The notes under the pieces were generated by a model. The model worked only from the letters and a program-made list of their open reading frames with translations. It did not search any database and was not told the DNA's origin. Of a DNA stretch of 64,000 bases, positions 1 through 64,000 are shown piece after piece (position 1 is the stretch's first letter; each line of letters opens with the position of its first letter). Source of the stretch: Leptolyngbya sp. SIOISBB (GTDB lineage Bacteria; Cyanobacteriota; Cyanobacteriia; Phormidesmidales; Phormidesmidaceae); NCBI GenBank assembly GCA_010671905.1, contig JAAHII010000001.1:3410001-3474000 (forward strand), read 5' to 3'. Both the position numbers and the translations under genes were made by a program.

Positions 1-320
1 TTTCGCACCACCTGATCGGCAGCATCGCAGGGGTTGGTTACCTGCCAAGATTCACAATTTAGCCCCCGAAACCCTTGACGCAGTTGCAACAGACGTCGAT
101 AAAGGCACTGCGTTTCAGGATCTTCATCTAACCAAGCCATCACCAGGCGACGCTCGTCAGCCGAGACTTCGCCGTCTAAATAGGCACTGAGCAGCTCAAA
201 GCGATCGCGCTTAGTCGCGTCCAAGTCCCTGTCCTGCATTGATACAGACAGCTCTGAACAAATCGTAGGCTGACCATGACTGCCCCTCAACGAGCGGGGA
301 GATTGATAGCGTTCACTCAT
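1..320 (-). CDS. Anti-sigma factor, N-terminal part (runs off left edge)
   Basis: The frame is open from an ATG at 318-320 to the window edge, so only about the first 106 residues are visible. An in-frame ATG at 237-239 would remove a poorly conserved 27-residue leader and is a plausible alternative start. The stretch FELLSAYLDGEVSADERR is typical of the N-terminal helical domain of RseA/zinc-finger-type anti-sigma factors, which bind and hold an ECF sigma factor. The gene lies downstream of the SigG-type sigma gene on the same strand, about 275 bp away, which matches the sigma/anti-sigma order known for cyanobacterial sigG and its partner. The expected membrane segment would lie beyond the edge, so membrane location is inferred. 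Family is fairly sure; the exact partner is inferred from position. Confidence 0.7.
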   Translation of the reverse strand, partial: MSERYQSPRSLRGSHGQPTICSELSVSMQDRDLDATKRDRFELLSAYLDGEVSADERRLVMAWLDEDPETQCLYRRLLQLRQGFRGLNCESWQVTNPCDAADQVVR

Positions 321-595
321 ACTAGGTTCAACTTATATAGCATCAAAACCGATAGTGATACAGACGCTGCAACGCCACTGGTAAGTTCCAAACAAACTTG
401 GGCTTAGCTTAAAAGCAGCGCTTGCCCAAGTAAATCCGTGACTTTTCGGTATCGCCAACAGGCTCCACATTGGCTAACGGATGTCAACGTAGAAGTCTCT
501 GCTTAATACCGTTCTTCATCATAGTGGCAACTTCTGGAAGAAGCACCCCCCCATCGATAAGAATTTATGACCAATCGCGATGTCGTCATCTCGTC

Positions 596-1267
596 CTAAG
601 TTGACGAGCCGGTCTTGAGATAAAGATTCAAGTCTTGCTGTAATCGCTGGCGGGCACGAGCAATACGGGATTTAACTGTCCCTAACGATGTGCCTGTCAT
701 CTCGGCAATCTCTTCGTAACTCAACCCTTGAATCTCTCGCAGCACAATGGTGGTACGAAAAACTTCGGGCAAACCCGTAATCGCCTGCTCGAGTTCTGAA
801 TAAAACTCCTGGGTCATCAGCATATCGACTGGATTAGGCGCATCTGAGGGCACTTCCCAGTCCATCTCACCGTCAGATAGCTGCCGGGGCGCATCGAGAG
901 ATAGCGGCGCTTGATAGCGCTTCCGCTTGCGTAACTCGTCATAAAACAGATTCGTGGTAATACGCCCCAGCCAACTTTTGAACCGTTCTACCGTTTGGAG
1001 CTTATGCAAATTGCGATACACGCGAATCCAAACCTCCTGGGTCAGATCAGCCCGATCCGACCAATCTGGAGCCAGATGGTACAGCAATTTTTCAACATAG
1101 CTTTGGTAGCGCTTAACAAGCTCTGCGAAAGCGGCCTTATCTGGACGGCGATGCTCTTGGCAACGCTGAATCAAATCATAGTTTGCCAACTGCGCAGGCG
1201 ACTCACTGCGTAGCACTGATAAAGCAGAGCGAGCGGATGTCCACGGCGTAGAGAATGAATAACTCAT
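596..1267 (-). CDS. sigG: ECF-type RNA polymerase sigma factor (SigG-like)
   Basis: Group 3/ECF sigma-70 factor that directs RNA polymerase to stress promoters. Region 2 is visible as the stretch from RYQSYVEKLLYHL through DLTQEVWIRVYRNL to FKSWLGRI. Region 4 carries the helix-turn-helix LSYEEIAEMTGTSLGTVKSR near the C-terminus. The ATG at 1267 gives about 223 residues. An upstream in-frame ATG at 1330 would add 21 hydrophobic residues that are odd for a sigma factor, so the shorter start is preferred; neither has a clear ribosome site. An anti-sigma gene follows on the same strand. In Synechocystis, SigG is essential and linked to membrane or envelope stress; that role is carried over here by family, not shown. 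Confidence 0.85.
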   Translation of the reverse strand: MSYSFSTPWTSARSALSVLRSESPAQLANYDLIQRCQEHRRPDKAAFAELVKRYQSYVEKLLYHLAPDWSDRADLTQEVWIRVYRNLHKLQTVERFKSWLGRITTNLFYDELRKRKRYQAPLSLDAPRQLSDGEMDWEVPSDAPNPVDMLMTQEFYSELEQAITGLPEVFRTTIVLREIQGLSYEEIAEMTGTSLGTVKSRIARARQRLQQDLNLYLKTGSST

Positions 1268-1520
1268 AGATCCAGATACAGCTGTGAATAGTGTGAGGAA
1301 GGATAGAAGCTGACCCTTATAACCAAACATTGCTTCATAAAAAGCAGTCAGTCATAGACACGCGAATTGATTAGGTTGTACAGCGATTTCCTTCATCTTA
1401 GGTTTAAGGACTGTGCCTATCGTTTTTGTGGCACAGCGTTTTCAAGGCTAATTGACTGAATCAGGTCTCTCTGGTCCAGTGGTGGGGGTATACTCAAGCC
1501 ATAGAGATTACCCCTAGCCC

Positions 1521-1994
1521 ATGCGTTATCTGGCAAAGATTGAGCGAGCCTCTTTCTTGGGAAATACTGTTCTACAGCTATTGGCAAAACAAGTCGATGA
1601 ATATCTCTGGGAAACTCTCCCAGATAAAGAGGCGATCGAAACTGACATCGCGTTGGGTGCTGGCAATGGGGCGATCGTTTTAGTGCAGCTTGAGATTCAT
1701 GGCGAGCAGACCAAGGTTACTGTCGTCGAAGATGTTGTGCCCTGGCTAGTAGACTTGCTAGACCAATTTCTCTCACGAGGGATCACGCCAGAGTTTTTAG
1801 CCCAGGAAGCCGAACGGGCCGAGCAGTGGCGGCAATCCCTAACGTTAGAAAGTCAAGAAGTCGAACGTCGAGCATTAGAAACAGCAGCCCGCCGTGACGA
1901 GATTCAAGAGTTAGAACGCAAGCTGAAAGTTGATCGCGCCGAACTGGAACAGCGCGAGGCTGATTTTCTCGCCCGTCAACAAGAAACCGAGTAG
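1521..1994 (+). CDS. Conserved hypothetical protein with C-terminal coiled coil
   Basis: 157 residues, ATG start, no signal peptide and no membrane segment. The first 95 residues form a compact alpha/beta-looking domain (MRYLAKIERASFLGNTVLQLL...). From about residue 95 onward the sequence is dense in Glu, Arg, Gln and Ala with heptad-like spacing (EVERRALETAARRDEIQELE), which predicts a long coiled coil. It looks like a soluble cyanobacterial protein of unknown function. It is transcribed divergently from the SigG gene with a 250-bp intergenic region between, so a shared regulatory region is possible. I do not recognise a named domain. Confidence 0.7.
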   Translation: MRYLAKIERASFLGNTVLQLLAKQVDEYLWETLPDKEAIETDIALGAGNGAIVLVQLEIHGEQTKVTVVEDVVPWLVDLLDQFLSRGITPEFLAQEAERAEQWRQSLTLESQEVERRALETAARRDEIQELERKLKVDRAELEQREADFLARQQETE

Positions 1995-2199
1995 GCCTGT
2001 TAGCTGGTGTCGTCAGCCATGAGTGTCAAGGCCACAACACCGACTTGGCGAGAGGAAGTAAACATGACCAATTCCTGCAACCGGACATCTTCCCAACCCC
2101 TTTACTAGCGCCATCTTTACCAAGGAGGAATTGGAAGTTCACCGAGTTCTCGCAGATAATAGCGTATAGATGAATGCCGTTTTAGAGTTCTAAAAGTTT

Positions 2200-2634
2200 G
2201 TGGTTGCCAACGCTCGTGCCTGTTCTCAGCCTGCCATTTTGGGTTTTGATCCCGGACGCCAAAAATGTGGGCTCGCCGTGATGGGCTTAGACCGCAAGCT
2301 GTTCCATCGCTCCGTGGTGACAGCAGACGCGGTATTGACCACCATTCAACAACTCCAGCAAAAATATCCCATTTCACTCATTGTCATGGGTGATCAAACC
2401 TCCGCTAGTGAATGGAAAGAGACCCTCACGCAACTCCAGGAACCACTACGGGTGATCTTGATCGACGAGCGCTATTCTTCTTTAGAAGCCCGCGATCGCT
2501 ACTGGCAACTGCATCCTCCACAAGGCTGGCAGCGACTCCTCCCACAAGGAATGCGGCAACCTAGTGTCCCCATTGATGACATCGTTGCAATGTTGCTGAT
2601 CGAGCGCTACCTCAATCGTTTGACAGAAGGGTAA
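2200..2634 (+). CDS. YqgF/RuvX-like RNase H-fold nuclease (cyanobacterial type)
   Basis: 144 residues starting at GTG 2200; the only upstream ATG in the region is closed by a stop. The N-terminal ILGFDPGRQKCGLAV is the first acidic strand of the YqgF/Holliday-junction-resolvase-like RNase H fold. A central LIDERYSSLEAR supplies the conserved Glu and Arg, and the C-terminal IDDIVAMLLIERYL supplies the final Asp. Family members process the 5' end of pre-16S rRNA. The cyanobacterial branch is divergent and often annotated only as a resolvase-like protein, so the exact substrate is uncertain. It stands alone, with no clear operon partner. Confidence 0.75.
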   Translation: MVANARACSQPAILGFDPGRQKCGLAVMGLDRKLFHRSVVTADAVLTTIQQLQQKYPISLIVMGDQTSASEWKETLTQLQEPLRVILIDERYSSLEARDRYWQLHPPQGWQRLLPQGMRQPSVPIDDIVAMLLIERYLNRLTEG

Positions 2635-2934
2635 GCGAGTGGTGGCATTGACGGATGTGAGCAGAAAGGCCAACACTGGTTTATCTGGCTGAACTCGCAT
2701 TTTATTCCCAAGGAACGGGTAATACAGCTTGGGCATCGGTGAGAACGTTGTATAGCGCTGCAACTTAGCACATGTTATGCCTTGATTTCTGGACTCTGCA
2801 GAGCCTCAACCTTCCTGCAGGTGATATTCACTCTATATTTTGCTTTGGCAAGATAACCCTCATCCTGGCAACCTGTAGCCGAACATCCTGCACCGAAGAC
2901 TACGTCCGCATAGGCACCCTTAACTCTTAAGACC
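2635..2934. other. Intergenic region, nothing recognised
   Basis: A 300-bp stretch between the end of the YqgF-like gene and the convergent DUF3146 gene. I see no clear terminator with a U-run, no RNA gene and no convincing small gene. Confidence 0.5.
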
Positions 2935-3225
2935 TCACAACTTGGCGCGAATCGTGAAGGAATAATCGCCGCCAGCTTCGAGTTGGTAGTCACATCTTTC
3001 TAAAAAGCGACCCAAGGGCTCACGGATGAGGGCTCGTCCCAAAGAAGGCTCAATGGTGAGGCCACCTTTCGGAAATTGCCATTGAAACTGCCAGACATAT
3101 TCACTGGCATGAACTTCACCCTCAAGGCGTCCCTGCTGCCAAGACTGATACGTAATGCGAACGTAAGCGGTGGTTTCAGGCAATGAACGGCGACTTGTCA
3201 CAGGGCACATGTCAGGTTTCAACAA
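2935..3225 (-). CDS. DUF3146 family protein
   Basis: 96 residues. The segment LPETTAYVRITYQSW, followed by GRLEGEVHASEYVWQFQW and SLGRALIREPLGRFLE, matches my memory of the DUF3146 family, a small soluble protein found in cyanobacteria with no assigned function. Homologues usually begin close to the LPETTAYV segment, so the true start could be the in-frame ATG at 3210 instead of 3225. No signal peptide or membrane helix. It faces the YqgF-like gene and is followed upstream by MobA on the same strand, with about 230 bp between, so co-transcription is unclear. Confidence 0.75.
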   Translation of the reverse strand: MLKPDMCPVTSRRSLPETTAYVRITYQSWQQGRLEGEVHASEYVWQFQWQFPKGGLTIEPSLGRALIREPLGRFLERCDYQLEAGGDYSFTIRAKL

Positions 3226-3451
3226 CAGACGACTCAGCTGCAGGGTCAGTGCGATCGCCCCTTGCCAAAACTGTCTTAACAGCTAACATAGCTGCGTTGC
3301 CCTCAAGAGATCTACTCCCCAGAGCACTTTATTTTCAAGATTCATCGATATTTTTGACACCCTAGCGAGCTCGATGCCACGTTGCGAGTCGCTGACTCAA
3401 CAGCAGTTTTCTTTTTGAAGAGAGTTGTCGTCACCGAAGACAGCCCTCAAA

Positions 3452-4045
3452 CTAACGTTTGGTCAGACGTTGCCAATCCGCTGGCGTGTTGCAGTTAGCC
3501 AGCAGGCCAACTGGCACATCAGAAATAGGAACAACTGAAGACTGGTTCAACCAAGTCTGAAACGATCGCTTTCCAGTGGTGAGATATTCTCGCAGCGAGG
3601 ACAGACACGAGCGACGGTAAAAACCACACAGGGGCTCCCAACCTTGCGCCGTTTTCGGCACGTAGGCGATCGCATCCGCCGACAACCCAGGCAGTACTTG
3701 GAACCACTGCCGTAAAGCTTCAACCTGTAAATTCGGCAAATCACAGGCTAATAATAAGATCCAGTCAGCCTCGATCATGGGCAAAGCTTGTCCAAAAGCT
3801 ACTAATGGCCCTGGTGGTGGCGTGGCATCCGCCGGTAACAGCTCATCAATCCACTGGGTCTTTGCAGGCAGCAGTGCTGCGTAGCGATCGCGGTAGGGCG
3901 TTACAACCCAGACATCCGGCGTCAGACTATCGGCGACTTCCCAAGTTTGACGCAACAAGGGTACTCCGCCGATTTCTAGCAGGGCCTTATCTTGCCCCAT
4001 GCGTTGACTGCGTCCCCCTGCCAAAATCAGTCCAGCGAGTTTCAT
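3452..4045 (-). CDS. mobA: Molybdenum cofactor guanylyltransferase
   Basis: About 197 residues from ATG 4045. The enzyme transfers GMP from GTP to molybdopterin to make the guanine dinucleotide form of the cofactor. The nucleotide-binding signature LILAGGRSQRMGQDKALL lies right at the N-terminus, and LACDLPNL, the metal-binding Asp motif of this transferase fold, lies near residue 100. The ending CNTPADWQRL is also typical of MobA. An ATG 14 codons further upstream (4087) is possible, but it puts a non-conserved leader before the nucleotide-binding loop. Located in the cytosol. No other molybdenum cofactor genes are nearby. Confidence 0.88.
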   Translation of the reverse strand: MKLAGLILAGGRSQRMGQDKALLEIGGVPLLRQTWEVADSLTPDVWVVTPYRDRYAALLPAKTQWIDELLPADATPPPGPLVAFGQALPMIEADWILLLACDLPNLQVEALRQWFQVLPGLSADAIAYVPKTAQGWEPLCGFYRRSCLSSLREYLTTGKRSFQTWLNQSSVVPISDVPVGLLANCNTPADWQRLTKR

Positions 4046-4169
4046 CACCCCGTTCTCCCGATTGCAATCAGCGTGTGGCGCTCCCATATCTCGGCTGAGA
4101 CTGAAGGCGAAGCTAGGATGCTGCAGTTGAGTGTTGAGACTGACTCATCGACGGTCAACTCTCATTTAC

Positions 4170-4898
4170 CTAACGCTGAGTTTGACGAGTGCGATCTACC
4201 CATACCAAACCCTTAGCAAAGTACAGACAAGCGGTAATTACCGCCAACAAAACATAAAACAGGCGAATGCTCCAGCCCGTGATCTTGAAAATCATCGTGA
4301 AGAGACCCGGCTCTAGGCCACTGAAACGAGTGAGCTCAGAACGAAACCATTTGTCATCTTCATCGATATTTTGCAAAGCCCGGAGATCTGTCGGCAAGAT
4401 GGGTAACTGCACGGTATATCGAAAGAAACCAATGACCCCTTCGTTACCCGTGGCTCGCTTTAACAACGTGTTAGTCACCTGCTGAGCTTGGGTGGGCAGT
4501 AGCTCAGACTCAACAGCGACCTGCTGCATCCACAAGTGATAACGCACGGCATAACCACTCATAAACACCAGGGGCACTGCAATCACCAGAGGAATTAATT
4601 TCACCCACAGTCCACAACGGCGCGGCAACCACAGCGTAAAGGCTCCCAAGCTCACACCCAAAATCGCGAACACAATGACATTCGTCACTTCCATCAGCTC
4701 GAGACTTTTGAGCAATCCCCCAAACAGGGGCAGATTGTAGACAAATGTCTCTGCCAACCAGGCGATCGCACCTTTCACTGCCACCATGCCGACAATCAGC
4801 AACACCGTGGCCACTATATAGCGCACGACTTTAGCGGAGGGGGTAGTCGCCCGGGTGCGAACGCTGGACCTTTGAGTTGACGAAATCCGAGTAGTCAT
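4170..4898 (-). CDS. Unknown multi-pass membrane protein
   Basis: About 242 residues from ATG 4898 (five codons shorter than the longest frame). A basic, Ser/Thr-rich N-terminus is followed by several hydrophobic helices: VVRYIVATVLLIVGMVAVKG, a pair in the middle around VIVFAILGVSLGAF and LIPLVIAVPLVFMSG, and a last one at SIRLFYVLLAVITACLYF. Between the third and last helices is a roughly 80-residue hydrophilic part containing FFRYTVQLPILPTDL, probably on one face of the membrane. I do not recognise the family. It lies upstream of mobA on the same strand, with about 120 bp between, so a link to it is possible but unproven. Confidence 0.65.
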   Translation of the reverse strand: MTTRISSTQRSSVRTRATTPSAKVVRYIVATVLLIVGMVAVKGAIAWLAETFVYNLPLFGGLLKSLELMEVTNVIVFAILGVSLGAFTLWLPRRCGLWVKLIPLVIAVPLVFMSGYAVRYHLWMQQVAVESELLPTQAQQVTNTLLKRATGNEGVIGFFRYTVQLPILPTDLRALQNIDEDDKWFRSELTRFSGLEPGLFTMIFKITGWSIRLFYVLLAVITACLYFAKGLVWVDRTRQTQR

Positions 4899-5261
4899 AG
4901 CGCTGGGGAGCAATTACAAACTGACCTAGAGCGGCAGAACCTTGGTTGGACAGAGATGTGCAACATGATGACGGCACTTTTCACATTGCTTGTACGGCCC
5001 CGCTGCTCGACAGATCAAACAACAGGCTTCTCGCGAACAGTTCATACGCACTAAAAAGCTTAACCGATTTAGCCACGCCATCCACATGAGTCAGCATGAG
5101 CACGGCAAGGTCACACCCGACTGCCTAAGAGGGTACTCGAGAATTCAATGAATGGCGGCTGATTTCGGGAAATTCCATGATTAACGTCATAATTCGAATC
5201 TTGCGGTCATGGGCAGTGCGATCGCCAGGCAAGACAATATTGCAAAACGACTCACGGACTA

Positions 5262-5315
5262 GGGCGCGTCATCAATTAATCCCAGAAACCTTTGGGAATC
5301 AGCATTGTCGCGCCC
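5262..5315. other. Stem-loop, possible structured RNA element
   Basis: The outer arms GGGCGCG (5262-5268) and CGCGCCC (5309-5315) pair perfectly. Inside, TCCCA and TGGGA pair again around an 8-base loop. It lies 16 bp from a second large hairpin. No U-run follows on either strand, so it is not an obvious terminator. Confidence 0.4.
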
Positions 5316-5330
5316 GCATTTACTTCACAA

Positions 5331-5391
5331 GCTAGGGGCTACGTCCCTCTCATTGCAGGTGTTTGACCGCTAAATGATGACAGCCCCTAGC
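5331..5391. other. Long stem-loop, possible structured RNA element
   Basis: Arms GCTAGGGGCT (5331-5340) and AGCCCCTAGC (5382-5391) form a perfect 10-bp stem. Inside, TCATT and AATGA can pair in addition. It sits between the first hairpin and the terminator of the YHS gene. It could be part of a small RNA or a remnant of a palindromic repeat; neither is proven. Confidence 0.4.
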
Positions 5392-5410
5392 AGTTGGCCA
5401 GTCATTTCGA

Positions 5411-5450
5411 CAACAAAAAGTCAGCCCTGTCTTTAGCTCAGAGCTGACTT
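5411..5450 (-). terminator. Rho-independent terminator of the YHS gene
   Basis: Read on the minus strand, AAGTCAGC and GCTGACTT form a perfect 8-bp stem followed directly by TTTTTG. It lies 65 bp downstream of the stop codon of the YHS-domain gene, in the right orientation to end that transcript. Confidence 0.75.
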
Positions 5451-5514
5451 GATTCAAAACCTTTATATGAAAAGGATTGACGGCCTTTAAGGCTCCCTCA
5501 TCCTGTTAGCAAAC

Positions 5515-6288
5515 CTACTGTGCCCAAGAAATCTGATTCTCGTAGAAAGTCTGAGCCGACAACACGCTGGGCCAAAAAGTAGCGGCCTTCTCGATATTGC
5601 CAGGAATATCTTCGACCCACTGAGCCTGTACTTCCTTACTCCAGTTCAAATACAGCTTGCCATCAACAATCTTCCAGGCACGCGGATCCACTGATGCCAA
5701 GTTGCCCTCACTCATCGCTTTAGCACAGTAGCCACCGTATTGGGGGGCAAACGCTTCGGGATTGGCCATGAAAGCAGCCTTATTATCATCACTGCTAAAG
5801 CGCCAAGTTGCGCCATTCCACTCGTACTCATAGTCGGCCACACCAGCGACAGCTTCTCCCTCAGTGAAATAAGCTACCGGATCAGCCCCGCGAATGGCTA
5901 AATTGCTCCCGTTTTCAACATAAACTTCTGTGTGTGGCGGCTCATAAGCTGACACTACATCCGCTCCTGCACAAGGATCTGCTGCTGCACAGGGATTAGC
6001 CGCACAAGGATCCGCTGCACAAGGGTTAGCCGCACAGGGATCGGTAGCAGCACAAGGGTTAGCCGCGCAAGGATCCGCTGCACAGGGGTTAGCCGCACAG
6101 GGATCGGTAGCAGCACAAGGATCCGCTGCACAAGGGTTAGCCGCACAGGGATCGGCAGCCGCACAAGGATTTTCTACCTTAGCTGCACAGGGATTAGCCT
6201 GTGCGGAAGTCAGGACTGTTGGTAAAGAGGCTGCGCCAACAGACAACACGGCAGAAGCTACGAAAGCAGTCAAATACTTAATTTGCAT
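5515..6288 (-). CDS. Secreted YHS-domain protein with Cys-rich [N/D]PCAA repeat
   Basis: 257 residues from ATG 6288 (a TTG three codons upstream is less likely). Residues 1-31 are a clear Sec signal peptide ending SAQA. Residues about 32-108 consist almost only of NPCAA and DPCAA units, 14 in all, each with one Cys. The rest is a YHS domain: AIRGADPVAYFTEGEAVAG, then WNGATWRFSSDDNKAAFMAN, then YGGYCAKAMSEG. YHS domains are often linked to metals, especially copper or iron. The protein is predicted to act outside the cytoplasmic membrane. A role of the repeat in metal binding or redox work is inference from its cysteines. Own terminator downstream. Confidence 0.85.
   Translation of the reverse strand: MQIKYLTAFVASAVLSVGAASLPTVLTSAQANPCAAKVENPCAAADPCAANPCAADPCAATDPCAANPCAADPCAANPCAATDPCAANPCAADPCAANPCAAADPCAGADVVSAYEPPHTEVYVENGSNLAIRGADPVAYFTEGEAVAGVADYEYEWNGATWRFSSDDNKAAFMANPEAFAPQYGGYCAKAMSEGNLASVDPRAWKIVDGKLYLNWSKEVQAQWVEDIPGNIEKAATFWPSVLSAQTFYENQISWAQ
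5965..6195 (-). repeat. Tandem repeat encoding 14 [N/D]PCAA units
   Basis: About 231 bp made of 15-18 bp units (Asn/Asp-Pro-Cys-Ala-Ala codons with an occasional extra Ala or Thr codon), arranged in a higher-order pattern of alternating NPCAA and DPCAA. The bases GGATCCGCTGCACA and GGATCGGTAGCAGCACA recur, pointing to expansion by repeat slippage or unequal exchange. Confidence 0.85.
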
Positions 6289-6685
6289 GGAAATCAATGA
6301 AAAACAACAGCAGGCAGGAGCCAGTTAGTAGTCAGCGACAAAGTGATAAGCCTGAAAACTAGTAGCACTCGGTCTTACAATTCAATCTGGCCAGCGGGAT
6401 AGGCCTCTAATTGAGCCATCTCTACTAAACGCTTATCAACTGAAGGAGGTGTGAGCCAGTTCTGAGGGATTTCTAAAGGACTTATGAGAAAGCGTTGAGA
6501 ACGCAACCAAAAGTTAGGTCAAGCAGCAGAATATTTACACTCTATTCAGCGCAGACCACTTGTTTAGTCTGGCAAAATGTGGCTTCGATGATGCCGACTA
6601 CCGATCGCATCGTGGTCAATAGTCTTTATGAGGTAGAAGATGGTGCTCAATGATTGATCCGCGCTCAGTTATTGAGAAATGGTAG
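6289..6685. other. Intergenic region with a possible gene remnant
   Basis: About 400 bp between the cysteine desulfurase gene and the YHS gene, both on the minus strand. It holds one short coding-like minus-strand frame (6375-6506, listed separately). I see no terminator with a good U-run. Confidence 0.4.
6375..6506 (-). CDS. Possible small protein or gene remnant
   Basis: The minus frame 6518-6375 is open for 47 codons and reads like real coding sequence (LEIPQNWLTPPSVDKRL, ending MAQLEAYPAGQIEL), but the only start candidate is TTG at 6506 and there is no ribosome site. It may be a 43-residue peptide or the tail of a decayed gene. No family recognised; low confidence. Confidence 0.25.
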   Translation of the reverse strand: MRSQRFLISPLEIPQNWLTPPSVDKRLVEMAQLEAYPAGQIEL

Positions 6686-7870
6686 TTAGCTGATAGATTT
6701 CGGACCGATCGCGGTTGATTGCAGAGCCATGATTATTTGGCGGCAAGCTTGGGCGACGGTGTCAATTTCTGCCAGGGTATTGAAACGACCGATGCCAAAG
6801 CGCAATGATGCATAGGCCAATGAGTCAGAGTGTCCTAAGGCTTTGAGCACATGGGAGGGGGCGGTACTGCTAGAGCTACAGGCAGCTCCCGAAGAAAGCG
6901 CAACCACGTTTTTGAGTCCTAGTACCAGGGCTTGGCCGTCAACCCCGTCGACGCTGATATTCAGGTTATTAGCGAGCCGTTGCGTGAGATGCCCGTTGAG
7001 GCGAATGCCCGGTACATTTTGTAATGTATGCCACAGGCGATCGCGCATCGCCTGAATCTGTGCCTGCTCGCTAGTTTGATGGGCCCAGGCCAGTTCTAAT
7101 GCTTTACTCAGACCGACAATTTGGGGCGAGTATAAAGTTCCAGAACGGCGACCGCGTTCGTGGCCACCGCCGTGTAATTGGGGAGCCAGGGTGACACGAG
7201 GCTGCCGCTGCCGCACATACAGAGCACCAATGCCTTTGGGTCCGTAGATTTTATGAGCGGTTAGTGAAAGGAGATCAATGTTCTGCGCTTTGACATCGAG
7301 ATCAATTTTTCCAATCGCTTGAGCGGCATCGGTGTGAAATAAGATGCCCCGGTCATGACAGCATTGCCCAATGTCTGCCAGCGGTTGCAAAACGCCAATT
7401 TCATTGTTGGCCGCCATCACTGAAACAAGGATGGTATCTTCTCTGAGCGATCGCTCCAATGCCTCCACGGAGAGCAATCCATCTTGGCTAACGGAGAGAT
7501 AAGTGACTTCAAATCCCAAGCTTTCTAAATAGCGACAGGGATCTAACACTGCACTATGCTCGGTTTGCATCGTGACAATATGTCGCCCTTTACTGAAGTA
7601 GGCTTCGGCCACGCCTTTAATAGCTAGGTTGTTGGCCTCGGTAGCACCACTGGTAAAGACGATTTCGTCGGGGGTTGCATTGATGCCAGTGGCGATGAGT
7701 TCTCGCGATCGCTGCACGGCAGCTTCGGCTTCCCAGCCGTAGAGATGGCCAACGCTAGCAGGATTACCAAAATGCTTGGTAAAAAATGGGAGCATAGCCT
7801 CAAGCACCTGCGGGTCTACCGGCGTGGTGGCATGGCAATCTAAGTAGATCGGTCGAGAGGGTCGCTGCAT
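6686..7870 (-). CDS. Cysteine desulfurase (IscS/NifS family)
   Basis: 394 residues from ATG 7870, which leaves 12 bp to the divergent gene; a longer frame from 7900 would overlap that gene and adds only a weak leader. This is a PLP enzyme that takes sulfur from cysteine as a persulfide for iron-sulfur clusters and other thio-products. YLDCHATTPVDP opens the fold, TEHSAV carries the His that stacks on PLP, SLTAHKIYGPKG holds the PLP lysine, and SSGAACSSSS holds the catalytic Cys in the flexible loop of the IscS-like group. HGGGHERGRRSGT is the usual phosphate-binding segment. No isc or suf partners are adjacent. Family certain; which of the several cyanobacterial paralogues it is remains open. 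Confidence 0.93.
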   Translation of the reverse strand: MQRPSRPIYLDCHATTPVDPQVLEAMLPFFTKHFGNPASVGHLYGWEAEAAVQRSRELIATGINATPDEIVFTSGATEANNLAIKGVAEAYFSKGRHIVTMQTEHSAVLDPCRYLESLGFEVTYLSVSQDGLLSVEALERSLREDTILVSVMAANNEIGVLQPLADIGQCCHDRGILFHTDAAQAIGKIDLDVKAQNIDLLSLTAHKIYGPKGIGALYVRQRQPRVTLAPQLHGGGHERGRRSGTLYSPQIVGLSKALELAWAHQTSEQAQIQAMRDRLWHTLQNVPGIRLNGHLTQRLANNLNISVDGVDGQALVLGLKNVVALSSGAACSSSSTAPSHVLKALGHSDSLAYASLRFGIGRFNTLAEIDTVAQACRQIIMALQSTAIGPKSIS

Positions 7871-7882
7871 GGCAAAACCCAA

Positions 7883-8443
7883 ATGAATACCCCGAGTCAC
7901 TGTATCCTCAATTTAGCGATTTTAGATCGGGGCGAGTTCAAGGGATGTACTTGGCCGATCTTCCTCGGCAGTTGGTTGCCTGATGCTGCCATCTTTATTT
8001 TTTATGGCTGGGCTAAAGCGATAGGGTTGCCAGATTCCGTCATTTGGAATGACACCTATTACGCCCCGGTTTGGCAAAGCATATTTGCAATTGGTAATTC
8101 CATTCCCTTAGCACTCATGGGGTTAGGCGTATTTCTCTGGTTGCGGCGTCCTAGCTGGGTGGCCTTGTTTGCCAGCGCCTTACTGCACCATCTGGAGGAT
8201 TTGCCCCTGCATCATGATGATGCCCACCAACATTTTTGGCCATTGAGTAATTACCGGTTTGTCAGCCCGGTGTCATATTGGGATCCGGCACAATTTGGCA
8301 GATATGGGGCACTTGCAGAGTTAACCCTCACCCTAGTGGCCAGCCTCGTCTTGTGGCGGCGGGTGCGATCTCGCTGGGCACGCGCGTGCCTCATTATTGT
8401 CAATGTGCTGTATCTGGGGGGATATTGGCAGTTTTATTGGTAG
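7883..8443 (+). CDS. Membrane protein, YdjM/DUF457-like putative metal-dependent hydrolase
   Basis: 186 residues, ATG start 12 bp from the divergent cysteine desulfurase start. MNTPSHCILNLAIL at the N-terminus, GSWLPDAAIFIFY soon after, and ALLHHLEDLPLHHDDAHQHF in the middle give the His/Asp pattern of the YdjM-type family of inner-membrane metal-dependent hydrolase-like proteins. About four hydrophobic helices. Relatives in cyanobacteria are sometimes labelled as a cobalamin biosynthesis protein, for which I see no support here. The close head-to-head arrangement suggests shared promoter control with the desulfurase. The substrate is unknown. Confidence 0.7.
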   Translation: MNTPSHCILNLAILDRGEFKGCTWPIFLGSWLPDAAIFIFYGWAKAIGLPDSVIWNDTYYAPVWQSIFAIGNSIPLALMGLGVFLWLRRPSWVALFASALLHHLEDLPLHHDDAHQHFWPLSNYRFVSPVSYWDPAQFGRYGALAELTLTLVASLVLWRRVRSRWARACLIIVNVLYLGGYWQFYW

Positions 8444-8580
8444 CTGTCCTGAGACCCAATCTTCGATCAAGGTTCTCCACGAGTGCCAAAGACTACAAAC
8501 CAGCAATTAGCAATTAGCTACGCTAAACTGAAGACAAAAATTTAATTTTTGTAAGCTCTAGATCTTATTGGTGCGGTTTT

Positions 8581-9217
8581 ATGGATCAAGTAGCTATTGA
8601 TTTTTTCCGGCTGCTTATACAAGCCGGAGCGGTTCCTGGAGAAGACTTTTCCTGTGATGGTGAGCGACAGGTTTACCATCTCAACGAGCGCTGCCATAGC
8701 TTGCTGCAGGCTTCTTTTCCCTGACGTGGATTGGTTAGATATTTTGGGAGCCCCCACAACCACTCTTGAGCTGCAAGTCTTGGCCCTGCACCAACAGTTA
8801 GGGTGCGATTTTGTTGATCAGCTAATCCAGCTCATGGGGCAACGCCTAACGAAGCTGCCCGATGATGCCGCTGCCGGTTACGTGCAAGCCATTTTAGTCG
8901 GCGTGGAAAGTGCGACGGGCATAACGCTTTTCCCCTTGTTGCAAGCAGCACTTGATTTATCGACGCAAGCTCGGTTGGAATGGCTACTGCGTCAGGAGGC
9001 GATGGTTGTACCAGGGGATATCTGTTTGGCTGATCTTTTACAGGCCGCTGGCGCAACGGCTCAAGATTATGAAGTGCAGTCAGGAGAAACGTGGCTAACG
9101 GAATCTGGTTGGCAAAGGTTATCTCTAGTTTGGAATGGGGAATGTACGTTGGATGCGAGTCGGCAATTACAGCGGCGATCGCCCAACCCTCCTGAATCGC
9201 CCAACCCTCCTGAATAA
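8581..9217 (+). CDS. Unknown protein, reading frame interrupted by a +1 shift at 8722
   Basis: The N-terminal part reads best from ATG 8581 (MDQVAIDFFRLLIQAG... to LLQASFP) and meets TGA at 8722-8724. One base on, the next frame continues as DVDWLDILGAP and stays open to 9217. Joined, the product is about 211 residues: soluble, acidic, helical, with no recognised domain. The alternative single-frame start at 8597 gives a Cys/Arg-rich, unlikely N-terminus. The join falls at TTTTCCCTGAC: one surplus T in the sequence would explain it, as would +1 slippage at CCC-TGA. The C-terminus ends in an 18-bp exact duplication (SPNPPE twice). Confidence 0.55.
9179..9214 (+). repeat. Exact 18-bp tandem duplication at a gene end
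   Basis: The unit TCGCCCAACCCTCCTGAA occurs twice in a row and ends just before the TAA stop, adding SPNPPE twice to the protein tail. Confidence 0.8.
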
Positions 9218-9478
9218 GGTCATTGGTGGCTAGATCACTATAATTCAGCAGCTCCCAACCTCATCGGGCTGGTTGTACTCTGAGGGTTACCTGCGACTTG
9301 GAGCCATACCCGTTGCCAACGAAACTCGCAAGCAGTTGCCAGTTGCTTAGCAAATCGTCAGGTCTGTTCGTGAATGCTGCGCAGAGTGACATTTTGATTT
9401 CTGGCCGATGGCCGATGCTCAACCATTCATGTTTGAACTGTTATGGTGAATGAGTTTAATAATTTGTAACCTTTCTCT

Positions 9479-10060
9479 ATGCTCCAAAAAACTTATGCTC
9501 ACCTTTCTACCTGGAGTGAAAAGCCTTACGGTGAGCACATTTTGTTTTGGTTTGCCTTGGCGGAGTCTTGTATCGTACCGTTGCCTGCCGATCCACTGTT
9601 GCTCGCTTTGTGTACGGGAGCGCCGAAACGATCGCTGCGGTTTGCGCTGATTTGCGGACTGGGCTCCGTCGTTGGGGGACTGTTGGGGTACGCGATCGGG
9701 CATTACGCCTTTGACAGTATTGGCACTGCCGTTTTGCAACTCTATGATCCAGAGTTAGAAATGTTTGGGCGGGTCGAAGGCATTTACGATCAGTGGGGTT
9801 TTTGGGGTGTGTTGATGGCTGCAGTGACACCCATCCCTTATAAGATTTTCACGCTGGCGTCTGGGGTATTCGAATTTGATTTTGGTCAGTTTGTGTTGGC
9901 TTCGGTCATTGGCCGCAATGCTCGCTTTCTCTTAGTGGGGGGACTGATGGCGTATGGGGGCGATCGCGTACAGACCTGGGTGCAAACGTCTTCAGAACGT
10001 CTCTTGTGGGTGGGGCTAGGGGTAGCGATTTTGGGCCTAGTCGTCTTAAAACTCCTCTAA
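9479..10060 (+). CDS. DedA/YqaA-type (VTT-domain) membrane protein
   Basis: 193 residues. FALAESCIVPLPADPLLLALC near residue 30 and GFWGVLMAAVTPIPYKIFTL near residue 115 are the two re-entrant/amphipathic signature segments of the DedA/SNARE-associated (VTT) family, in the YqaA branch. Other hydrophobic segments are SVVGGLLGYAIGHYA, GRNARFLLVGGLMAYGG and a last helix VGLGVAILGLVVLKLL. Family members act as lipid flippase-like or proton-dependent membrane proteins that affect envelope integrity; the substrate here is unknown. It ends 38 bp before the ExoD-type gene, so the two are likely co-transcribed. Confidence 0.85.
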   Translation: MLQKTYAHLSTWSEKPYGEHILFWFALAESCIVPLPADPLLLALCTGAPKRSLRFALICGLGSVVGGLLGYAIGHYAFDSIGTAVLQLYDPELEMFGRVEGIYDQWGFWGVLMAAVTPIPYKIFTLASGVFEFDFGQFVLASVIGRNARFLLVGGLMAYGGDRVQTWVQTSSERLLWVGLGVAILGLVVLKLL

Positions 10061-10098
10061 GTCGGATAATGAAAAATCTGTGGTTATGAGGATCGTCC

Positions 10099-10725
10099 AT
10101 GCCCCGTCTTTCTGTTGAGCTTGAGCAATTCTTTTTTGACGAATCGCGCTCTGAACAGGTGAAACTAGCTGACATTTTAAATCTGGCTGAAGAGCGCACC
10201 TTTGGCTTTTTATTTATCTTGCTGGCCTTGCCGTCGGCACTGCCAGTTCCCGCACCCGGCTATTCCATCCCCTTTGGCATTGTCATGTTTGTCCTAGCCA
10301 TGCAGTTGATGGCTGGACGACATCGGCCTTGGTTACCCAAAAGCTGGAAAGAAAAAGGCTTTGGGCTAGCACAAGTCCAAAAAGTGATGAAGGCCGGATT
10401 ACCCTGGCTGCAGCGAATTGAGGTGCTATCACGCCCCCGACTGACCCCTGTGTGCACTAGTCGCGGTGGTCGGGTTGTATTGGGCCTGGCGATTGCGTTG
10501 ATGGCGATGTGCATGATGATTCCCATTCCTGGCACCAATACCCTGCCCGCGATCGGCATTTTTGTGACCGGGTTCGGTTTGCTCGATGATGACGGTTTCA
10601 TCAGTTTGGCGGGGCTCACTCTCTGCTTACTGGCTGGCAGTCTTGTGGGGGTAATTATGTTCGCCGGGGTTCAAGGGGGTTCTGCAGCTTTGAAATTTAT
10701 ATTGAACGGATTTTCGATGCCTTAA
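10099..10725 (+). CDS. ExoD-family membrane protein (exopolysaccharide synthesis)
   Basis: 208 residues. A soluble N-terminal helix pair (RLSVELEQFFFDES, LADILNLAEERTFGF) is followed by FILLALPSALPVPAPGYSIP, the hallmark of the ExoD family, then MFVLAMQLMAGRHRPWLP and a C-terminal block of hydrophobic helices. ExoD was first described in rhizobia as needed for exopolysaccharide production and alkali tolerance; its biochemical role is unknown. It follows the DedA-type gene by 38 bp, which suggests a two-gene unit of envelope proteins. Confidence 0.85.
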   Translation: MPRLSVELEQFFFDESRSEQVKLADILNLAEERTFGFLFILLALPSALPVPAPGYSIPFGIVMFVLAMQLMAGRHRPWLPKSWKEKGFGLAQVQKVMKAGLPWLQRIEVLSRPRLTPVCTSRGGRVVLGLAIALMAMCMMIPIPGTNTLPAIGIFVTGFGLLDDDGFISLAGLTLCLLAGSLVGVIMFAGVQGGSAALKFILNGFSMP

Positions 10726-11110
10726 AGAGGACTGCTGACGAAAAAATAGAACTGTAGCCTGAGTAACAATTTCTCTTTATTAAAATTCCTTCGATGCTGC
10801 TGCTGCGTGATCACAATTGTCATCTAAACCTTTATCCTTCGAGGGCTATTAAGGATGGGATCAGGGCCTTCACGGCTTAAATAGAGACATCAAAGTTTTA
10901 TCGATAAACACTCGTGCGCTAGAACGAATCGCTCTAAATTCTCGCAGAATTGCTGGAAGCGCTTTGAGTATGAGGTGCGATGACGCAGCTTAATTGCAAC
11001 AGAACATTGCAAATATCGAGGTGAACCTCAAGTAATTCTAAGAATTTTCGAATGATAAGTATTGAATGTCTACGATGTAAGTGTCGCCCTGAAGTGCCCA
11101 GGAGGTTGGT
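10726..11110. other. Intergenic region upstream of a small membrane peptide gene
   Basis: About 385 bp, AT-rich compared with its surroundings and without HIP1 sites. The right end holds a strong Shine-Dalgarno sequence for the peptide gene. A possible promoter (-10-like TACGAT near 11070) is too weak to call. No RNA gene recognised. Confidence 0.4.
11101..11105 (+). promoter_or_regulatory. Ribosome binding site for the small membrane peptide
   Basis: A full GGAGG, 5 bases before ATG 11111. It is the main evidence that the 58-residue frame is translated. Confidence 0.7.
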
Positions 11111-11287
11111 ATGGATAGGACTCTGTTGCTGCTCTTAATTGTGAGTGGTTTGCTCTTAGTGGTCTTAGCGCCCCATGCCACCTTCACCCTCACTGCTGTA
11201 ATCGCACTGGCAGTGGTGACGACGCGGGTGATCTGGGCGTTCGTTCAGTCCTTTGACAATGCGAAGCCTCGTCGGGCAATTGATTGA
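11111..11287 (+). CDS. Small membrane peptide, 58 residues, unknown
   Basis: ATG 11111 to TGA 11285-11287. Two hydrophobic helices fill most of the peptide: LLLLLIVSGLLLVVLAP and FTLTAVIALAVVTTRVIWAF, followed by a basic tail ending NAKPRRAID. It is supported by a perfect GGAGG ribosome site at good spacing and by a rho-independent terminator 50 bp downstream on the same strand, so it appears to be a complete single-gene transcription unit. The two-helix hairpin with a positively charged C-terminus suggests a small inner- or thylakoid-membrane protein. I do not recognise a family. Confidence 0.65.
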   Translation: MDRTLLLLLIVSGLLLVVLAPHATFTLTAVIALAVVTTRVIWAFVQSFDNAKPRRAID

Positions 11288-11616
11288 CGGGGCGATGGTA
11301 GGGGTTGATTAAGTATTCGTTGGGTATCTGTCACGGTGAGCGGAGTCGCTAGATGCAGCTCCGCTCTTTTTGTTCGGTGAGATCGATGGGTAGATTCTGA
11401 CATCCCACAATCTTCAGGGAGCCGGCATTCAGTACCTGCCATTGCCTATGGGAGCTGAAGCTATCGCTGGAATATAACGGCGGCTGCCCAGACAAGCCTG
11501 CTTTCCTAGAGAACTGTTGCTGTGGCAGTTCTTTAACGGTTTGTCTGCTCAAAGCAGCAGGGTTTTCCGATACACCCTACAATCAGCTATGGGCTGGACG
11601 AAGGAAAACCAGTAGC
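11288..11616. other. Intergenic region with terminator
   Basis: About 330 bp. The left part holds the terminator at 11338-11371; the rest, up to the HetZ-related gene, shows no gene or RNA I can support. Confidence 0.5.
11338..11371 (+). terminator. Rho-independent terminator of the small peptide gene
   Basis: GAGCGGAG and CTCCGCTC form a perfect 8-bp stem with a 13-base loop, followed by TTTTT and G. Correct orientation for the peptide gene 50 bp upstream. Confidence 0.85.
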
Positions 11617-12756
11617 ATGACGGCGTTAGATGACATCACTCAAGCGTGGTCAACTAGATTGGCCACAGAGCTGCCTGGCGAGAGCGACAATTCCCGGCAG
11701 AGTATTTTAGTTTGGTTGTTGGGCTCTAATCCTGAACGGTTTGACGAGGCGGAGCCAACTAAGCAAAAGGTGCTAACTCAAGCCCTGGAATATCGTTACC
11801 AGATCTTACGGCAACGCTACTGGCAGGTGGGGCCTGATCGTGCCTATAAGAATCTGATTAAGCGTTTGAGCAGCCTCTTTCTCGTGCGTAGTAAAGTTCG
11901 CACTTGGATTGCCCTGAGCCGCGATCGCCGCCGCACGGTGACGGATGTGCTGCAAGAAGTGATTCAGGAAATGCTGCAGAGCGATCGCTACCTCAAAGAA
12001 CAAGTCCGATGGATTGGGGAATGCTCGCCGCGATCGCAAATCCGTAATCTGTTGATGCTGGCCACGGTTGAAGAGTATTGCCTGCGACCGATTCGGAATC
12101 AACCCTTATTGGTCTACCGCTTTGTCAATTACCTGCGGCGATCGCAGCGCGGTGGCATGACCAACATTCCTGCCGGAGAAATGATCCGCCTGATTTCTGA
12201 AGAAATTGGGACTGATGAGCCGGATTCTTCGATGAGTTTGTTAGATGTGGAGGCCGTTGCCAAGCATGAAATGCAGGTGGATGCGGCAGAAGCCCAGGTC
12301 GTGCGGGAGCAGGTAAAAACCAGCTTTACCAGTTATCTAGAAGACGCACTAGGCGATACGGCGGTGGCTTGGCTGGAATTGCACTTACAGGGATTTTCTC
12401 AAGATGTGATTGCTCAGCGGTTAGACCTGTCTACTAAAGAAGCCTATCGCTTGCGAGAAAAGATTCGCTATCACGCGATTCGGGTTTTTACCCTCAAAGA
12501 ACAGCCAGACTTAGTCTTAGGTTGGCTCAAAACTTCTTTAAAGGAACATAACTTAGGCTTAGTGCCAGAACAATGGGAAGCATTCCAAGCGAATTGTAAC
12601 CCGTTGCAGAAAAAGATATTGGTGAGCTTGAAAGCGGGACAGAGCTTTGATGATATTGCTCAATCCACTAATTTGAAGGTGAAGCAAATTACTGGAGAGT
12701 GGGCCCAAATTTATATGGAAGCGCAGAATTTGCGTCAGGAAGCGAATAGCTCTTAA
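11617..12756 (+). CDS. HetZ-related protein 2
   Basis: 379 residues, cytosolic, mostly helical. LQALEYRYQILRQRY-type helices near the N-terminus (here LTQALEYRYQILRQRYWQVG), a basic block WIALSRDRRRTVTDVLQEV, RNQPLLVYRFVNYLRRSQRG and a C-terminal LGLVPEQWEAFQ resemble HetZ and its relatives. HetZ itself is a DNA-binding regulator of early heterocyst differentiation; HetZ-related proteins also occur in cyanobacteria without heterocysts, where their role is unknown. Two helix-turn-helix-like segments (FSQDVIAQRLDLSTKEAYRL and QSFDDIAQSTNLKVKQI) support a DNA-binding role, by inference. It precedes the PhnK-like gene by about 60 bp, so they may be co-transcribed. Confidence 0.8.
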   Translation: MTALDDITQAWSTRLATELPGESDNSRQSILVWLLGSNPERFDEAEPTKQKVLTQALEYRYQILRQRYWQVGPDRAYKNLIKRLSSLFLVRSKVRTWIALSRDRRRTVTDVLQEVIQEMLQSDRYLKEQVRWIGECSPRSQIRNLLMLATVEEYCLRPIRNQPLLVYRFVNYLRRSQRGGMTNIPAGEMIRLISEEIGTDEPDSSMSLLDVEAVAKHEMQVDAAEAQVVREQVKTSFTSYLEDALGDTAVAWLELHLQGFSQDVIAQRLDLSTKEAYRLREKIRYHAIRVFTLKEQPDLVLGWLKTSLKEHNLGLVPEQWEAFQANCNPLQKKILVSLKAGQSFDDIAQSTNLKVKQITGEWAQIYMEAQNLRQEANSS

Positions 12757-12817
12757 TCTCTGTTTATTGTTTGCCTTGAAGATGCTCTCAGACTGTGTTG
12801 TTCGCTATTGAAGACTC

Positions 12818-13588
12818 ATGCAGCCATTATTAACAGTTGAAAATTTGGCAAAGACGTATGGCGCTATTCAGGCCTGCGATCACATCTCGTTTTCCCTCTA
12901 TCCCGGCCAAGTGTTAGGCATTATTGGGGAATCCGGATCGGGTAAAAGTACTCTCCTGAACTGTATTGCTGGGGAAATGCCGATTGATTCAGGGAGTTTA
13001 ACTTATCGCGATCGCGCGGATCATCAAATTGATTTACTGACGTTGCCTGAGCCACAGCGACGACAACTGATGAAAACAGAATGGGGCTTGGTGCGACAAA
13101 ATCCCCGCGATGGTTTGCGGATGGGGGTCACCGCTGGGGCGAACATTGGCGAGCGGTTGTTAGATATCGGTGTGCGCCACTATGGCAACATTCGGTCCGA
13201 GGCTCAGGAGTGGCTCGACCAGGTCGAAATTCCCGATCAGCGGATGGACGATCTGCCCAGTACCTTTTCCGGTGGGATGCAACAGCGATTGCAGTTGGCG
13301 CGAATTTTGGTCACGCGCCCTCGGTTGGTGTTGATGGATGAGCCGACGGGCGGGCTCGATGTCTCAGTACAGGCAAAGTTATTGGACCTGATGCGATCGC
13401 TCGTGCGAACTCTGCATCTCAGCGTCATTCTCGTGACCCATGATATTGGTGTGGTGCGGTTACTGGCCGATCGTTTGCTTGTGATGCAAAACGGCCAAGT
13501 GGTCGAATCGGGGCTGACCGATCAGGTGTTGGATGATCCCCAGCATCCTTATACGCAGCAGTTGGTGAGTTCCACACTGGTGCCGTAG
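12818..13588 (+). CDS. phnK: ABC ATP-binding protein, PhnK-like (orphan)
   Basis: 256 residues. Walker A GESGSGKSTLL, signature FSGGMQQRLQLAR, Walker B LVLMDEPTGGLD and the switch His in VILVTHDIGVVR are all present. Fold-specific pieces such as TEWGLVRQNPRDGLRM, GANIGERLLDIGVRHYG and the ending DDPQHPYTQQLVSS match PhnK, the ATPase that joins the phosphonate C-P lyase core complex. No phnG, H, I, J, L or M gene is nearby, and no permease. It may work with distant phn genes or have a different partner. The family resemblance is strong; the function in this setting is open. Confidence 0.8.
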   Translation: MQPLLTVENLAKTYGAIQACDHISFSLYPGQVLGIIGESGSGKSTLLNCIAGEMPIDSGSLTYRDRADHQIDLLTLPEPQRRQLMKTEWGLVRQNPRDGLRMGVTAGANIGERLLDIGVRHYGNIRSEAQEWLDQVEIPDQRMDDLPSTFSGGMQQRLQLARILVTRPRLVLMDEPTGGLDVSVQAKLLDLMRSLVRTLHLSVILVTHDIGVVRLLADRLLVMQNGQVVESGLTDQVLDDPQHPYTQQLVSSTLVP

Positions 13589-13647
13589 GTGAGGAGCATG
13601 ATGGGGCGAGGATTCAAAGTACTTGCACGCTCAACTTGGACTGCTTG

Positions 13648-13753
13648 TATAGCAAGCCGCAGCTTGATCAGGTTGCCCTAGATGGTTGAAATCGCTGTCT
13701 GATAGGCATTTCAATTCCGCATTCCGACCTCCGCATTCCGCATTCTGCTATAT
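13648..13753. repeat. 106-bp interspersed repeat, copy A (TATAGCA ends, CATTCCG heptamers)
   Basis: Begins TATAGCAAGCCGCAG and ends ATTCTGCTATA, so its termini are an inverted TATAGCA/TGCTATA. Near the right end it contains five heptamers of the ATTCCGC type. A second copy of nearly the same length and sequence is at 21216-21321. It lacks any coding capacity and looks like a small non-autonomous repeat of the MITE or STRR kind. Confidence 0.75.
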
Positions 13754-13760
13754 AAGCCCA

Positions 13761-16700
13761 TCAAGGAATCATGGCTGGGGTCACTGCTCCGCTCTGACCG
13801 TACAACTGAAAAGCGCTCCAATTGGCAGGATGAGGAAATTGGTCGCGGGTTTTAAGCATGGCTTGCTGTAGAGCGATCGCTCGATTAGGAGTTGTTTGGA
13901 GCTGCTCATAAAAAGTGGTCATCAACAGTTCCGTCGGTTCATCGGGGATGGACCAGAGCGTCACGGCAACACTGTCAACGCCAGCGGTGAGCAGCGATCG
14001 CGATAACCCCACTACGCCATCGCCAGTAATGTCTCCCTGTCCAGTGTCACAGGCACTGAGGACGGCGAGCTGAGCCGTCAAGGGCAATTCCAGAATTTCT
14101 GCAGCGGTCAGATAGCCTGCGTCATCTGCTGTGGGGGCTAGGGCTAGCGCTCCCGGAACGCCTGTGCCCAAGTCTTCTAGTAAACCATGGGTGGCTAGGT
14201 GAATGATATCGGCCTGAGGCAAGTCTTGGAGGACAGCAGCTTTAGTGGCGGCAGCGCCGATGAGCGGTTGCACATTCAGCAAGTCAGCGATCGCCCGCGC
14301 TTCGGATTCCGCTCCCTGCAAGGGGGGGAGCGGTTCATCCGTGCCAGGTAGTGGCGGCATGTCAGGATTACCCACCACCACCGCTGATAGTGTTTCGGGC
14401 TTCTCTGAGATGGTTGGTGCATCGAGGGTTAACAGGCTGATAGCTGGAGCAAACAGTAAGGGATGCTGGTCGAGCAGGGCTACGCCGTTGGGATCCATCA
14501 GGGCCGGAAAAGGTACTAAAAAGAGTTCCCCTTGCGGAACGATGATGACAGTTTCATTTGCCGCTTCGGGCAAAAAGTCAGCGATCGGCTCAATCAACAG
14601 ATCATAAAGCTGTTGCAGATGGTTGCTGGCCGCAGCCATTTCTGGCGTGGAGTCGCTAATGGCGGCTTCAATGGCGATCCCTCTTGTGGGAAGGTTGAGG
14701 GCGGCACGGCTATCGGTGACCCAACTGCTCAGCGACTGATCGGTCAGCGGCTGACTGGCAAACTGAATCTCACCATCTGTCTGGACTACCCAGATGTACA
14801 AGTCTTCGCCGACGATCGCATATTCCACCAGGGTGGCATTTTGGGTCTGAGCTACCTGGCGCATCTTGGCGGCGCTGGGTGGCTGTAACTGATCGGCGGG
14901 CACCGGCTGACCTTGTAGCGCGAGGCGATGGGCCAGCAACTCGGTAAATGCTCGGGCGCGACCGCGTTCTGAGATTTCTAAACTGGCCGGAATGTCGTTG
15001 AGAGCAATCAACGATCGCTGTAACAGTTGATAGGTCTGAGCTTGGGCTTCTGCCAAAGAAATCTTATTTTCGTCCGTCAGTCCAGGCCGCAGCGACTCCC
15101 ACAGATCAACCGTTTGGTATAGGGCGACCGCCGCCTGATCCGGCTGATTGAGTTGTAGTTGTAGTGCTCCAATCGCATTTAGCGTGGTCCCTTGATTCGC
15201 GACGTCTCCGAGTGCTTGGTAAATGGTCAAGGCGGTTTGATAGCGCTCTAGTGCGGTTGCGGGCTCGTTATTCTCAACGGCCCAGTCGCCCAAAGCTTTG
15301 AGACTGCGGGCTTGACCAGCCCGATCGCTTTGTCGTTCGCTCAGCTGTAAGGCTTTGTCTAGGTACGTTCGGGCTTTCACTAAGTTGCCTAGCTCTAAAT
15401 AGGTGGTGCCCACCCGCACGATGGCGGTGACTTCTCCGGCGCGATCGCTGCCGCGCCGATAATCCGCCAGACTGAGTTTGGCAAACCCTAAAGCCGTTGG
15501 TAATGCCTCTAATTGTTGAGCGGCCAACGCTAAACCTTCCAAAATACGTCCTTCGCGAGGTTCAGGCCGCAGCCAACTGCGATCACGGGGGGTGAGCGAC
15601 TGATACATTTCCAGGGCTTGCGTCAACGTTGCTTGAGCACGGGAGGTTTGTCCTAAGCGCAGGTAGGTGATCCCCAAATTGGTCAGTGATTCGCTGGTCC
15701 CCTGGCGATCGCCGCTTTGTTGCCGCACGGCTGCCGCGTGCTGATAAGAGTCTAGGGAATTAGCAAATTGGCCTAAGGCGTCGTAAGCGTTGCCAATTTG
15801 GTCTAAGGCATCACTTTCCCGCAGGCGATCGCCCTCGGTTTCATAAACCGCCAGCGCTGCTGTAAACGTATCGATGGCGGGCACAAAATCACCCGCTGCC
15901 AACTGCTCTTGTCCTTGGCGGTACAGGTCGGCAGCACCATCGCTAAAGACACAGACGGTTGCCGGCAAAAGCGGACAGTTTTTGCTCGGCAGGGGATTCT
16001 CGCGCAAGTCTAATTGATTGAGTGTTGATAAGGCAGAGAGGGCTGCCAGATCGGTGAGATTATTGCCGCTTAAGTCGAGTGCTCTGAGATGGCTAAAGGT
16101 GCTTAAAGCCTCAGCGTTATCAACACGATTGCCACCCAGATTTAAGTAAGTGAGCTGTTCTAAACTCGCAATTGAATTGATGGTTGAAATTTGGTTGTTG
16201 GCAAGAGAAAGTTCCGTGAGGTTAGGTAACTCTGATAAGGATTCCAGGGAGATAATCTGATTGTTGTTGGCATAGAGCTTGGTGAGCGATCGCACCTCTG
16301 CTAGCGGCTCTAAATTGAGAACTGAATTATTGTCAATCTGTAAGGTCTGTAACCCTGAAAGCTGCTTGAGAGGGCTCAAATCAGTAATTTGATTGTCAAG
16401 CAAATAGAGTTCGGTCAGATTCGATAGATTGACTAGTGGTGTCAGATCAGAAATCTGATTTTGGCTTAAATATAAGCTGGTTAACTGTGGAAAAAAGGCT
16501 AGTGGCCTGAGGTCACGAATCTCTCGATTTGTTAACTCTAATCGAGTGCGATCGCTCAGAATAGCATTCGCCTCTTGGCAGTCTGTCGTATTCGTAGTTG
16601 ACAATAATACTGATACTGTCTGTTGAGTCTCTGGAGACTGTTGTTCACGCTGTTCACAGAGTTCGACAAAGCTTTCTGCAGCGATTGTGGAGACTGCTGC

Positions 16701-16769
16701 AAATCCCCCAGCCAAACCGCTGATGGACATCGTGAGGGCAATCTTACCAGCAAGTTTCATTGTCAGCAT
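13761..16769 (-). CDS. Exported LRR-TPR-CHAT protein (caspase-like)
   Basis: 1002 residues. An N-terminal signal peptide (LAGKIALTMSISGLAGG...) is followed by leucine-rich repeats of the 22-residue SDLTPLVNLSNLTELYL type (about residues 70-270), TPR-like helical repeats (about 280-600) and a C-terminal CHAT peptidase domain. The caspase-like dyad is His861 in HLATHG and Cys907 in SACDTG. CHAT proteins cleave partner proteins after activation, often in signalling or defence; an exported one would act in the periplasm or outside. The start overlaps the stop of the upstream LRR gene (ATGCTGA), with a second ATG at 16760 possible, so translation of the two is probably coupled. Substrate unknown. 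Confidence 0.88.
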   Translation of the reverse strand: MLTMKLAGKIALTMSISGLAGGFAAVSTIAAESFVELCEQREQQSPETQQTVSVLLSTTNTTDCQEANAILSDRTRLELTNREIRDLRPLAFFPQLTSLYLSQNQISDLTPLVNLSNLTELYLLDNQITDLSPLKQLSGLQTLQIDNNSVLNLEPLAEVRSLTKLYANNNQIISLESLSELPNLTELSLANNQISTINSIASLEQLTYLNLGGNRVDNAEALSTFSHLRALDLSGNNLTDLAALSALSTLNQLDLRENPLPSKNCPLLPATVCVFSDGAADLYRQGQEQLAAGDFVPAIDTFTAALAVYETEGDRLRESDALDQIGNAYDALGQFANSLDSYQHAAAVRQQSGDRQGTSESLTNLGITYLRLGQTSRAQATLTQALEMYQSLTPRDRSWLRPEPREGRILEGLALAAQQLEALPTALGFAKLSLADYRRGSDRAGEVTAIVRVGTTYLELGNLVKARTYLDKALQLSERQSDRAGQARSLKALGDWAVENNEPATALERYQTALTIYQALGDVANQGTTLNAIGALQLQLNQPDQAAVALYQTVDLWESLRPGLTDENKISLAEAQAQTYQLLQRSLIALNDIPASLEISERGRARAFTELLAHRLALQGQPVPADQLQPPSAAKMRQVAQTQNATLVEYAIVGEDLYIWVVQTDGEIQFASQPLTDQSLSSWVTDSRAALNLPTRGIAIEAAISDSTPEMAAASNHLQQLYDLLIEPIADFLPEAANETVIIVPQGELFLVPFPALMDPNGVALLDQHPLLFAPAISLLTLDAPTISEKPETLSAVVVGNPDMPPLPGTDEPLPPLQGAESEARAIADLLNVQPLIGAAATKAAVLQDLPQADIIHLATHGLLEDLGTGVPGALALAPTADDAGYLTAAEILELPLTAQLAVLSACDTGQGDITGDGVVGLSRSLLTAGVDSVAVTLWSIPDEPTELLMTTFYEQLQTTPNRAIALQQAMLKTRDQFPHPANWSAFQLYGQSGAVTPAMIP

Positions 16770-17902
16770 GAGCTTTCATATCCTGGCGGTAAGATGGCGC
16801 CGCACAGGTTGACATCCTGCAAGTTGGCTCCATCTAAGGTGGCATGCGACAAAATAGCGTTGGTCAAATCGGCTCCCCGTAAATCAGCATTGCTGAGGTT
16901 GACCCGCTCTAAAACTGCTCCGACTAAATCAGCATTTTGCAAATTGGCATTCGATAAGTCGGACCTCTCTAAGTACACCCCGATCAAGTCAGCATTGCTA
17001 AAATCTAATCCTGCTAGATTACAGGCTAAGCATTCATTCCTCAGGTTTAATCTTCGGAAATCAACTGTTTGGAGAATCGTTACCTGGTCATCAGCTTCAA
17101 TGGGATTATTGTCGATATCAAGGTTGATGAGTTGTTCCAGATGCTGAATTGCGCTAACATCTCGTACTGCGTTGGAATCGAAACGTAATGATGTTAGCTG
17201 GGGCAGATTCTTGACTACTGAAATCTGTATGACCTGATTTTGATCAAAGACCAGGCTTTGAAGATTTACGAGGGGAGTTAGGGAATCAATTGTGCTCAGA
17301 TGGTTATGACTTAAGTTGAGCGATCGCAAATTGAGATTGGTTGATAAGGTCTCTATCGATGCAATTTGATTGTGGCTCAGATCAAGTGTTACTAACTGAG
17401 CTAGCGGTGCCAAGTCAGGCAACTCATTGATGCGGTTGCGATTCAGATAAAGGCTTTGCAAATTTGTCAGCGTAGCTAAGGGCGCAAGGTCACTGATTTG
17501 ATTACCGTTTAGCGACAGCACTTCTAGGTTGGTGAGCTGTCCTAGGGGTTCAACGGTCTGAATTTCGTTATTGCTTAGATACAGCTCTGTCAGCGATGGC
17601 AATGACGACAACACACTGACATCACGGATCTGTAGATCATTGAGCGTGAGTTGGGTCATGTCACTCAACTGACGATCGCCCATGACACAGTCGGTTGCTT
17701 CTACCGTTTGCAGGAGCTGATCGAGAGTATGTTGGGCTGCTGGCGAGAGGCGATCGCGGTTTTCACAAAGGTCTAAAAAACTGTCGTTTTCCTGAGCTTG
17801 GGCCATGATCAATCCTTGACCCAGCCAGAACGGATGGCTGACAACTGTGATGAGTGCTGTCAGTAGGAGCCGCGATCGCCCGTGCCGTTGCCTTGGCGTC
17901 AT
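16763..17902 (-). CDS. Exported leucine-rich-repeat / pentapeptide-repeat protein
   Basis: About 379 residues from ATG 17902; in-frame ATGs at 17926, 17929 and 18016 are possible but would lengthen the region before the signal peptide (RSRLLLTALITVVSHPF... ending MAQA). After a short Cys-containing part come about nine LRR units of the DLAPLATLTNLQSLYLNRN kind, then from about residue 300 pentapeptide repeats such as LSNANLQNADLVG and LSNADLRGADLTN. Internalin-like LRRs bind proteins and pentapeptide helices form rigid rods, so a binding or scaffold role is likely. Its LRRs resemble those of the CHAT protein downstream, which overlaps it, so the two probably work together. Confidence 0.82.
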   Translation of the reverse strand: MTPRQRHGRSRLLLTALITVVSHPFWLGQGLIMAQAQENDSFLDLCENRDRLSPAAQHTLDQLLQTVEATDCVMGDRQLSDMTQLTLNDLQIRDVSVLSSLPSLTELYLSNNEIQTVEPLGQLTNLEVLSLNGNQISDLAPLATLTNLQSLYLNRNRINELPDLAPLAQLVTLDLSHNQIASIETLSTNLNLRSLNLSHNHLSTIDSLTPLVNLQSLVFDQNQVIQISVVKNLPQLTSLRFDSNAVRDVSAIQHLEQLINLDIDNNPIEADDQVTILQTVDFRRLNLRNECLACNLAGLDFSNADLIGVYLERSDLSNANLQNADLVGAVLERVNLSNADLRGADLTNAILSHATLDGANLQDVNLCGAILPPGYESSC

Positions 17903-18125
17903 CTTCAGGTTGGAATGCTGAACCATCATCAACCGACTCAAAATTTGGTCAGCAAAATTACGTTTTACTGCAATTATCTTGGCAGAAAAGCTCCTTCTCG
18001 GTTTTCGTAGACACATGCTTGTATTAGGTAATGTGTCTTACCCAGAATCGCCTATTGGCCAGACAGTCTCACTTGGCTAGGTCGATAGCGATGACTAGTA
18101 ATATTTGTAACGCCTGATCCGTATT

Positions 18126-19571
18126 ATGACGATAGAACCCCAGCCCCAGGGACAGCTTTTCCGTAATTTAGGTGTGGCGATCGCCTTCGGAGTTTCAACT
18201 CTGATGATGAGTACGCCAACCCTGGCTGAGGTGCCAGAGCAAACCCGCATAGATGATTTGCTGGGTAACAGTAGCGAACTGCTCATTCGCCGGAGTGGCC
18301 GCCGAGAGTCCGTCCAGATTGGTACGGTGCTGCAGCGGGTGCGAGATGCGCTGCTGACGGTGCCGCCGAATAATGCCCGTGCCATGTTGCGGTTCTTATC
18401 GGCGAGTGGTGAAGATCTCAACTTTTATGTGCAGACCAATCCCCACCCTGAGGCCTCAATCTACTACTTTCCGTGTCAAGTTCAGGGGGGTGATTACCTG
18501 ATTGGTTGGGGGTTGGCCAGTAATGCCGATCGCGGTTGTGAAACTGGCCTGCAGGTGACTCGTGGGGGATCTACCGGAGCGATCGTCCCCTCTGAGCCGA
18601 TGGCTTTAGCTACCAAAGAGCTAGCGCAAGTCCCCGTGCGCCAAATCTTTTACTGCGTTGCGGCCGATAGTTCGGGTAGCCATGGTTTAGCGACTTCTAC
18701 AACGAGTGACCCGTGTGGTGAAGCGATCGCTCAATGCGCAGCCTCCGGCGGTGATTGCAACATTACCTCGACCGGGTTTTGGTGGAGTAGTGAACCGGAA
18801 CTGCAGGCTAGTTTGATTTGTGAAGATGGGACAGTCCAGACGGTAGCGGGCAGCGGTGACACCCTAGAAGGGGATCTGACGACCTTAGTGGCTGCAGCTC
18901 AGGCCGCTAACTGTAGCGCCCAGGTGTATCGCTCGGATGATGTGGTGATTGTGCCCGCCACTGATGCTGCGGTACAAGCTGAGGGCAGTGATGAAATCTT
19001 GGTGCAAACTCGCAGTACCGATGCCGGTCTGCAGGTAGATGTCCTGAAGGGCGCAGTTAACGTGCTGGCGGCTGGAGAAGATGACCCGGCAATGCTGCAA
19101 CAGGGAGAACGCTACAGCCACAACAATGCATCTGGTCAGGTGACGACGTTTGATCGAGAGGCCGCCCTGACCTCTGTGGATATGGAGGTGCTCTGTGCCT
19201 TTGCCTCTAACTCTGCTGATCGCCTCCGCGTGGATGCCTGTCAAGAAGGATTGGGTATCGACACATCGGCAGGCATTCCGGTCGCGTTTTGCAATCGCGA
19301 GCAGGCCAGCGGCGGACAAGAGGGCGATCGCCGCTTTGTCCAAATGAGTGCTAGCCAAGGTGAAATCAAACTGGATTATGAAATGTTTGACGTGCCCGAT
19401 CGCCTCCAAATCTTTCAAGACGGGGTGCAAATTTTAGATACCGGTTTTTTGTCTGGGCGTGACTCCCTCACGTTGCCCTTAACGGGCACTTCAGGTCGCC
19501 TAGAGGTGGTGGTTACAGGCAATGCCGCGATCGCTACGACTGAATGGAATTATCTATTGACGTGTCCTTGA
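18126..19571 (+). CDS. Secreted protein of unknown function, partly FecR-like
   Basis: 481 residues. A signal peptide is visible (VAIAFGVSTLMMSTPTLAE). The N-terminal part RRSGRRESVQIGTVLQRVRD, ALLTVPPNNARAMLRFL and YYFPCQVQGGDYLIGWG forms a domain seen in secreted cyanobacterial proteins. The middle region LQVDVLKGAVNVLAAGEDD... resembles the beta-helical FecR fold. The C-terminus LTLPLTGTSGRLEVVVTGN looks like a beta-sandwich. About a dozen Cys residues fit a disulfide-bonded extracytoplasmic protein. It is transcribed away from the LRR/CHAT pair and towards the M48 protease gene 92 bp on, which may be its operon partner. No enzymatic motif recognised. Confidence 0.65.
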   Translation: MTIEPQPQGQLFRNLGVAIAFGVSTLMMSTPTLAEVPEQTRIDDLLGNSSELLIRRSGRRESVQIGTVLQRVRDALLTVPPNNARAMLRFLSASGEDLNFYVQTNPHPEASIYYFPCQVQGGDYLIGWGLASNADRGCETGLQVTRGGSTGAIVPSEPMALATKELAQVPVRQIFYCVAADSSGSHGLATSTTSDPCGEAIAQCAASGGDCNITSTGFWWSSEPELQASLICEDGTVQTVAGSGDTLEGDLTTLVAAAQAANCSAQVYRSDDVVIVPATDAAVQAEGSDEILVQTRSTDAGLQVDVLKGAVNVLAAGEDDPAMLQQGERYSHNNASGQVTTFDREAALTSVDMEVLCAFASNSADRLRVDACQEGLGIDTSAGIPVAFCNREQASGGQEGDRRFVQMSASQGEIKLDYEMFDVPDRLQIFQDGVQILDTGFLSGRDSLTLPLTGTSGRLEVVVTGNAAIATTEWNYLLTCP

Positions 19572-19663
19572 GCCGATAGGATAGCAGTCTCACCATCCTA
19601 GAAACCTAGGCTGCGTTTATCTAATTCATTCTTTGATGTTGTACTTATTAACCCCAAAGTCCT

Positions 19664-21160
19664 ATGAAAAAATTGCTTAAGCGTTGCGGCTGGATGATGC
19701 TGGGTCTGGTGTTATGTGGGCTCTGGCAAAGCCTCATTGTGCCAGCGATCGCGATCGCTCCGTTGCCTCCTCAACCGCGCCTGCTGGCTCAAGGGGGTGC
19801 GGCAGCATCGACTGCAGCCTTTGTGGAAGCTGATCAACTCTATCGGTCAGGCGATATTGCTGCTGCTGAAGAAATTTATCGACAACTCAAGCCAGAATTT
19901 GCCGACCGTGCGGTTTCGCAAGTAATTGAACCAATTTATGAACCGGCCAGTCTCGACTCGGCAGATTTGGCCTATTGGGATGCGGCTCAGGGAGCGCTGG
20001 CCAATAACCAAACCAGTGGCGCGATTGGTGCTCTGCAGCAGTTGATAGCTGCCGAACCAGGTTTTATTGCCGCTCCACTAGAGCTGGCACAGCTGTTGCA
20101 AGATGATGACCGTGATTCTGAAGCCCTAGAGGTTTTGGAACAGGCTGCGACGATTCATCCCTACTCGTCAGACATTGTGATGGCGCAGGTGCGGGCACTC
20201 GCAGACGATGGACAGCATTTGGAAGCTTCGATTGCGGCGCGCTCCTTTGCCATTCTGAATCTAGATCATCCCCAGGCAGGTGAATTTCGAGCGATCGCGG
20301 ATGACGAACTCAACGCTTTCACCTCAGGCCAAAATTTGCGCAATATTATCCTGGCCGCTGCCAACCTGACCGTTGAGACTCTACCTGACATCTTAGATGG
20401 CGGCTTTTTGAATCCGGGCAACATTTTTAACTCCTCTGGGAGCATCTTGAATGCAGCCCAAGATATTGAAGAACTTGTTCAAAAGGTATCGCGAGCATTT
20501 GCAGATGAGTCGGAATTGGGTGCTCTCCTGGCAGAGGAGTATAAGCAAACTCTGTCGCTAGTCGACGATCCTGAAGTGGTGGACTACGTCACGCAACTGG
20601 GATTAGAAGTTGCTCAGCTGATGGGGCGTGACTTTGACTACGAGTTCTTTGTCGTGCGCGATAATTCGTTAAATGCCTTTGCGCTGCCGGGAGGCAAGGT
20701 TTTTGTGAATACAGGGGCGATTTTGGGGACGCGATCGCAGGCCGAACTCGCCGGACTCATGGGTCATGAAGTTGCCCACTCCGTTCTTTCTCACGGTGTT
20801 CAAAAGGTGAATACTAATGGCCTGATCGAAAACTTGATCGAACCATTGGTTGCTGGTGTGCCTTATGACAGTGTCGTGACCGATCTTCTGCGGGCTCAAT
20901 ATAGCCAGAGTCAAGAGCGACAGGCAGATATTTTGGGCTCTCGCGTATTGGCTAGCTCAGGTTATGCTGCCGATGGTTTGCGCAACGTGATGGCAACTCT
21001 TGCTGAGTTCTCATCGTCTAGTCAAACCAATAGCCTATCTACTCACCCAGCCTCGGCTGAGCGGGTGGAGTATTTAGAAGACCTGATCATCGCCAACGGT
21101 TACAACCGTTATGCCTTAGAAGGCGTCGATCGCCATCAAGTGATTCAAGCTCGGTTGTAG
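19664..21160 (+). CDS. Exported M48 metalloprotease with N-terminal TPR-like repeats
   Basis: 498 residues. The signal peptide spans about residues 1-32 (GWMMLGLVLCGLWQSLIVPA). Residues 50-210 are TPR-like helices (ADQLYRSGDIAAAEEIYRQL). The M48 catalytic domain follows: FALPGGKVFVNTGAIL, the zinc motif HEVAH at residues 368-372, and the third zinc ligand Glu in SQERQADILGSRVL near residue 419. This order, with TPR first instead of last, differs from E. coli BepA but the task may be similar: quality control of periplasmic or outer-membrane proteins. It lies in a cluster of exported proteins. A terminator-like hairpin follows the stop. Confidence 0.87.
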   Translation: MKKLLKRCGWMMLGLVLCGLWQSLIVPAIAIAPLPPQPRLLAQGGAAASTAAFVEADQLYRSGDIAAAEEIYRQLKPEFADRAVSQVIEPIYEPASLDSADLAYWDAAQGALANNQTSGAIGALQQLIAAEPGFIAAPLELAQLLQDDDRDSEALEVLEQAATIHPYSSDIVMAQVRALADDGQHLEASIAARSFAILNLDHPQAGEFRAIADDELNAFTSGQNLRNIILAAANLTVETLPDILDGGFLNPGNIFNSSGSILNAAQDIEELVQKVSRAFADESELGALLAEEYKQTLSLVDDPEVVDYVTQLGLEVAQLMGRDFDYEFFVVRDNSLNAFALPGGKVFVNTGAILGTRSQAELAGLMGHEVAHSVLSHGVQKVNTNGLIENLIEPLVAGVPYDSVVTDLLRAQYSQSQERQADILGSRVLASSGYAADGLRNVMATLAEFSSSSQTNSLSTHPASAERVEYLEDLIIANGYNRYALEGVDRHQVIQARL

Positions 21161-21175
21161 AAGATAGCCAAGATT

Positions 21176-21216
21176 AGGGGCATCCACTGAGACTATGGAC
21201 GGCGGTGGATGCTCCT
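21176..21216 (+). terminator. Terminator-like hairpin after the M48 gene
   Basis: AGGGGCATCCAC and GTGGATGCTCCT pair with a single G-U in 12 positions, 16 bp downstream of the M48 stop. There is no U-run; the repeat copy B starts at its 3' edge. Possibly a terminator or processing hairpin. Confidence 0.4.
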
Positions 21217-21321
21217 ATAGCAAGCCGCAGTTTTATCAGGTCGCCCTGGATTGTCGAAACTGCTTTCTAGCCTGCATTTCAATTCCGCATTCCGACCTCC
21301 GTATTCCGCATTCTGCTATAT
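21216..21321. repeat. 106-bp interspersed repeat, copy B
   Basis: Same termini (TATAGCA...TGCTATA), same length and same internal order as copy A at 13648-13753, with about 15 base differences. The heptamer block (ATTCCGC, ATTCCGA, CCTCCGT, ATTCCGC, ATTCTGC) is conserved. The two copies flank the block that holds the CHAT, LRR and M48 genes. Confidence 0.75.
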
Positions 21322-21444
21322 CTGTGAAAGGAGGATCATCATCAATCATCCGTCGGGTGTCAGTCATGGGTACGAAATGGCAGCCGAACAGATTGAAGGA
21401 ATTGCGATCGCCTGCAGTTGCGGATGGTGAGATCACTGTCTTAT

Positions 21445-22113
21445 CTATGACGAAACTTTTGCTGCTGCGTCAATAAAGGATAGAGTTTCCTCTTCTTGCG
21501 CCGCATCCTGATACCAGGCTTGTACCGGCTCTAATGCTTGCGCTAAGGTGACAAACTGTTGAGCGGTTGGCTTTAGTTGAATCCCGTATGTGACAAACCG
21601 TAAGGCCACTGGCACATACATGACATCAGCGATGGAAAAGTCGCCGCAGAGCCAAGGGCCGCCGTAACGCTCAAAGCAGTCTTGCCACAACGTTTCGACT
21701 CGCTGAATTTCGTTGCGAGCATTGCTAGAAAAGTCGTCCAGCGATCGCTGTTGGCAGACGCGGAGATTTTGCGGCAGCTCTTCACGAATGGCCATAAAGC
21801 CCGAGTGCATCTCATTGGCAATGGAGCGGGCATGGGCTTGAGCCGCGCGATCGCTGGGCCAACCCACCGTGTCAGGAAAGTTTTCCCGCACGTATTCCAT
21901 AATAGCTAGCGAATCCCAGATCACGATATCGCCATCTAAAAGCACCGGCACTTTACCGGCTGGGGTATAGCGTTTGATCTCTGCTTCCCACTGTTGGGTA
22001 AATAGCGCTAGCTTGATTTCTTCGAACTCAATGTGGCTCTGTTTTAGAAACAGCCACGCCCGCAGTGACCAGGACGAGTAATTTTTGTTGCCAATAATCA
22101 GCCTCAGAGACAC
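21445..22113 (-). CDS. Glutathione S-transferase family protein
   Basis: 222 residues from GTG 22113. The thioredoxin-like N-terminal half opens with LIIGNKNYSSWSLRAWLFLK (catalytic Ser/Tyr zone) and carries the cis-Pro loop and glutathione gamma-glutamyl contacts in GKVPVLLDGDIVIWDSLAI, where ES is replaced by DS. The helical C-terminal half contains the N-capping motif FSIADVMYVPVALRF. Soluble, cytosolic. Likely conjugates or reduces electrophiles with glutathione; the substrate is not predictable. No operon partner is evident. Confidence 0.88.
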   Translation of the reverse strand: MSLRLIIGNKNYSSWSLRAWLFLKQSHIEFEEIKLALFTQQWEAEIKRYTPAGKVPVLLDGDIVIWDSLAIMEYVRENFPDTVGWPSDRAAQAHARSIANEMHSGFMAIREELPQNLRVCQQRSLDDFSSNARNEIQRVETLWQDCFERYGGPWLCGDFSIADVMYVPVALRFVTYGIQLKPTAQQFVTLAQALEPVQAWYQDAAQEEETLSFIDAAAKVSS

Positions 22114-22190
22114 CGCAGCGGCCCTCTAATAGTGTGAAAACGTAATCGCAATTTCGATGTTTGACAGCGTATCGTCTCTAAAGGCTCCTA

Positions 22191-23696
22191 TCAAGCGGCC
22201 AGCGCTGGCCCGAAATATTCAGCAACAAAACTGCCGTGTAGGCCATAGGGGACATGGTGCTTGAGCTTGAGACGGACGATCGGCCCTTGGCTAATATCTT
22301 TGGCATCGAGAATAATCAGATCGGAGCAGCGTCGCGCTGCATTGTAAATCAGTGCCAGCAGCCAGCCGTCATCTTCGGTTTGACCATTCGGATGGGGTAC
22401 AAAGACTGGCTCACTCATAAAGCCCCGTGGCGCTTCGCTCCACAGTTGTTCTTCCCCAGTCTCTAGATCGCGTTTAAGGATCGCCTGCAGGGGGGCGTTG
22501 CCTGAGGAATTATGAGCCGCACCAATGTACAGGTAACGATAAGGGCGGCCTACCCGGCCAGGATGCAAAGCGGGAAATTCACAACTGCGAGCAATCAAGC
22601 AGGTGTAGTCACAGGTATTGGCTGCTAGATCGAGTTCAAATCGCCACACCTGACCGGCTGGAACTTTAGAAAAGTCCACCTCTTCGAAGGTCATGCCCTC
22701 ATCCAAGCTTGGAAAATCCTCATAGACAATAGAGTCGACAAAAACTTTGTTGTCTTGCTCAAAGGCATTGACATGGTGGAAGACAAATCCTGCAGGGGCT
22801 TCGATCGATTGCAGCGGGCTCTCGCCATCACGGGGAATCAGAATGATATTGGTTTTAGCCTTGGGGTTGAACTCGACACATTCTCCTGCACCTTTTAAGC
22901 CCAACAGAAAGGGAAACGGGTTAAAGCTCACCGGATTTTGGAAGAAGATGACGTAGTTGGGCGTAATCATGCAGTCATGCATGAAGGCAAACCCCGGAAT
23001 GCTCTGTTGATAAGAGGTGACGCGATCGCCCGACGGCGCAAATTCATGAATGCGGATGGTGCTGGACAGTCCTGTTTTCAGGGAAAAGTTCACTAAGCGC
23101 GGTTCTCGGTCTTGAGCCGGGTCACCGGGATCAATTTTCGGGTGGGCAGCAAACGCATCGCCCGGTTCGAGTAAACCGTCTAAATAATCCAGTCCTAACG
23201 TCTCTAGGGATTCGGGGTGCAGGCGATGGGGTTCAGCGGCTTCCCACAGGGCCAGCAGCTTGCCGCCCCAGTAGATGACATGGGTATTGGCAATGTTCTT
23301 GAGCTTGAGGTCAAACAGGTTCGCCAACCAACCTCCCGGCTTTTGGGTGCCAAACACACCACGATATAAAGGTTTCCTGGCCGCTTGCTCAGCCACGTAC
23401 CCCTCAGTCCGCACAAAGCGATTGCGGTAGTAGGCTTTGCCATCTTTGAACGCGATGCTGCTAATCATGCCGTCGCCGTCAAAAGGATGCTTAATCGTCT
23501 GTCCGTGGATGTCGAGGAGGCCAGGACCATTGCGAAACAGCGTTCCTTCTAAACCAATAGGAATCTCACCTTCAATGTCGTCAATCCAATAGGCGAATTC
23601 TTCGGGCTGCGATCGATAGCCGCCGCGCCAGTCATCCATATCAAAGGAGAGGGTGCTGCGCGCATCAGCATTTTGGGGAGAAGGCAGGGTTTGCAT
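22191..23696 (-). CDS. Carotenoid cleavage oxygenase (RPE65/CCD family)
   Basis: 501 residues. An Fe(II) dioxygenase that cuts a polyene double bond. The four iron-binding His are in the usual places of the seven-bladed propeller: AAHPKID, FAFMHDCMIT, FVFHHVNAFE, and near the C-terminus VPYGLHGSFV. The N-terminal GTLFRNGPGLLDIHGQ and PFDGDGMI motifs are typical. No signal peptide; the enzyme is expected to be soluble or peripheral on membranes. Family members in cyanobacteria act on apocarotenals (Diox1/ACO type) or intact carotenoids; the exact substrate is open. Followed on the minus strand by the GST gene with a 77-bp spacing, so they may share a transcript. Confidence 0.92.
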   Translation of the reverse strand: MQTLPSPQNADARSTLSFDMDDWRGGYRSQPEEFAYWIDDIEGEIPIGLEGTLFRNGPGLLDIHGQTIKHPFDGDGMISSIAFKDGKAYYRNRFVRTEGYVAEQAARKPLYRGVFGTQKPGGWLANLFDLKLKNIANTHVIYWGGKLLALWEAAEPHRLHPESLETLGLDYLDGLLEPGDAFAAHPKIDPGDPAQDREPRLVNFSLKTGLSSTIRIHEFAPSGDRVTSYQQSIPGFAFMHDCMITPNYVIFFQNPVSFNPFPFLLGLKGAGECVEFNPKAKTNIILIPRDGESPLQSIEAPAGFVFHHVNAFEQDNKVFVDSIVYEDFPSLDEGMTFEEVDFSKVPAGQVWRFELDLAANTCDYTCLIARSCEFPALHPGRVGRPYRYLYIGAAHNSSGNAPLQAILKRDLETGEEQLWSEAPRGFMSEPVFVPHPNGQTEDDGWLLALIYNAARRCSDLIILDAKDISQGPIVRLKLKHHVPYGLHGSFVAEYFGPALAA

Positions 23697-23814
23697 AGTT
23701 GATTAAGTGTTGATAAATATGAAAACTGACAAAGACAATCGAGCACGGAGAATTTAGATAAAAGCCTCACTAATGTCGAGCATGGCCGCGCCCTTCAGAG
23801 CGTGATTGCCACCA

Positions 23815-25241
23815 TTATGTTTCTGACTCTATGGCACCGATGGTTAAGGCAACCGGGTTTTCTGAAATGACTTCGGGGGAAATTTCTGCAGTCTGACTTG
23901 TTGATAAAGTTTGGCTGGACGCGATCGTGCCCTCGCCTTGCGAAGAGGTTTTGGGAAGTAGAAACAGCAGGGGTAGCGGCAGTAATGTCGACAAATTCGT
24001 CACCGTTACGAGCAACCACAAGTTATCAAAGTTGGTGTCGGTCACGCCCAACCAGTGGGTGAGCACGGCTCCAAACTCATGGGAAAGGAGGCCAGCCAGG
24101 TTGACAATTGACATCAGCAAAGCAAATAGCGTGGCTTCTACTCCCGGTGGACAGATGCGCGCTGAAAGCACCAGCACTGGCATAAAAGAAATTTCCCCAT
24201 CACCGTCAAAATCAGGCTGTCGCCGAGACTAAACCATTCGTCGCCAATGCCGATCGCGCGATTCGTATGGGTAACCAGCAGCAACATGGTGAAGCCCAGG
24301 AGTGTTGACAATATTGTTGACCAAGCAAAGATAGTCCGAAAGGGCACGGCTTTCAGAAATCGCTGAAAAATCCCAATGCCCAAGAGGGCGGCGATGCTGG
24401 TCACCAAGCGTACGCGGCCCAGAAATTCGGGTTGGAATCCCAAATCATTGGTAGTGAAAAAGAAAAAAGCGGAATCAGCAGTGGGTGTGGCTTGCCAAAG
24501 AAAGAGAAAGAGCGCTGGCATCCAGATCACTTTTTGGGTGATTGCGCCCTTTAGTTGTTTGAGCTGACCACCGATGACTTCCCAAGTTGAGGTTTCGGTA
24601 ATCGGGTCTTCAGCAATCCACCAGGCCACGACCGACACGACTAAGGGGAACGTGGCCGTCACGGCAAAAACCGATCGCGTGCCCATGTATTCCAGCAGTA
24701 GCCCACCTAAGTAAGCAGTGAGGATGCCGCCGACTGCCGAGGCCCCCCAAGCGAGGGATTGTAATGAGCCAGCGTCACTCTGGGATTCCCGTCGGGCGCG
24801 CTCTACCACGAGAGAATCGACAATCACATCCCCGACGGCAACCGAGAGAGAACTCAGGGTAATGGCTGCGATCGCGGCCCATCCCGTATTCACCACCGTC
24901 GCCATGGCCAGCCACGCGGCGGCTCCTAACAGTCCTGACAAAATCAGGTAGGGTCGTCGCCGATACCCGAAGATCGGAAAGCCGTCAGAAATAAAGCCTA
25001 ACAGCGGTTTGATCGTCCACGGAGCAGCAGCGATGCCCGCCAGGGCAGCAACTTCTGCGGGGGTGAGGCCCAAGTCATCCTTGAGGAAAAAGCTCACGGC
25101 GAGTCGAGCCAAGCCCAAGATGCCCTGCACGAAATACACCAACAGAATGGCTGTCAGCTCTAAGGAGGCCTCTTGGCCAAACAGCACGCGCTTTTCCACG
25201 AACTGCTGGAGACTTCCTTTTTGAATTGAAGAATCGGTCAT
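23815..25241 (-). CDS. Folate/biopterin transporter (BT1/FBT family), frameshifted at 24195-24198
   Basis: The MFS-type transporter reads in one frame from ATG 25241 (an ATG at 25274 is also in frame) to VMG, then meets a GGGG tract where a one-base shift is needed to continue as EISFMPVLVLSARICPPG and on to 23815. The joined product is about 475 residues with roughly 12 helices. Conserved segments include FFLKDDLGLTPAEVAALAG, PWTIKPLLGFISDGFPIFGY and VGDVIVDSLVVERAR, which define the folate-biopterin transporter family. The most likely cause of the split is one missing G in the sequence. It is divergent from hsp20. Confidence 0.82.
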
Positions 25242-25330
25242 ACCCGCCTTGTATGCGATCGCAGATCGCGGCATCTCAATCTGCTTCTACAAATATTGCG
25301 TTTTATTAATCTCTTCCATGATAAACACTT

Positions 25331-25375
25331 CGCCCTAAACGAGCACCTCCTCTGTTGTAAGAGAGCTTTAGGGCG
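25331..25375. other. Stem-loop in the divergent FBT/hsp20 region
   Basis: CGCCCTAAA (25331-25339) and TTTAGGGCG (25367-25375) pair perfectly; CTCT and AGAG can pair inside the loop. No U-run. It may be a leader structure of the FBT transcript or an operator; nothing else supports a role. Confidence 0.35.
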
Positions 25376-25611
25376 GCAATGTTCCTGTTATGCGGAGCAG
25401 AGTTAAGTCGGTAGCTGAGTCAAGGGGATGTCTATCGAATTTGTCGACACCGATTGGGCGCTAACTATATGAGATGAATTCAAAGTGATTGGCGGCTGAC
25501 TCGGTTCGGTCGGTTCGGTGTGAAAATTCGCCATTTTGGTGAGGTTCTTGCCACTGTTGCTTCCCAAAACAATCTCGCATCATAAAAGTCATAGAGCGCA
25601 AGCAAAATAAC

Positions 25612-25633
25612 TCTCCAACAGAGATTTAGGAGG
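25612..25633 (+). promoter_or_regulatory. hsp20 ribosome site with candidate RNA thermometer hairpin
   Basis: TCTCC (25612-25616) can pair with the Shine-Dalgarno GGAGG (25629-25633) across a 12-base loop, 6 bases before ATG 25640. A short, weak hairpin that hides the ribosome site is how the Synechocystis hsp17 thermometer works. Here it is only predicted by eye. Confidence 0.4.
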
Positions 25634-25639
25634 CAATTC

Positions 25640-26119
25640 ATGATTGTTCGTTACTGGCATCCCTTCCAAGAAGTTGAAACTCTTCGTCATCAGCTTGATA
25701 ACGTTTTCAACGAAGTTAGCAACGCGATCGAAACGGCACCAATTACTTGGAGTCCAGCATTCCGTCTGGTTGAGAATGACGATCGCTATGTGTTGACCGT
25801 TCAACTAGCAGGTATTAGCCCTGATGCAATTGATGTTCAAGCAACTCGTGAGAGCATTGTCATCACAGGTGAGCGCCAACAGGCAGAAGTTGCCGAGGGC
25901 GAGCGTCTGCTGTATGACAACGTTAACTACGGTGCTTTCCGTCGTGTTGTTAACCTGCCAGAAGCCATTCAAAATGATGCCGTTGAAGCAAATTTTGAGC
26001 AGGGTTTTCTGACGCTAACGCTAACTAAAGTTGAGGAAGTCCGCAATAAAGTTGTGAAGATTAGCCTCAATGGCAATGTTGAAGAGTCTCTCCAAGAATT
26101 CCCTCAAGCGGAGGCTTAA
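25640..26119 (+). CDS. Small heat shock protein Hsp20 (alpha-crystallin family)
   Basis: 159 residues. ATP-independent holdase that binds unfolding proteins and, in cyanobacteria, also stabilises thylakoid membranes. The alpha-crystallin domain spans about residues 38-140: PAFRLVENDDRYVLTVQLAG, IDVQATRESIVITGER, and the late GFLTLTLTKVEE, a version of the A-x-x-x-n-GvL motif. A short Glu-rich tail follows. ATG 25640 has a strong GGAGG. The leader can form a hairpin over the ribosome site. The gene is monocistronic, with a perfect terminator 50 bp downstream. Confidence 0.93.
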   Translation: MIVRYWHPFQEVETLRHQLDNVFNEVSNAIETAPITWSPAFRLVENDDRYVLTVQLAGISPDAIDVQATRESIVITGERQQAEVAEGERLLYDNVNYGAFRRVVNLPEAIQNDAVEANFEQGFLTLTLTKVEEVRNKVVKISLNGNVEESLQEFPQAEA

Positions 26120-26169
26120 TGTAGACGCTTAGTTCAACAAAGCAGCTAGTTAGTGAGTCATGATGACCA

Positions 26170-26193
26170 GGGCAGCGATCGCTGCCCTTTTTT
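26170..26193 (+). terminator. Rho-independent terminator of hsp20, built around a HIP1 site
   Basis: GGGCAGCGATCGCTGCCC is a perfect 18-bp palindrome with HIP1 (GCGATCGC) at its centre, followed by TTTTTT. It lies 50 bp after the hsp20 stop. Confidence 0.85.
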
Positions 26194-26376
26194 CTATTTT
26201 GACAGCTTCTATGCCCAATAGAAATGATGTCTTGGCAGGTTTTTAAAGCCCAGTTCTTGACTATAAAATGCCTTCATCAGAGACCGATATCTTCTCAACT
26301 TTGGAAAAGTTCAAAGGCTTGACTTAAGATAAAAGCAGACGCAATTCGTCTTGACTACCCTTTTTGCACGCTCTCT

Positions 26377-28011
26377 ATGGCAACAACGACCGTTTCCCCA
26401 GCAATTTTGACTGAAGAAGTCGAGAAGCGTCGCAACTTTGCGATTATCTCTCACCCCGACGCGGGTAAAACGACCCTAACCGAAAAACTGTTGTTATATG
26501 GAGGGGCCATTCACGAAGCAGGGGCGGTGAAAGCTCGTCGTGCCCAACGCCATGCCACTTCCGACTGGATGGAAATGGAGCAGCAGCGAGGCATTTCCAT
26601 CACCTCGACGGTGTTGCAGTTTGATTACCGAGATATTCGCGTCAATCTGCTGGATACACCGGGACACCAAGACTTTAGTGAAGACACCTATCGCACGTTG
26701 GCGGCAGCAGATAATGCCGTGATGCTGGAAGATGCCGCGAAGGGTCTAGAGCCGCAAACTCGCAAGCTATTTGAAGTTTGTCGGATGCGATCGCTCCCCA
26801 TCTTCACTTTCTTCAACAAGATGGATCGCCCAGCGCGTGAACCCCTAGAGCTCTTGGATGAAATTGAGCAAGAGCTTGGCTTAGCGACCTATGCCGTCAA
26901 TTGGCCGATTGGCATGGGCGAAGACTTTCGCGGCGTCTTTGATCGTCGTACTCGCCAGTTCCATTTATTCGAACGGACGGCCCACGGCAGCAAGGCGGCA
27001 GGCCAAATGATTATCGATTTGGGTGATCCGCGCATTGAGGAGCTGGTTGATCAGAACCTCTACTACCAATTCAAAGAAGAATTGGAAATGATTGAGGAAC
27101 TGGGTTCTGAATTGGATATTGATGCCATCCATGCCGGTCAGCTCTCGCCCGTCTTCTTTGGGAGTGCGATGACCAACTTCGGGGTGCAGCTCTTCCTCGA
27201 TGCCTTTATGGACTATGCATTGAAACCCACTCCCCGCCACAGCACCCAGGGTGAAATTGAGCCAACGACGGAAGATTTTTCCGGCTTCGTGTTTAAACTC
27301 CAGGCCAACATGGATCCAAAACATCGCGATCGCGTGGCGTTTATTCGCGTTTGCTCCGGCAAGTTTGAAAAAGATATGGTGGTGAACCATGCGCGATCGG
27401 GCAAAAACGTCCGTTTATCGCACCCGCAGAAACTCTTTGCTCAAGGGCGCGAGTCTTTGGAAGAGGCCTTTCCCGGCGATGTCATTGGTTTGAATAATCC
27501 CGGTGTGTTTGCGATCGGCGACACCATCTATCAAGGCCAAAAGCTGGAATATGAGGGCATTCCCTGCTTTTCTCCCGAGCTGTTTGCTTATTTGAAAAAC
27601 CCTAACCCGTCTAAGTTCAAGCAGTTTCATAAAGGGGTGAATGAACTGCGGGAAGAAGGTGCCGTTCAGATTATGTTTTCGGCTGATGAGGCCAAGCGTG
27701 ATCCCATTTTGGCGGCAGTGGGACAATTGCAGTTTGAGGTTGTGCAGTTCCGGCTACAAAATGAATACAACGTGGAAACTCGCCTAGAGCCGTTACCTTA
27801 CAGCGTGGCCCGCTGGGTGGAAGGCGGCTGGGAAGCGTTGGAAAAAGCGGGACGTTTGTTCAACACGACAACGGTCAAAGATAGTTGGGGACGGCCAGTG
27901 CTGCTTTTCCGCAATGAGTGGAATGTGCATCAGGTAGAAGGAGATCATCCTGGTTTGAAGCTGCGAAAAACAGCGCCCGTAGTGTCTGGTCAGCAGGTCG
28001 AAGATCTCTAG
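26377..28011 (+). CDS. prfC: Peptide chain release factor 3
   Basis: 544 residues. A GTPase of the EF-G/EF-Tu group that recycles RF1 and RF2 from the ribosome after termination. G1 is [15 protein letters not shown] near residue 26, G2 is in the RGISITSTV segment, G3 is DTPGHQDF and G4 is NKMD. The [17 protein letters not shown]-type segment (here [14 protein letters not shown]) sets RF3 apart from EF-G. Domains II and III follow, with the ending [12 protein letters not shown]. Length is usual for RF3. Soluble, cytosolic. Monocistronic, with a terminator 50 bp after the stop. Confidence 0.96.
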
Positions 28012-28060
28012 GCCGTTTGGCGTTCGCCCCGTAATGGACCCAACTGAGGTTCAACAGTTA

Positions 28061-28089
28061 AACCGGAGAGGAATCCCTCCCGGTTTTTT
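28061..28089 (+). terminator. Rho-independent terminator of prfC
   Basis: AACCGG and CCGGTT close a stem (with a partly paired GAGG/CCTC inside), followed by TTTTTT. It lies between the convergent prfC and CheA-type genes. Confidence 0.75.
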
Positions 28090-28116
28090 CAATTGCTTCA
28101 TCCTCCGAATTCCAGA

Positions 28117-31100
28117 CTACTCTGCTTCTTCGGCAACAGCACCGATGAGGACTTCGCCTTGCAACATCTTCTGGGCTGCTTCTAGGAGCGCCTCCTCAAG
28201 ATAGGGCTTCGTGAAGTAGCCACTGGCTCCAAGATCGACTGCCATTTGTCGGTGGCGGTCAGCACCACGCGAGGTCAGCATGGCAATGGGAATGTTCTTG
28301 AGCATACTGTCCTTTTGCATTCTGGATAGCAACTCTAGGCCGTCCATGCGCGGCATTTCGATATCGCAGAAGACCAAGTCGCAAGGCAGGCCCGAACGCA
28401 TTTTTTCCCAAGCTTCTTGGCCATCGCGGGCTTGTTCGACCCGATAGCCGACTTTGTTGAAGCTCATCGACAGCAGCTCTCGGACTGTAATTGAGTCGTC
28501 CACAATCAGCACTGTGGGTTCGCTCTTGACCGGTGCTTCTTCTTCCGGCGGCAGCTCGACTTGTGACCAGAGCGATGAGCCCGCTTCGCGACGTACCCGA
28601 CCCTGGGCGATATCGATGAGTTCCAAAACGTCGCCAATCGGCATGACCCGGCCATCACCGAGCACCGTAGCACCGGCAATCCCCATGGGTTTGGGGACCG
28701 GCCCTTCGATTTGTTTAATTACAATTTCTTGCTCGCCTAAGACGCGATCGACCTGGATGCCAATGTAGGTGTTGGCATTACGCAACACCACAATCGAAAC
28801 CATGTCATCGTCTTGACTCCCGCCATAGACGCGGCCTCGGCCCAGCGCCCGATTGAACTGCAGCAGATCAGATAGCGGCTGGAAGGTGAGCGACATGTCG
28901 CGCCATTGGATGTAGGACTGATCGTTTTCATTGGTCTGAACGCGATCGCGAGGCACATCGAACATATCTTCGACCCCGTCCATCGGGAAGGCGATGCGGG
29001 CTTGGTTGTTCAGACAGCTCAATGCCTTCGAAATACTGAGAGTGAGTGGCAGGCGAATGGTAAAACTCGTGCCCTTGCCGAGTTCTGAGTCGATATTGAT
29101 AGAACCGCGAATTTCGGATAATGCTGTTCGCACAACATCCATCCCGACACCCCGACCGGCAAAGTCGTCCGCCTGCTCGCGGGTGGTAAACCCATGATGG
29201 AAGATCAGCTCATACGTTTCCAGCTTATTCATCCGCTCGGCTTCAGCCTGGGTGATCAATCCTTTCTGGATGGCTTTACGCTTCAGCACATCTGGGTTGA
29301 TACCGGCGCCATCATCTTCGATGTAAATGACGGTCTGGTTACCTTGATAGAAGGCGCGGACGGTAATTTTACCTTCCCGAGGTTTGCCTAGGGCTGCCCG
29401 TTCTTCTGGTGATTCAACGCCGTGGGTAATCGCGTTATTGACCAAGTGGGTCATGGGGTCGTAGAGACGCTCCAACAGCATTTTGTCGATGAGTGTGTCC
29501 CTGCCCTCGACGACCAAGCGCGCTTCTTTGCCACACTTGATCGAAATGTCGCGGACGGCTCTGGGTAAGCGATCGGCAGTCTGGGCAAAGGGCACCATGC
29601 GGGCCTTGTTTAGCCCTTCTTGTAATTGCGTGGTGACTTGGCGAAACTGACGGGCAATCTGGTCAGTTGATTCAACTGTGTAGGCAATGTCAGAAGATGA
29701 TTCTCGTACTCGGACGATGAGTTCGATCATTTCTTGAGTCAAGGTATGGAAGCCGGTAAAGCGATCCATTTCTAAGGCATCAAAACTGGCGCCAGTGGCG
29801 TGACTATCGCTATTGCTGCCATTGGTGGTCGTAGAGAGTCGACTCCCCCCTGATTGGAAAGCCTGTCGACTGGCTAATAGCGAGCTTTCCAGGAGCGAGC
29901 GCTCATACAGGTCACGCATGCGTTGACCGACGTCATTCAACTGCTGTACCTGGAACAGTAGATTATCGAGGAACTGCCGAAAGCGGTCTTGATCTTGTTC
30001 CAGGGAATTCCGATTAACAACGAGTTCGCCGACCAAGTTGTTCAGGTTGTCTAGATGCTTGACTGAAACCCGCATCGTCTGATCGACAATGCCGCCAACG
30101 CGACGGGATGATCGACTTGGCCCTGGGGAACGCATGCTAGATGCTCCTCCACCCAAGGTTTGATCTGCTTCTTCTAACAGTTTTTCAAGATCGCCAAACT
30201 CATCCTCGCCGCTGTCATCAGGTTCGCTATCGTCAGGGGTATGATCCTCGCCAATGAGAGCATCGAGTTCATCAAAGTCGACATTGCTGTCGGTAACGGC
30301 AGCGCTGCTTGCTTCGGCAGGGGGCTCACTATCTAGTAAGGCCTCTAAATCATCAAATTCGCTGCCATCGGTGCCTCCTGCATCAACGATGGCCATGTCT
30401 GTGGTGTCATCACCTAGCATGGCGTCCAAATCGTCAAAGCTGGCATCGCTTGCATTTTCATCCAGATCTGCGATCGCTGCAGTCGTCTCTGAAACTTCGC
30501 TCGTTTCACCTAAATCAAAATCTAGATCATTGAGTTCACTGCTGGTCTCGCTGTCATTCCCATCGAGATCCGCGATCGCTGCGGTGGTCTCTGGAGCGTC
30601 GCTAATGTCACCCAAATCAAAATCTAGGTCATCGAGTTCAAAGCTGGCATCGCTGTCATTCTCATCCAGATCTGCGATCGCTGCAGTCGTCTCTGGAGCT
30701 TCGCTAATGTCGCCCAAATCAAAATCTAGGTCACCGAGTTCACTGCTGGCGTCGTTACTGGATTCATCGCTTTCAGGAGTCTCAAACAGACTGTCAGGTT
30801 CTGAATCTAAGGGGGCAGCATCAAGAGCGGAGAGATCGAGGTCGGTGCTTTCATCTGTGAACTCGATATTATCCAAACCCAAGGGATCGATATTAGCCGC
30901 CTCGCTGAGGCTATCCGATTCACTAACCTCTCCTTCTAGAGAGGACTCCAAGTTCAGGTCATCCAGCCCCTCTTCAGGTGTCAGTTCGAAGGCTGAGTCA
31001 GTTGCTTCACTGAGAGCTGACTCGGCCATTGTGTCATCTGCCAAGTCAGCAAATTCTTCGACAGTAGCAGTTGCGACTTCTGTCGGTGCGGTGGCTTCTG

Positions 31101-33837
31101 TGGCCGTGGTGAAGAAGTCATCAATATCATCGCTGGTTTCGTTTGCTACCTCACGAGTGGGTTCGGAACTCGCATCACTGCTAAAGAAATCGTCATCGGC
31201 GTTATCAACAGAAATCCCTGCGGCATCCGTTAACGCTTCATCAGTCTCGGCAAACAAATCGTCATTGTCGTCAGAGATCTCTGCTCCCAAAACATCAGTT
31301 TCGAGTACCGCAGCATCTTGGTCTGAGGCTACAGCCAGGACCTCATCGCCCGCATCGGCAAACGTCAAATCAAAGTCATCGTCAGCTGCCTGCTCGGCCT
31401 CAGTGGTAACATCTGCGGGGTCGTCTGCTATATCACTGAGTAAAGCGTCGACGTCATGGGTATTGACTTCGTTGATGCCGTTATTGGTGGCGGCGTCATC
31501 CTCATTGCTCACGCTGGCTGTGGTCGCAAAGAGAGCATCTACATCAGCGGTAGAAGCTGCTGCTGCGTCCTCAATATCATCATCACTCAGATTCAAAAAG
31601 TCTAAATCGGTATCGTCGGTATCGGTAGTTGCAGGATCTTCGTCAAAGAGGCTACCCAACTCAGCCTCCATCCCCGACTCAGCTTCCTCAGGCGTGCTGC
31701 TATCCAGCAGGTCATCAAAATCGGTTGCGGCGGCGGCGGGGTTGTCGCCGACGGCAGAGAAATCGTCTAATGCCAAGCTGCTGGCATCGTCTAGATTAAG
31801 GCTAGGCTCTGTTACGGTCTCATCTCCACTAGAGTCAACAAACAAGTCGTCAAAGTCATCCGTTGCCACCGCACCATCGGTCTCAAGTGGCGGATTCTCC
31901 TCTGCTCCGAGCTCAGGAAAGTCGTCGAAGTCCTGGTTTGCAGTGATTGGCTCGTCTGCGTCTGGAACTTTAGTCTCGGTCCAGAGCTCATCCAAAGCGT
32001 CCAAGGCTGATTCAGCATCGCCTGGCACTTCTGCGTCAGTCTCGCTTGTTGACCAAGGATCGTCGATCGCTGTAAATGCGGTTGCAGTTTCTCCCTCGCT
32101 CAGTTCAGGAGTCGGTTCATTTGCAGCAGTTGGCTCTAGCGTCTCCGGGCGATCGACTGCATCAGTTCCAAAGTCGTCTTCTAGATCTAATGCTGCCGCT
32201 GATGTAACCTCGTCAGCACCAAACAGATCGCTAAAGTCGTCCGCGACCGCTTCCGGAGCTGGCGTCTCATCCAGTTCGAGATCGAAATCAAGTGTTTCAG
32301 AGGCCGCTCCGAGCTCTAAGTCGAGGCCGTTAACCGGGTCAGCATTATCATGAGCGGTCTCTGAATCTACGCTATCCAGTAACGAATCCAATCCGTCATC
32401 ATCAGTGTCAGGGGTGGGGGCGTCATGGTCGCTGGGAGTAATGTCTAGGTTTAATAAGTCGTCTAAATCATCGTGAGTTGCTGAGGCTGGAACCTCAACA
32501 GGCGCTTGATCTGTCAACTCGCCTGGATTGCCAAAAAGATCGGCAAGGTCGTTACTGTTGTCAGTATTGTCTTCTTCGAGAGACCCTTCTAATAAATCTG
32601 AGAAGTCAGTATCTAGATCTACGGAAGAATGGGGGGTGTCAGCGATCGCGGCTTCACTTTCAGAGATTTCTTCCCAAGGGGAGTCCAGTTCTGCGACTTC
32701 CCCTTCAAAGAGATCAGCGAGGCTATTCAGCTCAGCTGTGCCGACTGTCGGTTCGCGGACTGCTGCCGCCTCAGTCGCATTATCAGTGAGGGCTGAGAGA
32801 GAAGCGGCTAAATCTTCGTTGTCAGGGGTTTCAGAGGCAGCGTCTGGCAAGTCTAACCAATCTAGGTCTGCTTCGGTATCGGCGACAAACTCTGTATCGG
32901 CGGCGAAGAGATCTGTCAGATCGGGCTCTTCGGTGGTGGATAAGGCATCATCCAGTAGCGAATCGATATCTCCCACAGCGGCATCTGTGTCCATCACCAA
33001 GGGCTGGAGTGACTCTAATTCGGCAGAAATCGCAATAGTGTTCGCTTGCCCTGACAGGACTTGTTCTTGAGCGCGCTTGAGTTCTTTAATGACGACAGGG
33101 GCGATCGAGCGATACGTTTGTTCTGGATTGCCGACAACTTGCCACGCGACACTCGTTAAATCACACCAGAGACTCAGATCAAATTGCTCGCCAACCCGCT
33201 TGAGGGCATCGCAACAGGCTTGCAAAGCGGTCCGACTGGTGGCCGTGTCGGTTTGCTTGAATAGCGTTAGCATTTCTCGCAGGTGACCAGGTACATCGCT
33301 GCTAAAAACTAACTTCAGGGCACTATCTTCGCTGCTGCTAGCGACGGTGCGAGCGGCTGGTTGATTAGCGGCGGCGGCGACTGGAGCCGCTGGTGGTGCC
33401 GCTGCTGGAGCGGCGTCTACCAACTCGTTCAGATGACTTTCTAAGTGGTCAAAAACAGGCTCGATGTCAGCCATGACCTCTTGGGCTTTTTCGTCTGTCA
33501 GCCCAAAGGGTCCCTGCAGCTCTTCTAGTAATGCTTGGAGACCATCAAAAACCTGCAAAAACATGGTTTCCAGATCGCGATCAACCTGGGTAGTGGGTGT
33601 CTCCTTCAAGATTTTGAAATAGTCTTCTAGGCGGTGCGAGGTTTGCTGAATGCTGCCCAAACTTAGCATTGCGGCACCACCCTTGACCGAATGAGCAGCC
33701 CGAAACACTTCGGTCATCATTTCTGGGTCTTGAATAGTGCTCTGGAGATTGAGCAAACCCTGCTCGATCGTATTTAAATGATCCTTGGCTTCTTCAATGA
33801 AATATCCCAGGATTCGCTGCTGCTGTTCAGGCATCAT
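28117..33837 (-). CDS. CheA-type hybrid histidine kinase (PilL/PixL-like)
   Basis: 1906 residues. An Hpt domain (about 1-135) has phospho-His49 in RAAHSVKGGAAML. A very long acidic, low-complexity linker (about 290-1235) is rich in DDL(F/L) motifs. The CheA core follows: dimerisation helices from about 1255, HATPase with VNNAITHGVESPEERAAL near 1470 and DFAGRGVGMDVVRTAL, a CheW-like domain (about 1600-1750) and a C-terminal receiver from about 1773 with DDS, the Asp in FCDIEMPRMDG and TSRGAD/KPY. It passes phosphate to the small regulators of this operon, probably for pilus motility or phototaxis. Last gene of the five-gene operon. The linker is much longer than in E. coli CheA, and it holds three tandem 34-residue repeats. 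Confidence 0.93.
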   Translation of the reverse strand: MMPEQQQRILGYFIEEAKDHLNTIEQGLLNLQSTIQDPEMMTEVFRAAHSVKGGAAMLSLGSIQQTSHRLEDYFKILKETPTTQVDRDLETMFLQVFDGLQALLEELQGPFGLTDEKAQEVMADIEPVFDHLESHLNELVDAAPAAAPPAAPVAAAANQPAARTVASSSEDSALKLVFSSDVPGHLREMLTLFKQTDTATSRTALQACCDALKRVGEQFDLSLWCDLTSVAWQVVGNPEQTYRSIAPVVIKELKRAQEQVLSGQANTIAISAELESLQPLVMDTDAAVGDIDSLLDDALSTTEEPDLTDLFAADTEFVADTEADLDWLDLPDAASETPDNEDLAASLSALTDNATEAAAVREPTVGTAELNSLADLFEGEVAELDSPWEEISESEAAIADTPHSSVDLDTDFSDLLEGSLEEDNTDNSNDLADLFGNPGELTDQAPVEVPASATHDDLDDLLNLDITPSDHDAPTPDTDDDGLDSLLDSVDSETAHDNADPVNGLDLELGAASETLDFDLELDETPAPEAVADDFSDLFGADEVTSAAALDLEDDFGTDAVDRPETLEPTAANEPTPELSEGETATAFTAIDDPWSTSETDAEVPGDAESALDALDELWTETKVPDADEPITANQDFDDFPELGAEENPPLETDGAVATDDFDDLFVDSSGDETVTEPSLNLDDASSLALDDFSAVGDNPAAAATDFDDLLDSSTPEEAESGMEAELGSLFDEDPATTDTDDTDLDFLNLSDDDIEDAAAASTADVDALFATTASVSNEDDAATNNGINEVNTHDVDALLSDIADDPADVTTEAEQAADDDFDLTFADAGDEVLAVASDQDAAVLETDVLGAEISDDNDDLFAETDEALTDAAGISVDNADDDFFSSDASSEPTREVANETSDDIDDFFTTATEATAPTEVATATVEEFADLADDTMAESALSEATDSAFELTPEEGLDDLNLESSLEGEVSESDSLSEAANIDPLGLDNIEFTDESTDLDLSALDAAPLDSEPDSLFETPESDESSNDASSELGDLDFDLGDISEAPETTAAIADLDENDSDASFELDDLDFDLGDISDAPETTAAIADLDGNDSETSSELNDLDFDLGETSEVSETTAAIADLDENASDASFDDLDAMLGDDTTDMAIVDAGGTDGSEFDDLEALLDSEPPAEASSAAVTDSNVDFDELDALIGEDHTPDDSEPDDSGEDEFGDLEKLLEEADQTLGGGASSMRSPGPSRSSRRVGGIVDQTMRVSVKHLDNLNNLVGELVVNRNSLEQDQDRFRQFLDNLLFQVQQLNDVGQRMRDLYERSLLESSLLASRQAFQSGGSRLSTTTNGSNSDSHATGASFDALEMDRFTGFHTLTQEMIELIVRVRESSSDIAYTVESTDQIARQFRQVTTQLQEGLNKARMVPFAQTADRLPRAVRDISIKCGKEARLVVEGRDTLIDKMLLERLYDPMTHLVNNAITHGVESPEERAALGKPREGKITVRAFYQGNQTVIYIEDDGAGINPDVLKRKAIQKGLITQAEAERMNKLETYELIFHHGFTTREQADDFAGRGVGMDVVRTALSEIRGSINIDSELGKGTSFTIRLPLTLSISKALSCLNNQARIAFPMDGVEDMFDVPRDRVQTNENDQSYIQWRDMSLTFQPLSDLLQFNRALGRGRVYGGSQDDDMVSIVVLRNANTYIGIQVDRVLGEQEIVIKQIEGPVPKPMGIAGATVLGDGRVMPIGDVLELIDIAQGRVRREAGSSLWSQVELPPEEEAPVKSEPTVLIVDDSITVRELLSMSFNKVGYRVEQARDGQEAWEKMRSGLPCDLVFCDIEMPRMDGLELLSRMQKDSMLKNIPIAMLTSRGADRHRQMAVDLGASGYFTKPYLEEALLEAAQKMLQGEVLIGAVAEEAE
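30437..30745 (-). repeat. Three tandem 102-bp units inside the CheA linker
   Basis: Each unit encodes 34 residues beginning LDFDLG and containing ETTAAIADLD. Three copies follow each other with few changes, each with a HIP1 site at the same place. Confidence 0.75.
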
Positions 33838-34043
33838 GGCGGACTATTCCCCCCCTCGTGCTCGTATGTGGTGTCCTGGCATCGGTGCGCTTGATGCCTG
33901 AAAGATAGTGCTTCCCTGACTGTTGCGTTTGGGCTGTTGGGCTCATGAAATCCCCTTGTTCAGACATCTTAATGGGTGATCTGTCAATGGCTTTACAGCC
34001 CTTTACATTTACGCTCTGCGTTCAAGGGGCGATCGCCCTCAGC

Positions 34044-36845
34044 TTAGGCCGTTGTATCCTCCTCGCCATCAACCTTAAATCGTTCCACGGAGGTCAGTAG
34101 ATCGCGCGCGACTCCTACCAAGTTCTGCAAGGAGGTTGACACTCGCTGTGATTCTTGTGAGGTCTCTTGTGCGGTTAATTCGACGGACTGCATAACCTGG
34201 GCTACGGTGCGTGAGGTTTCGGTTTGCTCAACGGTATCGGCGGTAATTGAACGCACCAGTACGTCAATTCGATTGGAGACCTGAATAATGTCTTCGAGTG
34301 ATCGCTTCGCCTGTTCTGCTAAGCGGGTGCCTTCGATTACCTGCTGCGTGCCTTCTTCCATCGCAGTCATGACCCCACTCGTCTCACTTTGAATCTGCAA
34401 GACGATTTGCTCAATTTCTTTAGATGCTTTTGCGGCTCGGTCAGCTAGCTGTCGGACTTCGTCGGCCACAATGGCGAAACCCCGCCCGGCTTCACCTGCT
34501 CTAGCCGCCTCAATACTGGCGTTCAAAGCGAGTAAGTTCGTCCGCGAAGCAATCTGGGAAATCAACGCCACAATCTTAGAAATTTCTTGCGAAGATTCTG
34601 CTAGGCGTTTCACTTTACGGGTCGTTTCCGCCACCGTCTCACGAATTTCGAGAATACCGGCTACAGTGCGTTCTACCGATTCGCCACCTCTAAGGGCCGT
34701 AGCGGATGCTGAGCGCGCCACTTCTTCTGCCTCACGGGCACTCTCTGCCACCCGCTGAATCGAGTCAGTCATCACCTGTACTGAATTGAGGGTGACCGCT
34801 AATTCTTCTGCTTGCCTGAGGGCGTCAGCCGATAGACTCCGGGCAAAAGTTTCGTTTTCTGCTGAAGCCGCACTCACTTGACGAGCTGCTGCACTCACCT
34901 GTTGCACAATTTCCTGCAAGTTTTGAATCGTCAGGTTAAAGGAGTCTGCCACTGCGCCTAAGACGTCGGCAGTGACTTCTGCCTTCACGGTGAGGTCGCC
35001 TCGGGCCGCACCTTCCACATCATCCAGTAAGCGAATCACTTGACGCTGTAGGTCTTCTTTGGCCTGTTCTTGCTCTTGGGCTTTGCGTTGAGCTTCACTG
35101 GTAGTGGTCAAAATGACACGCGCCATCTGGTTAAATCCAGAAGCGAGGTGGCCGACATCGTCTTCGGCATACACCGTTGCCCGAGCATTCAAATTGCCCT
35201 GAGAAACGGAGGTGAATTGCGCCTGTAGATTGTCAATGCCTTGTTTCGTTCGACGGTTGGCCAAATGACCCACGCCAGCGGCAGTTCCAAAGCTCGCTAA
35301 ACCAGCAGCTAAAGACATCGCAGCTGCCGGTACGGGCTGAATTTTTTGCTGAGACATGACGCTAGAGCCCACAAAGTACACGACTCCAGCGGTGATGAAA
35401 GACGCGAGTCCTGCGGCCCCAGCAACCATAATCTGCTTGGTACTAATGGGGGCATTTTCGAGCAGGGCCAAACTCCCTTGCTCGGTCTGAGTGGGTTGGG
35501 GGTCCTCTTCGTCTACTTGAGCAAACGCGGGTAGTTGATCAGCGACACCCGAAATACTGAAAATCTCCTCATTATCGATGGTGGACGATGTGTCTGCATC
35601 CAAGGCAAAGTCCGAAGCCCCGAAGCTATCTGATTCGACTTCTTCGTCAGTCAGATCGACGCCGGAACTACCTGCCATGGGACTGGTAAACCCAGCTGAA
35701 CTATCCGTGAGTTCAAAATCAGGAATGCTGCCTAGATCGTCAAATTCGTCAAAATCATCGAGAAAGTCAACATTACTCTGGCTACCAGTGCTGTCATCCG
35801 CGATCGCTGAACCGTTATCGGCATAGCTTAAATCAGCATAGGTTTCGCCAGTCGAACTGCCCTCATCAGACAAATAACTGTTATCGGTGAAGCTATCGAC
35901 GGCAGCCACAAAGTTCTCTGGAGCGGCCCCCGGCATCTCCTCCGATGATTCCGCCATAAAGAGGGTCTGGTCATCCTGCTGATCCGCCATGCTGAGGGCA
36001 TCTTCTTCTAGAGACAGATCCATGGGATAGTCAGAATCCTCTAGCATCATCTCTTCCATTTGGGTCGGTGCTGACTCAAAATCAACGCTGGGCGACTGAC
36101 CAAACGGTTCTGGATCAGTTTCTGCAGTTTCTAAATTCTCAAAATCAGAAAATGGATCGTCGCCAGCGATTGCGGAGTCTGGCATTTCCATATCCGATAG
36201 ATCGATGTCGGTGCCAAAGGGATTATCCTCCAGGTTGAAGGCATCCCCCTCACCAGCTGCCGCATCTGTAGCGCTCTCATCTAGATCGATGACAAACGGA
36301 TCAGCCGTCTCGATCTCGGCGGCACTGTCTACAACATCTGAGTCAAATGGACTATCGAAGGGGGTATCTGCTGACAAACTGCCTGATAAGTCAAGATCAA
36401 CGTCAGCTGCGTCCAGGTTGAATTCAGTCAGGTCGTCACCGTCATCGAAGAGTTCCGCTTCTCCCGCCGTGTCGTCGTCAGCATAATCTGCCTGAGGGTG
36501 TGAGACATCTGCGAGGGTGGCATTGCCATCAGCCAGGCCATCGATATCTCCATCAAATGCGTCAGCAGCGGACTGCTCTTCGGCGTAGGCTAAGCCGTTA
36601 TGGGCGAAGTCGACAAATTCTGGATCCGCCGTCACATTTAAGACTGCTTGATATTGCTCTTGGGCTTCGCTGTAGCGATGGAGCCCGTAACAGTAAATGT
36701 GACCCCTTAATAGCAGCACACTGGGATCAGTTGGATAGTCGGCAGCAAGCTGGTCGATGATCCCGGCAGCATCTTCGTAGCTACCTTGCATGTAGGCTCT
36801 CTCAGCTTTCTGATATGCTTGTGTGTAATCAGTGCTCGATGCCAT
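34044..36845 (-). CDS. Methyl-accepting chemotaxis protein (PilJ/PixJ-like)
   Basis: 933 residues. A TPR-like start ([20 protein letters not shown]) covers about residues 1-90. A long Asp/Glu/Ser-rich disordered part runs to about 460. Two membrane helices follow ([20 protein letters not shown] and [20 protein letters not shown]), then HAMP (about 540-660) and the signalling domain with the conserved hairpin tip [20 protein letters not shown]. There is hardly any periplasmic loop between the helices, and no GAF chromophore domain is seen, so the input is likely intracellular or membrane-borne. ATG 36845 has a GGAG 12 bases upstream. It sits between the CheW-like and CheA-type genes of the operon. 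Confidence 0.92.
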
Positions 36846-36885
36846 TTCCTAATCTCCTGCCGTTTAAGCAATCTAAATACAACTG

Positions 36886-37419
36886 TTAGGCAGCCCAGCG
36901 AGCTGATCTCAAAACAGCAATGTGGTCTAGTAAGCGAACTATCCGCTTAGAGGAATTATGATCGATGGCCCACTCCCCTTTTAAGAAGGGTGCCATGATG
37001 TCCGGGATATTTTGAGAAAGATTAAGGGAATCAAGATCCATCCAATCTGTCCCAACGATCTGATTAACGGCTAAGCCTAGCATAGTTCCTTGTTCTTCAA
37101 TCGCGATGACGGGAATATCAGTCCTGTCAGTATTGAGCTGTGTGGGATAACCCAGAAATTGACCTAAGTCAGCTACCCAAATGACTCGACCTTGCTCGTT
37201 CAGGGTGCCCAGCAAAAGCGGCGATACATTTGGTACGGCCGTAATCCGATCCGGAGGATGTTCGATAATGCGTCGAATGCCGGTCGCTGGCAGGGCGAAT
37301 TCATCACCTGAAGTGACAAAAAATCGGAGGTATAGTTCACCTTCTGGCGATTCGAGTTCTTGTAATTCAGGGCCTTGTTCTTGTCCTTTGCCGGTTAAAA
37401 AATCGGGGTTGCCGACCAT
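36886..37419 (-). CDS. CheW-like coupling protein (PilI/PixI-like)
   Basis: About 177 residues from ATG 37419, which has a good GGAG ribosome site; a start at 37449 would overlap the preceding gene and lacks one. CheW links the chemoreceptor to the CheA kinase. The CheW beta-barrel is visible: LYLRFFVTSGDEFALPATGI, then IRRIIEHPPDRITAVPNVSP, LLLGTLNEQGRVIWVADLGQ, and LGLAVNQIVG. A tail with GEWAIDHNSSKRIVRLLD follows. Fourth-to-last reading order in the operon: after the CheY-like gene, before the MCP gene (40-bp spacing). Confidence 0.9.
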   Translation of the reverse strand: MVGNPDFLTGKGQEQGPELQELESPEGELYLRFFVTSGDEFALPATGIRRIIEHPPDRITAVPNVSPLLLGTLNEQGRVIWVADLGQFLGYPTQLNTDRTDIPVIAIEEQGTMLGLAVNQIVGTDWMDLDSLNLSQNIPDIMAPFLKGEWAIDHNSSKRIVRLLDHIAVLRSARWAA

Positions 37420-37441
37420 GCCTTTTCTCCGTCTCTCAATA

Positions 37442-37810
37442 TCATCCACGCAATAGTTGCTTCACTGTGCCGAGCAGTTCCATGGGTTGAAACGGCTTAG
37501 CAATGTAAGCATCAGCCCCTTGTTTCATTCCCCAGTAGCGATCGAACTCTTCTCCTTTGGATGAACACAGAATTACCGGTACATGTTGAGTAATGGGATC
37601 AGCCTTAAGACGACGACAGACTTCGTAGCCATTCATGCGAGGCATCACGATATCTAGGACTACCAAGTCAGGATGTTCGCCGCTTTGAATTTGCTCTAGA
37701 GCTGCAACTCCATCGATCGCCGCCGCAACGTTTAACCCGTTGCCTTTGAGTAATTCTGTGATCATTTCCCGTTGGGGAATGCTGTCCTCCACCACTAAAA
37801 CCATGCTCAT
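37442..37810 (-). CDS. CheY-like response regulator (PilH/PixH-like)
   Basis: About 122 residues, a stand-alone receiver domain. MVLVVEDS gives the acidic pocket, the phospho-Asp lies in DLVVLDIVMPRMNGYEVCRR, the Ser/Thr switch is in VILCSSKG and the Lys is in AKPFQP. ATG 37810 matches the usual start just before the first strand. It is presumably phosphorylated by the CheA-type kinase of the same operon and acts on pilus motors or on the second regulator. The stop lies 22 bp from the preferred CheW start. Confidence 0.92.
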   Translation of the reverse strand: MSMVLVVEDSIPQREMITELLKGNGLNVAAAIDGVAALEQIQSGEHPDLVVLDIVMPRMNGYEVCRRLKADPITQHVPVILCSSKGEEFDRYWGMKQGADAYIAKPFQPMELLGTVKQLLRG

Positions 37811-38276
37811 AATATTCAATGACTCGCAAATTAGCTTCCCTGATGCAATTTTTTACGGTGGGACGTATCTTGCTGTGTGCGCGTGAACGTTATTGATCAA
37901 ACGTCGTCCTGTGGTTTTTAAAGTACCCGTAAATTTAGAATTCTTGTCCTTTAAGAAGAATTGGTTAACTTACGGGATTCCTTTACCTGACAAGGGGCTC
38001 GTTTTTCTCTAGGAGCTCGAATGTTCAAGCGGATCGGCTGCTCATCAAGATAGGGAACCGCCATTATCGTCATCTGCCGATCCGATGCTGCCAGACTCTG
38101 CTGAGAGCTATTGTTAGCTCTTGGTGGGTGGATCCTTGGGGGCAGCGGGTGGTGTGATCACAGGTGTCTCAGTCAATGGGCAATATCGCCACAGGATGCA
38201 TGACCTCTTAAGACGTGAGAATAGCTTACGTTCTCACTCAAGTTAGGGATGGCCCTGGATTGGCGGCTGGTCAACT
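37811..38276. other. Intergenic region within the chemotaxis cluster
   Basis: About 465 bp between the PatA-type regulator and the CheY-like gene, both minus strand. It contains a 7-bp inverted repeat (GTGAGAA at 38215-38221, TTCTCAC at 38231-38237). The gap is large enough for a separate promoter of the four downstream genes, but I cannot place one. No gene seen. Confidence 0.4.
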
Positions 38277-39536
38277 CTATCGGTTGGGGGGAGGAGAATG
38301 GGGCGCTAACTCAAGATCGTCTTGAATCGCTTGCTCTAGCAAGCGATTCGGCTTCGGTCGAGTCGGGTTGCCGAGGCCGACATATTTTTCGACTAGGGTG
38401 AGTAGTTCATGGGCACCAAAGGGCTTTGTGAGGTAATCAGTGGCCCCTGCCATGCGAGCCTTAACGCGATCGATAAAACCATCTTTGCCCGTCAGCATGA
38501 TAATGGGCGTTTGGCGAAAAACGGTGGACTGTCGGAGCATGGCACAGAGTTGGTAACCTTCGAGCTCTGGCATGGCAATGTCACAGAGGATCAGATCGGG
38601 CTGTAATTGAAACAGTAGGCTGAGAGCCCGGAGCGGATTGCCAATGGACGTGGCTTCATAACCGTGCTCATCCAGAATCTGTTCGATCGCCTGGCGAATC
38701 GTGACGCCATCATCGACACAGACGATGCGGGGAACTTGGGTGGCATGCCAGTCTTCAGAGGATTCATGCTGGGGCAGCGCCACAGGGATATCGGGCAAGT
38801 GAATAATGCTCTGCCGGACGTAGGGATAAATGCCCTTAGCTACGGTGACGACACCTTTGTTGAGATAGCGAGCAATTTGTTGAATAGATGTGTTGCCATC
38901 CATCCATCTCAACATGCGAGTGGTTTTTTCATCAGTTGAGTCGTGGGCCTGCAGTTTTTGAATGACGGTGGGGCACTGATGCGGGGATTGAATATGGGGG
39001 TAGAACTGCTTCCAAGCCTGGATTTGGGTCGTGATGGTAGCGACTAAAGAACTGATTGCGAAGGTCGTTAGTTGAGGACTCAAACCAGCAGACAGCTTAA
39101 AGACAAAGGTCCCTTGATGCAGGCTCAACAAATCAAATAGAGTTTCTTGCACCATGCCATTGAGAATCTGCCGACCTTGCTCTGGGGTCAGGGTGTGATT
39201 TTCGAGCAGTGCCCACAGATAGCCATATTCAGGAGAGTTGAAAGTCGCGATCGCTGGGACATCGAGATCTTGGAGAGAATTGTTGAGATCATAGCGATGC
39301 AGATAGCTGCGCAGTCGGCTCAAACTACCATCGGTCGTGCCCGCATACACAATTTGTCCGTTGAGAAAGAAGACCAACCAGGAATGGGGCGACTGGGTTA
39401 GGGTCGCAGTCGTTTCGGTCCCAAAAACAGTTGGTAGCGGGGTATACGCTTCGACATAAAGTTCGCCAGTCCGTTGACCCAACTCTATGAGCTGTAAGAT
39501 GCTCCGAATATCAATTTCCGCCAACTGGCCCTGCAT
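38277..39536 (-). CDS. PatA-type response regulator (PATAN/DUF4388 + receiver; PilG/PixG-like)
   Basis: 419 residues. The N-terminal PATAN (DUF4388) domain, MQGQLAEIDIRSILQLIELG and WLVFFLNGQIVYAG, covers about residues 1-190, followed by a helical linker with RMLRWMDGNTSIQQIARYL. The receiver starts near residue 265: RIVCVDDGVTIRQ, phospho-Asp in DLILCDIAMPELEGYQ, MLTGKDG and KPFGAHELL. PatA-type regulators contact pilus extension machinery and direct phototactic or gliding polarity in cyanobacteria. First gene of the operon. The tail of about 25 residues ends in Pro-rich sequence. Confidence 0.9.
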   Translation of the reverse strand: MQGQLAEIDIRSILQLIELGQRTGELYVEAYTPLPTVFGTETTATLTQSPHSWLVFFLNGQIVYAGTTDGSLSRLRSYLHRYDLNNSLQDLDVPAIATFNSPEYGYLWALLENHTLTPEQGRQILNGMVQETLFDLLSLHQGTFVFKLSAGLSPQLTTFAISSLVATITTQIQAWKQFYPHIQSPHQCPTVIQKLQAHDSTDEKTTRMLRWMDGNTSIQQIARYLNKGVVTVAKGIYPYVRQSIIHLPDIPVALPQHESSEDWHATQVPRIVCVDDGVTIRQAIEQILDEHGYEATSIGNPLRALSLLFQLQPDLILCDIAMPELEGYQLCAMLRQSTVFRQTPIIMLTGKDGFIDRVKARMAGATDYLTKPFGAHELLTLVEKYVGLGNPTRPKPNRLLEQAIQDDLELAPHSPPPNR

Positions 39537-40025
39537 AGATGTGTGACCGTTCCCGGTAAAAAGCTGTTGATATAATTTAGCGTTGTTCGTGCCTGAGAGA
39601 AATCATCAGCGACGATTACGCTGGACAAGTCTTAATACTTAACCCTTAAGCTGTCTGGAACGCAACTTTCCCCAGAGGTGCTGGCTGGTGCTGCTGCTCA
39701 CACCGTTATTCCTTAGTCGGCTCCAGTTGCCTCCAATCATATTGCCTTCCAGGGAGAATGTCTTGCGAGTGTTTGGCAGGGCGGCGATCGCCGCTTTTCC
39801 CTGCTCATATCCAGATATCAGGGGTGTTCATGCCAGTCCCTTTAACCATTGGTCACGATCCTGAGAAGAGCAGCAAAGAATTGCTACGAAGTGCCGCGTT
39901 CTGTCCTGCCTTGGCGACTCCCTGGGTATGTTCATGGCATTGTGGTGCTCATCAGCTAATCAGTTTGTGGGCTGAGCGGGCTATCCCTGGCGCTGCAATC
40001 AAGTCCTCTGAGATGTTGATGAGTT
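39537..40025. other. Divergent intergenic region before the TPS-CHAT genes
   Basis: About 490 bp between the chemotaxis operon and the first TPS-CHAT gene. It must hold the promoters of both units. No element could be assigned with confidence, and no gene was seen that does not conflict with the TPS-CHAT start. Confidence 0.4.
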
Positions 40026-43000
40026 ATGATGACCTTCCCTCGGCCAGCGATCGTCCTCCTGATGGCCTTCTGTACTGGTCTGAACGGTTCTCATGCTTGG
40101 GCTGACGGCATTATCCCTGCGCCTGACGGTACCGGCACGCAAGTCACGACGAACGATGCTGCTCATACGATCACCGGGGGAACCACTTCTGCGGATCAGC
40201 AAAACCTGTTTCATCGGTTTACTGAGTTCAATCTGCCGACGGGCGCTAGCGCCACCTTTATGACTGATCCGGCAGTGCTGAACATTCTCAGCGGCGTGAA
40301 TGGCAGCAACCCTTCCATCATTGACGGCTTACTGCAAGTCAGTGGCTCGAATGCCAATTTATTTCTCGTCAATCCCAATGGCATTTTGTTGGGGCCGAAT
40401 GCGGCGTTGAACTTACAAGGGAGTTTCACCGCTGTGACAGCAGATCAGGTGAACTTTGCCACAGGTGCATTTGGCGTGATCGGTTCGCCTGACTACGCGG
40501 CCCTCGTAGAGGCTCCTCAAAGCTTCAGCTTTAGTTTGGAGCAGCCTGCCAGTGTGGTGAACGCCGGTAACTTACGGGTATTGCCGGGGGAATCCGTGAT
40601 TTTGATGGGGGGCCAGGTGCTCAACACCGGCACGATCGCGGCTCCGGGTGGCAACATTTTGGTGAGCGCAGTAGACGGCGGTAGCTTGGTGCGCATTGCT
40701 CAAGCGGGCCAGTTGTTGAATTTAGAAGTAACCGCCCTGGCTGAGGTGGCATCGGTAACGGCTACGGCCTTTTCGCCGTTGAGTTTGCCAGAGTTATTGA
40801 CGAGTAATGCGATCGCTCAAGCGACTGATGTCACAGTGAACGCTGACGGTACGATCACCCTTAGCGAGTCGGCTGTGGCGGTGCCCACTCATCCAGGCAC
40901 GGCGGTCATCAGCGGCCTGCTGGAGACTGACAGTACGGGGCAGGGCGGTCAGATCACGGTGCTGGGAACAACGATCGGCTTACTCGCAGCTGAGGTAAGT
41001 ACTACAGGGGAGAGCGGCGGCGGCACCATTCGCGTAGGTGGCGATTACATGGGAGGTGGTCTGCTGCCGACAGCCGCCGTGACCTTTGTGGATGAGGGAT
41101 CGACTTTAGTCGCGGATGCGATCGCCCAAGGTGATGGTGGCACCATCATTCTCTGGTCGGAGGAAACGACCCGGAGCTATGGCTTTTTGAGCGCTCGCGG
41201 GGGGGGTAATGGTGGTGATGGCGGCCTGGTTGAAACCAGCAGCCGAGGTTTTTTGGAAACGGCTGGTGTACCCGATATTACGGCCCCCAGTGGTCAAGCC
41301 GGGAATTGGCTATTAGATCCTTTGGATATTCAAATTGTGGATGCTGATAGCACAGCGACAATGGGTTTCCCTCCCGGCAATCCGTTCACCGCTCAGTCCA
41401 GTCCAGCCGTCATCAGCTGGTTAGATATCGAAGCTGCTTTGAGTGCTGGGGGGACTGTCACCGTGGCGACCGGTGGTGCCGGTGGCGAAGCTGGCAACAT
41501 CGATGTTGAGGGGTTTGAACTTGATACGGGTGCTAACGGGACGTTGGAATTTCGCGCTGCTAGCGACATCACCATTCTGGGAGAAGTCGCGAGTGTTGGT
41601 GGTGCGACAAATTTTGATTTTCGGGCAGATACCGATAATAACGGCAATGGTGAAGTGATTGTTCAGGCACCGCTCAAATCAGGCGGCGGTGACATCACAC
41701 TTGAAGGGACCAATGTCATTGTGACCAGTGGTGGCGTGATTAATGCCGAAGGTGGAACGCAGACGATCATCAGAACGAGTCAAAACAACCCGCCTAATGA
41801 GAACTTGGGTGATAACCCGGGCGGTAATAATGATGGGCCTGGTGGCGATCTAGGGTTTGAGGGAGACGACTTTGGCGGTCCCGATGACTTTGGCGATGGT
41901 CCCGATGACTTTGGGGGGCCCGATGATTTTGGCGATGGCCCCGACGACTTTGGCGATGGCCCCGATGACTTTGGGGACGGTCCTGATGACTTTGGGGACG
42001 GTCCCGATGACTTTGGGGGCGACGGTGAAGAAGAGGGTGGCGATCGCCGCCGAGATCGTCAGGGTGGTGATGAAGAGGATGGCTTTGAAGAGGGAGATGA
42101 GTTTGGTGAGGGAGACGATTTTGCCGAAGGCCGCGACGGTCGCGAGTCGGGTGATCGCGACTTTGATGCTAATGCGGAAGACCTCACAGGTGATGATTGG
42201 GCCTTTGAAGAGTCTGTTTATGCCGATGACTTTGTCAATTATTTTGATTTCCCTGTCATCTCTGAACCTGACTTGGCCACTAGTCAAGACACATTGCAAA
42301 CGCTCACCCAACAGGTGGGTACGGCCTCTGGGCTGATTTATGCTCGATTTACCCCAGCTGGCTCGTCGGCAGCGCCGCGATCGCTCAAGCAATTATCCAA
42401 TCCCCAGCCGACGGATATCCTCCAACTGGTGATCGTGACTCCTGAGGGCCAGCCTCGACAAATCGAGGTGCCGGGTGCCACCCGCGAAAAGGTGATCGCT
42501 GCTGTGCGTAGTCTGCAACTCGAACTCACGGATCGCACCCGGCGTCGACTCACGGATTACCTGCGTCATTCTCAACTGCTGTATGACTGGCTCATTGCCC
42601 CAGTTGAGCCAGTGCTGGTAGCCGAAGACATCGGCCATGTGTCCATGATTATGGCGCCAGGGTTGCGATCGTTGCCCATGGCGGCCCTCCACGACGGCGA
42701 GCAATTCATCATCGAAAAATACACCGTCGGTCTGATGCCTAGTCTGGCCCTGACTGACCTGCGCTATACCGATGTGCGACAGGCCCCTGTGCTGGCCATG
42801 GGCGCATCCGAATTTACCGATCAGCCTGATTTGCCGGCGGTGCCATTTGAACTCAGCACCATTGTGGACAATTTGAGGCAGGGGCAGCGCAACCTGAATG
42901 AAACCTTTACGCCTCAAACCCTAGTTTCCTTGCGTCAAACTGATAACTACCGCATTTTGCACTTAGCTACTCACGGTGAGTTTCGTGCTGGCGGCCCCGA

Positions 43001-43448
43001 AAATTCATATATTCAGTTTTGGGATCAGCGTCTCAATCTGGCGCAGTTGCCAGAGTTGCAGCTCAATAATCCGCCGCTGGAATTATTAGTGATGAGTGCC
43101 TGTAAAACCGCTTTAGGTGACTCGTCTGCTGAACTCGGCTTTGCCGGGTTGGCGGTACAAGCAGGGGTGAAATCGGCGTTAGCTTCACTCTGGCAAGTGA
43201 GTGATTTAGAAACGGCTGGCCTGATGACAGAGTTTTATACCCAACTCAGCCAGCAATCTTACAAAGCCGAAGCGTTACGGCAAGCACAACTGGCTATGTT
43301 ACGAGGTGAAGTCACCGTCCAAGACGGCATGTTGACCTGGAGTGGGGGCACTCAACCACTGCCAGAAGACTTAGCTAATCTGCGATTTGGCAATACCCAA
43401 CACCCTTATTATTGGGCAGCATTTACTTTGGTTGGGAGTCCGTGGTGA
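40026..43448 (+). CDS. TPS-CHAT protein 1: secreted haemagglutinin-domain / caspase-like protein
   Basis: 1140 residues. Signal peptide to about residue 26. The two-partner-secretion (haemagglutination activity) domain follows with DGLLQVSGSNANLFLVNPNG and GPNAALNLQGSFTAVTA, then a beta-helix to about 585. An acidic linker (about 590-740) has seven GPDDFG units and then Glu/Asp/Arg-rich sequence. From about 795 comes a CHAT domain with His983 in HLATHG and Cys1026 in MSACKTALG, and an ending shared with its neighbour. TPS proteins cross the outer membrane through a TpsB pore; no TpsB gene is in the window. Predicted to release or display a caspase-like protease outside the cell. Substrate unknown. 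Confidence 0.9.
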   Translation: MMTFPRPAIVLLMAFCTGLNGSHAWADGIIPAPDGTGTQVTTNDAAHTITGGTTSADQQNLFHRFTEFNLPTGASATFMTDPAVLNILSGVNGSNPSIIDGLLQVSGSNANLFLVNPNGILLGPNAALNLQGSFTAVTADQVNFATGAFGVIGSPDYAALVEAPQSFSFSLEQPASVVNAGNLRVLPGESVILMGGQVLNTGTIAAPGGNILVSAVDGGSLVRIAQAGQLLNLEVTALAEVASVTATAFSPLSLPELLTSNAIAQATDVTVNADGTITLSESAVAVPTHPGTAVISGLLETDSTGQGGQITVLGTTIGLLAAEVSTTGESGGGTIRVGGDYMGGGLLPTAAVTFVDEGSTLVADAIAQGDGGTIILWSEETTRSYGFLSARGGGNGGDGGLVETSSRGFLETAGVPDITAPSGQAGNWLLDPLDIQIVDADSTATMGFPPGNPFTAQSSPAVISWLDIEAALSAGGTVTVATGGAGGEAGNIDVEGFELDTGANGTLEFRAASDITILGEVASVGGATNFDFRADTDNNGNGEVIVQAPLKSGGGDITLEGTNVIVTSGGVINAEGGTQTIIRTSQNNPPNENLGDNPGGNNDGPGGDLGFEGDDFGGPDDFGDGPDDFGGPDDFGDGPDDFGDGPDDFGDGPDDFGDGPDDFGGDGEEEGGDRRRDRQGGDEEDGFEEGDEFGEGDDFAEGRDGRESGDRDFDANAEDLTGDDWAFEESVYADDFVNYFDFPVISEPDLATSQDTLQTLTQQVGTASGLIYARFTPAGSSAAPRSLKQLSNPQPTDILQLVIVTPEGQPRQIEVPGATREKVIAAVRSLQLELTDRTRRRLTDYLRHSQLLYDWLIAPVEPVLVAEDIGHVSMIMAPGLRSLPMAALHDGEQFIIEKYTVGLMPSLALTDLRYTDVRQAPVLAMGASEFTDQPDLPAVPFELSTIVDNLRQGQRNLNETFTPQTLVSLRQTDNYRILHLATHGEFRAGGPENSYIQFWDQRLNLAQLPELQLNNPPLELLVMSACKTALGDSSAELGFAGLAVQAGVKSALASLWQVSDLETAGLMTEFYTQLSQQSYKAEALRQAQLAMLRGEVTVQDGMLTWSGGTQPLPEDLANLRFGNTQHPYYWAAFTLVGSPW
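41863..42020 (+). repeat. Repeat encoding seven GPDDFG units
   Basis: Units of 18-21 bp (Gly-Pro-Asp-Asp-Phe-Gly with or without Asp) repeated seven times, preceded by one shorter GDDFG, in the linker between beta-helix and CHAT domain of TPS-CHAT protein 1. Confidence 0.85.
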
Positions 43449-43612
43449 CGATCAGCCAGACATCATCCTCAGAAGCGATTCGCATGATTTCTGATGGCTA
43501 AAAACTGATAATTCTCGTTGCAAACTACCCGCAACCTGAGAGGAATCATCTCTAATGATTCGTAATGCTGGGGTAGATCTTCGAACACCGATTGCGGAAC
43601 TATCGCGGGAGA

Positions 43613-46600
43613 ATGCGCATGAGACTGTTGGGATTTGGAGCGATCGCGAGCACGAGCGCTACAGTCTTGCTGAGCCTACCGGTGCTGCCGGTACAAGCTG
43701 AGGGAATTGTCCCTGCCGCGAATGCTACAGGGACCCAAGTCACGCCGAATGGCACCGATCACATCATCACGGGCGGTACCCCTTCCACTGATCAGCAAAA
43801 CCTCTTTCACCAATTCACTGAATTCAATCTACTGACTGGTGAAAGCGCCACGTTTGTCACGAATCCGACCATTCTCAATATTCTCAGTGGGGTGACGGGG
43901 AGTACTCCATCGGTGATTGATGGTTTGCTGCAAGTCAGTGGTTCGAATGCCAATCTGTTTTTGATCAATCCCAATGGTATTCTCTTTGGCCCCAATGCCG
44001 CTCTCAACTTGCAAGGCAGCTTCACAGCAGTAACGGCTGATCAGGTCAATTTTGCGACTGGGGCATGGGAGATGGCGGGGGCTTCAGAGTATGCGTCCCT
44101 AGTCGGCACACCGCAAAGCTTCAGCTTTAGCCTTGAGAATCCTGCCAGCCTTGTAAATGCTGGTGACCTGGCAGTGTCACCGGGTGAATCAGTGGTCCTC
44201 CTCGGTGGACAAGTCTTAAATACGGGTACGATTACCGCTCCAGGTGGCGCAGTCATCATCAGTGCTGTGGAGGGAGATAATCTTGTCCGCATCGTTCAAG
44301 AGGGTTCTCTGCTCAATCTAGAAGTGGCAACCTCAGCGGAAAGTGCGGCTCCGCTGATGCCTTTTTCACCATTAACTTTGCCAGCGTTGTTGACGGGGAA
44401 TGAGAGTGTCCTGGCTGACACTGTTACGGTCATGCCAGATGGCACAGTCCAACTCGTTATAGGAGCGGCTGTAGATAGTGCTGTGGGCTCAGCAAGCATT
44501 GCCGGAACCGTAGATGTTGCGCACACCCAAGGCGGACAAATTCTGGTGTTGGGTAATGATATTACGCTGACAGGGGCTCTGCTCGAAGCCTCTGGGATAA
44601 ATGTCGGTGGTTTAGTCAGAGTGGGCGGTGACTATCAAGGTCAAGGGGCTCTACCCCGTGCCCAAACGAATCATGTAGATAGCAACACACTGATTCGTGC
44701 AGATGCTCTAGATGCGGGTGATGGTGGCGAAGTGATTATTTGGGCCGATGGCACGACCTTATTCCAAGGGTTGGTGACGGCTCAGGGTGGCCCCAATGGT
44801 GGTGACGGTGGATTGGTGGAAACCTCTGGCCGTCAATCGATTGAGATTGATGGTGGGCAAGTTGATGCGAGTGCGGCCCAAGGCACTGCTGGCCTGTGGT
44901 TTGTTGATCCTAACAATATCGAAATTAATGAGGGCCTCGCGCTCATGATTGAGTTGGCATTAGAAGGTGGCACCAGCTTTACCGCGTCTACCATCGATGG
45001 TGATCCGACAGATGCTACACCCGAGCCAGGTGATGGCGATATCTTGCTCAACAGCGAGATTGATGCAGACGCCATCAATAATGCCACGCTAACCCTAACG
45101 GCTTCCCGCTACATTCAGCGGGGTGAGGGTGAATTTGAAGTGATCCCCTTCATCAATATTTCGGGTGGCAATCTGGTATTAAACCTGAATCAAGAAGGCT
45201 TAGCTGACGCGACGAATCCGACCATCAATAATGCCCTTGAGATTATTGGCTCGGTTGAAGGCACGACCACGATCAATTTAGGCTCGGGGACATACCAAGA
45301 AACGGAAACTATTTTCCTGGATTCTGATACGCAACTGCAGGGAACCGGTGCCAACAATACTCTCATTGACGGTGTTCTCGGTGACGATGACGTGCCCGTT
45401 ATTGTCGTGTCAGGGGCTAGTGAGCCCGATGGAGTAGCGACTCAAATCAATGGTCTGACTATTGCCAATAGTGTCAATGAAGTCGGCTCTGGCGGAGGTA
45501 TTCGCAACGAAGGCGACCTCATCATTAATAACAGCGTACTTCGTAATAATGAGGCTGAATTGGGTGGTGGAATTAGCAATGAAGGGGGCATTGTCACCAT
45601 TAATAACAGCACTATTCACAACAACAGTGCTGTTATTAATGGTGGTGGAATTTATAACGAGAGCGGGACAATCACTGTTAACAACAGCACGATTCATGAC
45701 AATAGCGCAGGCTTTGAGGGTGGGGGAATTGACAATGAAAGTGGGGCACTGACTGTCAATAGCAGCACCATTCATAGCAACTCTGCGGGTAATGTGGGTG
45801 GCGGCATTGACAATGGCATCGGTGTTGGGACAGCCACTATCTTCAACAGCACGATCGCTAACAATACTGCGGTTGATGCTGGCGGTGGAATTTTCAACGA
45901 TCGCTCAATGACTATCTCTAACAGCACGATTGTTGCCAATACTGCTGACCTCGCTGGGGGCATTGGCAATAGCACTGAAGGAAGAGTCGATGGGGGAGTC
46001 CTCAAAATTACTAGCAGCTTAATTAGTGGCAACAGTGCCAGCGAGGGTATTGGTGCCAATATTAGCAATGGCGCTAACTTGACCAGCGGCGGCAATAACC
46101 TCTTTGGGGCGAGTAATGATGCTGGAATTTTTGGCTTTTCGCTGGTGGCTAGCGACATTGTACCGACAGTGCCTCTAGGAGAGATTATTTCAACCACGCT
46201 GGCGGATAATGGCGGACCCACCCCAACGTTGGCACTCGTGGCTGGGAGTCCGGCGATCGATGCGGGGAGTGGTTCTGGGCCAGATCAGCGAGGTGTCGCG
46301 GTGGCTAATGGCATTCGTGATATTGGCGCATACGAATCAACTGAGTCAGACGGTAACAGTGGTAGTCCGACGAATCCTGACTTTGAGTGTGTGGCTGGGG
46401 ATTGTGATCCAATCACGATTACATCACCAGAAGATACCGACTCCCCTTCAAATGATGGCGCAGAGGCCACGGATGTTCGGCAATTTGAAGACTATCTCGG
46501 TGTCGAAGCGGCAGCCTTTGAAGATGTGGATGCCCTCAATCGCGCCCGTAATCAAACTGGTGTGACACCCGCGATCGCTTATGCCAGTTTTGTGTCGCCG

Positions 46601-47782
46601 AGTGATGATCCTGACGTGGTCGTGACGAATACTCACACCTTTGCTGATGCGGGTGCTGCTAGCAAAGGTGTGGCTGTCAACGATGACTTAGGGCGCCAGA
46701 TAGTCGCTCAGGCTGAAGGCCAGCTACCGGCTGAAGCGAGATCTAGTGAAGAAGAAGTGCTACAGCTGGTACTCGTCACTGCGGACAATACGCCGCGACG
46801 CATCAATACTGGCGCTACCCGCAGCGAGGTATTAGCGGCGGTGCGGCAACTCCAAATTGAGTTGACTGACCGCACCCGTCGCCGCTTAGATAGCTACTTA
46901 ATTCCGGCACAAGCGCTCTATGGTTGGCTGATGACGCCCCTTGAACAAGCGTTAGCGGCGGAAGATATTGGACATGTCTCCTTTGTGCTAGATGAGGGCC
47001 TGCGATCGCTACCCCTTGCGGCCCTGCATGATGGTGAGCAATTTATCATCGAAAACTATAGCGTGGGGCTGATGCCCAGCCTTTCTCTCACGGATACACG
47101 GATTGGCAATGTGCGTAATGCTTCAGTGCTAGCAATGGGAGCCTCGGAGTTTAGCGATCAGCCCCCTTTACCGGCGGTATCGCTCGAAATTGCGGCCATT
47201 GGCGACCTCTGGTCTGGAGAAGCCTTTATCAATGAAACTTTTACTCCAGAAACGTTGGTCGAGCAGCGAGCGGAAGATGCATATGCCATTCTGCACTTAG
47301 CCACCCATGGTCAATTTACCAGTGGCGAGTTGGGCAATTCCTATATCCAGTTTTGGGATCGGCGCTTAGGTTTGGACGAATTACCCCAACTGCAGCTTAG
47401 CGATCCGGCGGTAGAATTGCTGGTTTTGAGTGCTTGCCAGACTGTTTTGGGTGATTCAGAAGCGGAATTGGGCTTTGCCGGATTGGCCATTAAGTCAGGG
47501 GCTAAAAGCGCGATCGCAGCCCTGTGGCAGGTGAGTGATCTCGAAACGGCGGGCTTAATGGCAGAACTGTATACCCACTTAGGGCAAGCGACTTATAAAG
47601 CCGAAGCCCTGCGCCAGGCCCAGTTAGCGATGCTCAGAGGTGACGTGACTGTGCAAGATGACAGACTCGTTTGGAGTGGTGGCAGCGAACCGGTCCCTGA
47701 CGAATTTAGCGGGACTAGGTTTGCCGATACTCGCCACCCTTATTACTGGTCTGCTTTCACCTTGGTGGGCAATCCTTGGTAA
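43613..47782 (+). CDS. TPS-CHAT protein 2: secreted haemagglutinin-domain / beta-helix / caspase-like protein
   Basis: About 1389 residues from ATG 43613 (ATG 43619 also fits, with GGAG at good spacing; a TTG at 43592 is unlikely). Signal peptide, then a TPS domain nearly matching protein 1 (DGLLQVSGSNANLFLINPNG). The middle differs: a right-handed beta-helix with repeated NNSTIHNNSA- and GGGI-type turns (about residues 620-840), ending DQRGVAVANGIRDIGAYE. No GPDDFG units. The C-terminal CHAT domain has His1232 in HLATHG and Cys1275 in LSACQTVLG. It starts 165 bp after protein 1, so the two are probably co-transcribed. Likely secreted by the same TpsB. Confidence 0.9.
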   Translation: MRMRLLGFGAIASTSATVLLSLPVLPVQAEGIVPAANATGTQVTPNGTDHIITGGTPSTDQQNLFHQFTEFNLLTGESATFVTNPTILNILSGVTGSTPSVIDGLLQVSGSNANLFLINPNGILFGPNAALNLQGSFTAVTADQVNFATGAWEMAGASEYASLVGTPQSFSFSLENPASLVNAGDLAVSPGESVVLLGGQVLNTGTITAPGGAVIISAVEGDNLVRIVQEGSLLNLEVATSAESAAPLMPFSPLTLPALLTGNESVLADTVTVMPDGTVQLVIGAAVDSAVGSASIAGTVDVAHTQGGQILVLGNDITLTGALLEASGINVGGLVRVGGDYQGQGALPRAQTNHVDSNTLIRADALDAGDGGEVIIWADGTTLFQGLVTAQGGPNGGDGGLVETSGRQSIEIDGGQVDASAAQGTAGLWFVDPNNIEINEGLALMIELALEGGTSFTASTIDGDPTDATPEPGDGDILLNSEIDADAINNATLTLTASRYIQRGEGEFEVIPFINISGGNLVLNLNQEGLADATNPTINNALEIIGSVEGTTTINLGSGTYQETETIFLDSDTQLQGTGANNTLIDGVLGDDDVPVIVVSGASEPDGVATQINGLTIANSVNEVGSGGGIRNEGDLIINNSVLRNNEAELGGGISNEGGIVTINNSTIHNNSAVINGGGIYNESGTITVNNSTIHDNSAGFEGGGIDNESGALTVNSSTIHSNSAGNVGGGIDNGIGVGTATIFNSTIANNTAVDAGGGIFNDRSMTISNSTIVANTADLAGGIGNSTEGRVDGGVLKITSSLISGNSASEGIGANISNGANLTSGGNNLFGASNDAGIFGFSLVASDIVPTVPLGEIISTTLADNGGPTPTLALVAGSPAIDAGSGSGPDQRGVAVANGIRDIGAYESTESDGNSGSPTNPDFECVAGDCDPITITSPEDTDSPSNDGAEATDVRQFEDYLGVEAAAFEDVDALNRARNQTGVTPAIAYASFVSPSDDPDVVVTNTHTFADAGAASKGVAVNDDLGRQIVAQAEGQLPAEARSSEEEVLQLVLVTADNTPRRINTGATRSEVLAAVRQLQIELTDRTRRRLDSYLIPAQALYGWLMTPLEQALAAEDIGHVSFVLDEGLRSLPLAALHDGEQFIIENYSVGLMPSLSLTDTRIGNVRNASVLAMGASEFSDQPPLPAVSLEIAAIGDLWSGEAFINETFTPETLVEQRAEDAYAILHLATHGQFTSGELGNSYIQFWDRRLGLDELPQLQLSDPAVELLVLSACQTVLGDSEAELGFAGLAIKSGAKSAIAALWQVSDLETAGLMAELYTHLGQATYKAEALRQAQLAMLRGDVTVQDDRLVWSGGSEPVPDEFSGTRFADTRHPYYWSAFTLVGNPW

Positions 47783-47870
47783 TGGATGGTTTGCTCTATC
47801 CTATTTAACTGCTGTCCTAGTTTGGGCTGCAAGGTCGATGATCCTAAGGGCGGCACTATCGGATGATTTG

Positions 47871-47898
47871 GGCTAGAGGCCAGTCTATGCCTCTAGCC
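47871..47898. terminator. Terminator-like hairpin between convergent genes
   Basis: GGCTAGAGGC and GCCTCTAGCC form a perfect 10-bp stem with an 8-base loop between TPS-CHAT 2 and the HAD gene, which converge here. There is no U-run, so it is only a candidate. Confidence 0.4.
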
Positions 47899-47928
47899 TC
47901 GTCTATGCCGCTACTGACGACTGCTAGA

Positions 47929-48714
47929 TCATGCTTGACTCAGTTTGATGATTTGGGTTGCGGTCAGATCAGTCAACTGGGGAAAAACGATGTCGGCCCC
48001 AGCTGCCAGCAAGCGATCGCTGTATGCGGCAGCATAGTCAGTACCTGCCGCCACGACATGAGGCGGCAAAATGCCGACACCAATCCAGTGACCCTCCGGA
48101 CGCTGGGTTCGCGCTTGTTGCACCGTGTGCATATCGGCCACAGTATCACCAGCGTATACAGTGGGCACAGCCAGAGAGCCTCCCAATTGTGCCGCAGCTT
48201 GAAAGAAGCCAGTCGGGTCAGGCTTACTCGGGGCATCGTGCATCGCAATCAACAGTGGCTCTGGGAGTCCCAAGCGCTGCTCTAAGATAAAACGGGCAGA
48301 ACCTCGGGTAGCCCCGCTAAAAAAGCCCCAAGCCACGTCTCCTTGAGTGAGTTGCTCAAAATACTGGGTAGTGACCAAGATCGGTTCTTGGGTGATGTAT
48401 CCCGTCCACTGGGTCGGATCTTCGAGTACGGGACCCCGATAACGCCGTTGAAAAAAATCAACTAACGCCTCAAAGTCAATCTTGATCGTGGTTCGTGACT
48501 GCCCCTGGCCTTCAAAGTAGCGATAAACAAATTCCTTCGACGCTTCCCAATCATTATTCCAGCAGCCTTCAGCCTTGAGACTGTCAATGTCCGTCGGGGA
48601 AGGTCGATAGTGTCCTTCCGTAAAGTGTTCAACGGTATCGGCAAGTGCTCGTCGATAAGAGCCGCCCACATCGCGAATCACGCCATCAATGTCAAAAATT
48701 GAGATCGCCTTCAC
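47929..48714 (-). CDS. HAD-superfamily hydrolase (TIGR01548-like)
   Basis: 261 residues from GTG 48714, with AGGGGA upstream as ribosome site. HAD motif I is FDIDGVIRDVGG at the N-terminus, motif II is FFSGATRGSARF, motif III Lys is in DAPSKPDPTGF and motif IV is YAGDTVADMHTV. A helical cap lies between motifs I and II. The layout matches the TIGR01548 subfamily, seen in cyanobacteria and near histidine-pathway genes elsewhere, with no proven substrate. Soluble, cytosolic. It stands alone here. Confidence 0.85.
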   Translation of the reverse strand: MKAISIFDIDGVIRDVGGSYRRALADTVEHFTEGHYRPSPTDIDSLKAEGCWNNDWEASKEFVYRYFEGQGQSRTTIKIDFEALVDFFQRRYRGPVLEDPTQWTGYITQEPILVTTQYFEQLTQGDVAWGFFSGATRGSARFILEQRLGLPEPLLIAMHDAPSKPDPTGFFQAAAQLGGSLAVPTVYAGDTVADMHTVQQARTQRPEGHWIGVGILPPHVVAAGTDYAAAYSDRLLAAGADIVFPQLTDLTATQIIKLSQA

Positions 48715-48889
48715 CTAATTCCCCTTTTTCTCTCAGTGGTGTTCTGACTCTCAGAACTAAAGCCTTAGCTCCCTAATGGCAGTCCCGAGCTACTTTCCCG
48801 CTTGGGAGGTTATGTCGCTCCTCAATGGAGCTAGCTACTGCAGTTCTGGCTAAGTGCGGATCATTACAGATTTACCCGTTTAAGATATT

Positions 48890-49249
48890 ATGGAGGACTG
48901 TAGTTCTGAAAGGGGGTTGGCGGTGGAGGATACTGCTGTATTAGAAACGGATGCCAGGTTTGTACTCAAAGTACTGTGGTTAGACAAGGACGTGGCGTTA
49001 GCGGTGGATCAAGTCGTCGGTAAAGGGACGAGTCCGCTGACTGCTTATTTCTTTTGGCCCCGCAACGATGCTTGGGAGCAAATGAAAACCGAACTGGAAG
49101 GCAAGAGCTGGATTTCGGAAGAAGAGCGAGTGGAATTGCTGAACACAGCCACTGAAATCATTAACTACTGGCAAGAAGAAGGTAAAGGCAAGCCCATGCG
49201 GGTGGCCCAAGAGAAGTTTAAGAGCGTCTTGTTCACGGGTAGTTCGTAA
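48890..49249 (+). CDS. Ribosomal protein PSRP-3 (Ycf65, cS23)
   Basis: 119 residues from ATG 48890; the GTG at 48923, with GGGGG about 8 bases before it, would give 108 residues and is a fair alternative. The stretches [40 protein letters not shown] and [20 protein letters not shown] match PSRP-3/Ycf65, a small-subunit ribosomal protein found in cyanobacteria and plastids but not in other bacteria. It is one of the best taxonomic markers in the window. Monocistronic; it converges with the atpD-atpC operon. Confidence 0.95.
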
Positions 49250-49335
49250 CCAGTGGTAGTACTTTCAACGGCTTCACCATCCCACAAACCATTTGACCTT
49301 TCAGGTTAGTTGTGATCGCGCACGATGAAGCTAAT

Positions 49336-49370
49336 TAAGAAGCGGCTGTTCAATGAACAGCCGCTTCTTA
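49336..49370. terminator. Bidirectional terminator-like hairpin
   Basis: A perfect 17-bp inverted repeat (TAAGAAGCGGCTGTTCA and its complement) around one A, between the convergent PSRP-3 and atpC genes. Neither side has a long U-run, but stem strength and position favour termination for both. Confidence 0.65.
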
Positions 49371-49399
49371 GGTTTAAAATACGAAAATTTGCTGGGGAA

Positions 49400-49809
49400 C
49401 TAGCTGACTGAGCCGCCCGCTGCTTGCAAACGAGCTCGCGCTCGACGCAAATCTTGCTTGGCTTGTAAAGCGGCTCGGCGATCATCAGGTGAAGTAGACG
49501 TGGCGGCGGCTTGAGCTGCCTCAAATGCTGTACGAGCTTCATCTTGATCGATGCTATCGCCGCGTTCAGCACCCCGCACTAAAATCGTGACTTCATCATT
49601 GTCAACTTCGGCGAACCCCCCCATGAGAGCGATCGCGACCCATTCTTTTTCAGGACGAACTCGCATGACGCCGACATCCAACGCCGTCATCAAGGGAGCG
49701 TGCCCCCCAAAATTCCTAACTGCCCAGTAGTACTCGGCAAAATGACTTCTTCTGCTTCTGCATCCCAGACTGTCTTGTCTGGAGAAATTACCCGCACGGT
49801 TAAAGGCAT
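49400..49809 (-). CDS. atpC: ATP synthase epsilon subunit, frameshifted at 49703-49708
   Basis: The true N-terminus reads from ATG 49809: [20 protein letters not shown], then [14 protein letters not shown]. At a G6 tract the frame breaks; adding one G continues it as [40 protein letters not shown] and the helical tail with [17 protein letters not shown]. Joined length is about 136 residues, normal for the family. The subunit forms part of the central stalk and inhibits ATP hydrolysis. Since this gene should be essential, the break is almost surely a sequence error. It follows atpD on the same transcript, with a strong hairpin between them. Confidence 0.88.
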
Positions 49810-49851
49810 GGTAAATTAAACCGCTCTTTTGCAAAGACAACTCTCATGTGA

Positions 49852-49889
49852 GTAAACCTGGCAGGACTGCACAGTCCTGCCAGGTTTAC
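49852..49889 (-). promoter_or_regulatory. Intercistronic hairpin between atpD and atpC
   Basis: GTAAACCTGGCAGGACT and its complement pair perfectly over 17 bp with a 4-base loop, 12 bp after the atpD stop and about 43 bp before the atpC start. No U-run follows, so it is more likely an RNA processing, stability or attenuation element than a full terminator. Confidence 0.6.
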
Positions 49890-49900
49890 AGCTAAACGAA

Positions 49901-51394
<1,494 letters not shown>

Positions 51395-51636
51395 CTAAAG
51401 ACAACCTTAGGTTTCGCAGCGCCACTTAACACATTATCACTGAACGAGCGACTTCCAAGCGATCGCTCTCAGCAGTTTTTGGCGAAGGTTGATTTGCTGC
51501 GTGAGATCGTCTTGGGGTCAGTTGTTTGCCGCCTTTTTGATGCCCGGGCTGGGGGTTGATGAGTCTGGTTTTTGAGTCGGATAAAGGCTTTCTTAACCCA
51601 GAGATTACTTTTGCTACCTAGTGTTATAGGGTCAAA

Positions 51637-53799
51637 ATGGAGTATGACTTGAACCGCACCATGACTCAAGCAATAGAAGCTTCAAACTCAGTTGATCTCA
51701 GCGACCCTCAATATTATTTCAACCGAGAACTGAGTTGGCTTGAGTTTAACGATCGCGTGTTGCATGAAGCGATCGACCCCCGCACGCTCTTTTTGGAACG
51801 GCTCAAATTCCTCGCGATTTTCAGCTCTAACCTGGACGAGTTTTTTATGGTGCGAGTGTCGGGGCTGTTGGAGCAAGTCAGTGCTGGCGTCAAGACTAAA
51901 ACAGCGGATGGTCTGAGCCCAGCGGCGGTGATGGCGGCAATTCGGGCGCATTTAAGACCTCAATTGCAGAAGCAACACGCGTTTTTTCAAACCGAGTTGC
52001 GTCCCCAGTTACGAGAGCACAACGTTCATTTGCTCGACTACAGCGAGTGTAACCCTAAGCAGCAGGAATACCTCAAGCAGTATTTTGAGCGGCAAATCTT
52101 TCCGGTCTTGACTCCGTTGAGTGTTGATCCAGCGCATCCGTTTCCGCGCTTGTCCAATCTGAGTTTGAACCTGGCGGTGGCGGTCACGAATCCGGAAACT
52201 AAAATTCAGAAGTTTGCTCGGGTCAAGGTGCCGAGCAACTTATCTCGGTTTATCGGACTGCCTGCCGACCTGTTGGACGACGATACCGTTTGGGCCGGTA
52301 CGACTTTAGAAGAAATCATTGCTAATAATCTAGATTTCTTATTCCCCGGTATGGAAATCTTGGGCCACTATTTATTTCGCATTACGCGAGATGCTGATTT
52401 TCCCGTGCGGGAAGATGAAGGGGACGACTTGCTGGTGGCGATGGAAGAAGAAATCAGCAAGCGGCGTCTTGACGGGTTTGTTTGTCGTCTTGAGATCGAG
52501 TCTTCGATGCCGCTACAGCTGCGGGAAGGCCTCATGCAAGAACTGAAGGTGGCGGAAGAAGACTTTTATGAACTGGATGGTGTTCTCGATCTAAAAGATC
52601 TGTTCTTCTTCTTATCCATGCCGCTGACCCCGCTCAAAGATCACCCTTGGTCGGCTCTGACTCCCCCGCGCCTTAAGGGTGTGGAACGGGGTGAAGAGAG
52701 CATTTTTAGCGTGATTCGGAAGCAAGATGTCTTAGTGCATCATCCTTATGAATCGTTCTCGGCATCCGTACAAACTTTTGTGGAAAAGGCGGCGCTGGAT
52801 CCCCATGTGCTGACGATCAAGATGACGCTGTATCGCACGTCTGGTGATTCTCCGATTGTGCAGTCGCTCATTGCCGCAGCAGAAAATGGCAAACAAGTGG
52901 TGGCCTTGGTAGAAATCAAAGCCCGCTTTGATGAAAAGAACAATATTATTTGGGCTCGTAAGTTAGAGGATGCCGGGGTGCATGTCGTGTATGGCGTGGT
53001 GGGCTTGAAAACGCACACCAAGACCACGTTAGTCGTCCGTCAAGAGGGCGATCGCATTCGCCGCTACGTTCACATTGGTACCGGCAACTACAATCCCAAA
53101 ACCTCGAAGCTTTACACCGATTTAGGTATTCTCAGTGCCCGCGATGATCTGGGTGCTGACATGACCGATCTCTTCAACTTTTTGACGGGATACTCTCGCC
53201 AGACGAATTATCGTCGTCTGTTGGTCGCACCCTTGACCCTGCGGAAAGGCATGCTGCAGTTGATCGAACGGGAAATCGGACATGTACAGGCGGGTAACCC
53301 CGGTCGCATCATCGCCAAAATGAACTCATTAGTCGACGTAGCAATGATCCAAGCGCTGTATCGAGCGTCGCAAGCGGGGGTGGAAATTGATTTGCTGATT
53401 CGCGGTATTTGCTGCTTACGACCGGGCGTGCCAGGAGTCAGCGATCGCATTCGGGTGACCAGCATTATTGGCCGCTTTTTAGAACATGCCCGCATCTTTT
53501 ACTTCACGAATAACGGTGATGAGGAGATCTATATCGGCAGCGCTGACTGGATGCCTCGCAATCTCGATCGCCGAGTGGAAGCCGTCACTCCAGTGCTTGA
53601 TCCGGACGCTGTGCAAGAGCTGAAGGATATTTTAGACGTTATGCTGACGGATAATCGCTACGCTTGGGAACTGCAAGAAGATGGCCGGTTTTTGCAACGG
53701 ACGCCGGGGGATGATGGCGATGTGCGCAGCACTCATGACTTGCTGATGGAGCGCATATTGAAGCGTGACCAGGGCGGCACCATCGATAGCATTGTTTAA
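51637..53799 (+). CDS. ppk1: Polyphosphate kinase 1
   Basis: 720 residues from ATG 51637; an ATG at 51661 is also possible. It makes polyphosphate from ATP, reversibly. The N-terminal domain opens with YYFNRELSWLEFNDRVLHEA, the head domain follows, and the two phospholipase-D-like C domains carry the active-site His in GLKTHTK and YVHIGTGNYN. KMTLYRTSGDSPIV and IYIGSADWMPRNLDRRVEA are conserved landmarks. Soluble or peripheral on membranes. No exopolyphosphatase (ppx) or pho regulon gene is adjacent. Confidence 0.96.
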   Translation: MEYDLNRTMTQAIEASNSVDLSDPQYYFNRELSWLEFNDRVLHEAIDPRTLFLERLKFLAIFSSNLDEFFMVRVSGLLEQVSAGVKTKTADGLSPAAVMAAIRAHLRPQLQKQHAFFQTELRPQLREHNVHLLDYSECNPKQQEYLKQYFERQIFPVLTPLSVDPAHPFPRLSNLSLNLAVAVTNPETKIQKFARVKVPSNLSRFIGLPADLLDDDTVWAGTTLEEIIANNLDFLFPGMEILGHYLFRITRDADFPVREDEGDDLLVAMEEEISKRRLDGFVCRLEIESSMPLQLREGLMQELKVAEEDFYELDGVLDLKDLFFFLSMPLTPLKDHPWSALTPPRLKGVERGEESIFSVIRKQDVLVHHPYESFSASVQTFVEKAALDPHVLTIKMTLYRTSGDSPIVQSLIAAAENGKQVVALVEIKARFDEKNNIIWARKLEDAGVHVVYGVVGLKTHTKTTLVVRQEGDRIRRYVHIGTGNYNPKTSKLYTDLGILSARDDLGADMTDLFNFLTGYSRQTNYRRLLVAPLTLRKGMLQLIEREIGHVQAGNPGRIIAKMNSLVDVAMIQALYRASQAGVEIDLLIRGICCLRPGVPGVSDRIRVTSIIGRFLEHARIFYFTNNGDEEIYIGSADWMPRNLDRRVEAVTPVLDPDAVQELKDILDVMLTDNRYAWELQEDGRFLQRTPGDDGDVRSTHDLLMERILKRDQGGTIDSIV

Positions 53800-54066
53800 G
53801 GCTGCGCCCCGCCTCACCGGGAGACGGTCACCTCAGAAAAGGTATGCGATGTTTACCGTTTTAGGATGGACGATCAACATCGCTGGGTGGCCATCAAGCC
53901 GCGTCGCGATCGCGGCCAGCATTGCTACCGCTCCCTCTATCTGGGGAACTCAGGATCGATTTCTGACTAACCGTGCGGTGCCGCTTCCCAACATTGTCTT
54001 AACAATCGTGTAAAAATGGGTTCTATCCCGTTTTTTGCCACTTCACCCCGGTTGACTGCCTGAGCC

Positions 54067-57000
54067 ATGACAAACGCCTTTTCAGTGCACCTTCATCGTC
54101 CTGATCGCCCCGTTATCGTTTTCGATGGGGCCATGGGGACTAACTTGCAAGTGCAAGATCTCTCCGCTGCCGATTTTGGCGGGCCAGAGTATGAAGGCTG
54201 TAACGAGTATCTGGTGGTGACTAAGCCAGAAGCGGTGGCGACAGTCCATCGTGACTTTTTAGCGGCTGGGGCTGACGTGATTGAAACCGACACTTTTGGC
54301 GGAACGTCTATCGTCTTGGCCGAATACGATCTAGCCGATCGCGCCTATGAACTCAACAAAACCGCTGCCGCATTAGCCAAGCAAGTCGCTGCCGAATTTT
54401 CCACTCCTGACAAGCCTCGTTTCGTCGCTGGTTCCATGGGGCCTGGCACTAAGCTGCCGACCTTGGGGCATATCGATTTTGACACGCTCAAAGCGGCCTA
54501 TGTCGAGCAGGCGCAAGGGCTCATTGATGGCGGGGTGGATTTGATGTTGGTGGAAACCTGCCAAGACGTCTTGCAGATTAAAGCAGCTCTCAATGCCATT
54601 CTGGAAGTGTTTGAAGAGCGCCAGGTGCGCTTGCCTCTCATGGTGTCCGTCACGATGGAGCAGCAGGGTACGATGCTCGTCGGTACCGAGATGGCCGCAG
54701 CCCTCGCCATTTTGGAACCCTACCCGATCGATATTCTGGGACTCAACTGCGCTACTGGCCCGGACTTGATGAAAGATCACGTCAAACATCTGGCTGAGCA
54801 GTCTCCCTTCGCGATTTCTTGCATCCCTAATGCAGGCTTACCCGAAAACGTGGGCGGTCAAGCGGTGTATCACCTGTCTCCCATGGAACTCCGCATGGCG
54901 CTCATGCACTTTGTGGAAGATTTGGGCGTCCAGGTGATTGGTGGTTGCTGTGGTACCCGCCCAGAACACATTGCCCAGCTAGCGAAGCTGGCGAAGGATC
55001 TACATCCGAAGGAAAGACCTGTGCGGTCTGCCAACGTAGGGGCGCAAGGCCTTACGCCCCTACCGGATCCCCGTCCCGCCCTCAACTACGTTCCCTCGTC
55101 CGCGTCCATCTACAGTCCTCAGCCCTACGACCAAGACAACTCCTTTTTGATTGTGGGAGAGCGGTTGAATGCCAGCGGTTCTAAGAAGTGCCGGACGATG
55201 CTCAATGACGAAGATTGGGACGGCCTAGTGGCACTGGCGCGATCGCAGGTCAAAGAGGGTGCCCACGTGCTGGATGTGAACGTGGACTACGTGGGCCGCG
55301 ATGGCGAACGGGATATGCGTGAGCTCGTGTCTCGTCTGGTTACCAACGTCACGCTGCCGCTGATGCTCGACTCCACCGAGTGGGAAAAAATGGAGGCGGG
55401 TCTCAAGGTGGCCGGAGGTAAGTGCATCCTCAACTCCACCAACTATGAAGACGGTGACGAGCGCTTTTTCAAAGTGCTGGAACTGGCGAAAACCTATGGC
55501 GCAGGTGTTGTCGTCGGTACCATTGACGAAGATGGTATGGCGCGGACGGCGGAGAAGAAGTTTCAGATTGCTCAGCGAGCCTATCGCGATGCACTGGAAT
55601 ACGGCATCCCTGCACGGGAACTGTTCTTCGATACCCTGGCGCTGCCCATCTCCACGGGGATTGAAGAAGATCGCGTCAACGGTAAGGAGACCATTGAGTC
55701 CATTCGCATGATTTGCGAACACCTGCCCGGTTGCCACATCATGCTGGGAGTTTCCAACGTTTCCTTTGGTCTGAATCCGGCAGCGCGGGTGACGTTGAAC
55801 TCAGTCTTTTTGCATGAGGCCATGCAGGTGGGCTTGGATGGGGCGATCGTCAGTGCAGCGAAAATCTTGCCCCTGGCTAAGATCGATCCAGCTCATCAAA
55901 AGATCTGTCGTGACTTGATTTACGACAATCGCGAATTTGACGGCGATATCGTCACCTACGATCCGCTAACGAAGCTAACCACGCTGTTTGAAGGCAAGAG
56001 CCTGAAGAAAAAGGAGGCGATCGCGAAAGATCTGCCCATCGAGGAACGTCTCAAACAGCACATCATCGACGGTGAACGCATTGGTCTCGAAGACGCCTTG
56101 GCCGATGCCTTGAAACAGTACGCCCCCCTCGATATTGTCAATACGTTCCTGCTGGACGGCATGAAAGTCGTGGGTGAACTGTTTGGCTCGGGTCAGATGC
56201 AGCTACCGTTTGTGCTGCAGTCGGCTCAAACCATGAAAGCTGCTGTCGCCTATCTAGAACCCTTTATGGAAAAGTCCGAAAGCGACGGTTCTGGTAAGGG
56301 TACCTTTGTCATCGCCACTGTCAAAGGCGACGTCCACGACATTGGCAAAAATCTGGTGGACATCATTCTTTCCAATAATGGCTACAAAGTGGTGAACCTG
56401 GGCATCAAGCAGCCGGTGGAAAATATTATCCAGGCTTACCGTGAGCATAATGCCGACTGCATCGCAATGAGTGGCCTGTTGGTGAAGTCCACTGCGTTTA
56501 TGAAAGATAATCTGGCGACCTTTAATGACGCTGAGATTACGGTGCCGGTCATTCTGGGGGGAGCCGCCTTAACCCCCAAATTCGTCCATGATGACTGCCA
56601 AAAAACCTACAAAGGCAGGGGTGGTCTACGGTAAGGATGCCTTTGCTGACCTGCATTTTATGGATAAGCTCATGCCTGCTAAGGCTGAGAACAATTGGGA
56701 TGATTTTCAGGGCTTTTTGGATGAAGCAGAGGCGGTGGAAAGCAACGGGCATCAAATCCAGGGGCAAGATGTTGTCAGTCCAGACGTAACGGTTGAATCG
56801 ACCAGTCTGGAGCCGACCGCCTCTGAGCCAGAGCCCGTCGACACCCGTCGCTCCGAAGCGGTTGACGTCGCTATTCCTCGTCCTACGCCACCCTTCTGGG
56901 GGGCGAAAATTCTGAATCCGCCAGACATTCCCTTGGAGGAGGTGCTCTGGCACCTAGATCTGCAAGCGCTGTTTGTCGGACAGTGGCAGTTCCGCAAATC

Positions 57001-57718
57001 GAAGGAGCAGTCGCGGGCAGAGTACGACGCCTTTTTAGAGGAAACCGTGCATCCCATCCTGGCGCACTGGAAAGAGCGTATCCTCGCTGAAAAGCTTCTA
57101 CATCCTCAGATTATTTACGGGTACTTTCCGTGTTTGGCAGAAGGAAACTCGTTGCATATCTATGATCCGACCGTGGCAGAATCGGGCACTGTCGATGTTC
57201 AAGATCTGCAACCGATCGCGACCTTCACCTTTCCCCGACAAAAATCGCTCCGACGGCTCTGTATTGCTGACTTCTTTTTGCCAAAGGATGCGGCAAAACC
57301 GGGACAGTTTGACGTGTTTCCCATGCAGGCAGTGACCGTGGGCGAAATCGCCACGGAATTTGCCCAAAAATTGTTCCAGGCAGATCAGTACACCGACTAT
57401 CTCTACTACTACGGCTTATCAGTACAGACGGCGGAAGCGATGGCGGAGTGGTGCCATGCCCGCATTCGTCGAGAACTGGGCTACGGCGATCTGGAACCGG
57501 ACACGATTCGCGAGATGTTGCAGCAGCGCTATCAAGGCTCACGCTATAGTTTTGGCTATCCGGCGTGTCCGCATATTCCCGACCAGTACAAACAACTGGA
57601 GCTGCTGCAAACAGATCGCATCGGCATGTGGATGGATGAGAGCGAGCAACTCTATCCTGAGCAGTCGACGACGGCGATTATCACATATCATCCCGTGGCG
57701 AAATATTTCAGTGCCTAA
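54067..57718 (+). CDS. metH: Cobalamin-dependent methionine synthase, frameshifted at 56618-56621
   Basis: Joined length is about 1216 residues. Homocysteine domain (1-320) with [11 protein letters not shown] supplying two zinc Cys; pterin domain from about 360 ([27 protein letters not shown]); B12 cap and B12-binding domain with [10 protein letters not shown] (base-off His) near 760; SAM-binding reactivation domain from about 950 with [14 protein letters not shown] and [11 protein letters not shown]. The frame breaks after KTYKG at a GGGG tract; removing one G continues it as [20 protein letters not shown]. Between the homocysteine and pterin domains a 28-bp palindrome is translated. No metE or cobalamin riboswitch seen. 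Likely a sequence error, not a pseudogene. Confidence 0.9.
55036..55063 (+). repeat. Palindromic element inserted in frame in metH
   Basis: GTAGGGGCG and CGCCCCTAC flank a near-palindromic CAAGGCCTTA. This kind of GTAGGGGCG palindrome is a common intergenic repeat in cyanobacteria. Here it is translated as part of the linker VGAQGLTPL between two MetH domains. Confidence 0.7.
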
Positions 57719-57811
57719 TCGTAGGCTCAGCAATGTTGTTGATTTTCAGGTCAACTTCAGAATCGGCGCTTAAAATCCAATCAAGTTCCATCCACCGACG
57801 GAAGACGTGAC

Positions 57812-58939
57812 GTGAAACTCTCTGATTGGATCAGCCTTATTTGCTTCGTCATTGCCTTAGTGATTCTCTGGCAGTTTCGCGGCATCTTGCTACTCGTATT
57901 TGCGGCGATCGTGCTCTCCATTGCGATCAACAGCCTGGTACGGCGCTTGATCCGGCGCTATGACTTACCGCGTCCCCGCGCCGTGCTCATGGCCATTGGC
58001 ATCGTCCTGATCACCGTTACCTTGTTTTCGGTGCTGGTATTACCGTTGTTTGCCAATCAGTTTGAGCAGCTCCTCGAATTAATCCCCCAAGGGTTTAATC
58101 GACTCGATGCTTGGACGCGAGCGTTGTTAGCCGATCCCCCAAGCTGGCTGCCAGGGAGTATGGCCGAATTTGAGCTGCCTCGACTCTCTAACCTGCTGGA
58201 GCAATTCCTGAACTTTAGCGGTCAGTTTGTGGGTAATTTTGTTAGCTTCTTCTCGGGTTCGGTCGTCACGGTGTTGCAACTGTTGCTGCTGTTGGTGTTG
58301 ACCCTGATGTTTCTCACCGATCCGGGAGCCTATCGGGGCCTGATGCTGCGGTTGTTTCCGTCTTCTTATCGACGACGGGCAGACGAAATCCTGACAAAAT
58401 GTGAGTCGTCGCTGCTCTGCTGGCTCGGTGGAGTATCGATCAATTCGCTCTTTGTGGGGACGCTCAGCTTCTTGGGACTGGTGTTTTTGCAAGTGCCCTA
58501 TCCCTTTGCGAACGCTGTGCTGGCAGGGCTGTTCAACTTTATTCCCAACATTGGTCCGGCGCTGAGTGCAATCTTTCCGATTATCGTGGCGCTGTCACAA
58601 TCGTTTGGTAGTGCGATCGCGGTCATGATTCTTTATGTGGTTATCCAAAATCTGGAAAGCTATTGGTTTAGCCCCATGATGATGCAACGGCGCGTCGCGC
58701 TATTACCGGCAGCGACTTTGATTGTGCAGCTCTTTTTTGCCAACTTTTTAGGGCCGGTGGGGCTGATTTTAGCGCTGCCTCTCGCGGTGGTATGCAAAAC
58801 CTGGATTGAGGAAGCCTGGGTTGTTGATGTTTTGGACAAAGGCCAAAAAACTGCGCAAGATGCTGGAGAATTGCCCTCAGTCCTCCCTGCTGAGAATGTA
58901 TCCACCAGGGAGGCTGTAGACGTCACCGATAGCATTTAG
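57812..58939 (+). CDS. AI-2E family transporter (PerM-type permease)
   Basis: 375 residues from GTG 57812. Seven to eight hydrophobic helices, including ISLICFVIALVILWQFRGIL, AVLMAIGIVLITVTLF and a strongly hydrophobic VVTVLQLLLLLVLTLMFL. The signature FNFIPNIGPALSAIFPIIVA and the following YVVIQNLESYWFSPMMMQRR define the AI-2E/PerM family. Members export small molecules or act as Na+/H+ antiporters; the name AI-2E does not prove an AI-2 role in this organism. A 40-residue hydrophilic C-terminal tail is unusual in sequence. It starts 93 bp after metH, so co-transcription is possible. Confidence 0.88.
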   Translation: MKLSDWISLICFVIALVILWQFRGILLLVFAAIVLSIAINSLVRRLIRRYDLPRPRAVLMAIGIVLITVTLFSVLVLPLFANQFEQLLELIPQGFNRLDAWTRALLADPPSWLPGSMAEFELPRLSNLLEQFLNFSGQFVGNFVSFFSGSVVTVLQLLLLLVLTLMFLTDPGAYRGLMLRLFPSSYRRRADEILTKCESSLLCWLGGVSINSLFVGTLSFLGLVFLQVPYPFANAVLAGLFNFIPNIGPALSAIFPIIVALSQSFGSAIAVMILYVVIQNLESYWFSPMMMQRRVALLPAATLIVQLFFANFLGPVGLILALPLAVVCKTWIEEAWVVDVLDKGQKTAQDAGELPSVLPAENVSTREAVDVTDSI

Positions 58940-59023
58940 TCGGTGGCGGAGCGGCAGGGAGTATGAGTTGGTCTCGGGATAGACGGGATGAGGGCACGAT
59001 CTCTAAGGCTGTCATCATTTAGT

Positions 59024-59067
59024 GATCAAATCCCTGCTATGAGAGGGATATAGCCCTCGGTTTGATC
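59024..59067. other. Nested stem-loop after the permease gene
   Basis: GATCAAA and TTTGATC form an outer stem and GAGGG and CCCTC an inner one, about 85 bp after the stop of the AI-2E-type gene. No U-run. It may be a transcript-end structure. Confidence 0.35.
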
Positions 59068-59167
59068 GGTCAGTGCGAGCGCGGTAATGCTTGTTCCTGC
59101 AGGATGCCGGCATTAATTGATAACGCGCCCTACGATAAAATAGGATGCTTATTCACAGATCAATGCC

Positions 59168-59626
59168 ATGAGCCTTAAAGACCAGATTTCTGAAGATATC
59201 AAAACTGCGATGAAGGCCAAGGACAAACTGCGGCTCGAAGCGGTGCGCAGCATCAAGAAAGTCATTATTGAAGATGAAAGCATGGTCCGTGGCAAAGGCC
59301 AAGATGAGTTAACGGCAGAACAAGAGCTGGCCATCCTCACGCGGTTAGCCAAGCAGCGTAAAGATGCGATCGCTCAATACACGGATGCCAAGCGCGAGGA
59401 TCTGGCCGAAAAGGAAGCGGCAGAACTCGCCATTATTGAAGAATACTTGCCCGCCCAGATGTCAGATGAAGACATCGAAGCAGTTATTGACGGCTTGATT
59501 GCCAAAACCGGGGCAGCCTCAGCCCAAGACATGGGCAAAGTCATGGGTCCTGCAATGAAAGAACTTAAAGGCCGTGCCGATGGCGCTAAAGTTCAGGCAC
59601 TGGTCAAGGCTAAGTTAGCCGGTTGA
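59168..59626 (+). CDS. GatB/YqeY domain protein
   Basis: 152 residues. MSLKDQISEDIKTAMKAKDK, LRSIKKVIIEDE-like (here VRSIKKVIIEDES), ELAILTRLAKQRKDAIAQY and EYLPAQMSDEDIEAVIDGLI are typical of YqeY, a helical protein related to the C-terminal, tRNA-binding part of GatB. Its role is unknown; a link to tRNA amidation is inferred from the shared domain. Soluble, cytosolic. Monocistronic by position, with a HIP1-containing hairpin 20 bp downstream. Confidence 0.92.
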   Translation: MSLKDQISEDIKTAMKAKDKLRLEAVRSIKKVIIEDESMVRGKGQDELTAEQELAILTRLAKQRKDAIAQYTDAKREDLAEKEAAELAIIEEYLPAQMSDEDIEAVIDGLIAKTGAASAQDMGKVMGPAMKELKGRADGAKVQALVKAKLAG

Positions 59627-59647
59627 TTAACTATCTCTATAACGATT

Positions 59648-59675
59648 CCGCAGGCAGGCGATCGCTTGCCTGCGG
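59648..59675 (+). terminator. HIP1-containing hairpin after yqeY
   Basis: CCGCAGGCA and TGCCTGCGG form a perfect stem with a HIP1 site (GCGATCGC) at the loop, 20 bp after the stop. No U-run follows; terminator is the likely role. Confidence 0.5.
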
Positions 59676-59818
59676 CAATCAAAGTAGCCACCTTAAAACT
59701 GACATTCTGAAGTCGCCTCTAACCCCTGATGTCCTCAACACGGGTAATCGACTGCCAGCTCGATCGCATTGGGCAAATCAAGGGGACGTTCACAGGCTCG
59801 AATAGGTTGGAGTCGTCT

Positions 59819-60286
59819 CTAGAGAGGCGCATAGCCAAAGGTGACATCAAACTCTTGGCACCAAATAGCAACTGCTTGATAGTCGTTGATATCAATGCTG
59901 GCATCGACTAAATAGCGCTGGCCACCATCAAAACTTTGTAGCGCGTCAACCACAACGTAGTTTGAGCCTTCGATACTGACGGGCACAGTCGCGCCGTCGG
60001 CATAGAGGACAACTTCGACATCGGGGCCAGTGGCGGTGCTAAAGGCATTATCAAAGACGAGATAGGTTTGCCCGTTTTCCACGACGACGCTAGCAGTGCC
60101 AGTGGTCGCTTTGGCCTGGTCAACGGTGACAAACTGTCCGGTTGCCTGGGCAAGGTTGACCGACTCGGTCGTCAAATCATGAGCTGTAATTGCCGAAAAC
60201 TCAACGGGCTTTAGGGCACTGGCACCCGAAACGAGGGTGCCTCCTAAAGCGGCTGCAGAAAGGGTAGCAAGGATTAAGCGTTTCAT
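59819..60286 (-). CDS. Secreted DM13-domain protein
   Basis: 155 residues. A signal peptide covers about 1-24 (LILATLSAAALGGTLVSGAS). The DM13 domain runs from GTASVVVENGQTYLVFDNAF through TGPDVEVVLY to the ending AVAIWCQEFDVTFGYAPL, whose single Cys is the conserved redox residue of this family. DM13 domains are proposed to take part in extracytoplasmic electron transfer or hydroxylation. AGGAG stands about 9 bases before the start. It is followed upstream by the ClC gene on the same strand with 180 bp between. Confidence 0.88.
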   Translation of the reverse strand: MKRLILATLSAAALGGTLVSGASALKPVEFSAITAHDLTTESVNLAQATGQFVTVDQAKATTGTASVVVENGQTYLVFDNAFSTATGPDVEVVLYADGATVPVSIEGSNYVVVDALQSFDGGQRYLVDASIDINDYQAVAIWCQEFDVTFGYAPL

Positions 60287-60469
60287 CGGTCAAATCTCCT
60301 TAAAAGTGTGGATGACGTCCTTGATTGCTATAGTCACGGCTGTGGTTGAAAAAGCTTTGATTGGTGCCTGAGAAAGTGCTGAGCAAGCGACCTGCAGAAT
60401 AAAGAACGCCTGAGAAGCGATCGCTAATATCGCTCCATGGACGATCTCGCTTACCAGAGTTGGGCGGGC

Positions 60470-63136
60470 TTATGGGATATCAGTGGTCAGTATCGGGGGC
60501 GCCCCATCGTCGCTATCAGCAATGCGGACAGCCTTGGCGTTGATCGAGTTGTACTGTACCAAAATCACCGTGGCGGGGCACTTTTGCGCCACTGCTAAAG
60601 GAATATTGCCCTTCATCACGTGACTGAATAAGCTTTCGCGGCTGGCGCCTAAAATCACCACATCGCTGTGATGGTGAGCGCTGAGGTTCAGGATGCCAGT
60701 CGCAATATCTTCTTGTACAGTCATGCGGATCTTGATGATGGTCTGGAGACGACGTTCTAAAATTCCCGCTCGTCGGACCAGTTGTCGGTGCATGCAGTGC
60801 TGATCATCGTGTTTGGTAGCGATCGCGCAGAGATCAATCGTGGGAGCGTGGCCGAGAGACATGAGTGCGGGCATGAGTCGCAGCGCCAGCTTGGAATTGG
60901 GTCCGCCGGCAGAGGGCAAGAGCCAACGATTGAACGTGGCGGTATCGCCCGGTTTGACCACAATGACCGGACAGGGAGCTTGACGTAGCAAGGTGTCGAC
61001 GACATTGCCGACAAGGCGCCCAGGGGTCAGGCTAGGGCGTCGCCAACCTAGCAGCACCTGATCGATATGGCGCTTTTTGATAACTTCCAGTAGCGTGGTG
61101 GCGACATCATGGGCAACTCGAATCTGGGTATGCAGAGGTACGGTATCCTGTGTCCACTGTTCTGCCAGACTGAGTAACTGTTGGCTGATGCCGAGATCGA
61201 CTTCCGCTTCTTCAGGTGGAATGGAACGTGGAACCAGCACCACATGGACACATTCCAGTTCGTACTGTTCTTGGCGAGCGATCGCCACGGCCATATTCAG
61301 TAATAGCGGAGCGGTTTCGGGATCGCTGAGGGGCACGAGCAAACGCCCCCGTCCGACCGCCGGCGATCGCATCCGATAAATACCGCAGGAAGGCGTAGCG
61401 GCTGGTCCCGTTTCCGCTGGTTTGCCACTCAACCGTTCTGATTCTGCCCGAATAATGTCGCCGCGAGTAATGATGCCCACCAGCTTGTTGCCATCAGTCA
61501 CCGGGATGCGGCTGACCTTCAGCCGATTGAGGAGGTCTAGCACATGAGGTAGCGATGACTCCGGTGTCACCGTCACAGGTTCCGGGGTCATAATGTCCTG
61601 CAAACACAAATTGCTGGAACGACTCTGCGTTTTATCTCCCAAATCGGTTTGGGTCACAATGCCCACCAGCTTGCCCTGCTTTAGGACGGGAAAGCCCCGA
61701 TGGTGAGATCGCGAAAAGGCTTCCAACGCTTCTGGCACAGTCATCTTCGCAGACAGCGTTTCTACACGACGCTGCATCAAATCTGCCGCCGTCAGATTCG
61801 CCCAGGGATTGGCCTCTGCCGGTGTGACATGCAAGTGAATGCCCTGAAACGCCAGTAAGCGATCGTAAATGGAGCCGGATGAAATCTTATCGCTGAGCAG
61901 ATAGGCTAGTCCCGAGCCAATCATCAATGGCAGCACCAGGTTGAAGTTGGCCGTCATTTCAAACACGATGACGATCGCAGTAATCGGGCCTCGCGTCACG
62001 GCACTAAAGAACGCTCCCATCCCGGTCAGGGCATAAGTCGTGGTGTTGCTGCTGGCCAAGGTATCGACGGGGAGACCAAACCAACCATGGCTGGCTTGCG
62101 CGACAAAACTCACTAAACTCCCTAGAGCCGCTCCGAGGACCAAAGCTGGGGCAAATAAGCCCCCCGATGCTCCGGACCCATACGCTAGCAAGGTGAGGAC
62201 AAATTTGACGACGAAGGCGAGCGCTATCATTTGCCAGGCACCGTTGCCGGTAATCAACAATTCTCGCAACCCGGTATTATCTTGAGCCGCGATCGGCAAC
62301 AGCGCGCCCACAAGCCCTGTAAAACCGCCTGCCAGTCCAATGCGGAGAGGCAGGCTGATGGTTTTCATCTGTTGAAAAAAGTGCAGGCTAGTGAAAACAC
62401 CTTGGCTGAAAATGCCCCCAAAGATGCCTGCGAGGACTCCTAGCAGGATGAGAAAGGGTAAATCTTGCACAGAGAGGCCGGTTTGCATCGTGCTAAAGGT
62501 GCTGAGATTTAAGCCTTGACCGCCCAATAGCCGTGACACGACGGCTCCAACAAACGAGGCCAAAATGGCCGTCCCCAAGGTTAAGTTCGAGAAATCTTGG
62601 AGCAGTTCCTCCACCACAAACAGGACGCCTGCGATCGGGGCATTAAACCCGGCAGCCAACCCGGCGGCGGCCCCAGCGGCGAGCAACTGCCGCCGATATT
62701 CTGGCGAGGTCGGCACCCATTGGCTGAGTTGCGCGGCCAGTGCGGCGCCAATTTGTACTGTGGGGCCTTGCCGCCCGAGTGATAGGCCCGCTCCCAGTGC
62801 CAAGATCGTGCTGCCCAATTTTGCCAGCGCCACCCGTAAATTGAGGGAAATATCCACATAAGCGAGGGCAGCCTTGACTTTCGGAATGCCGCTGCCGGTG
62901 GCTTCGGGGGCTACCCGTTCCAGGAGCCAACCTGATGCCATACCGCCCAGAAGACCGACGAGCGGTAACAGTAACCAGGTCGGCAGGGTGCTGGTCAACC
63001 GCCAATCGGTTAAAATCTCAACACTTTGTTTCAGGGCGACGGCAGCGAGTCCTGAAACTACCCCAATAATGCAGGCTTCTAAGAAGGCAACCCGCTTGGG
63101 ACCAAAAAATCTGTGCAAGCGCCGAAAGCGCAGCAT
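60470..63136 (-). CDS. ClC-type chloride channel/transporter with CBS pair and two USP domains
   Basis: 888 residues. A ClC membrane core (about 1-430) carries the anion-site motifs GSGIPKVKAAL, LGRQGPTVQIGA and GAFFSAVTRGPITAIV, plus Tyr in SGSIYDRLLA. Two CBS domains follow (about 450-560: DLMQRRVETLS, LCLQDIMTPEPV), then two universal-stress-protein domains (VPLSDPETAPLLLNMA and VPRSI; GWRRPSLTPGRLVGNVVD with the Gly-rich nucleotide loop). The gating glutamate of the GREGP motif is Gln here (CAA codon), while the inner proton Glu in LFVVEELL is kept. CBS and USP parts suggest control by adenine nucleotides. Located in the membrane. Confidence 0.93.
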   Translation of the reverse strand: MLRFRRLHRFFGPKRVAFLEACIIGVVSGLAAVALKQSVEILTDWRLTSTLPTWLLLPLVGLLGGMASGWLLERVAPEATGSGIPKVKAALAYVDISLNLRVALAKLGSTILALGAGLSLGRQGPTVQIGAALAAQLSQWVPTSPEYRRQLLAAGAAAGLAAGFNAPIAGVLFVVEELLQDFSNLTLGTAILASFVGAVVSRLLGGQGLNLSTFSTMQTGLSVQDLPFLILLGVLAGIFGGIFSQGVFTSLHFFQQMKTISLPLRIGLAGGFTGLVGALLPIAAQDNTGLRELLITGNGAWQMIALAFVVKFVLTLLAYGSGASGGLFAPALVLGAALGSLVSFVAQASHGWFGLPVDTLASSNTTTYALTGMGAFFSAVTRGPITAIVIVFEMTANFNLVLPLMIGSGLAYLLSDKISSGSIYDRLLAFQGIHLHVTPAEANPWANLTAADLMQRRVETLSAKMTVPEALEAFSRSHHRGFPVLKQGKLVGIVTQTDLGDKTQSRSSNLCLQDIMTPEPVTVTPESSLPHVLDLLNRLKVSRIPVTDGNKLVGIITRGDIIRAESERLSGKPAETGPAATPSCGIYRMRSPAVGRGRLLVPLSDPETAPLLLNMAVAIARQEQYELECVHVVLVPRSIPPEEAEVDLGISQQLLSLAEQWTQDTVPLHTQIRVAHDVATTLLEVIKKRHIDQVLLGWRRPSLTPGRLVGNVVDTLLRQAPCPVIVVKPGDTATFNRWLLPSAGGPNSKLALRLMPALMSLGHAPTIDLCAIATKHDDQHCMHRQLVRRAGILERRLQTIIKIRMTVQEDIATGILNLSAHHHSDVVILGASRESLFSHVMKGNIPLAVAQKCPATVILVQYNSINAKAVRIADSDDGAPPILTTDIP

Positions 63137-63308
63137 GGCGTGGTGTGCTTAAACAACAATGAAGAGAATGCACAGGTTTGTTGTATCACAGGCTGGCAAC
63201 CGATTGATACCGATTGATATTGAGGCTTCTCTAAGGCTTAATAGAGCTGAAGGATACTTCTGGTGCAGCACTGTTGGGCGCAGTTGCCTAATGCCCCAGG
63301 CCAGCGCG

Positions 63309-64000
63309 TTACCTTGCGCCTGTGATCGATAACGCTTCCAACAGCACCGAGGGGGTAAAACAAGCGCCGTTCCAATCAGCGTCCTGGCCGATCGCCTGCA
63401 GATTCATCAGGGCCGTATAAACATTCCCTGAAACCATCGTATCTTTTACCCGTCCCTGAATGACGCCGTTGACGACTCGATAGCCGAGGTCAATATTGAT
63501 CGAAAAGTCGCCAGAAATGCCTGCAGTTTCTCCTAAAATCTGATCGATGACGATCGCATCGTCGAGTTGTTGCACGAGCTCCGTAAAGGTCTGCGGCCCT
63601 GGCTGAATCAAGGTATTAAACAAGCCTGGAGTTGGAGCACTGCCCAAACCTGGCCGAAAGCCGTTGCCAGTAGAACCGCCTCCGAGTTCTTTACCCACGG
63701 TGAGATCGGTGTAAAACAGCCGCAGGATGCCCTGATCGATGAAGATCAACTTTTGGGTAGAGGTGCCCTCGTCATCAAAGGGACAGCTGAAGGGGCCGAT
63801 ATCGGGATCTTGATAAAGGGTGAGGGCTGACGAGGTGACTTGTTCCCCCAGGCGATCGCTCCAAGGTGAAGAGCCTTCTAACACGCGCTTACCACTGAGC
63901 GCTGCTTGCACTGTTCCCCATAGCGTGTCTGCTGCTTTGGCCGTGAATAAGACCGGTGCCCGACCAACGATCGGCTCAACGTTCTGCTCCGCCCAATGCA
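63309..64000 (-). CDS. TldD/PmbA-family metalloprotease, C-terminal part (runs off right edge)
   Basis: The frame is open to the window edge, so only about the last 230 residues are present and the start lies outside. FIDQGILRLFYTDLTVGKEL, GISGDFSINIDLGYRVVNGV and VSGNVYTALMNLQAIGQDAD fit the PmbA/TldE branch, whose TldD-PmbA pair forms a protease that trims peptides such as microcins and degrades CcdA. The HExxxH zinc motif belongs to TldD and would not be expected in a PmbA-type chain. It is transcribed toward the ClC gene with 170 bp between. Confidence 0.8.
   Translation of the reverse strand, partial: HWAEQNVEPIVGRAPVLFTAKAADTLWGTVQAALSGKRVLEGSSPWSDRLGEQVTSSALTLYQDPDIGPFSCPFDDEGTSTQKLIFIDQGILRLFYTDLTVGKELGGGSTGNGFRPGLGSAPTPGLFNTLIQPGPQTFTELVQQLDDAIVIDQILGETAGISGDFSINIDLGYRVVNGVIQGRVKDTMVSGNVYTALMNLQAIGQDADWNGACFTPSVLLEALSITGAR

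Follow-up and report, generated by a model that had tools for sequence, protein, structure and literature searches.

HMW1A and HMW2A of non-typeable Haemophilus influenzae are paralogous two-partner-secretion (TPS) exoproteins whose starts and ends are alike. Behind a signal peptide and a propiece that carries the secretion domain, their central binding domain varies most (36% identity), and gene conversion between the HMW loci, which can swap the binding domains, is mentioned (PMC8262952). Meningococcal TpsA is modular as well; according to PMC3848433, a very conserved N-terminal region contains the TPS domain and recombination acts on the rest, with a hyper-variable C-terminus that confers growth inhibition, is accompanied by immunity ORFs, and is exchanged with tpsC cassettes. 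CdiA and BcpA, in turn, combine TPS export with a variable C-terminal toxin and an immunity gene (PMC5422565).

The locus studied here belongs to a 64,000-nucleotide stretch of the Leptolyngbya sp. SIOISBB genome (the window) and consists of two adjacent genes, P1 and P2. The HMW pair is their closest precedent, as P1 and P2 also combine a like start and end with a divergent centre; however, the HMW loci lie apart and have separate sets of B and C genes, and their conversion can swap binding domains, whereas P1 and P2 are neighbours and the part that appears converted is the start. In addition, the HMW C-terminus is a small anchor, whereas P1 and P2 end in a CHAT domain, and we did not file them as HMW adhesins. 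The modular build and the conserved TPS start recall meningococcal TpsA/TpsC, but the C-terminus of our pair is constant; TPS export is shared with CdiA/BcpA, but neither a variable toxin end nor an immunity gene was seen at P1/P2. TPR-CHAT proteins have a CHAT domain (PF12770) with conserved His and Cys, as do P1 and P2, where it is placed behind a TPS solenoid and where no TPR was matched (Pfam, E 0.01). We consider it likely that P1 and P2 go back to an old tandem arrangement of two TPS exoproteins, each with a CHAT (caspase-like) end, whose start was repeatedly overwritten by conversion between neighbours, whereas the middles and CHAT ends of the two genes were kept apart.

Architecture of the Gene Pair

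Coordinates are listed in Table 1. Both proteins match the TPS domain (PF05860, E 2.6e-37 and 3.4e-39; TIGR01901 also matches), with an NPNG motif at residue 116 in one and 126 in the other, as well as the CHAT domain (PF12770, E 8.4e-66 and 1.9e-65). For P2, the in-frame ATG 43613 is a more probable translation start than the TTG 43592. The order of P1, P2, and their flanking genes is the same in the related genome G001.

Table 1. Features of the P1/P2 locus (positions in the window).
Feature	Coordinates	Strand	Basis
P1: TPS exoprotein, acidic linker and C-terminal CHAT, 1140 aa	40026..43448	+	ORF, Pfam, blastp
P1 N-terminal hydrophobic segment, signal-peptide-like, ending HAWA	40026..40103	+	read by eye from sequence
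P1 TPS domain and adjoining residues (26-255); tree of this stretch groups by genome	40101..40790	+	
P1 post-TPS block, residues 256-437; follows P1 orthology	40791..41336	+	
P1 own middle, residues 438-600; matches CHAT-fused proteins only (ORFs searched)	41337..41825	+	
21-bp tandem array encoding the acidic GPDDFG linker of P1	41877..42016	+	
P1 CHAT block, residues 796-1140; conserved H983 and C1026	42411..43445	+	
P2: TPS exoprotein, GGGIxN helix, choice-of-anchor Q and C-terminal CHAT, 1396 aa	43592..47782	+	ORF, Pfam, blastp
P2 TPS domain, residues 36-255	43697..44356	+	
P2 post-TPS block, residues 262-445; separate clade	44375..44926	+	
P2 GGGIxN/NNSTI helix turns, residues 634-793	45491..45970	+	
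P2 choice-of-anchor Q domain, residues 869-916	46196..46339	+	
P2 CHAT block, residues 1054-1396; conserved H1239 and C1282	46751..47779	+	

The first-pass annotation of this DNA had described tandem paralogues with like ends and unlike middles, and the alignment bears this out: blastp (cut-off E 1e-3) returned exactly two blocks, the TPS start (P1 26-437 with P2 36-445, 61% identity) and the CHAT end (P1 797-1140 with P2 1055-1396, 67% identity), with nothing alignable between them. The even divergence named in that annotation as the refuting outcome was not seen. The two features it had singled out in the middles are also present. The acidic linker of P1 contains 7 GPDDFG units (residues 618-664; net charge −52 across 601-760), encoded by an array with 7 pattern matches versus 0.01 expected; the NNSTIHNNSA-type helix of P2 comprises 7 GG(G)IxN turns spaced 24-28 residues, followed by the choice-of-anchor Q domain. 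Submitted alone to Pfam, the P1 middle gave a weak DUF2345 match only (E 0.22) and the P2 middle gave none.

The statement that the TPS starts are nearly the same holds for about residues 50-200 but not beyond, and agreement at third codon positions is low (0.20-0.46) over the full alignment length. Because of this low agreement, we regard the pair of this genome as old and without recent conversion, the latter being ruled out by the saturation of the third positions. Raw identity is unremarkable, with a TPS value of 0.73 at a CHAT value of 0.66, which exceeds 71% of the 34 matched between-genome pairs.

Predicted Export and CHAT Activity

In phmmer searches, residues 23-564 of P1 match the EtpA structure 8vba (E 1.9e-38; a sequence match, for P1 only) and the start of P1 matches the HMW1 propiece structure 2odl; the start of P1 is predicted to be a beta-solenoid like these solved relatives. 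A hydrophobic N-terminus was recognized by eye in P1, and a crude hydropathy cut was passed by 32 of the 54 fused proteins whose TPS starts before residue 80, versus 31% of 187 other ORFs of this genome. A cognate TpsB next door is usual, not required, for a TpsA. None was found near P1/P2, the closest POTRA_2 match (of 11 in the genome) being about 148 kb away; this weakens the case for a complete TPS operon but leaves membership in the TpsA class unaffected. P1 and P2 are probably TpsA exoproteins with an N-terminal TPS domain and predicted secretion.

The CHAT His and Cys, which we take to be the catalytic dyad, are kept in all 62 fused proteins and in 25 of the 26 CHAT ORFs of this genome, so that the two residues do not set the fused proteins apart. 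The CHAT of P1 and P2 is a putative peptidase. Structure predictions were poor (pLDDT 39 for P2 439-1396 alone and 43 for P1 767-1140 with four rows), and a four-row profile found no solved relative. Promoter-like and terminator-like sites in 39400-48000 occur at chance level (7 versus 7.0 and 7 versus 7.6, respectively) and are uninformative on co-transcription.

Probable Conversion of the TPS Start

The trees include rows from this genome, G001, G004, G005, G012, and G015. In the careful CHAT tree, the five P2 rows, drawn from different genomes, form a clade (100/98), and the CHATs of P1, P2, and G015 make up one group of 11 rows (100/100); a P1 clade that takes in G015 reaches 93 in the quick tree, and the careful one leaves it unresolved. 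The careful TPS tree, in contrast, joins the two paralogues of G012 (98/97), those of G004 (100/99), and five rows from this genome, G001, and G005 (100/98). AU tests agree with both pictures: on the TPS data, a clade of P2 genes is rejected (dlnL 144, p 1e-4), as is one of P1 genes (p 4e-5), whereas on the CHAT data, rejection falls on all three groupings by genome or lineage (p 1e-5, 4e-52, and 3e-6). With the two recently converted P2 copies removed, the TPS data still reject the P1 clade (dlnL 19.8, p 0.0076). As TPS trees pair the paralogues by genome and CHAT trees do not, conversion appears to have hit the start and not the CHAT.

In G012, the tract runs from nt −26 to 842 of P2 (the first ~870 bp) and is 96.9% identical to P1, versus 69% for the CHAT ends; third positions agree at 0.88-0.97 in the tract versus 0.30-0.53 in the CHAT block. 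In G004, the near-identical start covers 505 bp (97.2%) and rests on contig ends. Identity drops within P1 residues 256-295 in the pairs of this genome, G012, and G004. For the block behind the TPS domain, the grouping of this genome with G001 and G005 is rejected (p 6e-11), as is the G004 pair (p 3e-5); the P1 clade reaches just 81/90 there, and the G012 pair remains acceptable (p 0.051). We infer at least three conversions between P1 and P2, recent ones in G012 and in G004 and an earlier one in an ancestor that G001 and G005 share with this genome; in these three cases, the putative tracts stop just past the TPS domain, at about residue 255-285. The search for gene conversion proposed in the first-pass annotation thus met with real conversion, the part seen converted being the start and not the middle.

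It is unlikely that a P1-like gene was simply duplicated and its centre then replaced, the ends being alike by descent alone without later conversion of the start. Such a history would account for the two like ends around unlike middles, for the single group of CHATs, and for the matches of the P1-type middle to single genes of other genera, but it is at odds with incompatible start and end trees, and a 97% start facing a 69% CHAT end in G012 is impossible from one duplication.

Homogenised starts are not general. Among 43 within-genome pairs, five (G004, G012, G041, G049, and G051) exceed all of their 16-953 matched between-genome pairs; a sixth, in G037, has just 3 between-genome pairs for comparison, and the same comparison found no homogenised start in the pairs of G006, G019, G030, and G034.

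Origin of the Middles

The type of middle is constant in the five P1 genes and in the five P2 genes compared (those of this genome included), which rules out an exchange among these orthologues; for this reason, an exchange of the middle would be at most one ancient event. Each type is old and stays with its own CHAT end. The proposal of a duplication followed by exchange of the central part is retained for the duplication of the CHAT end and for middles that match different sets of relatives, but the middle was not seen exchanged. The comparison with polymorphic exoproteins finds no support at the genus or family level, given the constancy of the middle type. A polymorphic toxin system, in which effectors vary and the export part in front of them is constant, though suggested by the TPS export domain and the modular build, is very improbable for P1/P2: the C-terminus is conserved, the gene 3' of P2 (47929-48714) is on the opposite strand, and no variable toxin with an adjacent immunity gene was seen.

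Could the solenoid middles simply have diverged too fast to align, with no exchange at all? They are among the fastest-evolving parts between orthologues too, but the P1 orthologues of this genome and of G012, whose TPS-side identity (62%) resembles that between P1 and P2, align up to residue 563, and ordinary divergence does not explain why the two middles match different protein sets; we find it an improbable account.

A history compatible with the ancient, repeatedly converted pair, which we hold as a possibility somewhat short of even, is that P2 did not begin as a complete copy of P1 but joined a TPS helix/anchor-Q protein to a duplicated CHAT 3' end, its start being later overwritten from P1. 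The P2 helix recurs in three TPS-only, non-CHAT genes elsewhere in the genome (the best match in each has E 1e-12 to 1e-17), which together with P2 give the four choice-of-anchor Q matches of this genome, and a 12-row tree of the post-TPS block parts P2 from P1, G015, and G021 (99/97). However, CHAT-fused proteins of G049 match the helix as well, and repeated helices may converge; moreover, a 77-row tree does not reject a clade of the P1 and P2 post-TPS blocks (p 0.41). When plasmids were searched with P2 by tblastn, 13 records matched, none spanning 80% of P2.

Possible Meaning of the TPS-CHAT Linkage

In the preferred reading of an ancient pair with a repeatedly converted start, the sequences support CHAT ends that have been separate since before the split of this genus from G012, and a signal region and TPS domain that have been overwritten up to the border described above. 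Conversion, or selection for it, would keep the export tags of P1 and P2 suited to a common outer-membrane TpsB elsewhere in the genome, and the end of the copying directly after the export domain in three cases fits selection for one shared exporter. Within one genome, the CHAT domains would thus be alike by descent and selection and the TPS domains by repeated copying. The unlike stalks, an acidic flexible linker in P1 and a helix with choice-of-anchor Q in P2, may hold the same type of CHAT peptidase outside the cell, where the displayed CHAT would cleave its own protein or other surface proteins.

More tentatively, P1 and P2 may belong to a large extracellular caspase-like system in cyanobacteria, in which CHAT is exported by TPS proteins, fused or adjacent, and in which paralogous copies stay matched to one exporter through conversion of their TPS ends, even as their stalks diverge. 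We found no paper on TPS-CHAT proteins in the open-access literature, an absence that carries little weight, and the excerpted text of PMC10907252 does not mention them. Genes for TpsA maturation proteases are apparently located outside TPS operons (PMC5422565), with which the linkage between TPS and CHAT contrasts: in seven genomes, 24 of 91 TPS genes are fused to CHAT, and 41 of the 67 others lie within 9 kb of a CHAT gene, versus 7.3 expected under a simple null. This linkage suggests that some cyanobacterial CHAT proteins act outside the cytoplasm. L056, a further TPS-CHAT protein encoded in this genome, carries TPRs.

The P1/P2 Pair

P1 (1140 aa) and P2 (1396 aa) lie on the same strand, 143 bp apart. 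A blastp comparison of the two proteins returned two blocks, P1 26-437 with P2 36-445 at 61% identity and P1 797-1140 with P2 1055-1396 at 67%, and no alignment between the start block and the CHAT block; the pattern of like ends and unlike middles described in the first-pass annotation is thus real. At its centre P1 carries seven GPDDFG units inside a strongly acidic stretch, where P2 contains seven GG(G)IxN helix turns followed by a choice-of-anchor Q domain. Along the whole alignment, third codon positions match at rates of just 0.20-0.46, and the pair itself is therefore old.

Position and domains of the two tandem genes in the window
Gene	Coordinates	Strand	Description
P1	40026-43448	+	ORF; TPS domain and terminal CHAT domain
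P2	43592-47782	+	ORF; TPS domain and terminal CHAT domain

Related Proteins and Orthologues

Of the 59 genomes searched, own genome included, 54 have a match to P1 with E no higher than 1e-20, and the same number have one to P2. The ORFs came from 60 stretches chosen from P1/P2 matches, own-genome loci and two named loci; 64 of them contain both domains, and leaving out L164 (the same gene as L059) and L178 (truncated) gave 62 TPS-CHAT proteins from 34 genomes, a chosen set and no census. TPS and CHAT are separated by 366 to 2242 residues in these proteins. The CHAT domain has a caspase-like peptidase fold, and its His and Cys are kept in all 62; this dyad is no mark of fused proteins, since it is also present in 25 of the 26 CHAT ORFs of the own genome that align over 200 residues or more.

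Both genes are present in genome G001, with the order and flanking genes of the window (which we take to be PatA-like, HAD and AtpD), and in tandem in G012, where the window's flanking genes had no match in the 19 kb fetched around the pair. G004 also has both, its P1 contig stopping within a second TPS start, and G003 has P1 alone in the 20 kb fetched. G005 has P2 plus a decayed 3' P1 remnant with stops; P1 was lost in this genome while P2 stayed. The remnant sits at about 9098-9564 of the fetched locus L164, between the PatA-like gene and P2. A single G015 gene is near P1 by its CHAT domain and is without the acidic linker. An exchange of the central part, as in polymorphic exoproteins, had been proposed to follow the duplication; the five P1 and five P2 genes compared, own genome included, lend it no support, as the middle type is constant in each line. 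The P1 middle is shorter in the own genome and G001 than in G003, G004 and G012.

Conflict between Start and End Trees

TPS trees and CHAT trees are in conflict, both in the quick analysis (62 rows) and in the careful one (15 rows), the P1/P2 labels being based on the CHAT tree together with full-length matches. By CHAT, the careful tree has a clade of five P2 rows (100/98) within a group of 11 made of P2 rows, P1 rows and G015 (100/100); P1 and G015 group with a support of 93 in the quick tree and are unresolved in the careful one. By TPS, the careful tree groups P1 with P2 in G012 (98/97) and in G004 (100/99), and the own P1 and P2 with both G001 genes and G005 P2 (100/98). The TPS data reject the P2 clade (AU test, p 1e-4) and the P1 clade (p 4e-5), and the CHAT data reject the three groups taken from the TPS tree (p 1e-5, 4e-52 and 3e-6). 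The P1 clade is still rejected by the TPS data when the two recently converted P2 copies are left out (p 0.0076), which supports a probable older conversion in the ancestor of the own genome, G001 and G005.

Conversion Tracts and Their Borders

The G012 P1 and P2 starts are 96.9% identical across 869 bp (P2 nt -26 to 842), where similarity ends abruptly, and the CHAT ends stand at 69%; the G004 pair shows 97.2% across 505 bp, reaching the contig edge. In the own genome, P1 and P2 are roughly as similar to each other as to their orthologues until P1 residue ~255; past this point the paralogue is distinctly more remote. The block after the TPS domain (residues ~262-450) separates P1 rows, G015 and G021 from P2 rows (99/97), and in it the group of own genome, G001 and G005 is rejected (p 6e-11), as is the G004 pair (p 3e-5); rejection fails for the G012 pair (p 0.051), whose P2 row sits on a very long branch, and support for the P1 clade is only 81/90. 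A 77-row tree of this block gives the P1 clade 98 and the P2 clade, without G012, 99, a joint P1+P2 clade being not rejected (p 0.41), so the P2 block may have been replaced or may simply have diverged. The cause of the pattern thus differs in part from the one suggested: gene conversion has struck the export end, and recurrently, and the middles of this old pair have been kept by descent.

Across 43 within-genome and 1848 between-genome pairs, TPS identity relative to CHAT identity is higher within genomes (Mann-Whitney p 4e-4, the pairs being non-independent). One pair each from G004, G012, G041, G049 and G051 lies above every matched between-genome pair (72, 32, 16, 676 and 953 pairs, respectively), the G037 pair has just 3 for comparison, several genomes among the 43 pairs show no relative TPS excess, and on this scale the own pair does not stand out. 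Similarity within the G041 tandem pair is patchy, 100% stretches being interspersed with ~70% ones. G037 and G041 each have a tandem pair with alike middles, so unlike middles are no necessary outcome of tandem duplication.

Origin of the Two Centres

P2 561-933 matches three other own-genome genes, whose best E values range from 1e-12 to 1e-17. All three encode TPS proteins in which CHAT has no match, and together with P2 they make up the four choice-of-anchor Q matches of this genome; a TpsB gene lies ~4 kb off in two of the three and in no such position for the third. Among the best 14 matches listed of the ORFs searched, the middle peculiar to P1 matches CHAT-fused proteins only and the P2 middle TPS-only and CHAT-fused proteins alike; the two centres are therefore of different classes. 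P2 thus combines CHAT with a passenger type seen in non-CHAT TPS proteins.

Putative Function

The TPS domain is recognised by the outer-membrane TpsB in TPS systems, and sequence comparison shows the start of P1 to be similar to EtpA and the HMW1 propiece. POTRA_2 matches are absent for 147 kb on either side of the pair, from which we infer a shared TpsB acting in trans. Most economically, P1 and P2 would be two exported CHAT proteins, predicted from sequence, that stand on different stalks and whose export tags conversion would keep interchangeable. HMW1A/HMW2A offer the nearest parallel; for these, swapping of binding domains is reported (PMC8262952), whereas in P1/P2 conversion is observed at the start. 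The C-terminus varies in meningococcal TpsA (PMC3848433) and in CDI proteins (PMC5422565), whereas it is constant in P1/P2. Searches of the open-access literature found no paper on TPS-CHAT proteins.

Linkage of TPS and CHAT Genes

In the own genome, nine of the 17 unfused TPS genes have a CHAT gene no more than 9 kb away (1.25 expected from shifting, 0/5000 as high), the 40 CHAT matches of this genome being entered as 36 places with fragments merged. In seven genomes (own plus six chosen), among the CHAT matches listed, 24 of 91 TPS genes are in one open frame with CHAT, a fusion being called from equal open-frame lengths; 41 of the 67 unfused ones have a CHAT gene at a distance of 9 kb or less (expected 7.3, highest 16 in 1000), and in 27 of these 41 cases the CHAT gene follows downstream on the same strand (expected 2.1, highest 8), the linkage null placing genes uniformly and ignoring the clustering of TPS and CHAT genes. 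This count gives 8, not 9, for the own genome because distances run from the 5' end. The own genome has eight stand-alone CHAT genes next to TPS genes. On a crude hydropathy scale, seven of them reach 1.9 within residues 1-60 and the remaining one 1.88, compared with 31% of 187 other ORFs that reach 1.9; these values fit export without proving it.

A TPS gene followed by a CHAT gene on the same strand recurs on the own-genome contigs C1 and C2 (loci L058, L187, L188, L189, L190, L191 and L194), in some cases with a TpsB match between or near. At 639-5638 of L043 (G000:C2:316500-331500), a TPS ORF of 316 aa precedes a CHAT ORF of 1101 aa ending in LVGSPW, which looks like a further TPS-CHAT gene of the own genome split in two, or a sequencing error. 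The CHAT match at 13761-16769 (-) marks a third CHAT gene of the window, which by reading seems to have a signal-like N-terminus and, ahead of CHAT, LRR- and TPR-like repeats; its neighbour is an LRR/pentapeptide-like ORF (16763-18016). A dense CHAT island of ~55 kb (G000:C1:6943271-6998694) holds 13 CHAT matches and no TPS match. Elsewhere in the window, the ORF at 5515-6297 (-) has many NPCAADPCA-type cysteine repeats, followed by a different C-terminal part.
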